From Nitzschia sp. pyKryTriq1 (Eukaryota; Bacillariophyta; Bacillariophyceae; Bacillariales; Bacillariaceae), in NCBI GenBank assembly GCA_956465555.1, contig OY101115.1, positions 4,378,120 to 4,442,119 of the forward strand: 64,000 nt of DNA, read 5' to 3'. Made by a program: the position numbers and the translations under genes. The notes below the pieces were generated by a model. It did no database searches, was not told the origin of the DNA, and worked only from the letters and a program-made list of their open reading frames with translations. Within the stretch, counting starts at the first letter, position 1. Every line of letters starts with the position of its first letter. Below are positions 1-64,000 of the stretch, in pieces.

Positions 1-1
1 A

Positions 2-2353
2 GAAAAAGTCATTCATTACAGTGCTCTTGTCAATGGGTTGCAACAATTGGCGGCCTCGGAAGGAATTCCCTCTCTGCATATGACGGCTGGCGATCATTCG
101 ATCCCAGGACCCTTCTATCGAGCTTCGTCGGAAGTACAAGCCTATGGACACAATGGCTTGGCAGATATCGCCATTTATAATGCCTTTCCCAACTTGGCAA
201 ACGGTTTTGGCAATCACGAATTTGATGGCGGTATTAATGACCTCGCCTATATGATCAATGCCGCTAACTATCCCATGATCGCAGTCAATCTGGACTTTTC
301 CAACGTGCAACTAGAACCTGATACTCCTGCCATTGAGATCGGCGTGGATGCCAGTCCCTGCACCGAAAATGCGGGCAAGGTCGTCAAGTCTTGCTACATC
401 ATGTCCGCGGCCGAGGGCAACAACTTGACGGTCGGGATCATCGGTCGGGCTCCCTTTGACTTTTTCGAGGTTATTGAAGATCCAGAAACCAATCATCCAG
501 GCCTGGACTTTGTGGGGGGACGTGATCCCGACACTAACGAATCTCTCGAGTCAGCACTTCCCATGGTCTTGGAACAAGTCGATCTCTTGACGGCTCAAGG
601 TGCTGCAATCATTGTTTTGCTGGACCACGCTCAAGATTTCACGGGAGATCCCTTGTCGCTCGAATTGCTCCGGGGTGTCGACGTGATCATTTCGGCAGGA
701 TCTACGGGATTCATGGCAGGCGAGACCAACGGTCCCTTTAACTATCTCCGTGAAGACGAAATCGGAGTGACAGCGGCCTATCCTTTTGTTGGTCAAGACA
801 GTGAAGGCAAGACAGTCCTGGTTGTCAATACAGATCAACTCTATTCTTACATTGGACATTTGATTGTGGAATTCGATGATGCGGGAGACGTCATTGGTTA
901 CGATGATATGCGCAGTGGTCCGATTGCTACTACTCCTGAAGCGGTCGAACTCCTCCGGGTGGAGCTTGGTATCGATGAGCTTACACCGCAACCCGAGGTG
1001 AGCGAAGTCGTGGACCTCCTTCAAGCCTCTCCTTCCATCACTAGTGGATTTGAAGTCGTTGGTTCTACCGTGTTTCCGCTCAATGGAGAACGTGCCAATG
1101 TTCGTGGCCGAGAAACTAACTTGGGTCGCGTGGCAGCGGACTCGACCCTGTGGGAAGCCCAAATGTTTGCCACCGACAACAACCTCCCACCTGTCGATGT
1201 CGCCTTGAAGAATGGTGGAGGAATCCGTGATACCATTGCTGGTCCTTCGATTACTCGCTTTACCATCGAGGCAGCTCTGGCCTTTGACAACAAACTGGCC
1301 CTTATCGAGTTGACCGCGGGTCAACTCCTGGCTACCATGGAGAATGCCGTAAGCCGTGTCCCCTTTACGGATGGCCGCTTTCCCCAAGTCGCGGGCATGT
1401 ATCTCCAATTTGATACTGTCATGCCCGGCGTCGAAGGCGCCGAAAGTATGGACACTCCGGTGCGCGTCAAGAATTTGAACGTGACCCGTGCCGATGGTAC
1501 TGAAGACGTGTTGGTGATGAACTCTGTGGCGCAAGGAGATCTCAATCGAACCTTTGTCATGGCCACTAACAGTTTCTTGTTGACGGGAGGAGATGGCTAT
1601 ATCAGTTTGACAGTCGGTACTCCATTGGGCGAGACCGAACTGGGAGAACAACAAATTTTGGAGAACTATATTGTGGACGCACTCGGTGGAGAAGTAAATA
1701 TGGTAGATCCACCGGTGGATCCTCGAGTGGAATTTGCATGTCTCAACCTTGTCGATGCCTTACCAATGGATCAATTTGAAATTCTGCATGAACTCGTCGT
1801 TGCCGCTGGACTGGAAGATGCAATTGACGTTCCGGGACCCATCACGTTGTTTGCTCCCACGGATGCGGCTTTTCTCGCTCTCCCGGATGGAACACTGGAC
1901 GCTCTTAAGGCCGATCCCGAGGCTCTTATTGGTGTGCTTACCTACCATGTGGCCGGTGGCTTGATCCTTTCGTCCGACCTCGAAGATGGCCAGGCAGTGA
2001 CCATGTTGAACCAACAAACAGCAACTGTCTCTATCAGTGATACTGACGAGGGAGTCGTCATGATCAATGATGCTGCCACGGTGACCGCCTTCAATATGCT
2101 TGCCTGCAACGGTGTTTATCATGTGTTGGATGCTGTTTTGCTTCCGCAAGCCGAGACAAGCCCGAGTCCTCCCACCGATGGCCCTCCTGCCGCGGCACCC
2201 AGCCCACCGACTTCCATGACACCCTCGTCTAGCGAGCAGGTCACCGGTGCTCCGACACCCGCCTCTGCCGCCCCCAGTGCCAGTGCCGGTGCGGGTGGTC
2301 ACTTCCTCGTGGCAGCTGTCACGGGATTGTTCTTGCCCCTGTTTTTTGTTTAA
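2..2353 (+). CDS. 5'-nucleotidase-like metallophosphoesterase fused to a FAS1 domain, probably GPI-anchored (5' partial)
   Basis: The reading frame is open to the left edge, so the N-terminus and any signal peptide are missing; no start is assigned. The calcineurin-like metallophosphoesterase half shows a GD-type metal motif (TAGDH near nt 75-95) and GNHEFDGG (nt 212-235). The 5'-nucleotidase C-terminal domain shows ETNLGR (about nt 1111-1130) and NGGGIRD (about nt 1210-1233). A single fasciclin FAS1 domain follows (about nt 1740-2150), with the typical FAPTDAAF and YHV motifs. After it comes a Pro/Ser/Thr/Ala-rich stalk and a hydrophobic C-terminal tail of about 17 residues with no charged residue after it, as in a GPI-anchor signal. 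Known for the family: release of phosphate from extracellular nucleotides. Inferred: a cell-surface phosphatase with an adhesion module, possibly for scavenging organic phosphate. I cannot tell nucleotidase from a related phosphoesterase specificity. Confidence 0.9.
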   Translation, partial: EKVIHYSALVNGLQQLAASEGIPSLHMTAGDHSIPGPFYRASSEVQAYGHNGLADIAIYNAFPNLANGFGNHEFDGGINDLAYMINAANYPMIAVNLDFSNVQLEPDTPAIEIGVDASPCTENAGKVVKSCYIMSAAEGNNLTVGIIGRAPFDFFEVIEDPETNHPGLDFVGGRDPDTNESLESALPMVLEQVDLLTAQGAAIIVLLDHAQDFTGDPLSLELLRGVDVIISAGSTGFMAGETNGPFNYLREDEIGVTAAYPFVGQDSEGKTVLVVNTDQLYSYIGHLIVEFDDAGDVIGYDDMRSGPIATTPEAVELLRVELGIDELTPQPEVSEVVDLLQASPSITSGFEVVGSTVFPLNGERANVRGRETNLGRVAADSTLWEAQMFATDNNLPPVDVALKNGGGIRDTIAGPSITRFTIEAALAFDNKLALIELTAGQLLATMENAVSRVPFTDGRFPQVAGMYLQFDTVMPGVEGAESMDTPVRVKNLNVTRADGTEDVLVMNSVAQGDLNRTFVMATNSFLLTGGDGYISLTVGTPLGETELGEQQILENYIVDALGGEVNMVDPPVDPRVEFACLNLVDALPMDQFEILHELVVAAGLEDAIDVPGPITLFAPTDAAFLALPDGTLDALKADPEALIGVLTYHVAGGLILSSDLEDGQAVTMLNQQTATVSISDTDEGVVMINDAATVTAFNMLACNGVYHVLDAVLLPQAETSPSPPTDGPPAAAPSPPTSMTPSSSEQVTGAPTPASAAPSASAGAGGHFLVAAVTGLFLPLFFV

Positions 2354-3084
2354 AGATTATTATTATGGAATGATCATATCATCATTGTACTAGGTGGGAA
2401 TTTTCATGTGAACTGCTGCTATTGAAAGTAACTATTGTTATACTTATACAATGTGCTTTAGTTATCATAGATGGTAGACTAGCTCCGTTTTCTCGAATAT
2501 GATCCATACTGTAGTGCTTCCACAGTCTTGTCTTGTTGTCATATAAAAAAGTTGAGCCCCTCTACTAGTAGTAGAGAGACGAAACTCCTTTATTGTGTCT
2601 CCGTCTGTTTGGCTGTCGAGCCCAAGAGGAGTCGTCATCAAGATGACGTCACTTTCATGTGGATCGCATGCAGGAATGATCCAGCTTCTCTGATTTCCGG
2701 GCGCGGAAACGTTTGCACGCCGGCGGCGAACGACGCGCTCATCTTCGCGATGTTCCAAGTTGCCCAAAGGACACACACGCCATGCTGGATCGATGGATCC
2801 ACTCTGGTACCGGTAGTGGTCTAATAGTCTACCGACTACCGAAGACAAAGGAATCATCACCATCATTCTAATAAAAGCTGGAGCTACTAGCTAGTAGCTG
2901 TAGTAGCAGTAGTAGGTTGTTCGATGTTGACAGCAAAGAGATTACTCCTCAATTTATCAATCATCAACTCGATCTAATATTCTTCAATATCCTCGTCCGC
3001 CACTAACCTTGTTGTCGGAACGCTTTCAACGAAAGCTTCACAAACGAACGAATAATATAATAATAACACCCGTCAAAAAAGAAG
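2354..3084. other. Intergenic, no gene seen
   Basis: About 730 bases between two same-strand genes. Short ORFs on both strands show no recognisable motif. It holds one TACCGGTA palindrome near 2812 and CTAGTAG-type runs near 2883-2915, as elsewhere in the window. It should contain the 3'UTR of the nucleotidase and the promoter of the K+ channel gene. Confidence 0.5.
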
Positions 3085-4710
3085 ATGGGTCACCGCCAAC
3101 ACAAAAATCCCCTGTCCAACTTATTTCGCTCCCACAAAAAGAAGAATGGCGGTGGGCGTGCAGGAGAAGGAACGCCACTCTTGGCGGCCATGGAGGAAGG
3201 ACATGCTGCTGGTGCTGCTGCTGGTGGTGGTGGTGCTGCTGCTACCGAATGGAATAGTAGCTGCGGTAATGACCAATCCTCGGATTACCAATCGTCGGTA
3301 GATTCTCGATCCGCATTTCATCCTTCGAATTATAATATCGGAGATGCCGCCCTGGGATTCCACGTCAGGCCACATCAGAAAGCAGCAACAGGAAAAAAGG
3401 ATTACTGGAAGATTTTACGCGAAAGGGTCAAAGGAGGAGATTTGCTGCTCCACGGAATCGGTAACAATGAGCATCTGAAAGATCGAGCGAATGAAAGAAG
3501 TAGTGTGATGATGGACCGTAATGAACAAAAAATTCAAGAAGCCATTGATGAAATTCGACAGGGCATGGAATTCGGTCTCTGGCATTGTCTGATTGCCATT
3601 GTGATATATTTGGGCATTGCCGTGGCGTGTTTCAATACCATCTTTGAACCCTCATGGAGTATTTTGGACAGTGTCTACTTTGCCGTAGTCACCTTTTCCA
3701 CGGTGGGTTATGGAGACGAAGTCCCCACCACACATGCCAGCATGATCTTTACTTGTTTCTATGCCTTGTCGGGTGTGGCGATTCTCGGAATTGCACTTGG
3801 TATCTTGGGCTCCAATTTAGTGGATGCACAAGAAGCCGTGGCCAACAAGGCCGAGAATTTGCTCAAATATCAAGTCCTGAGTGTCTTTGATACGAAAAAG
3901 ACATCGCAAGTCAAATCGAGAGAAGATATTTTGTATGAAGAAGAACACGGTGGCAGGTCCAAGCCATCCGATGATGAAGAAGAAGAAGAAATGTTGCGGC
4001 AACCCTCCTTCTTTCGGTCCACACTGTCCTGTCTCAAGAGTTTTCTTCCACTTTTGGGAGTCATGCTGGGTATGGCGTATTGGATCGGTAATCGTGCGGG
4101 ATGGTCGCTTTTGGAAATCACCTACTTTTTGATTGTCACTGCCACGACTGTCGGGTACGGAGATTTTACCCCCAAATCGGATGAAGAAAAGATGATTGCT
4201 CTCTTATTCATCCCCGTCGCAGTGGGTGCCATGGGAGTTTGGCTTGGTGGTGTGGCCAATATCATTGTCGAATCGCGATCGGCGCGGTATCGACGCAACA
4301 TGGGGATGAAGGAACTCACCCAGCACGATTTGGATATCATGGATAGGGATGGGGATGGTGCTGTCACAAGAGCCGAGTTTTTGGAATTCATGTTGGTAGC
4401 CATGAATAAGATTGACCAAACATTAGTGGATGAACTTCGGCAACATTTTGACCGATTGGACGCGGATGGAACCGGAGAACTAACCAAGAACGATTTGATT
4501 GAAGTCGCTCGCGCGAAACTCAAGAGTCCGGTACACAAACTACATCTCTCCATGTACAAGAAACGTCTCATGAATGAATCATCAGTTGTTGCTGGGGCCA
4601 GAACGAGGAGAGGATTGATGGCGGGATGGAGCCCTCAGTTTTTCAGCCATATGAACATGAGACGTTCGAGCGACTCCATATCCTCGTCCGCTGCGCCATC
4701 TCGTCGCTAA
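3085..4710 (+). CDS. Two-pore potassium channel (TPK/KCO type) with two EF-hands
   Basis: 541 residues from an ATG at 3085. Two pore loops carry the K+ selectivity filter, TVGYGD at residues 207-211 and again TVGYGD at 356-360. Each is flanked by hydrophobic helices, giving four membrane segments in the 2TM-P arrangement repeated twice. The C-terminal tail has two EF-hand loops: DRDGDGAVTRAEF near residue 420 and DADGTGELTKNDL near residue 459, both with the usual acidic Ca-binding positions. This order (2TM-P, 2TM-P, two EF-hands) is that of plant TPK1/KCO1, known as Ca2+-activated vacuolar K+ channels. The first ~130 residues are Gly/Ala- and Ser-rich with no signal peptide. An acidic stretch (DDEEEEE) lies between the two pore units. 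Inferred: Ca2+-regulated K+ flux across an internal or plasma membrane. Confidence 0.95.
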   Translation: MGHRQHKNPLSNLFRSHKKKNGGGRAGEGTPLLAAMEEGHAAGAAAGGGGAAATEWNSSCGNDQSSDYQSSVDSRSAFHPSNYNIGDAALGFHVRPHQKAATGKKDYWKILRERVKGGDLLLHGIGNNEHLKDRANERSSVMMDRNEQKIQEAIDEIRQGMEFGLWHCLIAIVIYLGIAVACFNTIFEPSWSILDSVYFAVVTFSTVGYGDEVPTTHASMIFTCFYALSGVAILGIALGILGSNLVDAQEAVANKAENLLKYQVLSVFDTKKTSQVKSREDILYEEEHGGRSKPSDDEEEEEMLRQPSFFRSTLSCLKSFLPLLGVMLGMAYWIGNRAGWSLLEITYFLIVTATTVGYGDFTPKSDEEKMIALLFIPVAVGAMGVWLGGVANIIVESRSARYRRNMGMKELTQHDLDIMDRDGDGAVTRAEFLEFMLVAMNKIDQTLVDELRQHFDRLDADGTGELTKNDLIEVARAKLKSPVHKLHLSMYKKRLMNESSVVAGARTRRGLMAGWSPQFFSHMNMRRSSDSISSSAAPSRR

Positions 4711-5199
4711 AAGTGCCAGATCCACACCGCCGGTATACACATACACTATTATACGACGAGTATGCATTACTCCCGCCATGTTAGACAAGAAGTCAGCACA
4801 ATAATGTAGAAGATACGGTACTTGTGCTAACATTGCTAATGTAGTCTAGTTTCCGATCTAGCAATGGGACGGAAGAGATAAAAGGCAGTTTTCGACGTGA
4901 GAAACTGTCGAATCCCCTGGACGAAACTGCACACAGTCGGCGTCATTGAACCATATAGTCTCCGTACGAAGTAACGAGCGATGCCCGTACACCGCGGCGC
5001 ATATACAGTATTATTACAAGCTACCAAGACAGATACATCCATACTGTAATAGTGGTCTAGTGTTTTATTCTAAGTGTATGTTCATATGCACAAAATATTG
5101 GCTTCTCGTCTAGCGTTCTACTAGAGCGGAGAGGTAGTTGCTTCTCTGTGGCTTCACCCCAGCAGAGGAGTCCATGACGCAGTATGCTTTCCCCAGGGA
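4711..5199. other. Intergenic between convergent genes
   Basis: About 490 bases between the 3' ends of the K+ channel gene (+) and an unknown gene (-). No coding signal or RNA gene was recognised; it should hold both 3'UTRs. Confidence 0.5.
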
Positions 5200-5814
5200 T
5201 TAGCTGCTGCCAGTTCGGATGAGATTTCGAGTACTGGTTTGGTCGATCACACTGATGACCTCGTCCATTAAGATACTCAGGTCAAGCCTCTGGTTCACCA
5301 AACCATCGGGGTTGGAGAATTTAGCCCGTCTCCTTTGAGAGCTGCGAAGAGTGCTGAGGTCGTCCCGAGATCCCTTGCGCATGGGAAACTTGGGGGCATC
5401 AAGATTAGCAAGGGCCTTGAGTTCCACTCGTTCTGGTGTGGCTTGCGTTTGCTGTTTGGATGCCATCCTTGCAGCGATTTCCGCACCGAATAACGACTTG
5501 AATCTGCTGCTCAATTCGATGGGTGTTTTGAAAGGTTCTTGGTCCAGTGTTCTCTTGAAGCCTGGCTTGAGAATCGCCAGATCATCCCGACTATCCATTC
5601 TCTTGGGAGGGCTAGGAGGGTTGAATTCAAGCTTCTCAGGTTGAAATTTGGGTCCTCGTTTCACACTCTTGAGTTGCAGAGGAGATGTTGGGGTGCTGCG
5701 CACAGGAGAAACACATTCGAGCGATCGCGAAGATGCGTTGTCCCCGACTAATTCAAAACGCTGAGCTCCTGTTCGGGCTTGCAAATGATTGAAGTAAGAG
5801 TCCAATAAAGCCAT
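5200..5814 (-). CDS. Protein of unknown function, SRDDL-motif family, copy 1
   Basis: 204 residues from an ATG at 5814. No known domain recognised. It is a clear paralogue of the gene at 7476-8234. Shared features in order: an N-terminal block with YF, LQxRTGAQxF, LV and a D (residues 1-25); PPSPPxRM followed by SRDDL; SRFKSLFG; then RVExxALANLxAPKFP followed by a second RxGSRDDL; and a C-terminal NQRxxLSxxxDEV helix. The N-terminal block looks like a short helix; the rest is Pro/Ser/Arg-rich and probably disordered. The repeated R-x-x-S-R/Q-D-D-L could be a kinase or docking site; that is inference. No signal peptide or membrane segment is seen. Function unknown. Confidence 0.75.
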   Translation of the reverse strand: MALLDSYFNHLQARTGAQRFELVGDNASSRSLECVSPVRSTPTSPLQLKSVKRGPKFQPEKLEFNPPSPPKRMDSRDDLAILKPGFKRTLDQEPFKTPIELSSRFKSLFGAEIAARMASKQQTQATPERVELKALANLDAPKFPMRKGSRDDLSTLRSSQRRRAKFSNPDGLVNQRLDLSILMDEVISVIDQTSTRNLIRTGSS

Positions 5815-6457
5815 GATGGTACTTGATTGTTATTGTGGAATAGAAGAAGGAATAATGATATTTTGTGTTATGAGCGTTACAGTTTTTGAGATTTGAGAGA
5901 TTGAGAAGATGGTTGAAAAGGAGCACCAGCGCAGAGCCACGCACAAAGCAGCTCATCGATCGGGCGGGCTTTCTTCGTCTCTGTGCTGAAGCGCTGTTGA
6001 CGTTTCTCCGAGATTCTCTACATTCTCACAGGAGCTTAAATAAAGTTGAATTTGGTTTTCCGGACACTAATTATTAATTGGAGCAAAATAGTGCCTAAGT
6101 TTAATTAACGGTGGGCTTTTCAAGCGATTTCGCACGACCTGCTTCTCAACGAAAATCGAGTCAGCGATGTCAACGAACAATCAGTCGTCAAGAGAGACGA
6201 GAAGTGGTCGGTCGTCGTCGTCGTCGTCGTCATCATCTTTCCCTAATAGTACCGGTACCGTACCACTTCGTACTCCTCCTACCGGTACAGCCTGATCTTT
6301 TGTTGAATACGGCGAGTGAACTCGACGAAGGATGCCAGCACAGGACTCCGTTCCATCGTCTCTGTAGATGTGCAGACTAGCGCTGATGATCCCGTACGGG
6401 TGAAAAGAGTCCATTGAGTCAATCAATCGGACTGTCTAGCTAGTAGCCAACAAACCC
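5815..6457. other. Intergenic, no gene seen
   Basis: About 640 bases. It contains a CGTCGT/CGT microsatellite near 6210-6230 and two TACCGGTA-type palindromes (about 6250 and 6281). Its right end (6446-6457) begins the 54-bp segment shared with 34386-34439. Confidence 0.5.
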
Positions 6458-6499
6458 TCAACTCTCTCGGACAATGTAGACCGATGGTATAGTACTGTT
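6446..6499. repeat. 54-bp segment shared with the 34.4-35.1 kb duplication
   Basis: Matches 34386-34439 and 34743-34796 over 54 bases with one mismatch (position 6474 is a instead of c). On the minus strand all three copies encode the C-terminal tail NSTIPSVYxVRES and a TGA stop in the same frame. The similarity stops at the next codons upstream. Confidence 0.9.
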
Positions 6500-7156
6500 G
6501 TCGACGCCGACGAATTCTGCTCTTTCGGGTATACGAGGGGTCGCGGTCATTTGTAATTGTACGAATTTGGTTTGCGTTCGGACGGCTGGGGTGAGAATGT
6601 TTGCTTGGGTGTATGCTGGGGCTATGGCATTCAATTGGGCGTCGAGCAAGGTTAAATCTTCGAATTCGAACACGTTGCTGTTATAGTTGTATACATCGAT
6701 CGCGGCGGCTTGCGATTCGGTGTCGATGGCGGGGCAGTGTGTTAGGAAGCTGTTAGTTAGGAGTCCGTATTTGTCTTGCCAGTTTCCACTGGCGTTTAGT
6801 GTGTTTTTGACGAACGAATCTACTAGTTGGTTTTTGATGCGTTTTTCCTCTGATTTTGGGCAGAGGCGAGGGACTTTGACGGTGAGCTTGTTCCAGGTTG
6901 CTGTTTCGAATACCGGCATCTCGCTCCACCAGTAATACGAGCGATCATTCTGTTTTGGAGTGTCATGGCGATAATTACTACCAGTACGATACGGCGGGGA
7001 CGAGGACGAATGTGGGTCGGAAGCGAGGAAAACGCTTCCGCTTCCTTCCATACTTGACCTGGCCGAATTGGATTCTGGGTTCGAATCCTCGGCGGCGATA
7101 CCACTTAGCGGCTCTAGTGCCGTACTGGCTAGACTATCTAGGTAATCGTCGTCCAT
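6458..7156 (-). CDS. Protein of unknown function ending in NSTIPSVYIVRES
   Basis: 232 residues from the first true ATG in frame (7156; the open frame runs further up to 7255 without an ATG). The N-terminal ~70 residues are acidic and Ser-rich. A more ordered middle follows, containing KNQLVDSFVKNTLNAS and then LTLLDAQLNAIAPAYTQAN. The last 13 residues recur, with one change, at the ends of two small ORFs at 34398-34526 and 34755-34931, so this looks like a member of a dispersed family. The gene lies between the two SRDDL paralogues on the same strand, which suggests local duplication or insertion. No domain, signal or membrane segment is recognised. It could be a mobile-element protein; nothing here shows an enzyme. 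Confidence 0.6.
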   Translation of the reverse strand: MDDDYLDSLASTALEPLSGIAAEDSNPESNSARSSMEGSGSVFLASDPHSSSSPPYRTGSNYRHDTPKQNDRSYYWWSEMPVFETATWNKLTVKVPRLCPKSEEKRIKNQLVDSFVKNTLNASGNWQDKYGLLTNSFLTHCPAIDTESQAAAIDVYNYNSNVFEFEDLTLLDAQLNAIAPAYTQANILTPAVRTQTKFVQLQMTATPRIPERAEFVGVDNSTIPSVYIVRES

Positions 7157-7475
7157 TGTCGATGGGGGATTGTTGTGTTGGGTTGGGCACAGATACTGCT
7201 CGACGGTCCATCCATCTCTGATGGCTGGCTGCCAAGATCCAAGTGACCCTGTCAAATGTCCTTATGACTACTTGGATTCAGTATGGCGGGCAGTCGCCTA
7301 TCCGTACACGTTACGAGTAGTGTGAGAGCAGTATCTTCTTTTGGAAGCAAAAAAAGACATACTTCGACTATCTTTCTCTCTTACCGCCAATGCTAGCAGA
7401 GCGATACCCTACGAACGCGGATATATTACTTTTGTTCGTGTTTTAACTTATCTTTGTACACTAGCTGGTTTTTAA

Positions 7476-8234
7476 TCATTGGGAATCTAGGATAGTCTCG
7501 GGTGGCGATGTTGTGCTACTACTAGTACGCCACCTCTCTGAGCTTTGAGATTGCGGCATGAAGTGGTGCGAGTCTGGGGAGCCGTAGGGCGAGAGGAAAG
7601 GAACCGGCTGGCTAAGTTCTTCCTGTGATCTCATGCTGGACCCTGATGCGAGTACATCGGTGACCTCGTCGAAGATATGACTGAGCTCGATCCTCTGGTT
7701 GGCCGTGGAGGAACAGGAGTCTAGACGTCGGTGAGCCAGTTTCTGCTGACGATTAGTATAGTAGGGCAAGACAGCCAGATCATCGCGGCTCCCTTGTCGC
7801 ACAGGGAATTTCGGAGCTGCCAAGTTAGCAAGTGCGTTCATTTCAACCCGGTGCGTTTGAGAGAAATTCTTCTTGCTGGCATTGAGACTCGATTCAATCT
7901 GCGTTCCAAAGAGGGATTTGAACCGGCTGTCCACTTGAGGATGGCTTGAACGTTTAGACTTATTAGTTCTCCTATGGGTACCAGTACACAGGTCATCTTG
8001 GCTCTCCATTCGCAGGGGTGGAGACGGCGGCTTGAGATCCAGGCTTTCCTGTTCGAATTTACTGTGTGATCCCTTGGACTTGTTGGACCCGGAAGTCGAA
8101 CGGAGTGGCGGCCCACGAAGTCTCTTCTTCGATGAGTCTGGCGATGCTACCTGAGCATCATCTCGCACCAGGAGGAAGTTCTGGGCACCGGTGCGGCTTT
8201 GTAAAGAGGTGAAATATTTGCCAAGAAGAACCAT
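7476..8234 (-). CDS. Protein of unknown function, SRDDL-motif family, copy 2
   Basis: 252 residues from an ATG at 8234. Paralogue of 5200-5814 (see that entry for the shared blocks). Here the first motif is RMESQDDL and the second RQGSRDDL, and the SRFKSLFG and ALANLAAPKFP blocks are kept. It has a longer Lys/Ser-rich linker after the N-terminal block (about residues 35-65) and a longer Ser/Gln-rich C-terminus. The two copies share short blocks but not their linkers, so the blocks are likely the parts under selection. Function unknown. Confidence 0.75.
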   Translation of the reverse strand: MVLLGKYFTSLQSRTGAQNFLLVRDDAQVASPDSSKKRLRGPPLRSTSGSNKSKGSHSKFEQESLDLKPPSPPLRMESQDDLCTGTHRRTNKSKRSSHPQVDSRFKSLFGTQIESSLNASKKNFSQTHRVEMNALANLAAPKFPVRQGSRDDLAVLPYYTNRQQKLAHRRLDSCSSTANQRIELSHIFDEVTDVLASGSSMRSQEELSQPVPFLSPYGSPDSHHFMPQSQSSERWRTSSSTTSPPETILDSQ

Positions 8235-9817
8235 GATCTATTGTTGGAACTACAGATTGGTGGTTTGGAAATAGCAATGCAAAAATAATATGTAAGGATC
8301 ATGGTGATGAGGTAGAAAGTGGACTGTCGGTTTCGGCTCGAAGCATGCAGGCGAGTTGGTTACATGTACCGACGGAGCCGCGGCCTATATGTTCCAAAAG
8401 GCGGCCTTTTAATAATTGATGGCACGGAAATGACTATTATGAAAAATTAATATCAAGATAAAAAGACCGAGCTTTTTTGTTCCTTTATTTACTACTCCAA
8501 TCAAGTCGTCGACCTTTTCATGTGCGTGTTGCGCTCTTCAAGGAAATTATTTGATGCCTGCCCTTCTGAGAAAACATCATACCCACTGTAGTAAATTCAA
8601 GATTACTATTGTTTCTTTAGCTTGGCATGCCCATCGACGAACAATGACGTGTGACATGATTATTCTTCACGAGTACAATACATGATTTTTTGATATTTTC
8701 CACTGGTTTCGGCGCTGACAACTACTACGACCACAATTATTTGTTGATACTCTCCAATCAACTATAAGCAAGTAGACTAGTTACACCTCTCTGGGTTGAT
8801 TGTACGAGTATTCCCCAGCAGGCCGATCTACAACTACACTAAGACCTACTCCCAGTATTTGCCTATTGTTGTACTTCAGAACACTCTACCTCGTCCTGCT
8901 GGTGTGCGGCTTATTCTTGTTCTCTGCTAGTGCTGCTGGTGCCACTGCTCCTCTCTCTCTCTACGAGTACAATTTGATTTTTTCCTTTCAACACTGGGCC
9001 ATTTCTAGTACAGTGCAGTATCACCACTTACTGATTGAGTGATACCCGCCCTCGCTCTGCATTATTTATAGTCTCCTTCACCACCACTTCTACTGCTTCC
9101 TGCTACTACCGGTAGTAAGCTAAAGCAGTGTAAAAGTGCACTGTCTGAGTAGTAGTCGTACTCTGGTACTAATGAAGAAAGCCAGAAGAGGAGGAGAGCT
9201 GCAAGAAGAAAAACGATGCTGATGATGCATTAGCTTGCTGATGTGGCCGCACGAAGCTACTCAATGATGTTGTGTAATCCCCGTCCCGCCACAACAATCT
9301 TCTGACGCATGCCCATCGCATCTTCTTCTCTCTCCTCGTGATGATGGATGATGATGATAATAATTCTTTGACACGACACGATGATTTGCAACTTGCTTCT
9401 ATTTATTATTTTCTTCCCGCCGCCGCCCGGCGATGCAGCCGGTACCGGTAGAGACTAACTAGTACTAACTGACTACGGGTGTTCTCTATCTACCGGTAGT
9501 GGCCATGTTTCAGTGACTCAGCATTTTACGTGGAGAGAATAACTATGCCTTCTAACATAGGGAAGAATATTGTTAAATAAAAATTATATGCCTGACAATA
9601 GCGTTTGAGACGGCCACGTGGTTTTCGTCTGGGGTGGCACTACTACAATTGTTGGTTGGCGAATTGTCCAAAATAATACGATTATCTCTGACTACCTTTT
9701 CTTTCTCCTCTCACCGACCCTCCCTCGATGTTCGATGTGCCAGAGTACCATTCACAATTCACAATCTAATCCTCACAAATCCCACAACCCGACTATCTCG
9801 AACGACAGAAGAAAAGT
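8235..9817. other. Long intergenic stretch, no convincing gene
   Basis: About 1.6 kb. An 80-codon ORF at 8800-9042 is hydrophobic only through Leu/Val-rich low complexity and is not accepted. It contains several TACCGGTA palindromes (about 9110, 9440, 9490), CTACTAC runs, and one copy (9118-9148) of a short repeat also found at 35771 and 54755. Confidence 0.5.
9118..9148. repeat. TAAAGCAG dispersed repeat, copy 1
   Basis: Contains AGCTAAAGCAG, then GTGCACTGTCT with small changes. Related copies are at 35769-35824 and 54755-54826. This copy lacks the downstream TTACCTTGACGGTCG part. Confidence 0.55.
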
Positions 9818-10462
9818 ATGACGGCTGAACCACAATCGATTGTTCATCAAGTATTGCGCCTCGAGCAAATGCTTGTAAAAGCAGTGTCTTCCATCGCACA
9901 ACGCCGAAGAAGATCCAGACATTTGCGGCAGCAGCAAATCAAGGATGAGGAGGATACGTCGGATGACTTCTCCCAGGCGACCTATCCCGACAGTCTACTG
10001 TCATCGACACATCTCAGTACATCATTCCACCAATCCTCCTCCTCTTCTGTAATTCCAGAAGAAGATGAAAACACAACAGCTGCCGACAAAGAACAAGAAG
10101 AACGTTCTTCCGCCTGCCAGACGCTGAATCAGAACGACTTCCTTACAGACGTGATGATGGCCATGGCTTCCGAAATGGTTTTTGTACACTTCTTCATCCA
10201 AAACTCTGACATTTCCAAGAGCATAGATGAGCGAATGGACAATCTCAAGCTTTCTCACCCCAACTGCAGCTTCGTTCGGATCGATGCATCCATGGCTCCG
10301 TATATTGCGAGGCAATTGAAGATTGAAAACGGCCGCCCGTCAGTGGTAGCGATGAAAGATGGAAAACTGGTGAATGTGATATCTGATTTCGTTACTGCCG
10401 ACTGCGGTGAACTTGACGATTGGATTTACACAGTCGAGTTGCTTCGAATGTTCAAAAAATAA
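9818..10462 (+). CDS. TXNDC9/phosducin-like thioredoxin-fold protein
   Basis: 214 residues from an ATG at 9818. The N-terminal ~100 residues are Arg/Gln- and Ser/Glu-rich and probably disordered. Residues about 105-210 follow the pattern of the TXNDC9/phosducin-like thioredoxin fold: a hydrophobic strand (MVFVHFF), an acidic helix, SFVRIDAS, a strand after the conserved cis-Pro position (RPSVVAMKDGK), and an acidic end. Family members are cochaperones that modulate the CCT/TRiC chaperonin. No CxxC is present, which is normal for this family. The single Cys usual in TXNDC9 (before the MD motif) is also absent, replaced by Ser/Lys-rich sequence. Inferred role: protein folding; redox activity is unlikely. 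Confidence 0.75.
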   Translation: MTAEPQSIVHQVLRLEQMLVKAVSSIAQRRRRSRHLRQQQIKDEEDTSDDFSQATYPDSLLSSTHLSTSFHQSSSSSVIPEEDENTTAADKEQEERSSACQTLNQNDFLTDVMMAMASEMVFVHFFIQNSDISKSIDERMDNLKLSHPNCSFVRIDASMAPYIARQLKIENGRPSVVAMKDGKLVNVISDFVTADCGELDDWIYTVELLRMFKK

Positions 10463-11356
10463 TTTGAGTTCGTACTCCCCCTAGTACTACTAATCATGAT
10501 AAACGTAAACAAGGAATTGTGTGTTTTTTAAAATGCATATTTTCTTCCAAATAATTTTGAGGTAGTTGAGGTAGTAGTAGGATTGTGAGTGCATGAAATG
10601 CTGCTCTCGTCAATGATGGCGTCCGCGTTCTTCCTGCCTCGCCTCGTACGTACAGTACCTTGTACACTCTTGCTGGCAAAGAAATGCATGACCGTTTATT
10701 GTGGCACCAACATCAAAAGATTGGCGATCGATGATGCCGCCGCCGCGTGGACGAACGGACGGCGAGCGCAGAAAGGGAAGGCAGGCGGCCGGCGGGCAAG
10801 GATCGGATGCATGGGACGCCCGCCGGCGGCGGCGTTCCTCCTTTATCCAACAAAATTCAGCAGTAGGGTTTCTACGTATAGGCAGGGGAGACCAATGCCG
10901 CATTTGTGCGTCATTCCTCGTCACGCGGGTTCGGCATTAATTGATAATACCTGCCCTAATTGTTCCAAGCGTTATCTCCTTAAATGGACCCATCACTTCC
11001 TAATGTCGCAGAAGGCTCTCTGGACCAATCAACAGGCCCCAGTAGAGTTCTGATTTAATGACGCACGTACTTGGTTTGAAAAGAATTCGCTGCGGAGCCA
11101 TCCATTATTTGCATCTTGCGTGCCGACAAACGTCAGTGGTTCCGCTTTTGGATCCATACAAGTACCGACACCGGGTGGGTGCGGTCGGCCGTGTCTTTCA
11201 CGAGAGTAGCAGCTTGAGTTGTACTGAAACCAGCCTATCGGAGCCGTCCGAAACAGTTGACACCCATCGCCACCCATCACAATAAACCAACAAGGCAGCT
11301 CCTGTTTTTTGTTCTGAACCCTTTTTTGTTCTTTACACCAATTTATTAGCAAAGCC
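10463..11356. other. Intergenic; presumed promoter region of the plastid two-repeat protein
   Basis: About 890 bases. ORFs here (e.g. 10589-11053) are Arg/Ala-rich and look like shadows of GC-rich DNA. The right half holds three CO2/cAMP-response-like hexamers, annotated separately. Confidence 0.5.
10908..11135. promoter_or_regulatory. Three CCRE-like hexamers upstream of the PyShell candidate
   Basis: TGACGC occurs inverted at 10908-10913 (within TGCGTCATT) and direct at 11059-11064 (within AATGACGCA, the reverse complement of the first). ACGTCA is at 11130-11135. These hexamers match the CO2/cAMP-responsive elements described in the Phaeodactylum ptca1 promoter. They lie 220-450 bp before the ATG at 11357. 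Any one such hexamer is common by chance, so this is only suggestive. Confidence 0.35.
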
Positions 11357-12307
11357 ATGAAGATCTTCAGTAGTGCCGTCTTGGCGCTCAGCGCCGCCCA
11401 CACCGCCAGTGCGTTCATGGTGCAAACGCCCCCGCAGACCGCGACGGCGCTCCAGTCGTCCTCGTATTTCGGAGACCCGAATCAGCCACAGGTCACTGCC
11501 GCTGCGTTTGCCAATTCCGCCGGAGGAGCCATGGCGTCGGCTGGCCGTGCTGGACCAGGCAAGGTCGAGAATATCTGGGATACGTTGACGCCCATCACCG
11601 TTCAAGGAGGTTCGCTCCGAACGTGGTCGTTCACGACGCCCTCCGTCGAGCGAGTCCAAGTTCTAATGAAGACTGAAGGCCGTCCGTTGAATGCCAACAT
11701 TGAGTTGTGGCACGGACCTGACAACACGCCGCAAAAGGTCGCCGTCTATCTTGAGGACGGAAACCTGCGCCCCTTCAGCGCCGTGATCGAAACCCCACGA
11801 GGCCACAACGCTGTCGCCATCTACAACACCGGACACTTGGAATTCCCATTGTCCGCGTGTGTCGAGGCCGAATTGTCGGACGGCGGCGGTGCTGCTGGCC
11901 TTGGTGCCGCCACCAAGAGTCTGTCAGAGATGAGCACCTCGAAGACCGTGCAAGGAGGTGCAATCCACACCATCCCGTTCGCCCCCGCTGTTGAAAGCGT
12001 GGCATTACTGCTCAAGACGGACGGACGTCCTCTCAATGCCCGAATTGAGCTCTTGCAAGGCCCCAACAACAACAAGCAAATCATGGAGGTCTACACCGAA
12101 GACGGCTTGGAACGCCCGTTCTACGCCATCCTCGAGACCCCAGGAGTTGGAAATGTTGTTCGAGTGTGCAACACTGCCACCGTTGAGTTCCCCTTGACGG
12201 CATCTGTCGAACCGTATCTCGTCACACCAGGCGCAGATAATTACCCATCAGAATACGACCGCGGTTGGGACGAGAGTGCCAACAGCTTCTATTTCTTGAA
12301 CCCTTAG
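11357..12307 (+). CDS. Plastid-targeted two-repeat protein; candidate pyrenoid shell (PyShell) protein
   Basis: 316 residues from an ATG at 11357. Residues 1-19 form a signal peptide ending ASA, with Phe20 at +1 (ASAF motif), the diatom plastid import signal; a short transit-like region follows. Two homologous domains come next. Domain 1 (about 81-171) and domain 2 (about 197-286) both have VQGG, then K-T-D/E-GRPLNA-x-IEL, GP-[DN]-N, a V-Y-x-EDG, RPF, ETP and EFPL. A short acidic/aromatic tail ends YFLNP. Only one Cys lies in each domain. From memory, diatom PyShell proteins that encase the Rubisco pyrenoid are nuclear-encoded, plastid-targeted and have two pseudo-symmetric conserved regions followed by a C-terminal extension; this fits well. 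The PyShell assignment is inference; the targeting and internal duplication are seen directly. Confidence 0.75.
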   Translation: MKIFSSAVLALSAAHTASAFMVQTPPQTATALQSSSYFGDPNQPQVTAAAFANSAGGAMASAGRAGPGKVENIWDTLTPITVQGGSLRTWSFTTPSVERVQVLMKTEGRPLNANIELWHGPDNTPQKVAVYLEDGNLRPFSAVIETPRGHNAVAIYNTGHLEFPLSACVEAELSDGGGAAGLGAATKSLSEMSTSKTVQGGAIHTIPFAPAVESVALLLKTDGRPLNARIELLQGPNNNKQIMEVYTEDGLERPFYAILETPGVGNVVRVCNTATVEFPLTASVEPYLVTPGADNYPSEYDRGWDESANSFYFLNP

Positions 12308-13189
12308 TTTTCTACAAGAAATCTTTCGGGGAGCCTGGTGGTTGGAAGAGGAAACAGACAGTCAATGTCAGAAAAAATATGATGGTGGTGGTGGTTGCCT
12401 AAGATTCTAATGCGTGTATGAGGGCGATGCGTCGAAATGCTATTATCTGCTGTTGACTACTATGCCGAGTAATTGTCGCTTGGAATCTTAGAATTATTGT
12501 GAAGTACGTAAAGCTTATAAAACGACTTATAAATACGCTAAAAAGACGGCACTGATTGTAGGTTATATATTTTTTAATGGGGTAAACATGAACCTTCTCG
12601 ACTTTACGACGGATCGGAAGATGGATGTATTTTAATGAAACGTTCTTGCGCAACATTCATGGGATGCGGATTTCCTCTTGGTGCCTTGGTGCTCGGATGA
12701 TGGAACACCTTCTTTTTGGTCTCTTTATCTTCTCCTTTTTCTATCTCGTGCCGTCTCAAGATGCGAATTTCTTCCTTCGCTCCACTTGGAGCTCGAAATA
12801 ACCCGTCTACTCCTACCGGTACAGCGTGGGGTTCGCACTTTTCAATTTTGGTGCCGATCGGCGATCGGATCCATCATCGACCGACCCGCATAGCGCCGTT
12901 TGAAGTCATGATGACCCATCACCAGCACCGGCACCGACCCATCACTTCTTTTCGGCGCGGACTGCCCGTCGACCGAAACATATTTGACCAATATGACTTC
13001 AGAGTCGTCACATCCAGGTCCCCAGCATCATCGCCCGCCGACACCACCGACCAGACTGCATCGGCGAAGCCCATTTCCCCCCCCAAATGAGAACACACGA
13101 CGACGACGAGAAAGAAAGAAAAAGTAAAAAAAAAGATTTTCTTCATCCATAAAATCAGTTCACCACCGACAAGAAATCAACACCGAACA
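12308..13189. other. Intergenic, no gene seen
   Basis: About 880 bases between two same-strand genes. A GGTGGT run lies near 12385 and a TACCGGTA near 12812. An ORF at 12716-13090 has no recognisable features. A CGACGA repeat and poly-A-rich stretch at 13095-13135 precede the next gene. Confidence 0.45.
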
Positions 13190-14109
13190 ATGATGAAATC
13201 CGACAAACACCCGAAACGAATTACCATGCCTGGCATGATCTATGATGTGAGTGATAACCTCTTACAATGACAACATACCGTTGGGAGAGGCAACAACAAA
13301 ACACAAGCAAACGTTTCTCACGCCGATGCCCCACTCTATTTTGTCGCGAAAAATAATACCGAATGAATGGATACTAACGATAGGCCAACCGTGTTCTCGA
13401 ATGGGTTATGGATCCCAACACGGGTGGGATCCATCCAGATCTATTCGGACCGTCTCTCAAGGGGATTGCTTTTATCAACATTGTCGAAGCAGGCTTTGTG
13501 TTCAGCGGAAATGTCGGGACTGGAATCCTCATAGCCCGCAAAGCAGACGGCAGCTGGTCTCCACCATCTGCGATCGGTATCAGCGGTATTGGATGGGGTT
13601 TCATCATGGGAGCCTCCTTGAAGCAAATCGTCTATCTCATGTATGACGAAACTACACTCAAGGCAATGACCGGCAACGGCGTCAAGCTTGGTACTCAACT
13701 TGAGGCTTCGGCCGGAGAATGGGGTCGTGTCGCCGATGTCACCAGCTTTATGACCAATAAAGGACTCGGAGCCGGCGTAGCCTTGTCGTACAGTCAGGGT
13801 TTGTTTGGAGGGATTTCCATTGAAGGAGCTATTTGTAACCCTCGACCCAGGGTCAATGAAAAGTTCTACGGAAAACCGGTGACGCCCGAGGAGATTTTGT
13901 TTGAGGGTGCGGTCCATGTCCCCCAAGGCAATCATCTTATGCCCGCAGTATATGCCAAACTCGAGAAGCTTTGTAGTGGAGTTTCGATTTACGAAGTCAC
14001 CGAGGAAGAAAATAACAAGGCCGAAAGTGCCCGGAAGGAGGCTGATGCCGATGGCGCGGAACACTTGAAAGAAGAAGAAGTCACTATCGTGGTGGTCGAA
14101 GAGAAGTAA
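13190..14109 (+). CDS. SYLF (Ysc84-type) lipid-binding domain protein, one intron
   Basis: Two exons, 13190-13246 and 13384-14109, joined in phase 0 across a 137-nt GT-AG intron (donor GTGAGT, acceptor TAG), giving 260 residues. Exon 1 was found by splice sites: it starts ATGATG and ends MIYD. The joined sequence runs ANRVLEWVMDP into the SYLF core, with KGIAF, a GfvFSGNVGTGI stretch, DGSWSPPSAIG, GFIMGASLKQ, VKLGTQLEASAGEWGR and YSQGLFGGISIEG, then NEKFYG. These are the hallmarks of SYLF domains, which bind phosphoinositides in SH3YL1 and yeast Ysc84. There is no SH3 domain here; the C-terminus is a Glu/Lys-rich tail. Inferred role: membrane or actin-linked trafficking. Confidence 0.88.
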
Positions 14110-14296
14110 GGTTTCGGTGCACAATTTTATATTGGTACTTCGTACCACAATGTAAATTATAAGAATAATCTTGACGGGTTCCCATTTCATGTTTGTCTGT
14201 TCGGCATCACTCTAGCTTGTTTTGCAAGCCGATGCAGCTGACAGTACTATGGCATCAAGTTTAAATCCTACCAGTGGTTGTAAAAGTCTTTTATAT

Positions 14297-16108
14297 CTAA
14301 CGCAATAGCCAGGCGAGTGCGAGAAGACAGACTAGCGGCAAGAGACCGTCGCGCAGAACTACAAGAGTCGGTGACAGCTGCCGCCGCGGGTGGGGTTCTA
14401 CGTCACACCCGCCTCTCCCTTCTAACTCTCGATGACGATCCACTGCTGAATCCCGACGTGTTGCTGCTGTTGCTCTATTACGAGTAACAGTCGGAGGCGG
14501 AGGAGCTGTAGTAGTGGTAGTATCTTGTGCTTGTGGAAAATATTCCGGTCGAAGTATTGCCGTGACTTGTTCGGGTGGTCCCAGTAGTCGCACGGATAAT
14601 TCAGTCACTTTGGATCCAAATCGTCCTTGCCAAAACCTCAAATCTTTTCCCACGACGACGACCGAGAGATATCTCGCATTCGTATCGTGAACCGCCGCGA
14701 CTAGTGGTATTGTCAATCGAGCCCGTTCCCAATGATCGGGTGGTGCCTCCAAGACAGGTGTCGCCGTCGTTGCTTGTTGTTCTTGTGGTGGTATCGGACG
14801 ACGCTGAGCATCAAACAGTTCAGCTTTGAGACAAAAGATGGAGGGACAATCCGTTCGGCCCATGTACCGCGCGGAAACTTCCAGTGTCAGTGAGGACGAG
14901 CCATCAGTAGGAATAGTTGTGAAGATGGTAGACAAGTCCAGTACTTGTTCCATGACACATGGGGCATAGGACGATACAAAATTGGTCAAGGTGGTCGCAT
15001 TGACGGGATGTTCCGAAGTTTCAACAGTCCACGACATGCGAGGGTTGCGTTGGTGCCATCCCTGCAATTGAAATTGCCCACTTGGATTGAATAATAAATT
15101 GGCCGATCCAGGTTCTTCCACGATACTAGCTTCCACATTTGACGTGGATTGACACCATGCGCATCCATAGACTTGCTCTGACTTGGACGTGGGACCATTC
15201 GAATGATGGCTTTTTCTTCTTGACGACGAAGAACCTCCTTCATCTTCGGCGGATGGTTTGGGATAAGGACAATCGTCTCCGGGACAAGGGATGGGAGAAA
15301 GTGGTGGTGGTCTGACGGCGCTCCTCCGATTCCTGCTAGACTGTCCTTGTAATTGTAATTGCGATTGACGAACTCGTTGACTGTTCCGAGCATGACAATC
15401 GTCACAAAAATGTACGTTGCCATAACACAAATGAGTGGAAGGCCGACAGCAATATCGGCACTTCCACACCAAATGTCCCCGATGCTCCAGTGGATTCCGA
15501 CACGTAACTTGTGATTGTGGCGCACACGCCACACACAATCGTTCTTCCAGCTGTTCTTCTCCTTCTACCAGCACTGCTTGATCCGCACACTCCACTGTTC
15601 CACCAAAATACGGTTCACGACAGTGACTACAAAGGTAAAATGCGTACTTTCGTCGGGCATGATCCAAGAGGGCCTTGCGAGAAGAAGACAAGCCATCGTC
15701 ACCAACTTGATGTTGCCGCCAAAGATCCGGAGCATCCAAAGCAAGTTGCTCTTCCAACAGGCGATCGACTCGTTCTCGCAAAACGTCTGTGGTGCGTGTC
15801 AAATCGCGAAGATCCGGATGGTCGCAAATCGATCCACATTTCGCGCATTGGCATCCCGTGAAGAGTAGTCGTTGCTTTGTCGTTGGTTGAGCCGTTTGAA
15901 GTTGTTGCACAATGCAGTCGTAATGCCACTTGTGTCCGCATGTCGGAAGAGTAATGACACGGCGGCCACTGTCCTCTAGGAGCGAATCAAGGCAAATGGC
16001 ACAATCAGTAGATGTATCTTCAAAGATCGTAGCTACTGTTGCTGTTGCTGTTGCTGCTGCCGCTGCTACTACTACTGTGGATGTTTCTCCTCCTGTTTCA
16101 TCCTCCAT
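14297..16108 (-). CDS. RING-Cys-Relay (MYCBP2-type) E3 ligase fused to an FBA domain with C-terminal hydrophobic tail
   Basis: 603 residues from the ATG at 16108 (an upstream GTG is in frame but not used). RING finger: C36, C39, C57, H59, H62, C65, C88, C91. Next comes a tandem-cysteine domain like that of MYCBP2/PHR1: YLCSHC (C160, C163), YFGGTVEC with C174 at the place of the first relay Cys, LCVAC (192, 195), CRYCC (217-221), and CYGNVHFCDDCH, whose C228 matches the second, esterifying Cys and whose final H239 is kept. Cys pairs at 275/280 and 316/319 follow. Residues about 335-510 read as an F-box-associated (FBA) domain: NLLFNPSG, VSSYAPC, and RFWQGRFGSKVT, with aromatic pair F492-W493 where glycan-binding FBXO2 has Tyr-Trp. 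A Pro/Thr linker and a 14-residue hydrophobic end (588-601) suggest a tail anchor. Inferred: a single-chain ligase that recognises glycoproteins, perhaps in ER quality control. Confidence 0.85.
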   Translation of the reverse strand: MEDETGGETSTVVVAAAAATATATVATIFEDTSTDCAICLDSLLEDSGRRVITLPTCGHKWHYDCIVQQLQTAQPTTKQRLLFTGCQCAKCGSICDHPDLRDLTRTTDVLRERVDRLLEEQLALDAPDLWRQHQVGDDGLSSSRKALLDHARRKYAFYLCSHCREPYFGGTVECADQAVLVEGEEQLEERLCVACAPQSQVTCRNPLEHRGHLVWKCRYCCRPSTHLCYGNVHFCDDCHARNSQRVRQSQLQLQGQSSRNRRSAVRPPPLSPIPCPGDDCPYPKPSAEDEGGSSSSRRKSHHSNGPTSKSEQVYGCAWCQSTSNVEASIVEEPGSANLLFNPSGQFQLQGWHQRNPRMSWTVETSEHPVNATTLTNFVSSYAPCVMEQVLDLSTIFTTIPTDGSSSLTLEVSARYMGRTDCPSIFCLKAELFDAQRRPIPPQEQQATTATPVLEAPPDHWERARLTIPLVAAVHDTNARYLSVVVVGKDLRFWQGRFGSKVTELSVRLLGPPEQVTAILRPEYFPQAQDTTTTTAPPPPTVTRNRATAATRRDSAVDRHRELEGRGGCDVEPHPRRQLSPTLVVLRDGLLPLVCLLALAWLLR

Positions 16109-17152
16109 CCTTATCACTATTATTTTTGAACATTCAATAGGTTGGCTGGGTATAATGACATTCTATTTGCCATGTGAGGTACCGCACCCCCATGGTAAAC
16201 GAAGAAAGAAGAAGTCAAAAGAGAAACACGATAGTAGAGAAACTCCAGCATTGTCGGTGGTCTGCGGTCTGGGTCGGTGGTGCAGATGTACTGTACCGGT
16301 ACAGTACAGTAGCATGAGGACCGCGGCCTTACTAATGTCTGTACTTCGTACCGTACCTGGTACCAGTACCAGGGACGTGGTACAGACGGTACTGTACCAT
16401 GCCATGCGTGATACGCGTGCGCACATAATAGTACATACCCGTGCTTTCTACGTATCTCTTGTCACTACACGCCTTCAAACTTCGTGTGTCCTTATTTTTG
16501 GCGGGAAGAGTTCATTGGTGTGATGTGATTGGCCAACGATCGATTTTATCTGGGATGGGCTTGGGAGCAGAAAGCGCGGCACTAATTACTGGTGACGTAA
16601 GAGTCATTCTCAATTCCTGGAAGAACGATTATTGCCCACAACGGTGCCGGACAACGCCGGCGCCGTTTTTAATCAAATATTTTAACGTTCCTACTGGCAA
16701 AAAATCCATTGGGCCAACCCCCATCAGCGGTATGGTTTTTAGCTTCTCAAAAATGAGCCTTTTACTATTTCTGACTTTTCTGTCATCTTTCTGTAAAATT
16801 TCTATGGAGTCAAGACCTATATTATTTATAACCTTAGCCCTATTAGAAATTTTTAGCAGCGCGCGCCTCGAATGTTGTTGACATGGGATTGGTTGAAGTT
16901 CCGCGGCTGACCGATCGAATGATGACTGATGACGCCGCTGTCATCGCCAACAAATAATACACGGTAGCAGATCTCTTTTTAGCTTGACAGAAATCTCATG
17001 ATTCTTCCCAACGCCCTCGTATGACCGTACTAGTAGAGTAGAGAGAGAGGGTCTTCTTCATATCCTGAGCCATCCATATCTGCCTCTATTCCCTCACAAG
17101 CTATCAGAGGTCAGAGATTGTATTTTCCCAGCAAAGGGACAAGGAAACAAGC
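16109..17152. other. Intergenic between divergent genes, with GTAC-palindrome cluster
   Basis: About 1.04 kb separating the ligase (-) from the giant repeat gene (+). Positions 16285-16440 are a dense run of overlapping GTAC-based palindromes (TACCGGTA, GTACAGTAC, CCTGGTACCAG). No gene seen. An AT-rich stretch with weak homopolymers lies at 16670-16860. Promoters of both flanking genes should be here. Confidence 0.5.
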
Positions 17153-20100
17153 ATGTATCGAGCTCAGCCTTGGAGCAGCACCTCTGGAGAAGGGAGTACG
17201 TCAGAGGATATGAGCGGAAGCCACTCGGAAGACTATTCTTCGGATGACGATGAGGGAGGGCCTTCTTCGCTGGAGTATAGCGACAACGCGTCTCTGAAAG
17301 GTATGCCGTATCTTGCTCAAAAGACTCCTAGACAACGGGGAAAGGGCGGTGAACTTGTAGAAAATACCCCCATGACTGCAGACATGTCATCCGAGTCCAC
17401 ATCGGGGTCAGAGGACGATGGCGCCGTTACACCGAAAGTGAACCTGACTTCGTCGAGGATGCAGGCTATTACTCAAGGCAGCAATGGACGTCAATCTCAA
17501 CAATATTCTTATGAAATGGCCAAGAATTACGCGGCCACTCGTTACGCACCAGCGTCGAGTAAGAGTGGCCGCAGCAGCAGCAAGAACGAAGCGCCCAGGC
17601 AGCAGTCATCATCAGCGAAAAAGAGTAAAAAGACGCCCAGCGAAAGGAAAAGGGGTATTGGTCGCAGCAAGTCTGCGGACACTGGTAGTTTGCTTTCGAG
17701 CTACTCTTATGAAGAACAAAATGAAGATAACGAGATCTTGTCGCAGGCACTTGGAATGAAGCCTGCCTTCGTCGCCCCATCTGGCATGCAAGAAAAGTTT
17801 CAACGCCGGGCCTCGCTGTCGGCTGTTGAGCCATTAGGAAGGGCGAAACGCCGATCTTCTTTGGTTTCGACCTATTTAGCACCCGCGATGGAGGCTGCAG
17901 CACCCGTCGCTGCACCTGTGGACGAAGAACGGGCGGCCAAGATGGCCGAAAAAGAAAAGGTCATGGAAAGACTTGAACGAATCAAAGCAAAGGCTATCAA
18001 GTCGGCCAACAAAGAACTTGGAGTGGAACAAGGCAAGCTTGCAGCTGTGATGGGAATGGGATCTAATGCACCAACCATGTTAGCCACCAAATCTCAAGGG
18101 AGACAGCAGTCAATGGAACAAAGACGGGTCAGCGCTGCTTCCAGTGGTTCCTCGGGTTCAAAAGGGTTGTTCCAAGAAGCAATCAAGAACATAAGGGTGG
18201 AAGACACCGAGACAGAATCGGAAGATGATGACAGTGCTCAGGAGGATCAGGACACCCCTTCATTTGCGGCACAGCCGAATTCATTGGCAGCAGCTTTGGG
18301 GATGTCGATTGATCCCTCGTCTTCCGCACCTCCAGTCCGAGAGCGCGGTGTCAAGCTACGGCCAATCGCTGCGAAAGGGGCTCAAACAGTGTCGGTACAA
18401 CCGAACTCGTTGGCAGCCGCTCTGGGAATGTCAGTTGATCTATCGTCTTCAGGTCCATCGATTGGGCAAAGCAGCATTCAGGCATCCCGATCTATCCCCC
18501 CTCAGTCTAATTCTTTGTTTGCCGCGCTTGGAATAGCAACTGATCCCATGCCTTCGGTTCATGTGCGAAACGAAGTCAAGACTCTATCCGACTCCGAATC
18601 AGATTATAGTAGCGATGATGAAAAACGAATGACTGGCTTTCAGCCCCAAGTCGGAAGTTTGGCTGAGGCTCTCGGCATGGTCGTCGACCCATCTTCTCGC
18701 GCTGCCCCAGTCCGACAAATTGGCGATAGATTTTCAGCTGAACGAGAGTTTGCCCGGCCTACCACAGCAAAGCCGGCAGAGCAATCATCAACTAGCCACG
18801 GTGGGCCTCGGTTTCTTCCCCAGGCTGGCAGTCTTGCCGAAGCTCTTGGGATCTCTGTTGATCCATCATCACGAGCACCTGTTATCCGCTATAATGACAA
18901 AGCACACGTTTCGGTTGCTTCCACACAAGATATTACACCAGACACCTCCGATTCTTCTTTTCCCGTGAACACCACGGGGATTTTTCTGCGCCAAGCAGGT
19001 ACGCTAGAAGATGCCATTGGAATGTCAGATAGTAGCAGCCAGGCGTCCGAAGTAAGCGACGAGAGCGCAGATGGGGATATGGTACGATTTGCGCCACAAC
19101 CTGGCAGCCTAGCGGAAGCCTTGGGAATGGGAATCGACCCATCGTCTCGCGCGCCTCCGGTACGCCCAATCAAGGAGAAGGTGGTAATGAGCGAGCCACC
19201 AAAGATCAAGACTTACGACTCCCAAAGTGAAACCTCTTGCTCTGGCAGCAGTGACGACGAAAGCGAGGAGGACGAAATGGTACGATTCGCGCCGCAGGCT
19301 GGTAGTCTCGCGGAGGCGTTGGGAATGGGGATCGACCCCTCATCTCGGGCGCCTCCGGTGCGCCCGATCAAGGAGAAGTTGTCCACGAGCAGCCTTCCTG
19401 TTCCCTCTGCAACGAAGTCTGTCGACTCTAGAAGCGAAGCATCGTACTCCGGTAGTAGCGAGTACGACAGCGAGCAAGACGAGATGGTACGATTCGCACC
19501 TCAGGCTGGAAGTCTTGCAGAAGCGTTGGGAATGGGAATCGACCCATCGTCTCGGGCGCCCCCAGTGCGACCAATAAATGCGAAGTCCTCCACGAACAAC
19601 CTTCCAGTTCCCTCTGCGACGAAGTCTGTCGACTCGAGAAGCGAAGCATCATATTCTGGCAGCAGTGACGACGAAAGCGAGGAGGACGAAATGGTACGAT
19701 TCGCGCCGCAGGCTGGTAGTCTCGCGGAGGCGTTGGGAATGGGGATCGACCCCTCATCTCGGGCGCCTCCGGTGCGCCCGATCAAGGAGAAGTTGTCCAC
19801 GAGCAGCCTTCCTGTTCCCTCTGCAACGAAGTCTGTCGACTCTAGAAGCGAAGCATCGTACTCCGGTAGTAGCGAGTACGACAGCGAGCAAGACGAGATG
19901 GTACGATTCGCACCTCAGGCTGGAAGTCTTGCAGAAGCGTTGGGAATGGGAGTCGACCCATCGTCTCGGGCGCCCCCAGTGCGACCAATAAATGCGAAGT
20001 CCTCCACGAACAACCTTCCTGTTCCCTCTGCGACGAAGTCTGTCGACTCGAGAAGCGAAGCATCATATTCTGGCAGCAGTGACGACGAAAGCGAGGAGGA

Positions 20101-23100
20101 CGAAATGGTACGATTCGCGCCGCAGGCTGGTAGTCTCGCGGAGGCGTTGGGAATGGGGATCGACCCCTCATCTCGGGCGCCTCCAGTACGACCAATCGCG
20201 CCTCCAAAGACCAAGACTTACGACTCGAGAAACCAGGCATCGTACTCCGATAGTAGCCACTACGAAAGCGAGCAAGAAGAAAAACATCGAATTGCACCTC
20301 AGGCTGGCAGTTTGGCGGAGGCGTTGGGAATGGGAGTCGACCCCTCATCGCGGGCGCCTCCTGTGCGACCAGCCAAACCAACTCAAAGCTTGTTCGACAC
20401 AGTTGTCAAGCGCGCGGTGGATATGCAGGGCGGAAAGATATCAGTCAGCCAGTTAGAGAAGCCTCAAAGTGGCAGCCTTGCTGCTGCACTTGGCATGGAT
20501 ATTGATCCGTCGTCCGGGTCTGCGCCGATCCGGAATTCCACACCGATGCCAATGCCAAGTGTGCCCAAGAAGAATCTGTTTGATGTTGTCTCCACAGAAG
20601 CGCCTGAATCATCAAGGCCTTTCAAATCTGCTCAAGCTGGAAGTCTTGCCGCAGCCCTCGGAATGACGGTAGATTCGAGTATGGACGCCCCGCAAGTTCG
20701 TCATATCGCACAACCGAGCGTAGCTTCGAGCAGACCAAAGAAAAACCTGTTTGAGTCTGTGATGTCGAATGCAGTCGCTAATTTCAATCCTGCGCGATCG
20801 GTCGAAGCAAAAAGTAAAGCCCAAGCTGGAAGTCTGGCAGCTGCTCTAGGAATGGGTGTAGATTTCGCGCAGGATGCGCCTCCAGTTCGTTCTGCTGCGT
20901 CTACAGGTGTGCCAAAGAAGAATCTATTTGACATTGTCTCTCCAGAAGCTCCTGAATCGTCAAAGTCAGTTGGATCGGCTAAACCTGGAAGTCTCGCTGC
21001 AGCTCTCGGAATGACGGTCGATTCGAGTATGAGCGCCCCGCAAGTTCGTCAAGTTGAACCGACAGATGCCCCTCCGAGCGGATCCAAGAAGTCGCTGTTT
21101 GGTGCTGTGATGACGAATGCAGTCGCCGCCTCAAAGCCAACGCGATCCAATGAAGCGAAGGCTCAGGCGCAAGCCGGAAGCTTGGCAGCAGCCTTGGGAA
21201 TGCGCGTGGAAACCTCGCCAGAACCTCCAGCGCCTTCTCCAATGGCCTCTCAGGCTCATGCTGGAAGTTTGGCAGCTGCCTTGGGCGTACCCGTGTCCAC
21301 CTCGTCAATGCCTCCAGCACGTCCGTCGATGGCTTCCCAGGCGCAAGCCGGTAGTCTCGCTGCAGCTCTGGGAATGACGGTCGATTCGAGTATGAGCGCC
21401 CCGCAAGTTCGTGAAGTTGAACCGACAAATGCCCCTCCGAGCGGATCCAAGAAGTCGCTGTTTGGTGCTGTGATGACGAATGCAGTCGCCGCCTCAAAGC
21501 CAACGCGATCCAATGAAGCGAAGGCTCAGGCGCAAGCCGGAAGCTTGGCAGCAGCCTTGGGAATGCGCGTGGAAACCTCGCCAGAACCTCCAGCGCCTTC
21601 TCCAATGGCCTCTCAGGCTCATGCTGGAAGTTTGGCAGCTGCCTTGGGCGTACCCGTGTCCACCTCGTCAATGCCTCCAGCACGTCCGTCGATGGCTTCC
21701 CAGGCGCAAGCCGGTAGTCTCGCTGCAGCGCTCGGAATGACGGTCGATTCGAGTATGAGCGCCCCGCAAGTTCGTGAAGTTGAACCGACAAATGCCCCTC
21801 CGAGCGGATCCAAGAAGTCGCTGTTTGGTGCTGTGATGACGAATGCAGTCGCCGCCTCAAAGCCAACGCGATCCAATGAAGCGAAAGTCCATGCACAAGC
21901 CGGAAGTTTGGCAGCTGCCTTGGGCGTACCCGTGTCCACCTCGTCAATGCCTCCAGCACGTCCGTCGATGGCTTCCCAGGCGCAAGCCGGTAGTCTCGCT
22001 GCAGCTCTGGGAATGACGGTTGAGTCGACGTCAAACGCAGCACAAGTGGGTCAGGTGGAACCATCAAACAGACTCTCAAGCGAACCTAAGAAGAGCCTTT
22101 TTGACACTGTGATTTCGAAGGCAGCGAATGCTACGAGTAAATCATCTGCTGAGTCGTCAATGGCCATGCCGCCTCAAGCGGGCAGTCTTGCCGCTGCCTT
22201 GGGAGTTAGCATCGCTTTTGCGACTCCAGTACCTCGTCCAAATCAAACACCCACGACACGAGGAGTCTCAAGCCAACCGCAGTCTGGCAGCCTAGCAGCT
22301 GCTCTAGGTATGGTTGTGAAAACCTCGCCGCCGGGATCCCCACCTGTCGTTTCACCCCTTCCATCAATGACACCCAATGTCGAACCACGTGCCCAAGCTG
22401 GAAGCTTGGCTGCGGCACTCGGAATGCCCGTTGACACAAATACCCCTACTGCTGTCCGCCCGGGCAATGGCGTTGCAACAAAGCAACAGCCTTCTCAGCC
22501 AATCATGAATGGAAGCCTTGCCGCAGCGTTGGGAATATCTGCATCTGCAGAGAGCAATGGAATGGCTCAGGAAGACTCTCAGATTTGGGCTGGAAGCCTG
22601 GCCGCAGCGTTGACTGGAATGAATGCTGACTCTTCAGCCAAAGCTCTTCCCGGACGTCAAAGCAAGACTCCAACAGGGAAGAAAAGCAGTCTGTTCGATA
22701 CTGTGATTCAAAGTGCTGCTGGTGCAACCAAGCAAGGCAAGAGCCTAAAAAAGAAACAACAGCAGCAACCTCAGACAGGAAGTCTGGTGGCAGCGCTTGG
22801 CGTATCCGTGAAATCAACGTCAAGCAACTCACCAACGACTTCTAATAAGACAGATATGCCAAGCGTTGACACTATTCCTAAGCAAAGAAAGCCCTTGAAG
22901 AAAAAGAAACAGAGGCGGGAAGAGCCGACCAAGACTGCACCTTTGATCACAAGTCCAAAACCCATTCCAAATCCTCAGCCAATGTCTGCAGTAGAAGCTC
23001 GTGGAACTGGTGTCGCTGCAGATGACAGGATCCCAAAGAAGAGCACCAAGAAGCCAAAGAAGCAAACGCAAGCCGATATTGCAGCAGCACAGACCATGTC

Positions 23101-26100
23101 CGCCGTCCAAGCTCGTGCGGGAAGCATCGCTGCGGCTCTGGGCCTACCGATGGCATCCGCTGAAGCTCCTCCGAAGAAGGACGTCGAAAAGCTGCAGCAG
23201 CAAGCAAAGACCCAAGCCGACTTTGCAGCAGCACAGACCATGTCCGCCGTCCAAGCTCGTGCGGGAAGCATCGCTGCGGCTCTGGGCTTACCGATGGCAT
23301 CCGCTGAAGCTCCTCCGAAGAAGGACGTCGAAAAGCTGCAGCAGCAAGCAAAGACCCAAGCCGACGTTGCAGCAGCACAGACCATGTCCGCCGTCCAAGC
23401 TCGTGCGGGAAGCATCGCTGCGGCTCTGGGCTTACCGATGGCATCCGCTGAAGCTCCTCCGAAGAAGGACGTCGAAAAGCTGCAGCAGCAAGCAAAGACC
23501 CAAGCCGACGTTGCAGCAGCACAGACCATGTCCGCCGTCCAAGCTCGTGCGGGAAGTATTGCTGCGGCTCTGGGCTTACCGATGGCATCCGCTGAAGCTC
23601 CCCCGAAGAAGGACATCGAAAAGCCTCAGCAGCAAACACAAACGGCAACACAGACCATGTCCGATGTACAAGCTCGTGCGAATAGTATCACTGCAGCTTT
23701 GGGTCTCCCAGATCAATCAGGTGGCAGCATCGAATCTAGCTCCACGAGTAGGAAGGCGGGTCAACGAAAGAAAAACCTGTTCGCTGCTTTGGCAGAAGAG
23801 TCGTCTGATAGTGCTATGCAGAGCTCGGGGCTGTCACAAGATTCAAGTGCATCTACAGCTAGAAAACCTAAATCCAGCCACAGGAAAAGTCTATTCGAGC
23901 CAGTTGACCCTGAACCATCGACCTTGTCTGAAAAAGAGAGCGCACGAGAATCTAGCGGGGCTGCCACGCAGCAAACTTCTACTACCAGCGGCTCTGATCC
24001 TGACCGAGAAGCCAAATCTCGCCCGGCATCTAAAAAGGGGAATATTTTTGATGCTACCAGCTCCGATCCTGATCGAGAAGCAAAATCACGTACTACTCAA
24101 CAGAGGAGCTCCACGTCTAAGAAAGGAAATATCTTCGATGCTGCACTCGGAAAGACAAAGACTCAGTCACCACAGATGCCTGCTGAGACACCAATCCAAG
24201 CCCGGACCTTTATGCCGCAGCCGGTGACGACAGAAGAAAAACGAGCTCACAAGGAAAAGGCTATGTCGCGGCTAGATCGGATCAAAGCTAAAGCCATCAA
24301 GTCTGCCAACAAAGAACTTGGGGTAGACGAAATGGCACTAGCATCTGCGATGGGAATGAAAAGTGCGCAGCCATCAGGCAATGCGACCACGACTCGAGGC
24401 GAATCTGCCCAAGGCTCAGATCCATCTGAAGCGGAGCAAATGAAAAATCTCGCCGCAAGCCTTGGTCTTCCAGCGTCTTTCTTTGGTGCACCCACGTCAC
24501 CCACTTCACCAACCAGGAAAAAGAAAAGCTTACTTGAGTCTGCAGTCCGTGACGTTTCCGTCGGTAAAAAGGCAACGCCGAAAATGGCAAGGTTGACCGA
24601 AGGTGACGAGGAAGATGGGGCCTCTACTGATGCCCCCTCTGCTGATTTTCCAATTGATCACGAGCCAAGCTCTGCCGTGTCTGTACAGGACACTGCGGCC
24701 GATCTCCCTTCTCGTGTGCTTCCAAATAAGGAGCGAACTTTCAAGCCACAGCCGATAACTGCAGAAGAGAAACGAGCTGATAAGGAGCAAGCGATGTCGA
24801 GGCTTGAACGTATCAAGGCTAAAGCGCTCAAGTCCGCACAGAGAGAACTTGGGGTCGATGTTGACGGGCTCGCGAGTGTTATGGGAATGAATCCAATGAA
24901 GACAGAAAGTGCCAAGAACAAAGCCAAACCTGTACCAACAACACAAGCCGCGGAAGAGGAGGCAGAGCAAATGGAGCTTCTTGCTGAAAGTCTAGGCCTT
25001 CCTCCTTCTTTTTTTGGTATTGTTCACCAGAACCAGGCCAAGAAGAATGCAACGCCCAGCAAGCCTGACAGGCAGCAGGATGCAACCCCAGCAACTCCAG
25101 TTGCGGCGCCCGTAGCCCCTGAAACGGCTCTAGTCACCCCTGGCTCTCTTGCGTACTCAGAAAAGAATGAGCAAGCCGAGACATCCATGACTTCTCAATC
25201 ACTGAGCGGGGAAATTGAAGATGGTGTTGAATTGGATAAAGAAATGGCGAAGGACATGATTGCTGAAGATACGTCAAAGGCTTTCTTGGAGGCAACAAAG
25301 AAGCTCAGCATGGGCATCTCTGAAGTCCAGGTAGGAGTAAATGAAGTGATGAAAGAACTTTGTATGACAAGAGGAGAGATTGGGCAAAACTCCGGCATTA
25401 CTGAGGTACAGTCAGGTCTCAAACAGCTGACGGACGAGATCGCCAACGCTCGCGGAGAAATTTCGGGCGTCAAGCTCGCTCTTGCGTCCATGGAAGGCAA
25501 GCTTGATGCATTGACTCCTATTGTCGTCTCTAAAGTGGAACCGACATTGGATGTTGCCGAAACCGAAAAGTCGATGAAGGCAGCGTTGGCCGAATTCGAA
25601 GCAAAGGCCGAGGGTGCCACTGCCTACAGCAAATCCCTCGAGGAACAGCTAATGAAAAAGACCAATTCTTATTCCGAAAAGCTTTCGCAACTTCACGAGC
25701 AGCTTGTCACGCATGAACGCGAGGTGTCGGAGAAGGCTGAAACCATCAAGCGACTTGAAGCAAGTGCCGGAGGAGAAGCGCAGGCCCAGGAATTCGTAGC
25801 CAATCGATGGTCTGAGACGGAGAATCGTCTTCTACAGGCGTGCAACGAGATCCAAGCATTCCGTTCGCTGCTAGCACAAGAATACGAAGAAATCAAACTA
25901 CTCAAGAGCTCACTGGACGAAGAGCGGTTGGCTCTGATCTCGAGTCGACTCGAAGTCTTTGATGCTGATTCGCTCAGTACCGTCAGCGCATCCAAGGATG
26001 ATCTCAACGACGAAGACAATCTGGCAACACTTACGTCGGCAGCCATTCTTAATATTCAGCGAAAGCTTCAACTCGAAGGGCAAAGACGAAAGACGCTTAC

Positions 26101-29011
26101 AGCGCGACTGAAAGCTAAGAGGAAGAACCAGCGAAAGGCCATCATCGATTCATCGAAGCTCCAGGACAAATTGGTGGTCAAACTCGATGAAAAGGCAGCC
26201 GAGAGGGCGTCACCAAACGAGAAGTTCACATTTGAGGCAAAATATGCCGAGGACAAAATCGATCAAAAGGCAGGAAAGATCGAAGAGGCCGTATCCGAGG
26301 GAATTAACACAGTCCACGGGGATGAGCCAAATGCTGATAATACAGGGGAAGCTCCTGCAGCGATGCACGAAGATGCGGATATCGAGACTGAAGATGCACT
26401 TGGGTTCGTGAATACGACGCGAGGTGAGGAACTCGCAATTTATCCAGGCGCCGAAGCAACTGATGCAGATCCTGCGACCGAAGCCTCAGACAGCGGTTCT
26501 CTAGCTGTCACCACTGCGGCATCACAGGTACCGGTCGATTCTTTGACTGATATTGCCCAGCCAGCAGACGCCTCTGAGTTGGAACAAGAATTACCCAAGG
26601 CCGCATCAGAACATGCTTCATCTTCGGAGACAGATGGTGACATCATGCCGGTCCAGGCTGCTCAGCGAGACGGAGAAGTGACCGAGGGTATCATCCCACG
26701 CGAGATTGGTTCGACTGACGAGTGTCTTGGTGAGAAATCGATTGTCAAGACTACAGAATCCGACTCTGAGGCCGAAAAGTTGATGATCGCAGTATTGGAA
26801 GAAAATACACACCCGGCTGCAACTCAAGCCGAAGAAAGCGAACCACATGCGGCTTCTGACAAAACGGAGGATGCAGTGGCCGAGAATCCGATCGAGGTAC
26901 AACGGGCCGAGGAGACACCCGAATCAAAAGAAGAATTAGAAGTGCTAGCAACCAAGCCTGAAACTTCAACCGAAGCCCAAGAAGCGGAACCAAGAGATAT
27001 TGCCGAGACCAAGGCGGAGATACCAGACGTCGGAGATAAACTCCAGACACCAGAAGATGCACAAGCCCTAGTGGGCGAAACAATGGTAGAAGTGGCAGCA
27101 GCAGAGGATGATGATGTTGCTGTGGACGATTCCATTGTAGCAGAATCGCAAGAGGACAGCAGCACCAAGGAGGCCGTGGCCGTTGAAGAGGGAAAGTCGG
27201 TGATTGTTTTGGTAGAAGCTGACAAGCCAGCGCCACCGGAAGAACCGAATCCCAGTTCCCAAAACGAGAAATCTCCAGCGGCTTCGGAAGAGCTCAAAGA
27301 GAGCGATGACCACCCTATACCTGTGCAAGATGAGTTTGTGTTACTGGCTGCCGAGGCACCCGAGTTGGTGGAGGAGCCTGCAGCTGTAGCCAACCAAGTT
27401 GTCGAAGTCGAAAGTTCGGTCCTTGATGAGACTATTGGTGCAACGGAGCCCGTATTACTGACTGCCGAGGCACCCGAGGCACCCGACGTGGCGGCGAAGC
27501 CTGCAGTTCTAAATAAGCATGTTGCCGAAGCCGAAAGCCCTGTCGTTGATGAGACTATTGGTGCCACTGAGGATGTACAAGTGAAAGATGAGCCCGTACT
27601 ACTACCCGAGCCAGTGGAGGGGCAGGTTACCGAAGCCCAAAGCTCGGTTCTTGATGAGCCTATTGTTGCCACTGAAGAATCGGAGGAAGAGTCTGGAGTG
27701 AAAACCGATGACATTGATGCCTCTCCTACAGCTGTTGAAATTGATATAGAGGAGATGATCGTCCCTCCCGAACAATTCGAATCGGTCGCTGTCGAGGCTG
27801 ATATCACCGCTCCCGAGCAATCCGAGTCGGCGGAAGGTCTTGCAACTGAGGCAAAGGAAATCGAGGACGCCGTCTTGCCGCGATCGACAACTGAAGAGTC
27901 AGTTCCTGCTGAGCCACCTGTTGTAACTGAGGAGCCCGTGTCCGTAGCAGAACCTGAGGTCATGTTGGATCAACCCGATGATGTTGCCTCGTCTCCCGAG
28001 GCACCTGGTGCCATCGCAGCCAAAGAATCTGAAACTTTGGTCCAGGAAGATGTCCAAGAAGTGTCCGCAGTACTTGAAACCGAGAAAACACAAGAAGGCG
28101 CCGAAGACTCTCCCAAAGAAGAAGAAGACACGTTATTGGTGGAAGTATCGCATATTCCAGAAAGTGTTCGCGCCGCACCAGCATTAATCGACGATGATGC
28201 GTCCACAGACACACCTTTGACTTCGAACAAGGAAAAGACAGAAGGTTCGCCGCTGACTGGGGCTGCTAAACAAGAAAATGAAACCTTACAAGCTACTAAG
28301 CGTTCCGTTGCCCCGCCACCACCCGATTACCCGCCAGAAGACAAGGAGGATGACACTTCTGCATCAATGTTGGCCGCTTTTGGCTTTATCCTTCTCTGCT
28401 CTTTTGCTTCGTATGTTACCTACGTTGGATCGGGCAGTCCTGTTAACTCTACACCCTTTGTGACAACTGGAGAACCAAAAGAGGCACCAGTTGTGGCTCC
28501 CACGAACGAAGGCCGCAATGTCGTGCCAGTAGACGATGCAGCAGCTCCAGCTTCCTCACCGGAAGGAGAGAAGCGACTGCGTTCTGCTCAAAAGCGTAGC
28601 GCTGCACTCAAGAAGAAGCTGACCATAAATCAGGAAATCAATACGTCCGGCAGCGAGTACAAGAATTACGAAGTCCCGTTGATGGCAATGTCATTTGTGA
28701 ACATTCGAGACGACCAACGTGTTGATATCTTGGATGGAGATGACGACTCTCGATCCAGCGATGGAAGTACTGGGTCTGGAACGTCGTCGCGAGCCAGCGA
28801 CTCTTCCGAATCGTCCATGGAAGACTTCAACCCGCTGCCGGCACCTCACGCCGACCTCTTTGCGCCAAGCTTGACCGTATACCACCTTTCGCAGCAGCCA
28901 TCCCAATCACGAGAAGCAAGAAAGGCCGCTCGAAGGAGATACAGAAAGAAATTCATTGAGGGTCTGAACTCAATCCTGAAGAAGGAACTTGAAGACGACT
29001 ACTGGATGTAA
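17153..29011 (+). CDS. Giant (3952-residue) multivalent repeat protein with coiled coil and C-terminal membrane segment
   Basis: One open frame with no intron. Order of regions: a Ser/Asp-rich N-terminus without a signal peptide; a basic helix RLERIKAKAIKSANKELG near residue 270; about 36 copies of a motif [GN]-S-[LI]-x-[AE]-A-L-G-[MVIL] (residues about 370-2180), often followed by DPSSRAPPVRP; many spacers with KK-[NS]-LF-[DG]-x-V; two more copies of the basic helix (about 2370 and 2547), each followed by a related LA-x-SLGLP-x-SFFG; a coiled coil (about 2720-3030); a long acidic Glu/Pro/Val-rich region; one membrane segment (about 3735-3757); and a ~190-residue basic and Ser-rich tail. No enzyme domain is recognised. 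Inferred: a membrane-anchored scaffold whose repeats act as many identical binding sites, like sticker-and-spacer condensate proteins. The binding partner is unknown. Confidence 0.85.
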   Translation: MYRAQPWSSTSGEGSTSEDMSGSHSEDYSSDDDEGGPSSLEYSDNASLKGMPYLAQKTPRQRGKGGELVENTPMTADMSSESTSGSEDDGAVTPKVNLTSSRMQAITQGSNGRQSQQYSYEMAKNYAATRYAPASSKSGRSSSKNEAPRQQSSSAKKSKKTPSERKRGIGRSKSADTGSLLSSYSYEEQNEDNEILSQALGMKPAFVAPSGMQEKFQRRASLSAVEPLGRAKRRSSLVSTYLAPAMEAAAPVAAPVDEERAAKMAEKEKVMERLERIKAKAIKSANKELGVEQGKLAAVMGMGSNAPTMLATKSQGRQQSMEQRRVSAASSGSSGSKGLFQEAIKNIRVEDTETESEDDDSAQEDQDTPSFAAQPNSLAAALGMSIDPSSSAPPVRERGVKLRPIAAKGAQTVSVQPNSLAAALGMSVDLSSSGPSIGQSSIQASRSIPPQSNSLFAALGIATDPMPSVHVRNEVKTLSDSESDYSSDDEKRMTGFQPQVGSLAEALGMVVDPSSRAAPVRQIGDRFSAEREFARPTTAKPAEQSSTSHGGPRFLPQAGSLAEALGISVDPSSRAPVIRYNDKAHVSVASTQDITPDTSDSSFPVNTTGIFLRQAGTLEDAIGMSDSSSQASEVSDESADGDMVRFAPQPGSLAEALGMGIDPSSRAPPVRPIKEKVVMSEPPKIKTYDSQSETSCSGSSDDESEEDEMVRFAPQAGSLAEALGMGIDPSSRAPPVRPIKEKLSTSSLPVPSATKSVDSRSEASYSGSSEYDSEQDEMVRFAPQAGSLAEALGMGIDPSSRAPPVRPINAKSSTNNLPVPSATKSVDSRSEASYSGSSDDESEEDEMVRFAPQAGSLAEALGMGIDPSSRAPPVRPIKEKLSTSSLPVPSATKSVDSRSEASYSGSSEYDSEQDEMVRFAPQAGSLAEALGMGVDPSSRAPPVRPINAKSSTNNLPVPSATKSVDSRSEASYSGSSDDESEEDEMVRFAPQAGSLAEALGMGIDPSSRAPPVRPIAPPKTKTYDSRNQASYSDSSHYESEQEEKHRIAPQAGSLAEALGMGVDPSSRAPPVRPAKPTQSLFDTVVKRAVDMQGGKISVSQLEKPQSGSLAAALGMDIDPSSGSAPIRNSTPMPMPSVPKKNLFDVVSTEAPESSRPFKSAQAGSLAAALGMTVDSSMDAPQVRHIAQPSVASSRPKKNLFESVMSNAVANFNPARSVEAKSKAQAGSLAAALGMGVDFAQDAPPVRSAASTGVPKKNLFDIVSPEAPESSKSVGSAKPGSLAAALGMTVDSSMSAPQVRQVEPTDAPPSGSKKSLFGAVMTNAVAASKPTRSNEAKAQAQAGSLAAALGMRVETSPEPPAPSPMASQAHAGSLAAALGVPVSTSSMPPARPSMASQAQAGSLAAALGMTVDSSMSAPQVREVEPTNAPPSGSKKSLFGAVMTNAVAASKPTRSNEAKAQAQAGSLAAALGMRVETSPEPPAPSPMASQAHAGSLAAALGVPVSTSSMPPARPSMASQAQAGSLAAALGMTVDSSMSAPQVREVEPTNAPPSGSKKSLFGAVMTNAVAASKPTRSNEAKVHAQAGSLAAALGVPVSTSSMPPARPSMASQAQAGSLAAALGMTVESTSNAAQVGQVEPSNRLSSEPKKSLFDTVISKAANATSKSSAESSMAMPPQAGSLAAALGVSIAFATPVPRPNQTPTTRGVSSQPQSGSLAAALGMVVKTSPPGSPPVVSPLPSMTPNVEPRAQAGSLAAALGMPVDTNTPTAVRPGNGVATKQQPSQPIMNGSLAAALGISASAESNGMAQEDSQIWAGSLAAALTGMNADSSAKALPGRQSKTPTGKKSSLFDTVIQSAAGATKQGKSLKKKQQQQPQTGSLVAALGVSVKSTSSNSPTTSNKTDMPSVDTIPKQRKPLKKKKQRREEPTKTAPLITSPKPIPNPQPMSAVEARGTGVAADDRIPKKSTKKPKKQTQADIAAAQTMSAVQARAGSIAAALGLPMASAEAPPKKDVEKLQQQAKTQADFAAAQTMSAVQARAGSIAAALGLPMASAEAPPKKDVEKLQQQAKTQADVAAAQTMSAVQARAGSIAAALGLPMASAEAPPKKDVEKLQQQAKTQADVAAAQTMSAVQARAGSIAAALGLPMASAEAPPKKDIEKPQQQTQTATQTMSDVQARANSITAALGLPDQSGGSIESSSTSRKAGQRKKNLFAALAEESSDSAMQSSGLSQDSSASTARKPKSSHRKSLFEPVDPEPSTLSEKESARESSGAATQQTSTTSGSDPDREAKSRPASKKGNIFDATSSDPDREAKSRTTQQRSSTSKKGNIFDAALGKTKTQSPQMPAETPIQARTFMPQPVTTEEKRAHKEKAMSRLDRIKAKAIKSANKELGVDEMALASAMGMKSAQPSGNATTTRGESAQGSDPSEAEQMKNLAASLGLPASFFGAPTSPTSPTRKKKSLLESAVRDVSVGKKATPKMARLTEGDEEDGASTDAPSADFPIDHEPSSAVSVQDTAADLPSRVLPNKERTFKPQPITAEEKRADKEQAMSRLERIKAKALKSAQRELGVDVDGLASVMGMNPMKTESAKNKAKPVPTTQAAEEEAEQMELLAESLGLPPSFFGIVHQNQAKKNATPSKPDRQQDATPATPVAAPVAPETALVTPGSLAYSEKNEQAETSMTSQSLSGEIEDGVELDKEMAKDMIAEDTSKAFLEATKKLSMGISEVQVGVNEVMKELCMTRGEIGQNSGITEVQSGLKQLTDEIANARGEISGVKLALASMEGKLDALTPIVVSKVEPTLDVAETEKSMKAALAEFEAKAEGATAYSKSLEEQLMKKTNSYSEKLSQLHEQLVTHEREVSEKAETIKRLEASAGGEAQAQEFVANRWSETENRLLQACNEIQAFRSLLAQEYEEIKLLKSSLDEERLALISSRLEVFDADSLSTVSASKDDLNDEDNLATLTSAAILNIQRKLQLEGQRRKTLTARLKAKRKNQRKAIIDSSKLQDKLVVKLDEKAAERASPNEKFTFEAKYAEDKIDQKAGKIEEAVSEGINTVHGDEPNADNTGEAPAAMHEDADIETEDALGFVNTTRGEELAIYPGAEATDADPATEASDSGSLAVTTAASQVPVDSLTDIAQPADASELEQELPKAASEHASSSETDGDIMPVQAAQRDGEVTEGIIPREIGSTDECLGEKSIVKTTESDSEAEKLMIAVLEENTHPAATQAEESEPHAASDKTEDAVAENPIEVQRAEETPESKEELEVLATKPETSTEAQEAEPRDIAETKAEIPDVGDKLQTPEDAQALVGETMVEVAAAEDDDVAVDDSIVAESQEDSSTKEAVAVEEGKSVIVLVEADKPAPPEEPNPSSQNEKSPAASEELKESDDHPIPVQDEFVLLAAEAPELVEEPAAVANQVVEVESSVLDETIGATEPVLLTAEAPEAPDVAAKPAVLNKHVAEAESPVVDETIGATEDVQVKDEPVLLPEPVEGQVTEAQSSVLDEPIVATEESEEESGVKTDDIDASPTAVEIDIEEMIVPPEQFESVAVEADITAPEQSESAEGLATEAKEIEDAVLPRSTTEESVPAEPPVVTEEPVSVAEPEVMLDQPDDVASSPEAPGAIAAKESETLVQEDVQEVSAVLETEKTQEGAEDSPKEEEDTLLVEVSHIPESVRAAPALIDDDASTDTPLTSNKEKTEGSPLTGAAKQENETLQATKRSVAPPPPDYPPEDKEDDTSASMLAAFGFILLCSFASYVTYVGSGSPVNSTPFVTTGEPKEAPVVAPTNEGRNVVPVDDAAAPASSPEGEKRLRSAQKRSAALKKKLTINQEINTSGSEYKNYEVPLMAMSFVNIRDDQRVDILDGDDDSRSSDGSTGSGTSSRASDSSESSMEDFNPLPAPHADLFAPSLTVYHLSQQPSQSREARKAARRRYRKKFIEGLNSILKKELEDDYWM
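19274..20170 (+). repeat. In-frame tandem duplication, 414-bp period
   Basis: The stretch starting GAAATGGTACGATTCGCGCC appears at 19274, 19688 and 20102, exactly 414 bases (138 codons) apart. Each period contains two GSLAEALGM motifs and is nearly identical at DNA level. This is recent expansion inside the giant gene that kept the frame. Confidence 0.9.
21060..22020 (+). repeat. In-frame tandem duplication, 363-bp period
   Basis: Sequence around 21117 recurs at 21480, and in shortened form at 21843, 363 bases (121 codons) apart and almost identical. It encodes the block KKSLFGAVMTNAVAASKPTR followed by three GSLAAALG motifs in the full copies and two in the third. Confidence 0.85.
23090..23640 (+). 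repeat. In-frame tandem repeat, 144-bp period, four copies
   Basis: AGACCATGTCCGCCGTCC occurs at about 23091, 23235, 23379 and 23523, each 144 bases (48 codons) apart. Each copy encodes TMSAVQARAGSIAAALGLPM. A fifth, diverged copy begins near 23655. Confidence 0.9.
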
Positions 29012-29328
29012 ATCCATGCGTCACGACGCTTGAACGTGGAAAAAGGAGTCTTTCAGAAGATTTGAAAGAAATATTTTGTGTTAATGTGAAAAAAATTTGA
29101 AAACAAGAACAATTGAAAAATAATGTACAATAGGGGATACTACTACTACTACTACTACTACTACTAGTAAATAGATGTTGTATCATGACACTACTAACAG
29201 TTAGTTAATTTTTTCGTCGAGCCGCAAGTAGTAGTTTGGTAATATTTTTTTTTATAGGAGCTACTCGAGGAACAAGCGAGAGTTCTTGTCGCTGCCATCG
29301 ACGATCCGATCCAGAGCTTTCCATTTTC
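29012..29328. other. Intergenic between convergent genes; TAC microsatellite
   Basis: About 320 bases holding both 3'UTRs. A run of ACT/TAC triplets (about nine units) lies at 29139-29166. Confidence 0.5.
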
Positions 29329-31523
29329 TCATTCATACCCGAGTTCCGCAAAGATGCTTGAAATGATGTAGTTGGAATAGAGAAAGCCATTGGGATCTTT
29401 CAACCTTAGAATCGTCCTGCTTGTACTAGTAGTAGTACTAGAATGTCTGTCGTCGTCGTGTGGCTCGCCGCTGATGTTGCCTTTCTCGTCGACAATCTCT
29501 GCCATGTCCAGTTCCAGACCGAGGGCAGCTCCTTGGACTACGGTATTACGGACATCAGTACCAAATCGTTCTTCTACCCAATCCAAATCCAGACCGTCCG
29601 AGGTTCGTAGTCTCTTCATGATCCAATCGGTCAATAGATCCGCCTCCTCCTCCTCCTCCTCCGACGTGGTTTTGCCTGTAGTCAAGGCTACAGTAGACGA
29701 CTCCTCGTCTCCTCCTCCTCCTTCTTCTTCTTTTCGTTGTTGTTGTTGATGTTGTTGCTGTTGAGTATTATTTGTGTCTCCTACTAGTAGTGCTTCCACC
29801 CAGTTATGATAGTCGGCCAATGTCTTTGGTCGGGCTTGCAATTTTCCCTGTACAAAACTCGTCGCTCCCAAACCCACAGCGTACCAAGAGCCCGAAGGTT
29901 CCCAATAGACTTGATTATGTTGACTCCTCCTGCCAGACTTGGCATAGGAACTCACTGATCGGATGATGAAGTACAGTACGGTACAGTACAGTATATTTTA
30001 TAGTAGCAAGAGTGAGTGTCAGAGACTGAATGATAAGTCACCCATCCATCCATCCATCCACTCCAGTTCCACTCCTCCAACCCGCCATGTACATACTTAC
30101 CTTCATAGTGTTCATATCCCTTGCTCTTCAAATATCCCGCACTATATTTGTACATGAAAGCTACCGATTCTTCATTCGGCAAGGCAGGAATAATCCTCGT
30201 CGTGGCAAGTTTCTTCTTCTTCTGCTTCTTCTTCGTCTTCTGCTGCTTCGCCTTGATGTTCTTGAAGGAGGAAGAACCTTCTGTATCATTGTCATTATCA
30301 CGACTACGAGTATTGTCATTGTTAGTATCATCATCCTCATCATCATCATCATCCTTGTTGTTGTTGTTGTTGTTGTTCTTGTTGTACCATGTGGAAAAGA
30401 CAGTCCCTTCTTCGACTTGCAAATCATAAATACTCAAATGGGATGGCGGGTACGGAAGTAGTAGGGAGGGTGTCGTGGCCGTTTCCAACGTTTCCATCCA
30501 TTTGGCACAAGTCAACCCCGGAACTCCGCCGGAAATGAGATCCATGGAATAACACGACGACGACGATGACGATGATTGATGATTTTTTCTTCCAAATACT
30601 TGATGGATCAAATGTATGGCATGAAAAATATCGGCTCGTCGATGCACTCGTCCCATGGATTCTAATATCGTATCGTCAAAGGATTGCACGCCCAAGGAAA
30701 TGCGATTGATTCCCAACTTTTGCAAGGCTTGGAGTTGTTCCAAATCAAAGGTACCTGGATCCATTTCCATGGTGATTTCAGCAGCAGCATGGGGTTGTTC
30801 TTCTTCTTCTTGTTGTTGTTCTTGTTGCAATGTAAAATGGGTCAAGATTCGTTCCAGAATGCCTTGAATCATGTCGACGGGTGCCAAACTGGGTGTACCG
30901 CCTCCAAAATAAATCGAAGAAAGAACCGGTTTTTCTGCTTTTGTTGTTGTTGTTGTTGTTGCTGTTGTTGTTGTTGGTTGGGAACTTTTGGATAAGAGAT
31001 GATCGAGTTCGGCAAAGAGATCGGCTTGATATTGTTCATGAATGACGTCAAAGGAAGATGAAGAAGAAGAAGACGACGTATTATTATTATGGGTATGATG
31101 AAGTCCAATGGGCACAATGGCAAAATTGCAGTACCGACATCGTCGGCGGCAGTAGGGAATGTGAACATAAAATCCAGTCCTTGCTGTAGTACCGGTAGTA
31201 GTAGCAGTAGTAGTAGTAATAATTGTAGTAGTAGTAGTAGTGTCTTCTTCTTCTTCTTCCCCCGCTGCCGCCGCCAGTAGTGGGAGGATCATGTCTTTGT
31301 GGAGCCGCCGCAGTGGAACCGAGGATACAGACTTGGGAATACTCGTACGATAATGATGCTGACGCTGACGCTGCTGCTGATGCTGATGATGATGATTTGA
31401 CGACAACAAGCCATCATCATGGCAAAGAAAAGAGGAGACGAGACTGAAAGAAACGCAAAGGGCGGCGACTCGTACGAGTAGTACTACTACTGCTGCCACT
31501 GGCAGCATTCTCCTGCGGGCCAT
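29329..31523 (-). CDS. HemW/HemN-like radical SAM protein, one intron
   Basis: Two exons, 31523-30101 and 29954-29329, across a 146-nt GT-AG intron (donor GTAAGT, acceptor CAG, phase 1). The product is 682 residues; the join restores HYEVSSYAKSGRRSQHNQVY, the conserved HemW/HemN segment. HIPYCRRRCRYCNF carries the CX3CX2C cluster site (C125, C129, C132). GGGTPS, MDPGTF, INRISLGVQSFDD, GRVHR and HLSIYDLQVEEGT follow the family order. There is no fourth Cys after the cluster motif, which favours HemW (heme chaperone, RSAD1-like) over true coproporphyrinogen oxidase HemN. The N-terminus is hydrophobic and ends SLVSSF-L, possibly a plastid-type presequence with a weak ASAF variant. Unusual: long poly-Asn/Asp, poly-Gln and poly-Glu inserts, e.g. 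the Asn/Asp tract around 30300-30380. Confidence 0.88.
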
Positions 31524-32513
31524 TCCAGCGACTGCGGCGACGACGACGACGGTACTTGTAGCTCTCCCCCTTCTTTTCTCCTTCGAGCGAAGAACTAGAT
31601 AATAACTACCGGTAGGTATACTGGTACCGGTACTGGTAGTGTGTGGGCGTTTTGAGTACAGGTGAAAGTGAGTCGGTGCGTATAAATAAGTGAATGAGTG
31701 AATGAGTGAATGAGTGAATGAGTGAATGAGTGAATGAGTGAATGAGTGAATGAATGAGTGAAGAGCGTCTACCGGTACTCTACGTGTAGTCTGTGTATCT
31801 TCTCATGATTTTTTGATTGTCACGCAGGATACAAAGGATGGTCTATATTACTCACTCTCTATTATTATTAGTAGTAGTATTGGTAGCATAGTAATAGAGC
31901 CATTATATGTGTTGTCGATGATTGTCGATTGTCGATGATGGATGATGCGGGAGGCCCGCCGCTGCATGCATGCGCATGCTAATAATCATCTCATCGTCGT
32001 TCCTCATCTCCTGCTGTTCTCGCGCGGGGTCTGGCGTGGTTGAGATGCGAGGATGCTGTACGGTAGTTTTGGGGATGTGGATGGGGATTTTTGTGGGGAC
32101 GACACAGCGGTCTCTAAAATACCAGCACACACACAAGTACAGGTACATATGTACCTGGTACTCTGGTACTCGTGCCTGGTACTGTATGTACCTGGTACGC
32201 ACCGTGCAGCTACTATACGACTTGTTCCGGGGACGGTCGCCCTGGTGATCGCTACTACTAGTATAATACCCTTGCAAGTAGTAGTACTAGTACTACCTAT
32301 CAAAAACGACTAAAAAGCAAGTTATCCTAAATAATAGTACTACTAGTAGTACTATTGGGACTCTAACTAGTAGGAGCTAGTAGTACAAACTAGTACTAGC
32401 TACGAGCTAGTAGTAGCGGCAGCAATAGTACCCATATCCTCCTCCCGTCATCAGATCGTCTTGTTCTCTTACTGCTGTGCTCTTTCTTCTACTGGTACTG
32501 CCCGACTGCTGTT
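31524..32513. other. Intergenic, rich in palindromes and microsatellites
   Basis: About 990 bases. It contains TACCGGTA palindromes (31608-31645, 31770), the GAATGAGT array (separate entry), GTAC palindromes at 32140-32200, and dense CTACTAGTAG-type runs at 32260-32415. No gene seen. Confidence 0.5.
31690..31762. repeat. Tandem array of GAATGAGT (8-bp unit)
   Basis: About eight and a half consecutive units of an 8-base repeat, with one 4-base irregularity near 31752. Confidence 0.95.
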
Positions 32514-33170
32514 TTAGTCATCGATCGGCGTGCACTGAGTGACTGTTTTAAGCGTAGTGCACTCTGTGCTGGCGGTGCATTCGGTTTGAAGCTCTGCCAT
32601 CTCGCCAGTTCCAGCAGTGGTGATTTCTGTCAACTTTTCGGTTTCTTTTTCAATCTTGTACTCGATTTCGGCTACCTCTTTGATTGCCTTTTTGTAGTCC
32701 TTCACTTCGCTCTCCAGAGCCTTGCAGGCATCGAGGTACTGATCAACAGCATCTTTCTTTTCTTCTTCTTTATCTTTGGCAGTAGCTTCAGGATCGAAAG
32801 TCGAATCTGGGAATCCGGTGACGCCGCTAACGCCACCGGCTGCAGCAGTGACAGGTGACGTGGCATCACTTTCGGCAGTAGTTGCAGTAGTCAACAGGCC
32901 TTGTTGCTTCTCAATTTCGTCTTTGATCTTCTCGCATTCCTCTTCGAGTTTGTCAAATTTCTCGTTGTACTTATCCTGGCTCAATTCTTTGCTGCTTCCT
33001 TTGCCCTCGCCTTCTTCTTCGCCTCCTTTGCCCATCATTGGATTGAGACGACGGCGTTCTGCTGCATGTCGTGAAAGAGAGGATGTACGGCCTCGAACAG
33101 CTCCATAGACTCCTGGCTGCTGGGCAAGAAGGGTGGTGGCACTCAACAAAGTAAAAATGGAAAGTTTCAT
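32514..33170 (-). CDS. Small secreted coiled-coil protein with RRRL site
   Basis: 218 residues from the ATG at 33170; the frame is open further up to 33320, but that part is low complexity (an Ile run from a GAT repeat). Residues 1-24 are a signal peptide (KLSIFTLLSATTLLAQQPGVYG). A basic site ERRRL follows at about 38-42; R-x-L cleavage sites are known in diatom silica-associated proteins. Then come two Lys/Glu-rich helical stretches (about 60-95 and 130-195) separated by an Ala/Thr/Gly linker. The C-terminus has three Cys. Family not recognised. Inferred: an exported or cell-wall protein. Confidence 0.7.
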   Translation of the reverse strand: MKLSIFTLLSATTLLAQQPGVYGAVRGRTSSLSRHAAERRRLNPMMGKGGEEEGEGKGSSKELSQDKYNEKFDKLEEECEKIKDEIEKQQGLLTTATTAESDATSPVTAAAGGVSGVTGFPDSTFDPEATAKDKEEEKKDAVDQYLDACKALESEVKDYKKAIKEVAEIEYKIEKETEKLTEITTAGTGEMAELQTECTASTECTTLKTVTQCTPIDD

Positions 33171-34397
33171 GATGATGATGATGATGATTAAAGTAGAATG
33201 ATGGCCTGAGGACGACGACCAAAGACGATGCAGAACAACAAATGGTGAGTGGTGGACTTGAATAGGAGCAACAATGGAGATCAAGGAGATTAAAAAGCAG
33301 GCAGAATGGCACCAGAGCATCTCGTTGTGATGATCAACAACATTGCTCCTGGCTGTGCTGCGTCGCCGATCATCACCATATTGATGATCCTCACCACCGC
33401 CAACACCACCACCACCATTGTCAGTTGACTTGTCCGCTCCTTGTTTGGTGCTGAGAATAGATGATATCCTCGCATGTCTTGTTCTTGTGTCATGTCATAT
33501 CAACTCACCTTACTTGATTGTTGTTTGGAAATAATGTGAGGCGAAAACTCAGATTGGAAAGTACTTTGTGAGGAAAAAATTCGGCGGTCGGTGTAGAACT
33601 ACTGATCGTGTCTTTTTGAGCACTATTACGTGCTCCTGTACACGACCGAAGAACAGCCAAAAAACAAATTTTTCGGTCAAGAATGATGAGATGGCATATA
33701 TATCATATTTATCTTTCCTTTTTACACATGGAAGAAATAATAATGACAGGCCCATGCCAGTAACAATCATATGACGAGAGGTTTGTTTTTACTCGTAAAA
33801 TCAATGAGCCCAAAGTTGGCCTTCAATTATTTGGGGCTATTATTTTGTTCGGAAAGAACAACAAAAACAATAATATTTCGGATGACTACGTGCGTGTACT
33901 ACTGATGCACTCGGATCATTCGGGTCAGTCCACTGTACTTGTAACTTGTACCGGTACGATACTGTACCGGTACTCATACAATTACAACCACTGTAGACTG
34001 GTACTTTGGGCGCCGGGCGGGGACCCGAGGAGGGAGGATGAGATAATACCGAATGGATTCTCCCTGACAACTGGTTCTTACAGTAGCGCAGAGGAAGCGT
34101 GAGATAATACCGAATGGATTCTCCCTGACAACTAATAGTAATACTAGAAGGGGAGGCCTATTCGATATGGGGGCAGCAGATGTCGATTGATTATAGTTAT
34201 AATGATCAAGAGAGATCACAGTGATAAAGATAACAAAAGAGTGAGCTTTCGCTCGCTGTTTGAAGACACTTTTGTTTCGAGGATTTGTATCTCGCCCATC
34301 GGTCATTTCATCTGTTGAATTATGACTCTTTCAACGGAAGGTATTTGACTGCCTGGACTCAGATAATCTCTCAGGTGGCGCAGGCGCCAACAAACCC
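33171..34397. other. Intergenic, no gene seen; 34-bp direct repeat
   Basis: About 1.2 kb. A GAT microsatellite lies at 33170-33187 and TACCGGTA palindromes at 33948-33975. A perfect 34-base direct repeat (GAGATAATACCGAATGGATT plus flanks) lies at 34039-34072 and 34100-34133. ORFs here look like shadows. Confidence 0.5.
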
Positions 34398-34526
34398 TCA
34401 ACTCTCTCGGACACTGTAGACCGATGGTATAGTACTGTTAGTGAAATAATTCGTTGGCCTATGCCCCTGATCGATTCCGATTTGCGTAGCAGGATCGTCC
34501 TCTCTCGGGGATACCCTTGGGTACAT
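34398..34526 (-). CDS. Small ORF ending NSTIPSVYSVRES (copy A)
   Basis: 42 codons from an ATG at 34526; the last ~34 residues equal those of the copy B ORF. It may be a truncated copy, since an in-frame stop lies just upstream of the variable segment. Shares its C-terminal 13 residues, with one change, with the 232-residue protein at 6458-7156. Function unknown. Confidence 0.35.
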   Translation of the reverse strand: MYPRVSPREDDPATQIGIDQGHRPTNYFTNSTIPSVYSVRES

Positions 34527-34589
34527 CTCCTTGCCTCGTCCTTGTCAAGGTGTGAAGGGATGGCGGGCGGGTTTTTAAAGCTAATTAAT

Positions 34590-34733
34590 CTAGAATTCCG
34601 AAGTTGGGATTTGCGATACCGAGGTTGACTCGATGATCTTATGAGGTTCATCGGTCGTCTCTCTTGGTATCGGTTTCGGGTTTGGGTGTTCGTTCGACTT
34701 CTTGTCTGTCCTTCGTTCGTTGGGGGTGGCCAT
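34590..34733 (-). CDS. Small hydrophilic ORF, MATPNERR (copy A)
   Basis: 47 residues, Lys/Glu/Pro-rich, from an ATG at 34733 to TAG at 34590. The matching stretch in copy B has TTG in place of the ATG. It may be an N-terminal or upstream fragment of the same repeated unit rather than a gene. Confidence 0.25.
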   Translation of the reverse strand: MATPNERRTDKKSNEHPNPKPIPRETTDEPHKIIESTSVSQIPTSEF

Positions 34734-34754
34734 GGCGCAGGCGCCAACAAACCC

Positions 34755-34931
34755 TCAACTCTCTCGGACACTGTAGACCGATGGTATAGTACTGTTAGTG
34801 AAATAATTCGTTGGCCTATGCCCCTGATCGATTCCGATTTGCGTAGCAGGATCGTCCTCTCTCGGTGATCCTTCCTGTTGGATCCGCTCCTGGAGGAAAT
34901 CCTTCCACTTCGGGTTACTAGGTTGCGCCAT
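34755..34931 (-). CDS. Small ORF MAQPSNPKWKDF...NSTIPSVYSVRES (copy B)
   Basis: 58 residues from an ATG at 34931 to TGA at 34755. The first ~22 residues (MAQPSNPKWKDFLQERIQQ) come from the copy-specific centre; the rest is the shared tail. The frame is kept across the join of unique and shared sequence, which supports coding. No domain recognised. Confidence 0.45.
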   Translation of the reverse strand: MAQPSNPKWKDFLQERIQQEGSPREDDPATQIGIDQGHRPTNYFTNSTIPSVYSVRES

Positions 34932-35926
34932 TGAATGGTTTGAAAGTTGCTTTTAAAGCTAATTAATCTAGAATTCCGAAGTTGGGATTTGCGATACCGA
35001 GGTTGACTCGATGATCTTATGAGGTTCATCGGTCGTCTCTCTTGGTATCGGTTTCGGGTTTGGGTGTTCGTTCGACTTCTTGTCTGTCCTTCGTTCGTTG
35101 GGGGTGGCCAAGGAGGGTTGCGAACGCGGTGCGCGCGTATCACAAGAGATAATATACCTCTCTCTACTACTACTAGCTAGTAGTAGATTAGGCTAGAGAG
35201 AGTAGTAGACGAGTAGTAGTAGTAGACCTCTACTCTCTCTACTAGTAGAGCTAGAAAGAAGAGCTCACAGATAGTTGAAATGAATAATAATTACGCTACT
35301 ACTACTAGCTTTAGGGTTTTTTGTGGGGGGGGGGACGACGACCGCCGGTGGTATAGTACTACTAGTACGTACATCATAATACAAATCGTCGTCCCTGCTA
35401 CGACGCGGCCAACAGGATGTTGTCAGTGTGAAATACGGCCAATCGCATCAAATCATCGTCCTTATCACCATCACCACCACCACCACCACCATCACCATCA
35501 CAATCTTTGTCACTTTCTTCAAGGAGGGTGCATGTGGTCGACGAGGAACAAGTGTCAACCAACGAGGCATTCGCTCGACGAGAAGATGATTGTCGAAGAG
35601 GATAGGTACTAGTACTGTACCCGTAAGAGTACTCGTAGAAGTGACCTGATCGGCGAGGGAACCGCCAATGCTACTGCGCTAATAGAAAGAACCACAGGAT
35701 GAAAAGATGATACCACCAAACATCAATGATCAATTTGCTAAAGATAACTCTCTTATCTACTACTTCGAGTAAGCTAAAGCAGCGAAAAAGTGCACTGTCT
35801 AAATTAACAATTACCTTGACGGTCGTGAGGCGAGTGGTCTCGAGTAGTAGAGGGGCTAAAAATCTCTAGAGAGAGTAGGGCTAGAATACAGAGCATGATC
35901 ATAACCGTGCTTGTCCACAGAAGATA
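34932..35926. other. Intergenic with AGAGAGTAGTAG inverted repeats and CAC microsatellite
   Basis: About 1 kb. 35150-35265 is made of ACTACTAGTAG and CTCTCTACT blocks in both orientations. A CAC/CAT run lies at 35464-35500. It also holds copy 2 of the TAAAGCAG repeat. The ORF at 35280-35612 spans the microsatellites and is not accepted. Confidence 0.5.
35769..35824. repeat. TAAAGCAG dispersed repeat, copy 2
   Basis: AGCTAAAGCAGCGAAAAAGTG, then CACTGTCTA, then about 10 bases, then ATTACCTTGACGGTCG. Both end blocks recur at 54755-54826 with a longer spacer; the first block also recurs at 9118. Confidence 0.7.
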
Positions 35927-36751
35927 TCATGCTGTTGCTTTGACATCGATCAACGATAAGTGCGTCTTGTTTCGACCGCCACGCAACAACGCACGAGAAG
36001 CAGCACGTGTACCGAACAACATCTCCCTGAGTCGATCCCAGCCATGCTTAGTATTAGGCTCGCAGGTTCTTGGCGATGATGACGACTCTTCATCCTTAAA
36101 AGCAATTGCGGCAGTCACTTTTCTTTGTCTTTGGTAGAGTCGAGCCTGGAGCCCCGCCTCGGCAATTTCGTAACTCGAAAAACCGGCGCGCTCCAGTATC
36201 TTGGAGCGACTGTCGACAGAGATCGCTCGGACGGCTCTTCTTCTAATGCTTGTTTTGTCGCCGCCCCGTTGAAAATGTCGGCGATCAACAAATCGTTCGT
36301 ACGAGTCCACAGAAACGTTGATGGTTTGTTGACACTCCCAGTCAATGCCTACTGGAGCTCCCGATGATACGCATGGATGATCGCTCAAGATGATCGGATG
36401 AATATGAACTTGAACGCTTCCGAACGATACTCTTTTCTTGGTACTCGAGTGAATTGTAGGGAATGCAATTACCGATACGGGTGATGATGGCGCCAAAAGC
36501 TCGGGAGCCGCTACCTTTAGCCCCTCTTTACGCTGGTGTCTGCGGCTCTTTTTCCTGGGTGGGCTGCCAGGCCGAACCGGCAGCTGATCTTCTCTTTGTT
36601 GTTGGTTGGGATCGCAATTCTCACCACGAGACGGCAAGGGAGCAGTCGATGATGATTCAGCTCGGAATTTTTTGCTCTTCAAAGTCTTCTGTCGTTTTAA
36701 CGACTGCTCTGGTCGAGAGGAGCTTTTGGGGGTATTATTGCGGTTCGCCAT
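35927..36751 (-). CDS. Conserved-looking diatom protein of unknown function
   Basis: 274 residues from an ATG at 36751. The N-terminal ~95 residues are basic, with nuclear-localisation-like clusters (KKSRRHQRK). An ordered core begins at RVSFGSVQVHIHPIILSDHP and continues with SSGAPVGIDWE, DSYERFVDRRH, ILERAGFSSYEI and YQRQRK. I recall similar sequence (V-x-F-x-x-V-x-V, PIILGDNP-like, GPP-x-x-IGW) as common among diatom predicted proteins; no function is known to me. No membrane segment. Inferred: possibly nuclear. Confidence 0.75.
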   Translation of the reverse strand: MANRNNTPKSSSRPEQSLKRQKTLKSKKFRAESSSTAPLPSRGENCDPNQQQREDQLPVRPGSPPRKKSRRHQRKEGLKVAAPELLAPSSPVSVIAFPTIHSSTKKRVSFGSVQVHIHPIILSDHPCVSSGAPVGIDWECQQTINVSVDSYERFVDRRHFQRGGDKTSIRRRAVRAISVDSRSKILERAGFSSYEIAEAGLQARLYQRQRKVTAAIAFKDEESSSSPRTCEPNTKHGWDRLREMLFGTRAASRALLRGGRNKTHLSLIDVKATA

Positions 36752-37307
36752 GGTAGACTACTTGAAAACAACAGAAGTAAAAATATACGTAGATTGCTGA
36801 CCTCCTCTCGGAATAAGGAAAATCGTAAGTTGTATTTTGAATCAAACGTTCGGTGAGATAGCGGATGGATTGAAATTTGAAATAGGGGGCACCAAAGCTT
36901 GACCAAAGCGTCGTCTCATTCGTTTCTGGGACCACTCCGATCGTTCCAAGACCCAGCCCGCCGAAAATCAATCCAGCCCGGGACTTCGACTGATGTCTGT
37001 GCGCGCGGACCGAGATCGAGAGACAGACAACCATACAACTCAACCGTCCGTCTGTTTATTATCCCACCAAAACCAGAAAAGATGACAGAGGACAAAAAAT
37101 AATAGCACCCACACAAAACCAGAAAAGATGGGACAGAGGACAAAAAATAATAGCAAACGAATAATAGGAAGCTAATTCAAATACGCGAGGTTGTGAAATT
37201 ACAAGGGAATATGCATTCAAAGCAAGGACATATATTTCTCCTTCGCTCAAGGGAGACATGCTCCCGTGCGATCGGTGGGTGGGTGCAAGAAAGGCGATGA
37301 GGAGAAA
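36752..37307. other. Intergenic; ~40-bp direct repeat
   Basis: About 560 bases. AAAACCAGAAAAGATG followed by ACAGAGGACAAAAAATAATA is present twice, at 37069-37107 and 37115-37155. The last ~60 bases before 37308 are almost identical to 40752-40813, the 3' flank of the second symporter gene. Confidence 0.6.
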
Positions 37308-39385
37308 TTAGGCCTCCACTTCCGTTGACTCTGGGGAGGCGACCTCCTCCTCTCCTTCAGACGAAAGATCTTTCTTTTCGTCAGTTTCCATGCCCTCCAC
37401 TTCCTTCTGGGGAGCCTGTGCAGCTGCCAAAGCCTTACGGTAAGGAATATCATAGGGCTCATAAACAGAGGGCATGGCAGCGCCCACCAAGATGAGGCAC
37501 CCTGCAAAGGCGACACATAAGATTCCCAAAACTTGGAATGGCCATGTGACGTATCCACCGTAGTGTCCAAAGAGAGGCTCGCCCTCTGCGTTGTCGGATT
37601 GCGCAAGGTTGATGAAGAGGATCAACAAAATATGAGGGATGAGGTTCTTCATCATAAAAGCCCAGATCCAAGGCATGTATCCGACGACGTCGGAAAGTTC
37701 CGCTCTGAGATCCATAACGTTCTTGAGGCACAATTCGTAGGTGATGGTTTTCCATGTCCATTGAGGTTCTTGGACCATCTTCTTCTTGAGCAGAATGTAG
37801 GTGACGCCAAGGCCTGCAAAGTAACACACAAAAAAACCGAGGAATCCTCCCCACACGGCGTTGTTGTCCAGTCCAAACCAAAGACCGCAGGCAACAATGA
37901 TGGATCCAAAAGTGGTGAACATGTAGGTGAACACAACCTCCGGACCCAGAGTTTTGATTTGTTCCTCAAGGTGGTAAATCCAACCAGCCCCAAATGTCTC
38001 GAAGAATCCGGTCAATAGCAACACAAAGTTGATGTAGAAGTCGATGGTGTCCAAGAAGATAAGACCAGCATCTGTGGCGTACATGATGCTCAGCAAAAAT
38101 GCAACAATCGAGAAAAGTGCAGCACCCTTCCACTTGGGGAATGTTTCCATTCCAGCGCGATCGTAGAAGACGGTCAAAGGTCCTTCAACGATAGAAAATG
38201 CAGAGTCGATTCCAAGAAGGAAGAGGTCGAAGAAGAGAAGGCGGACCCAATGCTCTCCTCCTGGAAGTGAACCAAAGACGACGGGCCAAGTACCAAAGAC
38301 TAGCGCAAAACCACCATACGTGACGTCGTCGACAGGAATGCCTTGCTGCCAGGCCAAGTGGCCAACGGCGGCAAATACGGCGAAACCCGAAACGAAGGAG
38401 AACATGGCGTTGGAAAAACCAATGACAACAGAGTTTTTGAACGCAGCTTCGCCACGCGGACAGTGACTTCCATAAGCAGTCATTGTTCCAAATGTGACAG
38501 AGAGAGAGAAGAAATTCTGCGACACGGCAGTACTCCAAACATCAGGTCGCTCGGTTAGAACGCTCATGTCCCATTGTCCGATGTAAGCCTTGATTCCTTC
38601 CGAGGCACCTTCCAAAGTACAGGCCTTGATCAAGAAGACGAACAAAAGTATGATTGGAAGACCCATGCTGATGTAGGCAATGCGCCCAGTCCACTTGAGG
38701 CCGAATGCGAGGCAAGCCCAAATAGTAATCCAAACGAGGGCGGAGTAGCCGACGTTGACGCCCAAGACGCGAGTGGGGCGAAGATCTGGGCCCAATGTAT
38801 CCATGCCGATGATTGTCTGTAAGAAATATGTGTGTGAGTTGATAATGTTCATTCCGGTCGATTCAATGTTGATTCTCCGTTTCTTGTACTTACATTCATG
38901 AAGTAACCCACAGCTTCTTCTCCCGTGACACCTTCCTCAGTCCAGGGAGCTTCTGAAGACCAGGACTCAAAAAAGGCGCGCGATACCCAGGCGAGCAACA
39001 TGCTGTAGTAGACCACAAGCATGTACCCACAGGCCACAGCAGAGACACCGACGCCGCGGAACCTGGCATGGAAAGTTCCAAAGACGCCGACGTTTCCAGT
39101 CTGATAGAATTGACCAAGAGAAATCTCAAGGATCAAAACAGGAAGACCGACAAAGAAGAAAGCCATCAAGCTAGGAATGAAGAAGGCGCCCCCTCCATAA
39201 TCCTTGGCGAGGGCGGGAAAACGCCAAACGTTTCCAAAACCGACGGCGCTTCCGACGGCCGCCAAATAAAAGGCCGTTCTTGACGGCCACAGATCTCGGC
39301 CACCTTCGGAGGAATCATCTGATACCTCCGTGCCAAAGGTGGCATGGCGCTTCACTACTGGTTGCGGCTCTGATTCCCCGGACAT
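37308..39385 (-). CDS. Sodium-dependent SLC6/SNF-family symporter, copy 1
   Basis: Two exons, 39385-38894 and 38816-37308, across a 77-nt GT-AG intron (phase 0); 666 residues. The start is the ATG giving MSGESEPQ, matched in the paralogue. The first membrane helix is canonical for SLC6 (AAVGSAVGFGNVWRFPALAK, with the Na+ and substrate-site backbone), followed by YGGGAFFIP, LPVLILEISLGQ, and about 12 helices in all. Helix 6-8 motifs (FFSLSVTFGTMTAYGSH, AVGHLAW) are also recognisable. Known for the family: Na+-driven uptake of amino acids, betaine, taurine or amines; the substrate cannot be read from sequence. The C-terminal tail is acidic. It lies in tandem with a second copy at 40814-42906. 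Confidence 0.93.
37376..38081. repeat. ~706-bp block identical to 40882-41587
   Basis: Shifted by 3506 bases, the two blocks show no difference that I can find: translations in several frames are identical. Sequence just outside (37320-37375 and beyond 38082) carries many substitutions. This is the signature of gene conversion between the tandem symporters. Confidence 0.85.
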
Positions 39386-40813
39386 GCTGATGTTGTCGTT
39401 CACGGAAAAGAACTTGGGAGAATGAGTGAAAAAGGAAATGGCAGTGAGCGACAGGCAGGATAAAAGCAGAGATGTGCAATGGCGACATCAAACGTCCAAC
39501 ATTTACCTTGCTTATTGATTGACTCTTCTGGAAAAAGTGAAGTGCTCAGTTTGTCTTTTGGAAATGCGAGATTCCAAAATTATATTCTGATCGTTTTTTA
39601 GGTTGTTACACGGAAAAGAATGATGGAAGAAATGATCGAGCAGCTGCTTCTCGGCGTGATGTCAAGACACACGAGATCTTCCTTGCTTCTGCTTTAGCAC
39701 TTACCCGTACAACAAGTACAGCAGTGCAGTACTCATACAGTAATCACTCCTTCATTATGATTATGATATTGCATACATAGTATTACCCGTAGCAGTGCAT
39801 GCTTCTCTACATTCCTCCTCTCCACTACCGGTACGTACGATACTTCCGTGTGGTACGAGTACTTGTACTGTACGAGTATTGACAGATGAGGGTTCGCGAT
39901 TTCTTGGATGGCAAGAATAAAACAGCTCCGTACGAAACAGAGAATTTCAAACATCAATAGAATTCTTCGACGAAAATAAATATGCCCTATCGTGAAGCCC
40001 AGACATACATAACGCATGCAAGATTGATTCTTCCAGCGCTGGCCGGGCGGGAAGCGATACCTGTACCAGGTACTGTACGGGACAGTTGTACAGTAGACTA
40101 CCTGCCTGGTACGCAGTATTCTACTACACCGTGTGGACAGGTACAGCACCAGGTACTGTACCTGTACGGTACTACTGTGTGAAACGGATTATTTTGGTAT
40201 TTATTGGTGGTCTTCTGGATATTGCCCTGAGGAATAACGAATTTGAATTAGGGCTATTTAATTATTGTAAAAAGAGATAGAGAAGCCAAGAATTCCAACA
40301 AAATTCGCGAACTACTACTGTACATGATTGGCCGGTACCTGGTACTACTACTTTATGTCGACTTCTTCTTCTTGCTTGAAGGAAGTAAAAAATGCATGCA
40401 TGCATGGATGGATGCATGGAAGCATGCATGCAGAATGACTTCGATGATTCATGCATGATGCGTTGATCCATTGATTGGAAACTCCGTCGAAAGAAGGCAT
40501 CTCTTCGAAGTTCTATGGTCGGTGGCGCGGTGATGATGTAGGTGGTGTTCGAATGTCTTGGGAGTAAAAATAGCAGGGGGCAAGGAGGAGTAAAACTGAA
40601 CCAGTACTGGCTGGTGCTCACAGTCCTAAGTACGAGTACCGCAAAGACCGAAGAGCGGCGGAAGTAGCTAGCAACGTGTGAAAGGTTTGCTAATATACTA
40701 ATACGATGCTGCGATTGCAAAACAGCCAGACAGGGACATAGTTCTACTTCGCTCAAGGGAGACATGCTCCCGTGCGATCGGTGGGTGGGTGCAAGAAAGG
40801 CGATGAGGAGAAA
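39386..40813. other. Intergenic between tandem symporters; palindrome-rich
   Basis: About 1.4 kb. GTAC-based palindromes (CCAGGTACTGTAC, CAGGTACAG) cluster at 40060-40180, and ATGCATGC/GCATGCAT palindromes at 40393-40460. The last ~60 bases are shared with the 3' flank of copy 1. No gene seen. Confidence 0.5.
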
Positions 40814-42906
40814 TTAGGCCTCCGCTTCCGTTGACTCGGGGGAGGCGACCTCCTCCTCGCCTTCCGACGAAAGATCCTTCTTTTCGTCAGTTTCCATGCC
40901 CTCCACTTCCTTCTGGGGAGCCTGTGCAGCTGCCAAAGCCTTACGGTAAGGAATATCATAGGGCTCATAAACAGAGGGCATGGCAGCGCCCACCAAGATG
41001 AGGCACCCTGCAAAGGCGACACATAAGATTCCCAAAACTTGGAATGGCCATGTGACGTATCCACCGTAGTGTCCAAAGAGAGGCTCGCCCTCTGCGTTGT
41101 CGGATTGCGCAAGGTTGATGAAGAGGATCAACAAAATATGAGGGATGAGGTTCTTCATCATAAAAGCCCAGATCCAAGGCATGTATCCGACGACGTCGGA
41201 AAGTTCCGCTCTGAGATCCATAACGTTCTTGAGGCACAATTCGTAGGTGATGGTTTTCCATGTCCATTGAGGTTCTTGGACCATCTTCTTCTTGAGCAGA
41301 ATGTAGGTGACGCCAAGGCCTGCAAAGTAACACACAAAAAAACCGAGGAATCCTCCCCACACGGCGTTGTTGTCCAGTCCAAACCAAAGACCGCAGGCAA
41401 CAATGATGGATCCAAAAGTGGTGAACATGTAGGTGAACACAACCTCCGGACCCAGAGTTTTGATTTGTTCCTCAAGGTGGTAAATCCAACCAGCCCCAAA
41501 TGTCTCGAAGAATCCGGTCAATAGCAACACAAAGTTGATGTAGAAGTCGATGGTGTCCAAGAAGATAAGACCAGCATCTGTGGCGTAAATGATACTGAAC
41601 AAAAATGCAACAATCGAGAAAAGTGCAGCAGCCTTCCACTTGGGGAATGTTTCCATTCCAGCGCGATCGAGAAGGACGGTCAACGGTCCTTCAAGGATAG
41701 AAAATGCAGAGTCGATTCCAAGAAGGAAGAGGTCGAAGAAGAGAAGGCGGACCCAGTGCTCTCCTCCTGGAAGTGAACCAAAGACGACGGGCCAAGTGCC
41801 AAAGACTAGCGCAAAACCACCATACGTGACGTCGTCGACAGGAACGCCTTGCTGCCAGGCCAAGTGGCCAACGGCGGCAAATACAGCGAAACCCGCAATG
41901 AAAGAGAACATCGAGTTGGATAAACCAATGACAACAGAGTTGACAAATGCAGGCTCGCCTCGGGGACAGTGACTTCCATAAGCAGTCATTGTTCCAAATG
42001 TGACAGAGAGAGAGAAGAAAATCTGCGACACGGCAGTACTCCAAACATCAGGTCGCTCGGTTAGAACGTCCATGTCCCATTGTCCGATGTAAGCCTTGAT
42101 TCCTTCCGAGGCACCTTCCAAAGTACAGGCCTTGATCAAGAAGACGAACAAAAGTATGATTGGAAGACCCATGCTGATGTAGGCAATGCGCCCAGTCCAC
42201 TTGAGGCCGAATGCGAGGCAAGCCCAAATACAAATCCAAACAAGGGCGGAGTAGCCGACGTTGACGCCCAAGACGCGAGTGGGGCGAAGATCCGGACCCA
42301 ATGTACTCATGCCAATAATTGTCTGTAAAAGAAGGCAGTGGTAAGAAATATATGCGCGAGTTGACAGTGTTGATTCCGGTTGATTCAATGTTGATTCTCT
42401 GTTCTTGTACTTACATCCATGAAGTAACCCACAGCTTCTTCTCCCGTGATACCTTCCTCAGTCCAGGGAGCTTCTGAAGACCAGGACTCAAAAAAGGCGC
42501 GCGATACCCAGGCGAGCAACATGCTGTAGTAGACCACAAGCATGTACGCACAGGCCACACTCGACACACCGACGCCGCGGAACCTGGCATGGAAAGTTCC
42601 AAAGACGCCGACGTTTCCAGTCTGATAGAATTGACCAAGAGAAATCTCAAGGATCAAAACAGGAAGGCCGACAAAGAAGAGGGCCATTAAATAAGGAATG
42701 AAGAAGGCGCCCCCTCCATAATCCTTGGCGAGGGCGGGAAAACGCCAAACGTTTCCAAAACCGACGGCGCTTCCGACGGCCGCCAAATAAAAGGCCGTTC
42801 TTGACGGCCAGCGATCTCGGCCACCTTCGGAGGAATCATCTGATACCTCCGTGCCAAAGGTGGCATGGCGCTTCACTACTGGTTGCGGCTCTGCTTCCCC
42901 GGACAT
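40814..42906 (-). CDS. Sodium-dependent SLC6/SNF-family symporter, copy 2
   Basis: Two exons, 42906-42415 and 42322-40814, across a 92-nt intron at the same phase-0 place as in copy 1; 666 residues. Exon lengths equal those of copy 1 exactly (492 and 1509 nt). Differences are confined mainly to the first exon and the 5' half of the second. Examples: IALFF versus IAFFF-type changes in helix 2, SQIFFS versus SQNFFS, and LLDRAG versus FYDRAG. The 3' half is identical at DNA level. The frame is open upstream of the ATG to 43011, but the paralogue supports MSGEAEPQ as the start. Confidence 0.93.
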
Positions 42907-43907
42907 GCTGATTTTGTCGTTAGCTGAAATATCTGAGGAGAATGAGTGAAAAAGGCAATGGTAGTGAGCGACAACGAGGATAAAATCAAAGATTTGCAAC
43001 AAAGGAACCAAACATTAACCTTGCGTATTAATTAACTGACTTTCTCACCACTCTGCGAGGAAAACGGTTGACTGAGTTTGTCTTTTGGAAATGTGAGATT
43101 CCAAAATTATGTTCCTATCTGATCGGTTTTCAGTTTGTTCAGACAGGGAAAAGAATGAGGAGAGAGATCGGACAGGGCTTCTCGTTGGTGTCAAGACAAC
43201 ATGACAAAGTAGTAGTGAAGGCATCACGGTGGTGCAGATCTTGTCGACAGATTTTATAGTCGGGGGGGGGGGGGGGGGGGTTCGCGAATTCTTCATACCG
43301 TACACGTATACGTGGTACGTACGTGTACCGTTACGTGCGTTGTGTTGCGGAAATGGGCCGGCCGGCGGCGGAAGAAGAACAATCGCGTATACCGTCGTAG
43401 GGCTCCGTAGGAAAAGTCAACTTCAATCTTCCAAAGAATTCATCGACTAATATCTAAAATATGCCCTTGTGAAGTCAATAATGCGGTACCGGTAGTGCAG
43501 TAGAATGCGCGATGAGTCGGACATCAAATGAGACAGAAGATACAAAGAGTTCGTATCAAACGGTACAAGCTACTAGCATAAACCGCTTTGCGCACGAGCG
43601 GGGCCACAAAAATATTTTTCACCTTTTTCCGCTTTCTCCGCGCACTTGCGTGTTGAGCGTTTTACCGAGAGATGAAAATCGCGGTTTTGGTTTCACCGCG
43701 CAAATGCGCGTTGAAAGCGGAAAAAGGTGAAAAATATTTTTGTGGCCCCGCTCTCGCGCAAAGCGGTTTATACCGGTACTCTGCCGGTACGTTATCCGGT
43801 ATGATACCAGTACTATCAGTTGAGGACCCCTATACCAGCATAGAAAGAATGTGCCATACGCACATGTACAACGACCACCGTATCTCAATGGTACGTATTA
43901 TATTAAG
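42907..43907. other. Intergenic; poly-G tract and fold-back element
   Basis: About 1 kb between two minus-strand genes. It holds 19 consecutive G at 43262-43280, TACCGGTA palindromes at about 43487 and 43773, and the inverted repeat at 43578-43771. No gene seen. Confidence 0.55.
43578..43771. mobile_element. Fold-back / MITE-like element with ~59-bp terminal inverted repeats
   Basis: The left arm begins ATAAACCGCTTTGCGCACGA (43578-43636). The right arm ends GCGCAAAGCGGTTTAT (to 43771) and is its reverse complement over about 59 bases, with only two or three mismatches. The inner ~75 bases continue the symmetry less perfectly (CGCGCAcTTGCG versus CGCAAATGCGCG). No ORF is inside. TA at both ends of the AACCGC termini would fit a TA target duplication (Tc1/mariner-type), but this is only inference. 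Confidence 0.75.
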
Positions 43908-46577
43908 TTACATAATAGAACATGCAGAACATTCACATTTCTCTTTGGATCCTTCGTTGTCGTCCACGTAGGGGGACAAACGAGGAGGTTCAGTTCCCAA
44001 TGCCATTGTCATTTTCACATCCACACAACCCCAACTGGCCGCCCGTTCTCCTACCTCAACTTCTTCTCGACTCTGCTGGTCCACGCTGCTCCCACTTCTA
44101 CTCGTTTCTTCGGCCCCTGCCTCCGTTTCCTCGTCTACCAACGGCGGCGTGGAGATGACAGGTGCTGGTTCCGCCGCTGGAAAGTCTCTAATCGAGCTTT
44201 CCTCTTCGGGCTCCACTTTCGAAGCAAATACCTGCCTTGGGTTCTCTTCATGGAGTTCGTCGTCCATCTCATTCTTTTCTTCTTCGTCGGCCGAATGAGG
44301 CGTCGTGAGGGACTGTTCCGGCGATGCGGGGTTCAAAGCCTCTTCTCCCTCGGTTGTTTCATCCGACGATATCGATAGGTCTACCATACCACTAGGAGGC
44401 GACTCCTCGTCCCAAGGCTCTAGCTCTTCTGATGACAAATCACCAGCAGCATCGACACCAGCTGTTTCTAAAGAATACTTTGCCGGAAGCTGATTCGTCA
44501 GGAAGTCCTGCTCTTCTTCTGCACGTTTCCATGCATTGGATTCTGTCATGATGCGTGGTTGAAACGGTGACTCATCAAACGGCCGTGCATCGTGTGGGGG
44601 CGGCGACTCGAGAGAATTTGCTTCAGGAGCATTCGAAGAAGTAGTAGAAGGCCGATTGCCAGGACTTTTCCTTGTAGGTGACGTCTCAACTGCAATTTTA
44701 TCTGACTCTTCTTCCTCGAGCGGAGGAGCATCAGCATCAGAATCAGTGACGTGTGGATCCTCGTATTCATCGGTGGGAGATTCAAGGGTTATGGCGTCTT
44801 GTTGATCGTCTTCGATAGTTCTTGATGGAAGAGAAACGTCGGCTACAGCCTCTTCCGTCCTCTTGCCAGCCTCGAAAAGCATCAGGCCGGATGCCGGTGG
44901 CCCATCATTAGCAGAATCATCCACGACGGCATCTTCCGTTTCGAGCACTGATGGAATTGCTGCTGGGGTGGTGACATCCAAAGACATTAAGGAGGAAGCT
45001 GAGTCCTCGGCGTTCTTAATAATGGTGGCGCTCTCGTCTTCGTCGTTGAGGACGGGGGTATTGGAGCCAACTATTTCTTTCTCCTCTTCAGTGATGGCGA
45101 TGATGCTACTACCATTTCGGTCAGCACGTTTGGAAGCCAGACGATCCTTCCATTTCTGAACACGTTTGGTGGTTTTGCCTTTTCCGCTCTTTTTGGTGGA
45201 GGATCCTGAAGTCTTCTCATACGTCTCGTCCACCACTTCCGCTAGTTCGGTCTTGTTGGAGGATGATTCTTGTTCTACGTTCAACAATAATTCATCTCCT
45301 CTGTTAGCATTGTCATGGTCGTCGTCACCACCACCACCACCACCACCACCAAAATCATCATCACCATCATCATCGTCGTGGGTATCATCATTATCACCTT
45401 GACGTTGGCTGCGCTTTTGCTCCAATCGATCCTTCCACTTTTTGACCCTCTTTTTAGATCCCGTCGATTCTTTTTCCGATGGAACCCCTCCTACTACTAG
45501 TAGTTGTAGAGGCACTGGTAGTTCTTGATTCTCCTTGTCGTGCTGGGTTTCTGTCGTCGTCGCTACTACCTCCTGTACTGTCACGAAGTCAGTAGTAGCT
45601 TCACCATCCTCTTCCTCCTCCATGCTACCACTACTAGTAGCACTGCTTTCCGTACTGCATTGTAAGTGCTGTTGCTGATCTTGCTCTTCTTCTTCCGCAT
45701 TGGCACCCAGCAATGCTTTGCTCCTAGCCTCGTGTTGCTGCTGCTGCTGTTGTTGCTCTCGTTCTTCCTCTAGTACGGCTTGTTCCAATCGAATTTGCGC
45801 CGTGCGTTTTCGTTCTGCTTGCACTTGAAGTCGCGCCATTTCCAAGGCTCGAATCTGAGCTGCGGGATCATAATCATCGATTTTATCATTATTATTGTGG
45901 ACTGATGTGTCTGCTGGTGGTGGTGGTGCTGTTGTTGTTGACTTTTGGGGTGTATCAACCTCGTCAAAAGGGGCTGCTGTAGTACTGGTGTTACTGGTAC
46001 TGTTGGTATGGTTGTTGCTTGTACTAGTTTTGGGGCGAATGGGAGCAGAGTGCGTTACCACGGCATTCCATACTCCTTGCAGAGAGGAGGCGACTTTTTG
46101 ACGTTTGGCCGCATCCTGAGCTTCAATCTCGTTGGCAATCCTATCCAAATCCCCACATCGATAATCGTAGCGTTGCCAAAAATCTTCAAAACTGACGGTA
46201 GCAGCAGCAGTAGTAGTACTAGCAGTAGTACTGGCAGAAGCACCACAACATAATTGTTGATAATAAAGGTCCACCATGGGATAAGTTTGTCGTTGTTGTT
46301 TGTAATATTCTTGTCGTGTCGGAGTATAAACGGAACGATAAAAGGTTTGGAGGAATTCTTTCATGTCGGAAGTGCGACTCAGTGGTGTCGTGTACGTAGA
46401 TTCGCGACGTCTTCGATCTTCCACTTCCTGTTGCACACGGATCCGTAACAATGGATTCTTCCAAGGACTACCGCTACTACTACTACTAGTAGTAGTCCTA
46501 GCAGCAGCATGATGGAAAGGCGATGAGGAAGTTGAGGATGTGTTCCTCGCGGGCGAAGAATAAGCTGCGGTCGACAT
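43908..46577 (-). CDS. Low-complexity protein with C-terminal CaaX box
   Basis: 889 residues from the ATG at 46577 (the frame is open to 46625 without ATG). The N-terminal ~130-180 residues look ordered: FLQTFYRSVYTPTRQEYYKQ and SFEDFWQRYDYRCGDLDRIA. Then comes a coiled-coil-like Arg/Glu/Gln helix, and two copies of a basic motif, KRVKKWKDRLEQKRSQR and KRVQKWKDRLASKRADR, separated by an Asp/Gly-rich tract. A long acidic region follows. The protein ends KCECSACSIM: CSIM is a CaaX box with Met, which favours farnesylation, and the Cys residues just before it could be palmitoylated. No known domain. Inferred: a peripheral membrane protein held by a lipid tail. Confidence 0.8.
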   Translation of the reverse strand: MSTAAYSSPARNTSSTSSSPFHHAAARTTTSSSSSGSPWKNPLLRIRVQQEVEDRRRRESTYTTPLSRTSDMKEFLQTFYRSVYTPTRQEYYKQQRQTYPMVDLYYQQLCCGASASTTASTTTAAATVSFEDFWQRYDYRCGDLDRIANEIEAQDAAKRQKVASSLQGVWNAVVTHSAPIRPKTSTSNNHTNSTSNTSTTAAPFDEVDTPQKSTTTAPPPPADTSVHNNNDKIDDYDPAAQIRALEMARLQVQAERKRTAQIRLEQAVLEEEREQQQQQQQHEARSKALLGANAEEEEQDQQQHLQCSTESSATSSGSMEEEEDGEATTDFVTVQEVVATTTETQHDKENQELPVPLQLLVVGGVPSEKESTGSKKRVKKWKDRLEQKRSQRQGDNDDTHDDDDGDDDFGGGGGGGGDDDHDNANRGDELLLNVEQESSSNKTELAEVVDETYEKTSGSSTKKSGKGKTTKRVQKWKDRLASKRADRNGSSIIAITEEEKEIVGSNTPVLNDEDESATIIKNAEDSASSLMSLDVTTPAAIPSVLETEDAVVDDSANDGPPASGLMLFEAGKRTEEAVADVSLPSRTIEDDQQDAITLESPTDEYEDPHVTDSDADAPPLEEEESDKIAVETSPTRKSPGNRPSTTSSNAPEANSLESPPPHDARPFDESPFQPRIMTESNAWKRAEEEQDFLTNQLPAKYSLETAGVDAAGDLSSEELEPWDEESPPSGMVDLSISSDETTEGEEALNPASPEQSLTTPHSADEEEKNEMDDELHEENPRQVFASKVEPEEESSIRDFPAAEPAPVISTPPLVDEETEAGAEETSRSGSSVDQQSREEVEVGERAASWGCVDVKMTMALGTEPPRLSPYVDDNEGSKEKCECSACSIM

Positions 46578-47622
46578 GATGTTGCGTTCTTGTGAGTTCT
46601 TATGAGGACAATACCAGGTAGACAACGTTCGTACAGTAGTCTTATTTAGTGTAGTACAAGATCAAGAACAAGATCAAGAACAAGAGCAGTAACAGAGTAG
46701 CCAGTATTTAGTGTATTAGACGTCCACCTTCTTCTACCGGTCGACCATCATCATCTTCAGAACTTCTGTTGTTTGTTTATTTCAAAAAATGAAGGCCGGC
46801 GTGATTTACTGGCCGGCCCGGTACACGTACTGTATATTTGTAGGTACACGTACTGTACACGTACTGTATTTGTAAGGTGAAAAAAGTCGCATCATTACTA
46901 TATCTACAGATATGAGGATACGTATGAATCATCATCTTCTTTCATTGAGCATGTTTGACGGACACGACTGAAATTCTGAATGAACGAACGAATGCATGAC
47001 TGACGCGGACTGACTCATTCGAATAATACCTGCCGGTACAGTAATATCACCGCGTTGATGATCCGGGACTCGCGATGATAAAAAATGATGATGATGATGA
47101 TGATGATTCATTTTCAACGCTTCCTCGTTTTTGGCCCGCGGGCGGGGGGGGAAAAGCAAAGCGGAGATGCGCGATGATGACAAAACACAGCACAGTGCCT
47201 GTAATACTACTCTCTCATCTCTCGATCTCATCGTCCCTCTGCTTCCATCTTGCATCAACTCCAAGAATGAAACCATTATTTCCATTCCTTCCCCTCTACT
47301 ACTACTACTACTACTACTACTACTAGATCTACTACTAGATAAAGAGACTATTACTTTCAAGATATTCCTAGCTACGAGAGTACACGTACTGTACAAGTAC
47401 CGTGTCTCCCTCTCCATCATCGGGCCTCCTGCAGCTGCTGACCACTATATTATTCCTATTACTGTAATATGATGATACGAACAGCATTATTTTTGGAATA
47501 AGAAGAAGAAGAAGAAGAAGAACACCACAAGAACATCATTCTGCGATAGTTGTACATCATAATACCTACCGGTACCAACGACCGTGTATTATATTACCGG
47601 TATAATATCAGTCAAAAGAACA
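46578..47622. other. Intergenic between divergent genes
   Basis: About 1 kb. AGATCAAGAACA repeats lie at 46655-46685, GTACACGTACTGTA palindromes at 46820-46870, a GAT run at 47085-47107, an ACT run at 47298-47326, an AGA run at 47500-47522, and TACCGGTA at about 47570 and 47597. No gene seen. Confidence 0.5.
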
Positions 47623-50600
47623 ATGGTGTGGCGGCGACGAGGACGCCTGCTCTGTGGGAACTGGTACTGGTACTGGTACTCCGGGATTATTCTGGTAGTT
47701 GGGTATTATGATACTGCTGCTGCTGTTTCTGCTGCTGCTGCTGCTGCTACAAGTACTACCATTTCTGCCTCTGCCAAAGAATCAAGCTTTTCGTCGTCGT
47801 CGTTACCTCGATTATCCATGCAAAGAATGCAACGATTCGATTTAAAGCCTACCGGTGCCCTTGCCAAAGAACGGTATCGAAGACTACTAATGCTGCGACG
47901 ACGACGACGACGCCTCGAGAAAGAGAAAGACAAAGCGGGTGATTCCATTCAAGAATATGAAGAAGAAGAAGATGATGATGCTGATGATCATGATCATGAT
48001 CATGATGATGATTCTTGGTTTCATCCTCAGGTCCGGGCGGTATATGCAACATTACATCCAATCACGTCGTCTTCTCCCAATAGCAACAGCAATACAGATG
48101 ATGATGATGATGCAGATGATGATGATCATGATACAGGAGACTTTCACCGCCACTACCATGAGTTTGTCAAGCATCGACATTTGTCTCGCTATGAACGACA
48201 ACTCCGCACGGAGCTACAGCACGATGCTCATCCCCTTTGGAAGGGAAATTATTCGGAATTTTCAGTGCCCGCCGTGATGACGACGACTCCTACTCCTACT
48301 CCTATTCCGAATACCACCCTTTCCAACGCTACGCTATTAGCACCGATCCAAAACGAGCAAAGAAGAAGAAGAAGAAGAAGACGACTCTTCTCCCAACAAA
48401 TCATACGACCCGGTGCCCCTGACGGCGACGATCGCAATAGTGTTTCCTCATCGGTGATTTCGGGAGGACAATTTAACCACTATCAAGGAATTCCATTGTC
48501 ACAAGGTTATGGGACGCATTATGTTCATTTATGGGTCGGATCGCCTATTCCTCAACGACAATCGGTCATTGTCGATACGGGATCGCATTTTACCGCCTTT
48601 CCTTGTACGGGATGTCGGGATTGTGGACAAGATCATCATACCGATCCCTATTTTGATCCCACCCAATCGCAAACCTTTCATTCTCTCACCTGTCCCAAGG
48701 AATGTCAAGAACATGCCACGTGTGAAACTACTACTACTACTACTAGTACTACTACTACAAATGACGGTGTGGAAGAACAACAAGGACCGAATCAGCGAAC
48801 AATGAATCGACAGCCACAGCAACCACCACCACCACCACATACTATAATGGGAAATGTGCGATACAACCATCCATCTACACAATATCATTCTGAAAATATG
48901 GACGACGACGACGACAACAACAACAAAAGCAGCAACAACAGCAACAACAAAAATATAAAAAAGAAAGGCGATCCAGCAACAGCATCACCACGGTGTCAAT
49001 TTACTCAATCGTATACCGAAGGAAGTTCGTGGACGGCCTATCAAGCCCGAGATGTGGTCTATGCGGGTGGGCCAGATGTTCTGGAAGCCGCAAATCCTCT
49101 CGATCGACAGTATTCCCTCCCATTCATGTTTGGATGTTTGCAACAGTCTTCAGGTCTCTTTATTACACAACTCGCCGACGGCATTATGGGCATGTCGGCT
49201 CATGAAGCGACATTGCCCAAACAACTATACAATCACGGAAAATTGGAATACAACATGTTTGCCATGTGCTTTCGAAAAGAATTGGGAACCTCCCGACGAG
49301 GCGTCACGGCGGGAAGCATGACCTTGGGCGGCGTCTCATCGACCCTTGATACGTCTCCCATGGTCTTTGCCCGCAACACTCAACCCTACGGATGGTTCAC
49401 GGTCTATGTCGAAAACATCTATATTGCCAAAAATGGGGGCAGTCAATTTCTATTGGACGACTCAGCCTCCCAGAAGCTACTGGACAGCATTTCCAAAGTC
49501 CCAATCAATGTCGAAAAGGTCAATTCTGGTAAAGGCGTTATTGTGGATAGTGGAACGACCGACACCTATTTGAATATCAATGCCATGCCGGCCTTTATCA
49601 AGGTCTGGAAACAAGTGACGGGTGGAATGGAATATACCCATGCTCCCGTCTTTTTGACGAAATCTCAACTGGAACGTCTTCCCACTGTATTGATTCAATG
49701 CCAAGCGGCGCCCAGTAGCAGTATTATCAATAGTGGCGGCGGTGCCGCTACTACTAGCAAGGAACCAACAACAACCAGTACGACAGATCCAACCACGAGG
49801 ACGAGGACCAAGGCTACTACTGCTACCACGACTACCACTACCACGACGGCAGCACCACCACCTCTAGTCGATGCTCCGTTGGTAGTAGGACAAGTTGGTC
49901 GATTGGATCCCAAACGGCCGCAGGATTTCTTATGGGCCATTCCGGCCGAACATTACATGGAATATTCTCCCACTCTCAAAATGTATACATCGCGACTGTA
50001 CTTTACCGAAACGCGGGGTGGGGTATTGGGAGCCAATGCCATGCAGGGTCATAATGTGTTGTTTGATTGGCAGCACGGGCGGATCGGATTTTCGCAATCG
50101 AGTTGTGAATACGATTTGTTGGAACAACAAGACAACAGAGATTATGCCAAGGAGACCTATCCGAGTGGCAATTGTGTCTTGGGTTCTCCTATTTTGACGA
50201 CATCGTGTATCGAGTCAGTGGATGTGTCGATCTGTGAAGCCTCGGATCGGCCGGACAATGTCCAAGTTTTGGGTACCGAAGTGTGGACCCGCGTGGTAGA
50301 AACACCGGGGAGTGATCCGGAATCGTGTCAGCAAGTTGCGGCCAACGAGTTGTTGTCGAGTACTAGTGGTGGTGGTGGTGGTGGTGGTGATCGTGCTTAT
50401 TTGGATGCCGAATGGGACGAGTCGGTCGTGGAATGTTCCTGGAAAGGACTATGTACCGAATTTCGGCCGTGTCAAATCCCATGTCTGGAGGCCATGGAGC
50501 ATTACAAGTCGAGTCAGACCAAGAAGATGATCCTTACGAGCGAAACCGCTTCAGACCCCAAGGGCGAAAAGGACAACGTTCAATGTGGAGATACCTTTTG

Positions 50601-51756
50601 GAGTGCCTGTGACTTTGATTGCGAACAATCGCGACTGGTCTCGGTACTGACGGAGGATGGAGTCTGTAAAGAGTCGTCGAGGGCCTCTCGAGAATGTCAC
50701 GTGGATGCGTGTGGAAGGACCGACCCCTGTCTCGTTCCCTTTTTGGTGCATGCAATTCTGGTATTAGAGACACCGAACCAAGACGAATGGACCTTGAGCT
50801 CCTTGGAACGCTTCCAAGAAGAATTTACGCGAGTAGCTCATCTGCCCGAGTTTTCCAGTATTGCGGCTCGACGGCCGCTTTTTCGTCAAGGAGATGTCGA
50901 TGTTTTGGTTGTACGACCATGGCAAGACGAAGAAGGAGGAACAGAGGGCACAGTGTTCAAGGAACGTCAACACCAGGGGATCCAGTTGATACTTCAAGTA
51001 TCTATTTTCAACCCGAACGTCCTAAAGATTTCTTATCGCAGCAAGGATCGAAGATTGACAGAAGACTCGGGTAATGCCAAGCGCCAGTTGCTTCAAGAGG
51101 TGGGTGTCCTGTGGCAAAACTTGACGCAGCCGTTTCGGGTTCCCAAACAGACCTTCACTTGCAATCCCTCCGACCTCTATCCTTTGGCCAAAGATGCCGT
51201 CGAAATGGCCAACGGCATCCTCGAACATCCGCAGTTCGGAACACGTTTACTGGAACATATGCCATCCTACTACACCAAGGCCCGGGTCGTATCATCCTGG
51301 ACCATTGGGACACAAGTTTACGACGCGAATGTCAACTATTACGGGCCCATCGCCATGACGCCCTACCTATTGATTTTTCGTATTCTCTACGAAACGTCAC
51401 TAGTCTTTTTCTTTTTGTCGTTGTGCTCCTGCATCCTTCAGTGCTGTCATACCTATCGACACTTTTGGAGTGCACTCCGGCGTCGGTGGTGTGGCAAACC
51501 CGCGCGATATTATCAAGCCATCGAGACGGACGATCCCGACGAGGAGAGATTGACCGAGCAGAAATCACCGGGAAGTAGCAGTAGCAGCAGCAACAGTCGC
51601 GGGAACTCTCCAAGGGACGTGCAAATGGAACTCGAGTTGTCCTATGTGCGGACTTTTTCAGATAGCCACAACAAGAGTGCCACGAAGGCTACGAAACGGC
51701 ACAACTCCTTGTCCCATCCCAGATCACTAGAGAGTCCGAAGGTAGATTCATTCTAG
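47623..51756 (+). CDS. Pepsin-family (A1) aspartyl protease with TSP1-like module and C-terminal membrane helix
   Basis: 1377 residues from the ATG at 47623 (the upstream frame to 47584 has only GTG). A hydrophobic N-terminal segment (about 15-40) is a signal peptide or anchor, followed by an Arg- and Asp/His-rich pro-region. Catalytic motifs: IVDTGSHF with Asp318 and VIVDSGTTDTYL with Asp642. GVLGANAMQGHNVLFDWQHGRIGF is the usual C-terminal part of the A1 fold. Two Thr/Asn/Pro-rich inserts interrupt the enzyme (about nt 48730-48985 and 49725-49870). After the protease comes a Cys-rich part, where FWSACDFDCEQ, VCKESS and RECHVDACG resemble a thrombospondin type-1 repeat. Then come a domain of ~200 residues and one membrane helix (about 1247-1275), with a cytosolic tail. 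Inferred: a surface or endomembrane protease; catalytic residues are intact. Confidence 0.9.
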   Translation: MVWRRRGRLLCGNWYWYWYSGIILVVGYYDTAAAVSAAAAAATSTTISASAKESSFSSSSLPRLSMQRMQRFDLKPTGALAKERYRRLLMLRRRRRRLEKEKDKAGDSIQEYEEEEDDDADDHDHDHDDDSWFHPQVRAVYATLHPITSSSPNSNSNTDDDDDADDDDHDTGDFHRHYHEFVKHRHLSRYERQLRTELQHDAHPLWKGNYSEFSVPAVMTTTPTPTPIPNTTLSNATLLAPIQNEQRRRRRRRRLFSQQIIRPGAPDGDDRNSVSSSVISGGQFNHYQGIPLSQGYGTHYVHLWVGSPIPQRQSVIVDTGSHFTAFPCTGCRDCGQDHHTDPYFDPTQSQTFHSLTCPKECQEHATCETTTTTTSTTTTNDGVEEQQGPNQRTMNRQPQQPPPPPHTIMGNVRYNHPSTQYHSENMDDDDDNNNKSSNNSNNKNIKKKGDPATASPRCQFTQSYTEGSSWTAYQARDVVYAGGPDVLEAANPLDRQYSLPFMFGCLQQSSGLFITQLADGIMGMSAHEATLPKQLYNHGKLEYNMFAMCFRKELGTSRRGVTAGSMTLGGVSSTLDTSPMVFARNTQPYGWFTVYVENIYIAKNGGSQFLLDDSASQKLLDSISKVPINVEKVNSGKGVIVDSGTTDTYLNINAMPAFIKVWKQVTGGMEYTHAPVFLTKSQLERLPTVLIQCQAAPSSSIINSGGGAATTSKEPTTTSTTDPTTRTRTKATTATTTTTTTTAAPPPLVDAPLVVGQVGRLDPKRPQDFLWAIPAEHYMEYSPTLKMYTSRLYFTETRGGVLGANAMQGHNVLFDWQHGRIGFSQSSCEYDLLEQQDNRDYAKETYPSGNCVLGSPILTTSCIESVDVSICEASDRPDNVQVLGTEVWTRVVETPGSDPESCQQVAANELLSSTSGGGGGGGDRAYLDAEWDESVVECSWKGLCTEFRPCQIPCLEAMEHYKSSQTKKMILTSETASDPKGEKDNVQCGDTFWSACDFDCEQSRLVSVLTEDGVCKESSRASRECHVDACGRTDPCLVPFLVHAILVLETPNQDEWTLSSLERFQEEFTRVAHLPEFSSIAARRPLFRQGDVDVLVVRPWQDEEGGTEGTVFKERQHQGIQLILQVSIFNPNVLKISYRSKDRRLTEDSGNAKRQLLQEVGVLWQNLTQPFRVPKQTFTCNPSDLYPLAKDAVEMANGILEHPQFGTRLLEHMPSYYTKARVVSSWTIGTQVYDANVNYYGPIAMTPYLLIFRILYETSLVFFFLSLCSCILQCCHTYRHFWSALRRRWCGKPARYYQAIETDDPDEERLTEQKSPGSSSSSSNSRGNSPRDVQMELELSYVRTFSDSHNKSATKATKRHNSLSHPRSLESPKVDSF

Positions 51757-51865
51757 CGGAAGCGAAAGAATCAGATAGAATCAGCATCGCCATACTGTCA
51801 GTATGCAAAGATAGATAATCAAAAATTGAGCTATGTACGAGTACTCTTGTGACATACTGAAACTC

Positions 51866-52960
51866 CTAAAGAGGCCTCCAATTGATTCCACTTTCGTTTG
51901 GCTCGAAAACCAAGACAGCTCGGAGATCGTCCACCAACTCGCGACTCACGCCACATATCACGGACTTGCCATACAAATCAAACTCAACGTTAGGCTTTTG
52001 ATGGATTGTTTCCATGACGCATCCAGTTTCTTCACAAATCACTAGTCCAGCAGCATAGTCCCACGGCTTCCATCCTTCACTGACAATACCCGAGTATACT
52101 ATATCTAGTCGTCCCGTCGCCACGTAACACAAGTCCAAGACTCCACTCCCCAATTGACGTATGGCTCTGCATCCATTTTGAAGAATTTTCGAAACGGCTC
52201 CCAGCATGGCGTCAATCTCATCCTGCTTTCGAGAATAGCCAAACTCGCAACATACCACCGCCGTTTCCAGGGACGTCTTTGGATTCCGTTGTCGAATAAT
52301 CTGGGCTCCATTCCGAAAGGCACCGTATCCCTTTACTGCAACATACCATTCTTCCATTGCCGGGGCGTATACCACACCCATGACCGGTCTCCCATTCACA
52401 CAAAATCCAATACTGATACAAGTCATGAAAAGACCTTGCGAAAAGTTGGTTGTTCCATCGATAGGGTCAATAATCCATGTGGGCGTATCCTTTTTCAGTG
52501 GGGGGATTCTTCCTGTCCCGACAGTCTCTTCTCCAATGATGTCATGGGATGGAAACATCGATTGTATCCCTTTCATAATGTAATGCTCATTCTCTACATC
52601 CACTTTGGTACAAAAATCGACACTGTTGGATTTGGTTTCTAAAATGCCCAAATCAAAATTGGATTCTTCGACAGTTCCTTTGGCATGGAGAAATCCCTTC
52701 ATATTCGATCCTGCCTGGCATGCCAAACGGATGGCCAACTCCAATTCTTGGGCGTGCGGAGATTGCAAAAGGGGTTCGGGGATGCATGGTGGACCGGGAT
52801 CGGATGATGATACTGATGACTCCTTATTATTAGCAGCATTCTTCTTCCGAACAGGATCCAAAAGGTAGGAAGAGGCTATCGTCGCTGCTACAACAGCAGC
52901 AGCACTTGCGGTTGCCGCAATGGCAATCATCATGGACGAGGAAGAATTTCCGGACGTCAT
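51866..52960 (-). CDS. Inositol monophosphatase-family phosphatase with N-terminal membrane anchor
   Basis: 364 residues from an ATG at 52960. Residues about 10-34 form one membrane segment (signal anchor). The enzyme has the family metal-site motifs: DFCTKVD (115-121), GEE (143-145), WIIDPIDGTTNF (162-173) and WDYAAG (300-305). Known reaction: Mg2+-dependent, Li+-sensitive hydrolysis of inositol monophosphate, or in relatives of other sugar phosphates or PAP. The anchor is unusual for IMPase; Golgi gPAPP (IMPAD1) also has one, so lumenal PAP phosphatase is an alternative, though the motifs here look more like classical IMPase. It is convergent with the protease gene, with 109 bases between. 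Confidence 0.93.
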   Translation of the reverse strand: MTSGNSSSSMMIAIAATASAAAVVAATIASSYLLDPVRKKNAANNKESSVSSSDPGPPCIPEPLLQSPHAQELELAIRLACQAGSNMKGFLHAKGTVEESNFDLGILETKSNSVDFCTKVDVENEHYIMKGIQSMFPSHDIIGEETVGTGRIPPLKKDTPTWIIDPIDGTTNFSQGLFMTCISIGFCVNGRPVMGVVYAPAMEEWYVAVKGYGAFRNGAQIIRQRNPKTSLETAVVCCEFGYSRKQDEIDAMLGAVSKILQNGCRAIRQLGSGVLDLCYVATGRLDIVYSGIVSEGWKPWDYAAGLVICEETGCVMETIHQKPNVEFDLYGKSVICGVSRELVDDLRAVLVFEPNESGINWRPL

Positions 52961-53476
52961 CGTCTAGCTGCACTTTTTCAAAAAATAAATAAATAGTAAC
53001 AACCTCTCTGCCCGAAATCAATTCAATCAATACATGGATCGGTCGCGATGAAGAGGAGAGTGACGATGATGAAGAGTGCGAGAAAAGTCGTCGGTTGATG
53101 TCTCGAAAATGATGTAAAAAGTGACCGACCATCACGCACCGATGACCGCACTGACGTTTTGATGGGTGTCAATCGACAGGATGAGTGCCAGACATCCGGG
53201 GACACAGCCAAACGCACAGAAAATCACATGTTGCTGACGTCGACACTCTTTTTGACACCTTTCCGTTGGATGAAAGATCCAAATCCGGCGGGTGCCCTCA
53301 AAGATACCGTCGCCAAAACCCATCATCGCACGTTGGAACAGTGTGTGGAGCAGGCGGAAATCCAGAACAAGAAAGAAGACGATGCTTTATGCGATCGTAA
53401 TAGGGTTACAATTCCACCTTTCTGCTGTACGTTGCTAATACTCCAAAGATCGAAGTCGCAATCGAAAACCACCACC

Positions 53477-53929
53477 ATGAAGTTCTTTTCTTTCGCCTTG
53501 ATTGCCTCCAGCGTGCTTGGATTTGCCGCTTCGTTCACCCCACCATCATCCCTTCGAAACAGCAATGTCGCTTCGTCAGCGACGAGGGTATACGGCTTCG
53601 GTAAGTATAGGGTGGTAGTTTCTCAAGTGAATAGATAATGCTGCCATGTCACTGCCGACGAATTCACTGATACGCATGATCCTCCCATTAATTTACTCCT
53701 CTTCTCTTCTTCAGACCCCGATGCCCTTCAACACATGACACAGCAGGGCATTGAGGCCGCTCGAGTGCTCTTTCTCGACTGTGACAATGGAGAATGTTCC
53801 ATGATTGAAGGAACGCACGCTACTGATGGTGGTTGGCACCTTGAAAACAAGCTAGGAGGAGTTTACGAAAGCAGAAATACTGGCCACTCCTCTCAACTCC
53901 TCATGATGGAAATGGAAGATACCGAGTAG
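53477..53929 (+). CDS. Small plastid-targeted protein of unknown function, one intron
   Basis: Two exons, 53477-53600 and 53715-53929, across a 114-nt intron (GTAAGT ... CAG, phase 1); 112 residues. The N-terminus MKFFSFALIASSVLGFAASF is a signal peptide ending in AASF, an ASAF-type plastid motif, followed by a Ser/Arg-rich transit stretch. The mature part (~70 residues) contains LFLDCDNGECSMIEG and ends MEMEDTE. Two Cys are spaced CDNGEC. The frame is open upstream of the ATG, but no signal sits there. No family recognised. Confidence 0.75.
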
Positions 53930-53978
53930 TAGAGCGACACCAAAAATCCTCGATGAGGATGATGGGGAGGGCACCATG

Positions 53979-54106
53979 CCGGGAATCCTCTTCTACTACT
54001 AGTACATAGCAGTACTAGTTTTCGAAGCACTATTTAGGAACAGGATACCGGGAATCCTCTTCTACTACTAGCAGTACTACTTTTCGAAGCACTATTTAGG
54101 AACAGG
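53979..54106. repeat. ~66-bp direct repeat, two copies
   Basis: CCGGGAATCCTCTTCTACTA through TTTCGAAGCACTATTTAGGA is present at 53979-54044 and again at 54048-54106. The second copy lacks 7 bases (TACATAG-like) in the middle. Confidence 0.9.
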
Positions 54107-54754
54107 AACGAATGATAGATTTACCGCACCTCTACTCTAGTGAACAATTGTGTTCTCTACTGGTACGATAGACTACTACTACTGCTGCTACTGCTGCTTC
54201 AACTTCTTATCATATTTCTTCTTGCTGCGACCATCATTTGAGGATTGTGGACGACTAGCTAGTAGTATTTTTTGCCATCTATCTATTGCAATAAACCACC
54301 TCTACTAGCGTATGCTATCGTTACGTTAATCATCAACAGCCACCATGGCCGCTCCTCTCGTTGTGGAAACTCTCTGCTCGGTTGTTAGTAGTAGTAGAAG
54401 TAGTGATGCAGCAGTGGTACTCTTCATCGCACCCGAGCAGTACCTGCCTGGTACTACTACTTGCAGCAGCTCACTGAAAAAAGCCGAAGAAGGTTGGATT
54501 ATCGGGCAGACTATTGCTCAAGCTTGTTGACCTACAACTCTCTAGTAGACTGTCGCTTTATGTTTTGATGATGTTGGTTTGGATAGATTTACGACTACTA
54601 CTAGCTAGTAGAAGGAATATGGAATTCACCACAGTTCTCTTCGTAGCTAGGTACTTGTATTGTTGCACCAAAGTAAGCGATCGATGCAGATGCCGCGAGG
54701 ATGGGGCGGATCTGCCGACTACTAGTACTAGTAGAAGGTACCTACCGGTATCGT

Positions 54755-54826
54755 AAAGCAGCGAAAAAGTGCAGTCTAGTTAGCTAGTACTCTAGAGTAA
54801 TTTAGTTATTACCTTGACGGTCGAGG
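54755..54826. repeat. TAAAGCAG dispersed repeat, copy 3
   Basis: TAAAGCAGCGAAAAAGTGCA then GTCTAG, a ~32-base spacer of CTAGTAC-type sequence, then TTATTACCTTGACGGTCG. It matches 35769-35824 at both ends. Confidence 0.7.
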
Positions 54827-55500
54827 AGAGCAAGATGAATCTCTCTTGCGCGCGCCCCTGGGGCCTACTATGTACTATTGATAGCTTAGTATTCGTACAT
54901 ACTAGTATGGTACCAGGTACAGTACCAGTACCAGTACTGTACCATGACGAGAAGAAGTGTACTACAAGTAGTTCATCAGGTAGTGTCAAACAAGAAACAA
55001 GGCATCATGTCTTAGTTTGAAGATGCGAGAACAGGACGACGAAATTCGCGGAGGGGCTGTTCTTCGCACTTCAATGCTAGAATTAATGGGAACCGTGCGA
55101 ATGATGTTATTTTTTGTTCTCCTTCTTCTTGGGCGACAACTAACTCTACTAGACCACATTCCAGTACCGGTACTCGATCGCTCTCCTTTTTCAGAAGCCA
55201 AATTGTTCTGAAAACCACGGTTATTGCCCTCATCTCTCGTGGAACATTGAAGTTCAAAAGGCCCCAAATTACATCCGAGGCGCGCGGTTGCTATTGGGGT
55301 ACTCGTACCAAATACGTGTACAGTCGCACGTAAAGTGTCACCACTTGAAGCAGGAAATTTCATCGCCATCGCATGCATATGCATGCATGTTCACTATTTT
55401 AGACTGTGCCATAATATCATCTCACAAAAGATCAATGAATATTCTCAAGGTCAATTTTGTTGAATCGAGACTCATCGTTCCATCTCGTCAGTTACCAACA

Positions 55501-55965
55501 ATGCATTCCTTTCCTTCGACGTTTCTAAGTCTCCTTTTGACAGAGAAGGGTGTCGCTCCGGTGGAAACAATAATCGTCCAAGACAATGCGAAGCAGTTGT
55601 ATCGCCCAAAGCGATCGCAAGTCCGCATCCGTTCCTCCTCTGCTCTTTCTCTTGACGGCCGACCTTGTCGGTGGAGCCGAACAGACAGTGATCTATCTTT
55701 GAGGGCTCCGTCTCGAGCTGGATTGCAACATCGCCCCGCGCACGCAGCACGAGTGCGTGTGGCCAGTGATATTTCCTTATTCCTGTCATCCAAATCTCGA
55801 TCAAGCCAGCATGAGAACTTCATGCCTGTGCGCTCATGCATATCGGACAAGAGAAGCGGAAACGCCGCTTGGGACAAATTTGATTTCACTCAGCAATCCA
55901 AAAGTTCAGGTACCACGGCATTAATGAAAGAAGAACTTCGCACCATCAAACGACACACAAGTTGA
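55501..55965 (+). pseudogene. Uncertain gene, possibly decayed by frameshifts
   Basis: 154 codons from an ATG at 55501. It contains three short R-x-x-S-x-x-[SL]-L-like blocks (RIRSSSALSL, SRTDSDLSL, RVASDISLFL) and ends ELRTIKRHTS. Just past the stop, the +1 frame gives a protein-like run (DTQVEFWLPPYHRVKSVADP). A further +1 shift gives EQGIACPIASYEETMG onward to an acidic end, RDEEDDF and TAA at 56174. This pattern fits either a gene broken by two frameshifts or unrecognised introns; no good splice sites were found. Loose similarity of its N-terminus to the SRDDL family (F-x-x-L, G-A, V-x-DNA) is noted without conviction. Confidence 0.3.
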
Positions 55966-56174
55966 GTTCTGGCTTCCCCCCTATCACCGAGTAAAAAGTG
56001 TGGCTGATCCTGATTATGCCTTGGCGGACCTCAGCAGAGCAGGGAATTGCTTGCCCAATCGCCTCCTATGAGGAAACGATGGGTGCTTCAATGTGTGGTG
56101 CGCTGCTGAGGGGCAAAGCTATCAGCACCATTGGTTCATTCTTGTATGATCGTGACGAAGAGGACGACTTCTAA

Positions 56175-57037
56175 CGACTAGTGTCGTCAGCGTTCTTGCT
56201 GTAAAGTACTACCCGAAGCTTGATAGTTGTAAACCTTTAATCGCATTATGTACTCGTATATGTTTCTTTTCTTCATTCTTTATCATATCTCCAAGTACTT
56301 GTTGTATGCGCGTAGGAGTATTTAGTGTTTTGAACTATCAATGACCCCCTATATTTTTGGATTAAGCTCTCTCTCTCTCTTTCAGTAGAACGCTACTTTT
56401 TGACGGTAAGTTGACCTTCTTTAGATAAGGAACAGGTTCCAAGATACATTATACGTAGTAGGTACTAGAGATTGCCTGTCACTGCTGTACTTTTAGCCCC
56501 GATCTCTAGACTGTTCTCCTTCTTGTTGGGGTCGCAAACCCGAGTAAATGCAGAGCGAGGAGCAACTTGATTCATCCGATATCATACTCTTCTAGTCTTG
56601 AAGCGAAATTATTGGTCATCTACACTTGGCTGCATAATATACCGATTATCAGGCGTAATACTACCGGACTACGACTCCTCGTTCCGCTCATCGACAAGAA
56701 TCCATTCCAATCCCTTACTCGAATAAAATACCACTTCCAAAGACAGCATCAGTCCCAATGGACGCTTATGAATAGAGTTGATTTGTTGGAACCTGCCATT
56801 CTTTGGATCCTGTGGAAATCATTGTCGAGATTTGTTTCAGCCCTCCCTCGCGCTACTAGAGTATGTGTGAGTGATTGTGAACACCTCTATCGGTAGCTCG
56901 AAAGAGAACGTCATTCCAGGGTGTAGAGATCCGTCAATAGAACCGACACGAATTGTACTGTAGTTGTCCCGTAGATGTACGCCTTTTGATGAACAGATAA
57001 TGGCCTCAACCTCTGAAGTAAGGACTACAACGCACTT
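56175..57037. other. Intergenic; contains the 3'UTR of the selenoperoxiredoxin
   Basis: About 860 bases. The right part holds the hairpin at 56837-56914 on the minus strand. A CT run lies near 56368-56381. The ORF at 56567-56896 has no supporting features. Confidence 0.5.
56837..56914 (-). ncRNA. Candidate SECIS-like hairpin in the 3'UTR of the peroxiredoxin
   Basis: On the minus strand ATGA (56914-56911) is followed by one base and an arm GUUCUCUUUCG (56909-56899) that pairs over 11 bp with CGAGGGAGGGC (56850-56840), then UGA (56839-56837). The arm continues through GCUAC/GUAGC, UAGAG/CUCUA and GUGU/ACAC. Four of the 11 pairs are G-U, stable only in the minus-strand RNA, so the structure belongs to this transcript. 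ATGA and TGA at the base fit the SECIS kink-turn core, 124 nt after the stop codon. Against: the upper stem is longer than usual and I do not see the apical AA at the expected place. Confidence 0.4.
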
Positions 57038-58011
57038 TTAGAGCTCATTCTTGGCCTTGTTGAACGTTTTGATGGCTTCCATCATGGCTTCCGCCAAGGT
57101 ATCGTCGGGAAAGGCATCCCCCGCCGGGTCGTCTTCTCTTTCTGCGACCCGAACGATTTGCACCACGCCATCGACTACATAAAGAGCAAATCGTTTGCAC
57201 CGATTGATCAATCCCACCTCCTTGGGTCCCGAATGTACCAATTCCATCTCCAACTTTTCCGTGAGCTCCCCATACGGATCTCCCATGAGTTTGACGATGG
57301 AATCTTCCGGTACGCCCTGGGACTCGGCCCAAGCAGACATGACTGATGCAGTAGTATAAAAGTATAACAGTATTCCAGCAGTAGCAGCAGCAGCAGCAGC
57401 AGCAGAAAAGATTAGACGTTTTTTCGTCTGAACAAATCAATCATCTACAACAAGAAGGCACGCATAACAATAATAATAAGGAGAGGATCCACTTACCCGC
57501 ACCGTCATTGACACAGTAAATCAATACTTCGTCAATTCCCAAATCTTTCATAGCGTCCAAATTTGCCAGATACCCAGGTACCTATGATATTTCGAAGTAA
57601 AAAGTTATTGCGATACCAATGAAAACATGTAAAAAGAAACCATGGTTAGATTCTGTACCAAAAACTGCCATTCAAGTACACATGATGCACCGCAAGAAGA
57701 AACAGTCCTCGTTCACTGTTACTGTTGGAATATATCATACTGTACCAAGCAACTGTTGGGCATGCGATGATTCTTCATTTTCTCACCTGGCGCGTCGATC
57801 AAGTCGGCGTAAATGCCCCTGGCAAACCCAACAGAATGACGTTCTTTCCAGCCACTCGCTCCTTGATATTGATTTTCTCCGGAGGGAAACCAAAGTGCAA
57901 ATTGGCCTGATCGGGAATCGCATCCCCGACTTTAATGGCGTTGGTTACTGCGACCGATGATAATGATGTTGATGCCGAGAGCAGCACGAAAAAGTTCAGC
58001 AATAGCTTCAT
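57038..58011 (-). CDS. Selenocysteine-containing peroxiredoxin (PRX5/PrxII type), ER-type signals
   Basis: Three exons: 58011-57787, 57581-57497, 57342-57038; introns of 205 and 154 nt with GTGAG/GTAAGT donors. Joined product 204 residues. Exon 1 contains an in-frame TGA (57801-57799, codon 71) in GLPGAFTPT-TGA-STRQ, exactly where PRX5-type enzymes have the peroxidatic Cys (PGAFTPTC). After it the frame continues through VPGYLANLDAMKDLGIDEVL, VNDGAVMSAWAESQG and ALYVVDGVV, all standard for the family, so TGA is best read as selenocysteine. Residues 1-22 are a signal peptide with no ASAF motif, and the protein ends KNEL, an accepted ER-retention variant. Known reaction: reduction of H2O2 and alkyl hydroperoxides. 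Inferred place: ER lumen. A CAG microsatellite lies in intron 2 (about 57370-57402). Confidence 0.88.
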
Positions 58012-58525
58012 TCTCGCTGTCTGTCCTGGAGAAAAAAGGAGGTCTTTTGATCGAACAACTGGAGCCTGATCGAGTTTCGTACAATAGTAACGATGGGAGA
58101 TATGGGAGTCATCAGCATCAGGTAACAAAAGAGAGAGGCGGAGGAGGGGGGGATCCTATCTTCGAAACTCCTTTCGCGACGCGGCGCAGCAATAACGCTT
58201 TCGCAGAAAAGATATTATTATTTGACGAAAGAAAATGCGCGGCTCTGGCATTCAGAAGTCTTTCGTTCGACCGGATCCAACCAATTGATCCAACGGACAG
58301 AAGGTCAGGTTCTTCAGGCTTACACGCAGTACGTTACGAAACGACGCGGCAGCGCGCATACCGGTACGCAGTACAATATGATAACGCTGATGATGCCGAC
58401 AAATTTTCGGGCTGTGCGCATACACTAATACATACAGTACCGGTACTAATAGGCAACAAAAAAAAGGAGCGCGCGCTCGAAAAGACAACGTACTGAGGGG
58501 AAAGGTGCTCTCCTATCCATCTCAC
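58012..58525. other. Intergenic between divergent genes
   Basis: About 510 bases upstream of the peroxiredoxin gene (-) and a weak ORF (+). TACCGGTA palindromes lie at about 58360 and 58439. No gene seen. Confidence 0.45.
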
Positions 58526-58966
58526 ATGACCTTCAACTTTGCTTACTACGAAAGCTTTCTGCCAATCCATCCAGAACCACAGCATCACATTTTGGCCATT
58601 CGCCAATCTCATATGGAGGGCGACTTGGATCGATTGCATCACTTTTTGCAAACAGGACTCGTATTAGAAGAACAATATAACGAGAAAGCCATCGTGAAAG
58701 GACACAACATCAGCAACAAAAATACTAGTGCAAATAGATTGGAAAAGCACAACCAGGCAAAACGGGTCTACAACACCACTGTTATCTCCAAAAAAGGATA
58801 TGCCAATGCATGCAGGATTTTATGCCTCGAGATTCAATCCTACAAACGCTTCTTGTTGCGTGCTGAAAATCTGAATGATCGCATGGTCCAGGAAAGTCTA
58901 CAAGAGCTTCAAGCAATCTGTTCTGAGGAGCCAACTGAGATCCGAGACTGCCTGCAATCACGATGA
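58526..58966 (+). CDS. Hypothetical protein, helical
   Basis: 146 residues from an ATG at 58526 (the frame is open to 58505 with only GTG). Composition is protein-like rather than low complexity. The start MTFNFAYYESFLPIHPEPQH is followed by helical stretches SHMEGDLDRLHHFLQTG (ankyrin-like in flavour, but a single unit) and ACRILCLEIQSYKRFLL, then LQELQAICSEEP. Four Cys, no signal, no membrane segment. No family recognised. Confidence 0.4.
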   Translation: MTFNFAYYESFLPIHPEPQHHILAIRQSHMEGDLDRLHHFLQTGLVLEEQYNEKAIVKGHNISNKNTSANRLEKHNQAKRVYNTTVISKKGYANACRILCLEIQSYKRFLLRAENLNDRMVQESLQELQAICSEEPTEIRDCLQSR

Positions 58967-59935
58967 TGAAGCCTGGGACGACTTTTAGAGGACTGGTGTA
59001 CTAGCTAGTAGTACGATCGGATGAGCGGAGAAGGAATCCGGTCTTGCGGGAGTACATGTTCAACCGGATGACACTAAACATCCCAGTCCTTGTTGCTCCT
59101 TACATAGAGCTGAAGGATATCAAGAACCAGATCCACCATAGTCGATTGTCCAAACCATTCAGCGCGCCAATGCCACGTGGGCGGACAAAAGGCCGATGGA
59201 TTGGAACAAATCTTCGTCGAAGTGACTCCGGGTGCAGCAACGATGGAGGCAACGGAGATGACATGGGTTCATTCACCGATCACACCTCGGCGGTGTACAC
59301 CTTTGCCCAGGTCATGTTGGTAATAGACACCGCAGCAGGAAACAGCTTGGACTCTTGCTTAATAGGCAACCAGGCGCGGACATCCCCTCCCGGCAGACAC
59401 GAGGCGCGGTACAGCGTTCCTTGGATGGATGTCATCCAGTGGATGGTAAACTATCTCCACGCAATTGCACGGCCAATGCTGCATGCGTTGAACATCAACA
59501 CCACCAAGTTTCCCGCTTCGTCCACGTGCGAAGTATGTACCGGTATATAGTCGTACATGGCAGCGCTATTCAACGAACGGATCTGGAACGCGCATCACTC
59601 TGCAACATAATATTATTACTTCACTTTCCAAGATGATAGAGAGAGAATGAAATCAAAAGGATGGGAGTTGTATTAAAGTTATATTTATACGCGAACTCTG
59701 GAGAGCGAAACGATGAGCGTCATCACCCATATAGACTACTACTCGACACGGCGAGAGAGAGAGAGAGAGCTGCGACGCTCTGCTCACGTTTCCTCTTTCC
59801 AAACAACAAAAATGATGATTCCCCTCAAAACAGCAATACTACGATACTGATACTGCATGACCCCCCATCAGTCAAAGCAGCATATACCGTACGAGTACGG
59901 AACAGACTGGACCCTTCCAGCTGTATTCCCATTTT
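58967..59935. other. Intergenic with a doubtful ORF (59044-59550)
   Basis: About 970 bases. The 168-codon ORF at 59044-59550 (+) has no recognised domain and a mixed composition; it may be the remains of a gene or a shadow. A GA run lies at 59751-59768 and TACCGGTA near 59537. Confidence 0.35.
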
Positions 59936-62900
59936 TTAGTGCAAAACTGGTGGCGAAGGCCAGTCATGTTCGAGTGTCGAAGTCGAGGATTCCAACACCT
60001 TTTGGACGGAACCGTCCATTTGGATCTTGGCAGGCCTAGACCCGGAACCTCCACTCGAGGTGTGAACCTTGATGTAATGATCGCGCTCGCTATCGGACAA
60101 TGAATCGCGATCAATTATGTCCGTGTCAGCGGTTCGGTGCGATACTCCAAGTTCGTCCCCCTTTCCTCGATGATGAGTAGGGCTCGCAAGCATGTCATGA
60201 TCGTCCGGGCTGTCAATAACAGAATTGGTAAGCTCAGAAGCATCGCAGTGATGAATGTGATCTTCTTCGGATCGCTCCGAGAGTGGCTCCATGGGGTGAG
60301 GGGCCGAGAGCATCAGATTGGGCGCCATGGATTTCAGAAGAGCTTCGTCCCCAACCCAGTAAGTCTTCATCTTGCCCTTGCCCTTGACTTTGATCATTCC
60401 TCGCAATTTCATTGGAATATCGGGTGCTTGTTGTGCCAACAACTGGGCAGAGGCAAACGAACAGTGGATCTTGCTCGGCATGGAATTGGATTCCATTCGA
60501 GAGGCCGTATTGACAGTGTCTCCAAAGAGACCATAGCGAGGATTCATGGATCCGATAACGTTCGAGACAACAGGTCCAGAGTGGAATCCGACTCGAATCT
60601 GGACATATCCCATGGCCGGATCCTCTTCATCGATTGGAATCGCGGCAGCAGCTCGAATAGCATCTTGGGCAAACTCGGCAACCTGCTTGACATGAGTTTC
60701 ATACTCGTTGCCTTCGAGATTGGTGACTCCCATATAGGCGTCGCCAATAGTTTCGACCTTGAAGATGTGATGCTTTCGGGCAAGTTCGTCGAAAGCATTG
60801 TAGAGACGATCAAGCATCTTGGATATCTTCATGGGCGAGTATTGCTCCGAGATGGTTGTGAATCCCACGATATCGGAGAAGAAGACCGTTACAACGTCGT
60901 GGGATTCCGCTTCGACCTTCTTTCCGGCCTGGAGAGCATCGGCAACATGCTTCGGGAAGACATCGTACAGAGACGTCGGCTTTTGCTTCAACTGCTTGTG
61001 AAGCTTGTCGGCGGCCGTTTCCAATGGCTCTGTATCCTGGGAATTCAATTCTACTAACGCAAAGTCCAAATCCTTCGCCGTCGGGCGGAAGAAGGCGTTG
61101 GGGCTCCAACACTTCTTCATAAGTTCTACCATCTTGGGTGGCATACTCTCTGGAATCACTGGTCTCCTGTTGAGACGAGGATGGCAGACCTTGGGCAAAA
61201 TCTTGCGTGGATCGTCGCCTTCGAATGGAGCGGCCCGGGCGTAGATCTCGTACATGATCATGGCCACCGAATACATATCGCACGCGGCAGTGTATTCACT
61301 TCGACGGCGCAAATATTCTGGGGCCATGTAAAAGGGAGTGCCTTGGAGAACATTACGTTGCTTCTTGGTCTTGACATGAGAGAAACCAAAGTCGGAGACT
61401 TTGGCTCGGAAGCGAGAGTCCACGAGGATATTCTTGGCCTTGAGGTCTCCATGAAGAATAGGGGGCTTGGAAGCATGCAAGAACTGAATCCCTTGGACGA
61501 TATCACGGATGACTTGCAGGATGATCTCTCCACCTGGAGTCATGGTCTCATTGTGGAGGAGATCATAGAGAGAACCATATTCCATGTATTCCATCACAAG
61601 CATCGGGTCGACCCTGTTGGTCACAACAGCTCCCATGACGGTTGTAATGCATGGATGACGGAGCCTTGAGAGCATCCTCATCTCGTTGACGAACTCGGCG
61701 ACGCGTTTGGAGTGCTCGTCGAATCGAAGCCCCATGGGGAGCCAGCGTAAGAAGAAGCTCTGCGCTTGAGAAGCAGATCCGTGATACACGTTTCCACTTC
61801 CATGGTCTGACGAGGTCGCAGACTCCAGAATCCTGAGAATGTCATTGTCCGAATGTTTCATTGCCATGAGACGTTCCCAATCCTTGTTAGATCCGCTCAT
61901 GCTACCATTGAATTGCATACTACCACTCTTGGAGGTGGTTTGTTGCGACTCAATGTCACCAGAATCCTCACCGAATTTGACGTTTCTGGAGCCCTTGTTT
62001 GACTTCTTGACTGTTCCCTTGGATTCAACCGAGGTAGCGGCGGCCATAATATCTCCGCTTGTTGTTCCGCCAAGGTTGTGTCCCGAAGAAGTGAGCGATG
62101 TACTGCCAATCTTGACCTTGGCCGGAGGTAGAACACGCTTGACAGCCACCTTCGTCCCTCGGTACTCCCCAAGAATGACAACACCGAAGCCCCCTTGTCC
62201 GATAATCTCCGGAGGCTCGTTAAAGTGAAGTTCTTCAACGTTGATATGCCAGACAGAGTCACTTTGTTTCTTCTTGTATCCCAAATAGAAGAAGACCATA
62301 ACTCCCACGACAATAAATACGGCGGCAAAGATGATAAGGAAGAAATATGTCGACTCCATGCATTTTGAGCCCATCTCAAACGTGTCGCCAGCACAGACGC
62401 ACTCGCCCATCTCGTCGGGCACGCGATGACTTCCTTGGCCGTATACTGCTTCACATTCTTTGAAAAAAACAAGAGCAAAAGAAGTTGTTAGTTCCGCGAG
62501 TGACGTAAACCCCATTCCATAATGACAGCAGAAATACTTACTTTTGTCCTCAACGATTACGCGAATGGGAGATTGTGAGATGGGTTTCCCGTTGACTTTG
62601 ATGTCGATAACTTGAACTTGAACTTGGTCGTCAGACAAGGTGAACTCGTAGGCATAGGTGCCATTGAGATTCGTCACTTTCAGATTGGTTGTATAGTCTC
62701 CGGCGTGTGAAACTACCTCGACTTCGACATCCTCCCGTTCCAAGTTGTCATAGATGCGAAGTGTAATACTTTCGCCTTGCTCGATGGTACCACAGATACT
62801 CATTTTCTCGCATCCAGGAAGAGCATCGCCATAAAACAAGATGAGGTGGGGATCCTCCTCGTCTTCTTCAACATGATACACATCAACCTCGAAAGCCTTG

Positions 62901-64000
62901 ACGCAAGGTTTGCAAAAGCAGTCATAGCCTTCCCCGTCATCGCAGTCTAATCCAATCTCACCGCACCCGCCAAAGAATTCTTTTTGGTGCCTCTTGAAGT
63001 ACCCTTCGGGACATGTAATGCCTTCCCAAAGATTGGAAGGGCGGGTACAGTACCAATCGTTTTTTTCATCCTGGACCAAGAACCCAGCTTCTTCCTGCAT
63101 GGTCCGAAGCTCAAAGTACGAGCGCGCAGGGCGAAAGCCTGCAATATGGCTGATTTCCGCCCCCTCTGCTGCCAATAGCGCAAGGACATTATTTGCACCA
63201 CACGGAGCGTTGGGTATCATGTCACGGATCGACAGGGAGTCACACGATTGAGTCTCATTAGTGGCAAGGCAATCGTCGAGCAAGCCACCCATCTCCGCAT
63301 GTTGGCCAAATTCCATCAAGGCGTCTTGAACAGCAAGCTGTACAGCACCGGGGACGGAAGGGAGGGCAGCAAAGGGCCACTCCGGGAAGATGTCAGTCGA
63401 GTGGAGGAAGGGGAAGAGTTCACCCGAGTCCATCACGAAGATCTTCGGATCGATAATCTTGAAGAGGTCGGGATCCACGTAGTCACCGTTCTCGTCCGTG
63501 GTAAGTTCGATTTGGTCTGTACGAATGAATCCAACATCAAAGCGTCCACTGAGAACGCCGTGCACGACATCGTTTTCATCGTTGGTGAAGATGAACTGTT
63601 TGGGGTCGTTGACATAGGACATGCCCGCCCTTTCCATCTCGTAGATTTGCATTTGACCTCCCATAAGATCAGTGATGCCTCCAGCTCCGATGATCTTGTC
63701 CTTGAGGTCAGCGATTGTGTTAATATCGTCGTTGTCATGGCGGACAGCGATGACACCGCCATACACATCAAGATCGAAGGTACGACCTCGGGTCTCGAGG
63801 CGACTGACGACCGTCGCGAGAGCAGTGGCTCCGACTTGAGTACCGATACAGGAGTAAACTCCAGGATTGGCATAGAGAAAGTCCAGTTCATCATTCTCGA
63901 TAGCCTCGAATATTCCATCGAAGTAGTAAGGTACCACTTTGAAGTCAATCGGAGGGTCGAATTTCTGGCCGGCCGTTGCCGTTAGAAAGTCAGCAAAAAC
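59936..64000 (-). CDS. Receptor kinase-nucleotide cyclase with PhnD-like sensor domain (5' partial)
   Basis: The frame is open to the right edge, so the N-terminus is missing. Exons >64000-62542 and 62457-59936; the 84-nt intron (GTAAGT ... AAG) has no stop and keeps the frame. Order: a PhnD/phosphonate-binding-like substrate-binding domain (about 64000-63150; DLKDKIIGAGG, FIFTNDENDVVHGVLSGRFDVGFI); a Cys-rich stretch; a filamin-like module (about 62790-62545; VNGKPISQSPIRV); one membrane helix (about 62345-62270); a protein kinase with Gly loop GQGGFGVV, VAVKRV, HGDLKAKN (61453-61418) and DFG; and a class III cyclase with FSDIVGFT, KVETIGDAYMG and GDTVNTASRME. Catalytic Asp, Lys and Asn of the kinase loop are kept, unlike animal receptor cyclases. 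The cyclase has the guanine-type Glu, but Gly replaces the usual Cys in PRYGLFGDT, so GTP specificity is likely, not certain. Confidence 0.93.
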   Translation of the reverse strand, partial: VFADFLTATAGQKFDPPIDFKVVPYYFDGIFEAIENDELDFLYANPGVYSCIGTQVGATALATVVSRLETRGRTFDLDVYGGVIAVRHDNDDINTIADLKDKIIGAGGITDLMGGQMQIYEMERAGMSYVNDPKQFIFTNDENDVVHGVLSGRFDVGFIRTDQIELTTDENGDYVDPDLFKIIDPKIFVMDSGELFPFLHSTDIFPEWPFAALPSVPGAVQLAVQDALMEFGQHAEMGGLLDDCLATNETQSCDSLSIRDMIPNAPCGANNVLALLAAEGAEISHIAGFRPARSYFELRTMQEEAGFLVQDEKNDWYCTRPSNLWEGITCPEGYFKRHQKEFFGGCGEIGLDCDDGEGYDCFCKPCVKAFEVDVYHVEEDEEDPHLILFYGDALPGCEKMSICGTIEQGESITLRIYDNLEREDVEVEVVSHAGDYTTNLKVTNLNGTYAYEFTLSDDQVQVQVIDIKVNGKPISQSPIRVIVEDKSKYFCCHYGMGFTSLAELTTSFALVFFKECEAVYGQGSHRVPDEMGECVCAGDTFEMGSKCMESTYFFLIIFAAVFIVVGVMVFFYLGYKKKQSDSVWHINVEELHFNEPPEIIGQGGFGVVILGEYRGTKVAVKRVLPPAKVKIGSTSLTSSGHNLGGTTSGDIMAAATSVESKGTVKKSNKGSRNVKFGEDSGDIESQQTTSKSGSMQFNGSMSGSNKDWERLMAMKHSDNDILRILESATSSDHGSGNVYHGSASQAQSFFLRWLPMGLRFDEHSKRVAEFVNEMRMLSRLRHPCITTVMGAVVTNRVDPMLVMEYMEYGSLYDLLHNETMTPGGEIILQVIRDIVQGIQFLHASKPPILHGDLKAKNILVDSRFRAKVSDFGFSHVKTKKQRNVLQGTPFYMAPEYLRRRSEYTAACDMYSVAMIMYEIYARAAPFEGDDPRKILPKVCHPRLNRRPVIPESMPPKMVELMKKCWSPNAFFRPTAKDLDFALVELNSQDTEPLETAADKLHKQLKQKPTSLYDVFPKHVADALQAGKKVEAESHDVVTVFFSDIVGFTTISEQYSPMKISKMLDRLYNAFDELARKHHIFKVETIGDAYMGVTNLEGNEYETHVKQVAEFAQDAIRAAAAIPIDEEDPAMGYVQIRVGFHSGPVVSNVIGSMNPRYGLFGDTVNTASRMESNSMPSKIHCSFASAQLLAQQAPDIPMKLRGMIKVKGKGKMKTYWVGDEALLKSMAPNLMLSAPHPMEPLSERSEEDHIHHCDASELTNSVIDSPDDHDMLASPTHHRGKGDELGVSHRTADTDIIDRDSLSDSERDHYIKVHTSSGGSGSRPAKIQMDGSVQKVLESSTSTLEHDWPSPPVLH
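62458..62541 (-). other. 84-nt stop-free intron in the receptor cyclase gene
   Basis: Begins GTAAGTATTTC and ends TTTTTTTCAAAG, with CTAAC about 30 bases before the end as a possible branch site. Length is 28 codons and no stop occurs, so a plain ORF reads through it as a hydrophobic insert just before the Cys-rich stretch next to the membrane. Splicing joins EDK to KCEAVYGQG. Confidence 0.7.

Follow-up and report, generated by a model that had tools for sequence, protein, structure and literature searches.

The window (the whole 64,000-nucleotide stretch of diatom DNA that was analysed) carries a long open reading frame on its minus strand. An ATG at position 16108 starts 603 stop-free codons, with an in-frame stop shortly upstream, and the frame can be read down to position 14297 without the need for an intron. 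The coordinates and the single frame proposed in an earlier note on this DNA were thereby confirmed. The stop-to-stop frame at the locus spans 621 codons, as against a longest frame of 259 codons when the mononucleotides of the 64-kb stretch were shuffled 30 times, so its length is not due to chance. The single protein encoded begins with a RING-H2 finger, followed by a tandem-cysteine (TC) domain of the MYCBP2 type and then by an F-box-associated (FBA) domain; its C-terminus is hydrophobic. Features and their window positions are:

14297..16108, minus strand: whole open reading frame, 603 aa in a single frame, stop codon included
15833..16006, minus strand: RING-H2 finger, residues 35-92, with eight of the eight zinc-ligand positions of the RING pattern; Pfam zf-RING_11
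15644..15832, minus strand: linker between RING and TC, residues 93-155, of a length near that in MYCBP2
15119..15643, minus strand: TC domain, residues 156-330, homologous to MYCBP2 by sequence and weakly alignable after the catalytic His
15587..15589, minus strand: C174, putative upstream relay cysteine, aligned with MYCBP2 C4520
15542..15544, minus strand: E189, aligned with E4534, the catalytic-triad Glu of MYCBP2
15425..15427, minus strand: C228, putative downstream relay cysteine, aligned with MYCBP2 C4572
15392..15394, minus strand: H239, aligned with MYCBP2 H4583, the catalytic His
14588..15115, minus strand: FBA domain, residues 332-507; Pfam PF04300
14966..14968, minus strand: Y381, aligned with Fbs1/FBXO2 Phe177, putative GlcNAc-stacking residue
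14630..14635, minus strand: F492-W493, aligned with Fbs1/FBXO2 Tyr279-Trp280, putative GlcNAc-stacking residues
14303..14368, minus strand: C-terminal helix predicted by AF2, residues 581-602, whose hydrophobic core (by hydropathy) spans 14 residues; possible short tail anchor

A gene nearby, at positions 11357-12307, encodes a pyrenoid shell protein of diatoms (PF25192, E 5.6e-93), which identifies the window as nuclear DNA of a diatom.

The same locus was present on two contigs, C1 (that of the window) and C3, of the 40.65-Mb assembly. The C3 copy was also open (601 aa), and the sole difference between the two proteins was two Val residues in the low-complexity N-terminus. Around the gene, 4.8 kb of C1 and C3 were 99.8% identical; the two contigs were collinear across most of the window, in blocks with 94.6–99.7% identity, and they also matched at each of three further sites sampled on C1 from 3.9 to 4.70 Mb. 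The single region of contig C6 that was tried had no second full copy. The C3 copy is read as allelic (the other haplotype) or as a recent large duplication, and it provides no independent evolutionary evidence.

Codon usage was compared among the six frames, using nine other frames of the window as the reference. The true frame ranked first in the RING part alone; it was not favoured in the TC domain (0.047, against 0.051 for the best other frame), the FBA domain (0.102 against 0.109) or the tail (-0.076 against 0.029). That the true frame was not singled out in three of the four parts would suit an artefact of the gene model or of the assembly, that is, two adjoining genes that happen to share one frame, or a pseudogene. 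However, the 603-aa frame is open, no stop separates the TC from the FBA domain, and the C3 copy is open too, with nothing but the two Val residues to distinguish it. An artefact of this kind is considered very improbable, and the presence of a RING-Cys-Relay (RCR)-type module and an FBA domain in one chain, as claimed in the earlier note, is well supported by the sequence.

The RING finger was confirmed by a Pfam zf-RING_11 match at residues 35-66 (E 7e-9). When the protein was compared by phmmer with solved structures, the two chains ranking first were both MYCBP2 RCR chains (5o6c, E 3.1e-19, residues 27-241; the other chain, E 7e-19, residues 31-241). The similarity of the RING to that of MYCBP2 is unspecific, being equalled by 1017 of 5000 shuffles with Cys and His held fixed and by 7 of 5000 full shuffles. 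The alignment score of the linker with that of MYCBP2 was not significant either (1761 of 5000 shuffles reached it).

The TC part (residues 141-245) scored 179 against MYCBP2. This score was reached by none of 5000 full shuffles (mean 32, maximum 66) and by none of 5000 shuffles in which every Cys and His was kept (mean 68, maximum 136; z 9.3). Since Cys-rich zinc domains inflate similarity scores, a Cys pattern produced by chance or convergence, with no homology to the TC domain, might have been suspected; the shuffles that kept Cys and His refute this at the sequence level, and what probability it retains is negligible. As judged from these alignments, the MYCBP2-type TC match is specific, unlike that of the RING or the linker.

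The catalytic positions of MYCBP2 were taken to be C4572, H4583 and E4534, a numbering that fits the PDB sequence register. The TC domain and the three residues named in the earlier note fared well: C174, C228 and H239 aligned with MYCBP2 C4520, C4572 and H4583. E189, which was absent from the residue list of that note, aligned with E4534. Five Cys pairs of the MYCBP2 TC domain (C4506/C4509, C4537/C4540, C4561/C4564, C4579/C4582 and C4631/C4634), plus C4600, were matched in the diatom protein. MYCBP2 C4549 lay opposite C203 in the local alignment but not in the global one, and C4614 had no clear counterpart in the diatom TC domain in the table of aligned Cys and His residues. Several His positions of the domain were displaced relative to MYCBP2, with H209 and H301/H302 nearby. 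The stretch between the catalytic His and the last Cys pair is 77 residues long, versus 48 in MYCBP2 (29 more). The TC match is weak after residue 245, where the last Cys pair was aligned by a second, insignificant piece alone. For MYCBP2 itself, the C4520S mutant is termed catalytically inactive (excerpt of PMC12664034), and a Cys-His-Glu triad is described at the second site (excerpt of PMC9527308).

A search of the whole 40.65-Mb assembly with the MYCBP2 TC domain (E<=10) gave no match besides this gene and the copy on C3 (E 3.3e-15, with 37% identity across 86 residues); in this search, as in that for FBA domains, the best candidates alone were scored and introns were ignored. In a separate search for a second RCR module, a TC match on contig C5 (31% identity across 54 residues, E 0.06) was dropped, as by eye its frame resembles a PH-domain protein. 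In Pfam, the RCR sequence of MYCBP2 itself matched six RING-type models plus one chance match, which indicates that Pfam has no TC model. Automatic annotation would therefore label the diatom protein as RING plus FBA, and further members may go unnoticed in genome annotations. No NCBIfam family matched the protein at E<=1.

The protein thus aligned carries the sequence hallmarks of a RING-Cys-Relay ligase: the RING zinc ligands, TC homology, two putative relay cysteines, and the catalytic His and Glu. RING ligases that act in a single step are far commoner, and their commonness, together with the complete set of RING zinc-ligand positions, would favour an ordinary RING E3, its TC domain being just a zinc scaffold or relay-dead and its E2 delivering ubiquitin directly to lysines of FBA-bound proteins. 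A mere scaffold would have no need, however, of two relay cysteines or of the His and Glu of the triad, all of which are kept here, and an ordinary RING E3 is regarded as quite improbable.

The FBA-like domain noted earlier was recovered by Pfam PF04300 at residues 332-507 (E 3.4e-16; 60 bits versus a cut-off of 32.4), and it aligned nearly end to end with FBXO2 structures (5b4n, E 8.2e-7, 33% identity; 1umi, E 1.3e-6, 28% identity). The Phe-Trp pair pointed out in the earlier note is F492-W493, opposite FBXO2 Y279-W280. Q494, directly after W493, occupies the place of a lysine of Fbs1 that we take to be Lys281. At four pocket positions, 1umi has Phe/Tyr/Trp/Lys and 5b4n has Tyr/Tyr/Trp/Ala, as in FBXO44. 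Chain 5b4n is named FBXO2 and yet has these FBXO44-like pocket residues; it may be an engineered loop variant.

The loss of Lys281 and the FBXO44-like pocket of 5b4n, the closest FBXO2 chain, bear on the kind of target that the FBA domain would read. Both would fit an RCR-type ligase with its relay chemistry intact whose FBA domain reads a protein degron, as FBXO44 does, and whose targets are unrelated to glycoproteins. In Fbs1/FBXO2, binding depends on Phe177, Tyr279 and Trp280, all essential, which stack against the two GlcNAc residues of the N-glycan core; FBXO44 has Tyr, Tyr and Trp at these three positions and yet lacks sugar-binding activity (excerpts of PMC4603797), a further point for degron reading, as is the degron in RGS2 that FBXO44 recognises (excerpt of PMC12554172). 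On the other side, Y381, F492 and W493 are all still aromatic despite an overall identity of just 28–33%, and degron reading is rated as possible, though on the unlikely side. As FBXO44 shows, such aromatics can be present without any sugar binding, so those found here are insufficient for glycan binding; with Gln in place of Fbs1 Lys281, the term 'glycan-binding' used in the earlier note overreaches. The glycan pocket of the diatom FBA domain could work, and sugar binding is here called putative.

No F-box was among the four Pfam matches of the whole protein at E<=10, so the FBA domain is wired straight to the ligase. Apart from the C3 copy, no other FBA domain scored above the cut-off in the profile search of the assembly (introns ignored). 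A C5 match to the FBA profile was set aside as noise (20.6 bits, under the cut-off, covering 27 positions with one internal stop).

The hydrophobic C-terminus named in the earlier note was confirmed. It is a stretch of 14 residues (589-602), LLPLVCLLALAWLL, between a Gly and the terminal Arg. In the AF2 prediction from the single sequence, residues 581-602 were helical, with a pLDDT of 62 for residues 581-590 and 89 for residues 591-600. On a Hessa-type insertion scale, the residue sum was favourable at 14 (-2.09) and 15 (-1.35) residues and unfavourable at lengths of at least 16 (+1.23), with +3.0 at 21. The tail may be a short tail anchor or a membrane-dipping helix; no other part of the gene model is as insecure. 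The tail anchor suggested earlier would be short, at 14 residues, and its assignment to the ER is unsupported, since nothing in the tail is specific to that membrane and the hydrophobic stretch has just 14-15 residues.

AF2 models from the single sequence were unusable both for the whole protein (mean pLDDT 35.6) and for the FBA domain alone (mean pLDDT 42.4). A Foldseek search with the low-confidence FBA model returned 462 matches, the best with E 0.37, and no FBA structure was among the best 50 of the 462. This outcome speaks neither for nor against the predicted TC and FBA folds.

The diatom protein shares with MYCBP2 (PHR/Highwire/RPM-1; PDB 5o6c and 6t7f) the order RING, linker and TC, both relay cysteines, the catalytic His and Glu, all eight RING zinc-ligand positions and five TC Cys pairs. 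The MYCBP2 chain ends after the TC domain, at what is presumably the C-terminus of the full-length protein, whereas in the diatom the TC domain precedes the FBA domain and the hydrophobic tail. PHR proteins have RCC1-like and PHR domains; for the diatom protein, Pfam gave RING-type and FBA matches only. The sizes also differ, MYCBP2 exceeding 400 kDa (excerpt of PMC4806438) and the diatom protein having 603 aa. In flies and mammals, the target reader of PHR proteins is a separate F-box protein, FBXO45, in complexes thought to be cullin-free, while C. elegans RPM-1 was found together with CUL-1 (excerpts of PMC4806438). The reader is supplied in trans in MYCBP2; in the diatom, an F-box-associated domain lies in the same chain. 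MYCBP2 has been presented in the literature as the first example of an RCR ligase and as a notable E3 among the atypical human ones; it is inactive on lysine and has a preference for threonine (excerpt of PMC9527308).

With FBXO2/Fbs1 and FBXO6/Fbs2, the diatom protein has in common a nearly full-length FBA domain and the aromatic positions of the GlcNAc pocket. Unlike them, it has no F-box in the Pfam scan, and its FBA domain sits on the ligase itself rather than on SKP1-CUL1. Equivalent aromatics (Tyr/Tyr/Trp) are also found in the FBA domain of FBXO44/FBG3, which, unlike the diatom protein, is an F-box protein. By its domain content, the diatom protein is neither a PHR protein nor an F-box protein. 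Its nearest precedent in function is SCF-FBS2 acting together with ARIH1, for which oxyester-linked ubiquitin was reported, largely in vitro (PMC12203941), on GlcNAc O6 and on Ser/Thr beside the sequons of NFE2L1 (excerpts of PMC12203941 and PMC13270118). Like that system, the diatom protein would combine an FBA reader with a cysteine-transthiolating, ester-capable ligase; several proteins and RBR chemistry are used in the SCF-FBS2 system, whereas the diatom protein is a single chain with predicted RCR-type chemistry. By analogy, this one diatom chain has the parts for a job of the SCF-FBS2 plus ARIH1 type.

Searches of viral contigs with the protein, an RCR alignment and an FBA alignment, and of prokaryotic genome contigs with the RCR and FBA alignments, gave no confirmed relatives, as expected of collections not meant for eukaryotes. 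Within the genome set compared, the genome of the window had no relatives. In the open-licence literature, no mention of a RING-TC-FBA protein was found among the matches listed, in line with the statement of the earlier note that no protein with this order had been described. In the same literature, no paper mentioned RING-Cys-Relay together with diatoms and, judging by the titles of the matches, none that mentioned PF04300 together with RING was relevant.

The single reading frame, the homology of the domains and the conservation of the catalytic residues are established here, and by that homology the protein joins an FBA domain to the rare two-cysteine relay module that MYCBP2, a nerve protein of animals, possesses. 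The preferred explanation, whose chances are put at about even, is that the gene encodes a nuclear-encoded diatom RING-Cys-Relay-type E3 with a built-in FBA substrate reader, which would form esters and whose target would likely be an N-glycoprotein. From the domains and residues described, we infer relay activity, a preference for hydroxyl groups, glycan recognition and membrane attachment. The RING would bind E2~ubiquitin; the ubiquitin would pass to C174 and then be relayed to C228, from where the C228/H239/E189 triad would release it onto a hydroxyl group of Thr or Ser, or possibly of a sugar. Meanwhile, the FBA domain would hold the substrate, most likely a cytosol-exposed N-glycoprotein, and the hydrophobic tail would probably hold the enzyme at a membrane. 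The protein may thus be a one-piece enzyme that attaches ubiquitin to misplaced glycoproteins or to the hydroxyl groups on them. In a more specific proposal, the FBA domain would bind the core of the N-glycan, and the RCR-type module would link ubiquitin through an oxyester directly to a hydroxyl of the sugar, such as GlcNAc O6, or to the sequon Ser/Thr; this is put forward tentatively and is, as it stands, unlikely.

If the sugar-directed reading is true, the protein would be an RCR-type ligase from a non-animal organism and, at the same time, a ubiquitin ligase dedicated to sugar targets. A diatom RCR-type protein of 603 aa would also free the module from the giant proteins of the neuron type, and a small enzyme of this kind would serve studies of mechanism. 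The RCR-FBA fusion offers a direct test of a current question, whether cells possess enzymes dedicated to linking ubiquitin with glycans or with adjacent hydroxyls.

The genome was also inspected for components of glycosylation and of ubiquitin-ester systems. No member of the GH85/ENGASE family was found in a search that ignored introns, which is weak evidence of absence; on this result, the exact FBS2-ARIH1-ENGASE route is not reproduced. Transglutaminase-core matches were present at two loci, none of them identified as PNGase, and Ariadne-type domains were likewise found at two loci. Matches to the STT3 oligosaccharyltransferase were detected at two neighbouring loci of the assembly, which points to an N-glycosylation pathway in this organism.

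The contigs C1 and C3 of the Nitzschia sp. pyKryTriq1 assembly were found to be collinear and near-identical in all four of the places tried, each of them within the 3.9–4.70 Mb interval on C1. In contrast, the single region tried on contig C6 was present only once. C1 and C3 may be uncollapsed haplotypes or the products of a large duplication of recent date. The following features were identified in the window and, for the last entry, on C6:

3085-4710, + strand: Ion_trans_2 ion-channel domain (two stretches), followed by EF hands
11357-12307, + strand: diatom pyrenoid shell protein gene (PF25192, E = 5.6e-93)
17153-29011, + strand: one open, repeat-rich frame of 3952 aa
37308-38852: sodium:neurotransmitter symporter frame (Pfam)
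40814-42310: second frame, adjoining the symporter frame
59936-63664, - strand: 1242-aa frame combining phosphonate-binding-type, protein kinase and guanylate cyclase domains
G000:C6:2049214-2059159: two adjoining STT3-type oligosaccharyltransferase loci (L016 and L017)

The ∼2.4-kb stretches holding the symporter frame and its neighbor each matched the other's place on C3, with 92.6–92.8% identity; this cross-matching between the window and C3 suggests a direct duplication within window positions 37232–43198.

The presence of the pyrenoid shell protein gene identifies the window as nuclear DNA of a diatom. Close to the N-terminus of the gene's product lies an ASAF-like targeting motif. The 1242-aa frame resembles a receptor guanylate cyclase in its domain combination. 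The 3952-aa frame contains many repeats of the type ‘QAGSLAEALGM...DPSS.APPVRP’; coiled-coil-like parts, plus a hydrophobic stretch close to the C-terminus, were discerned by eye.
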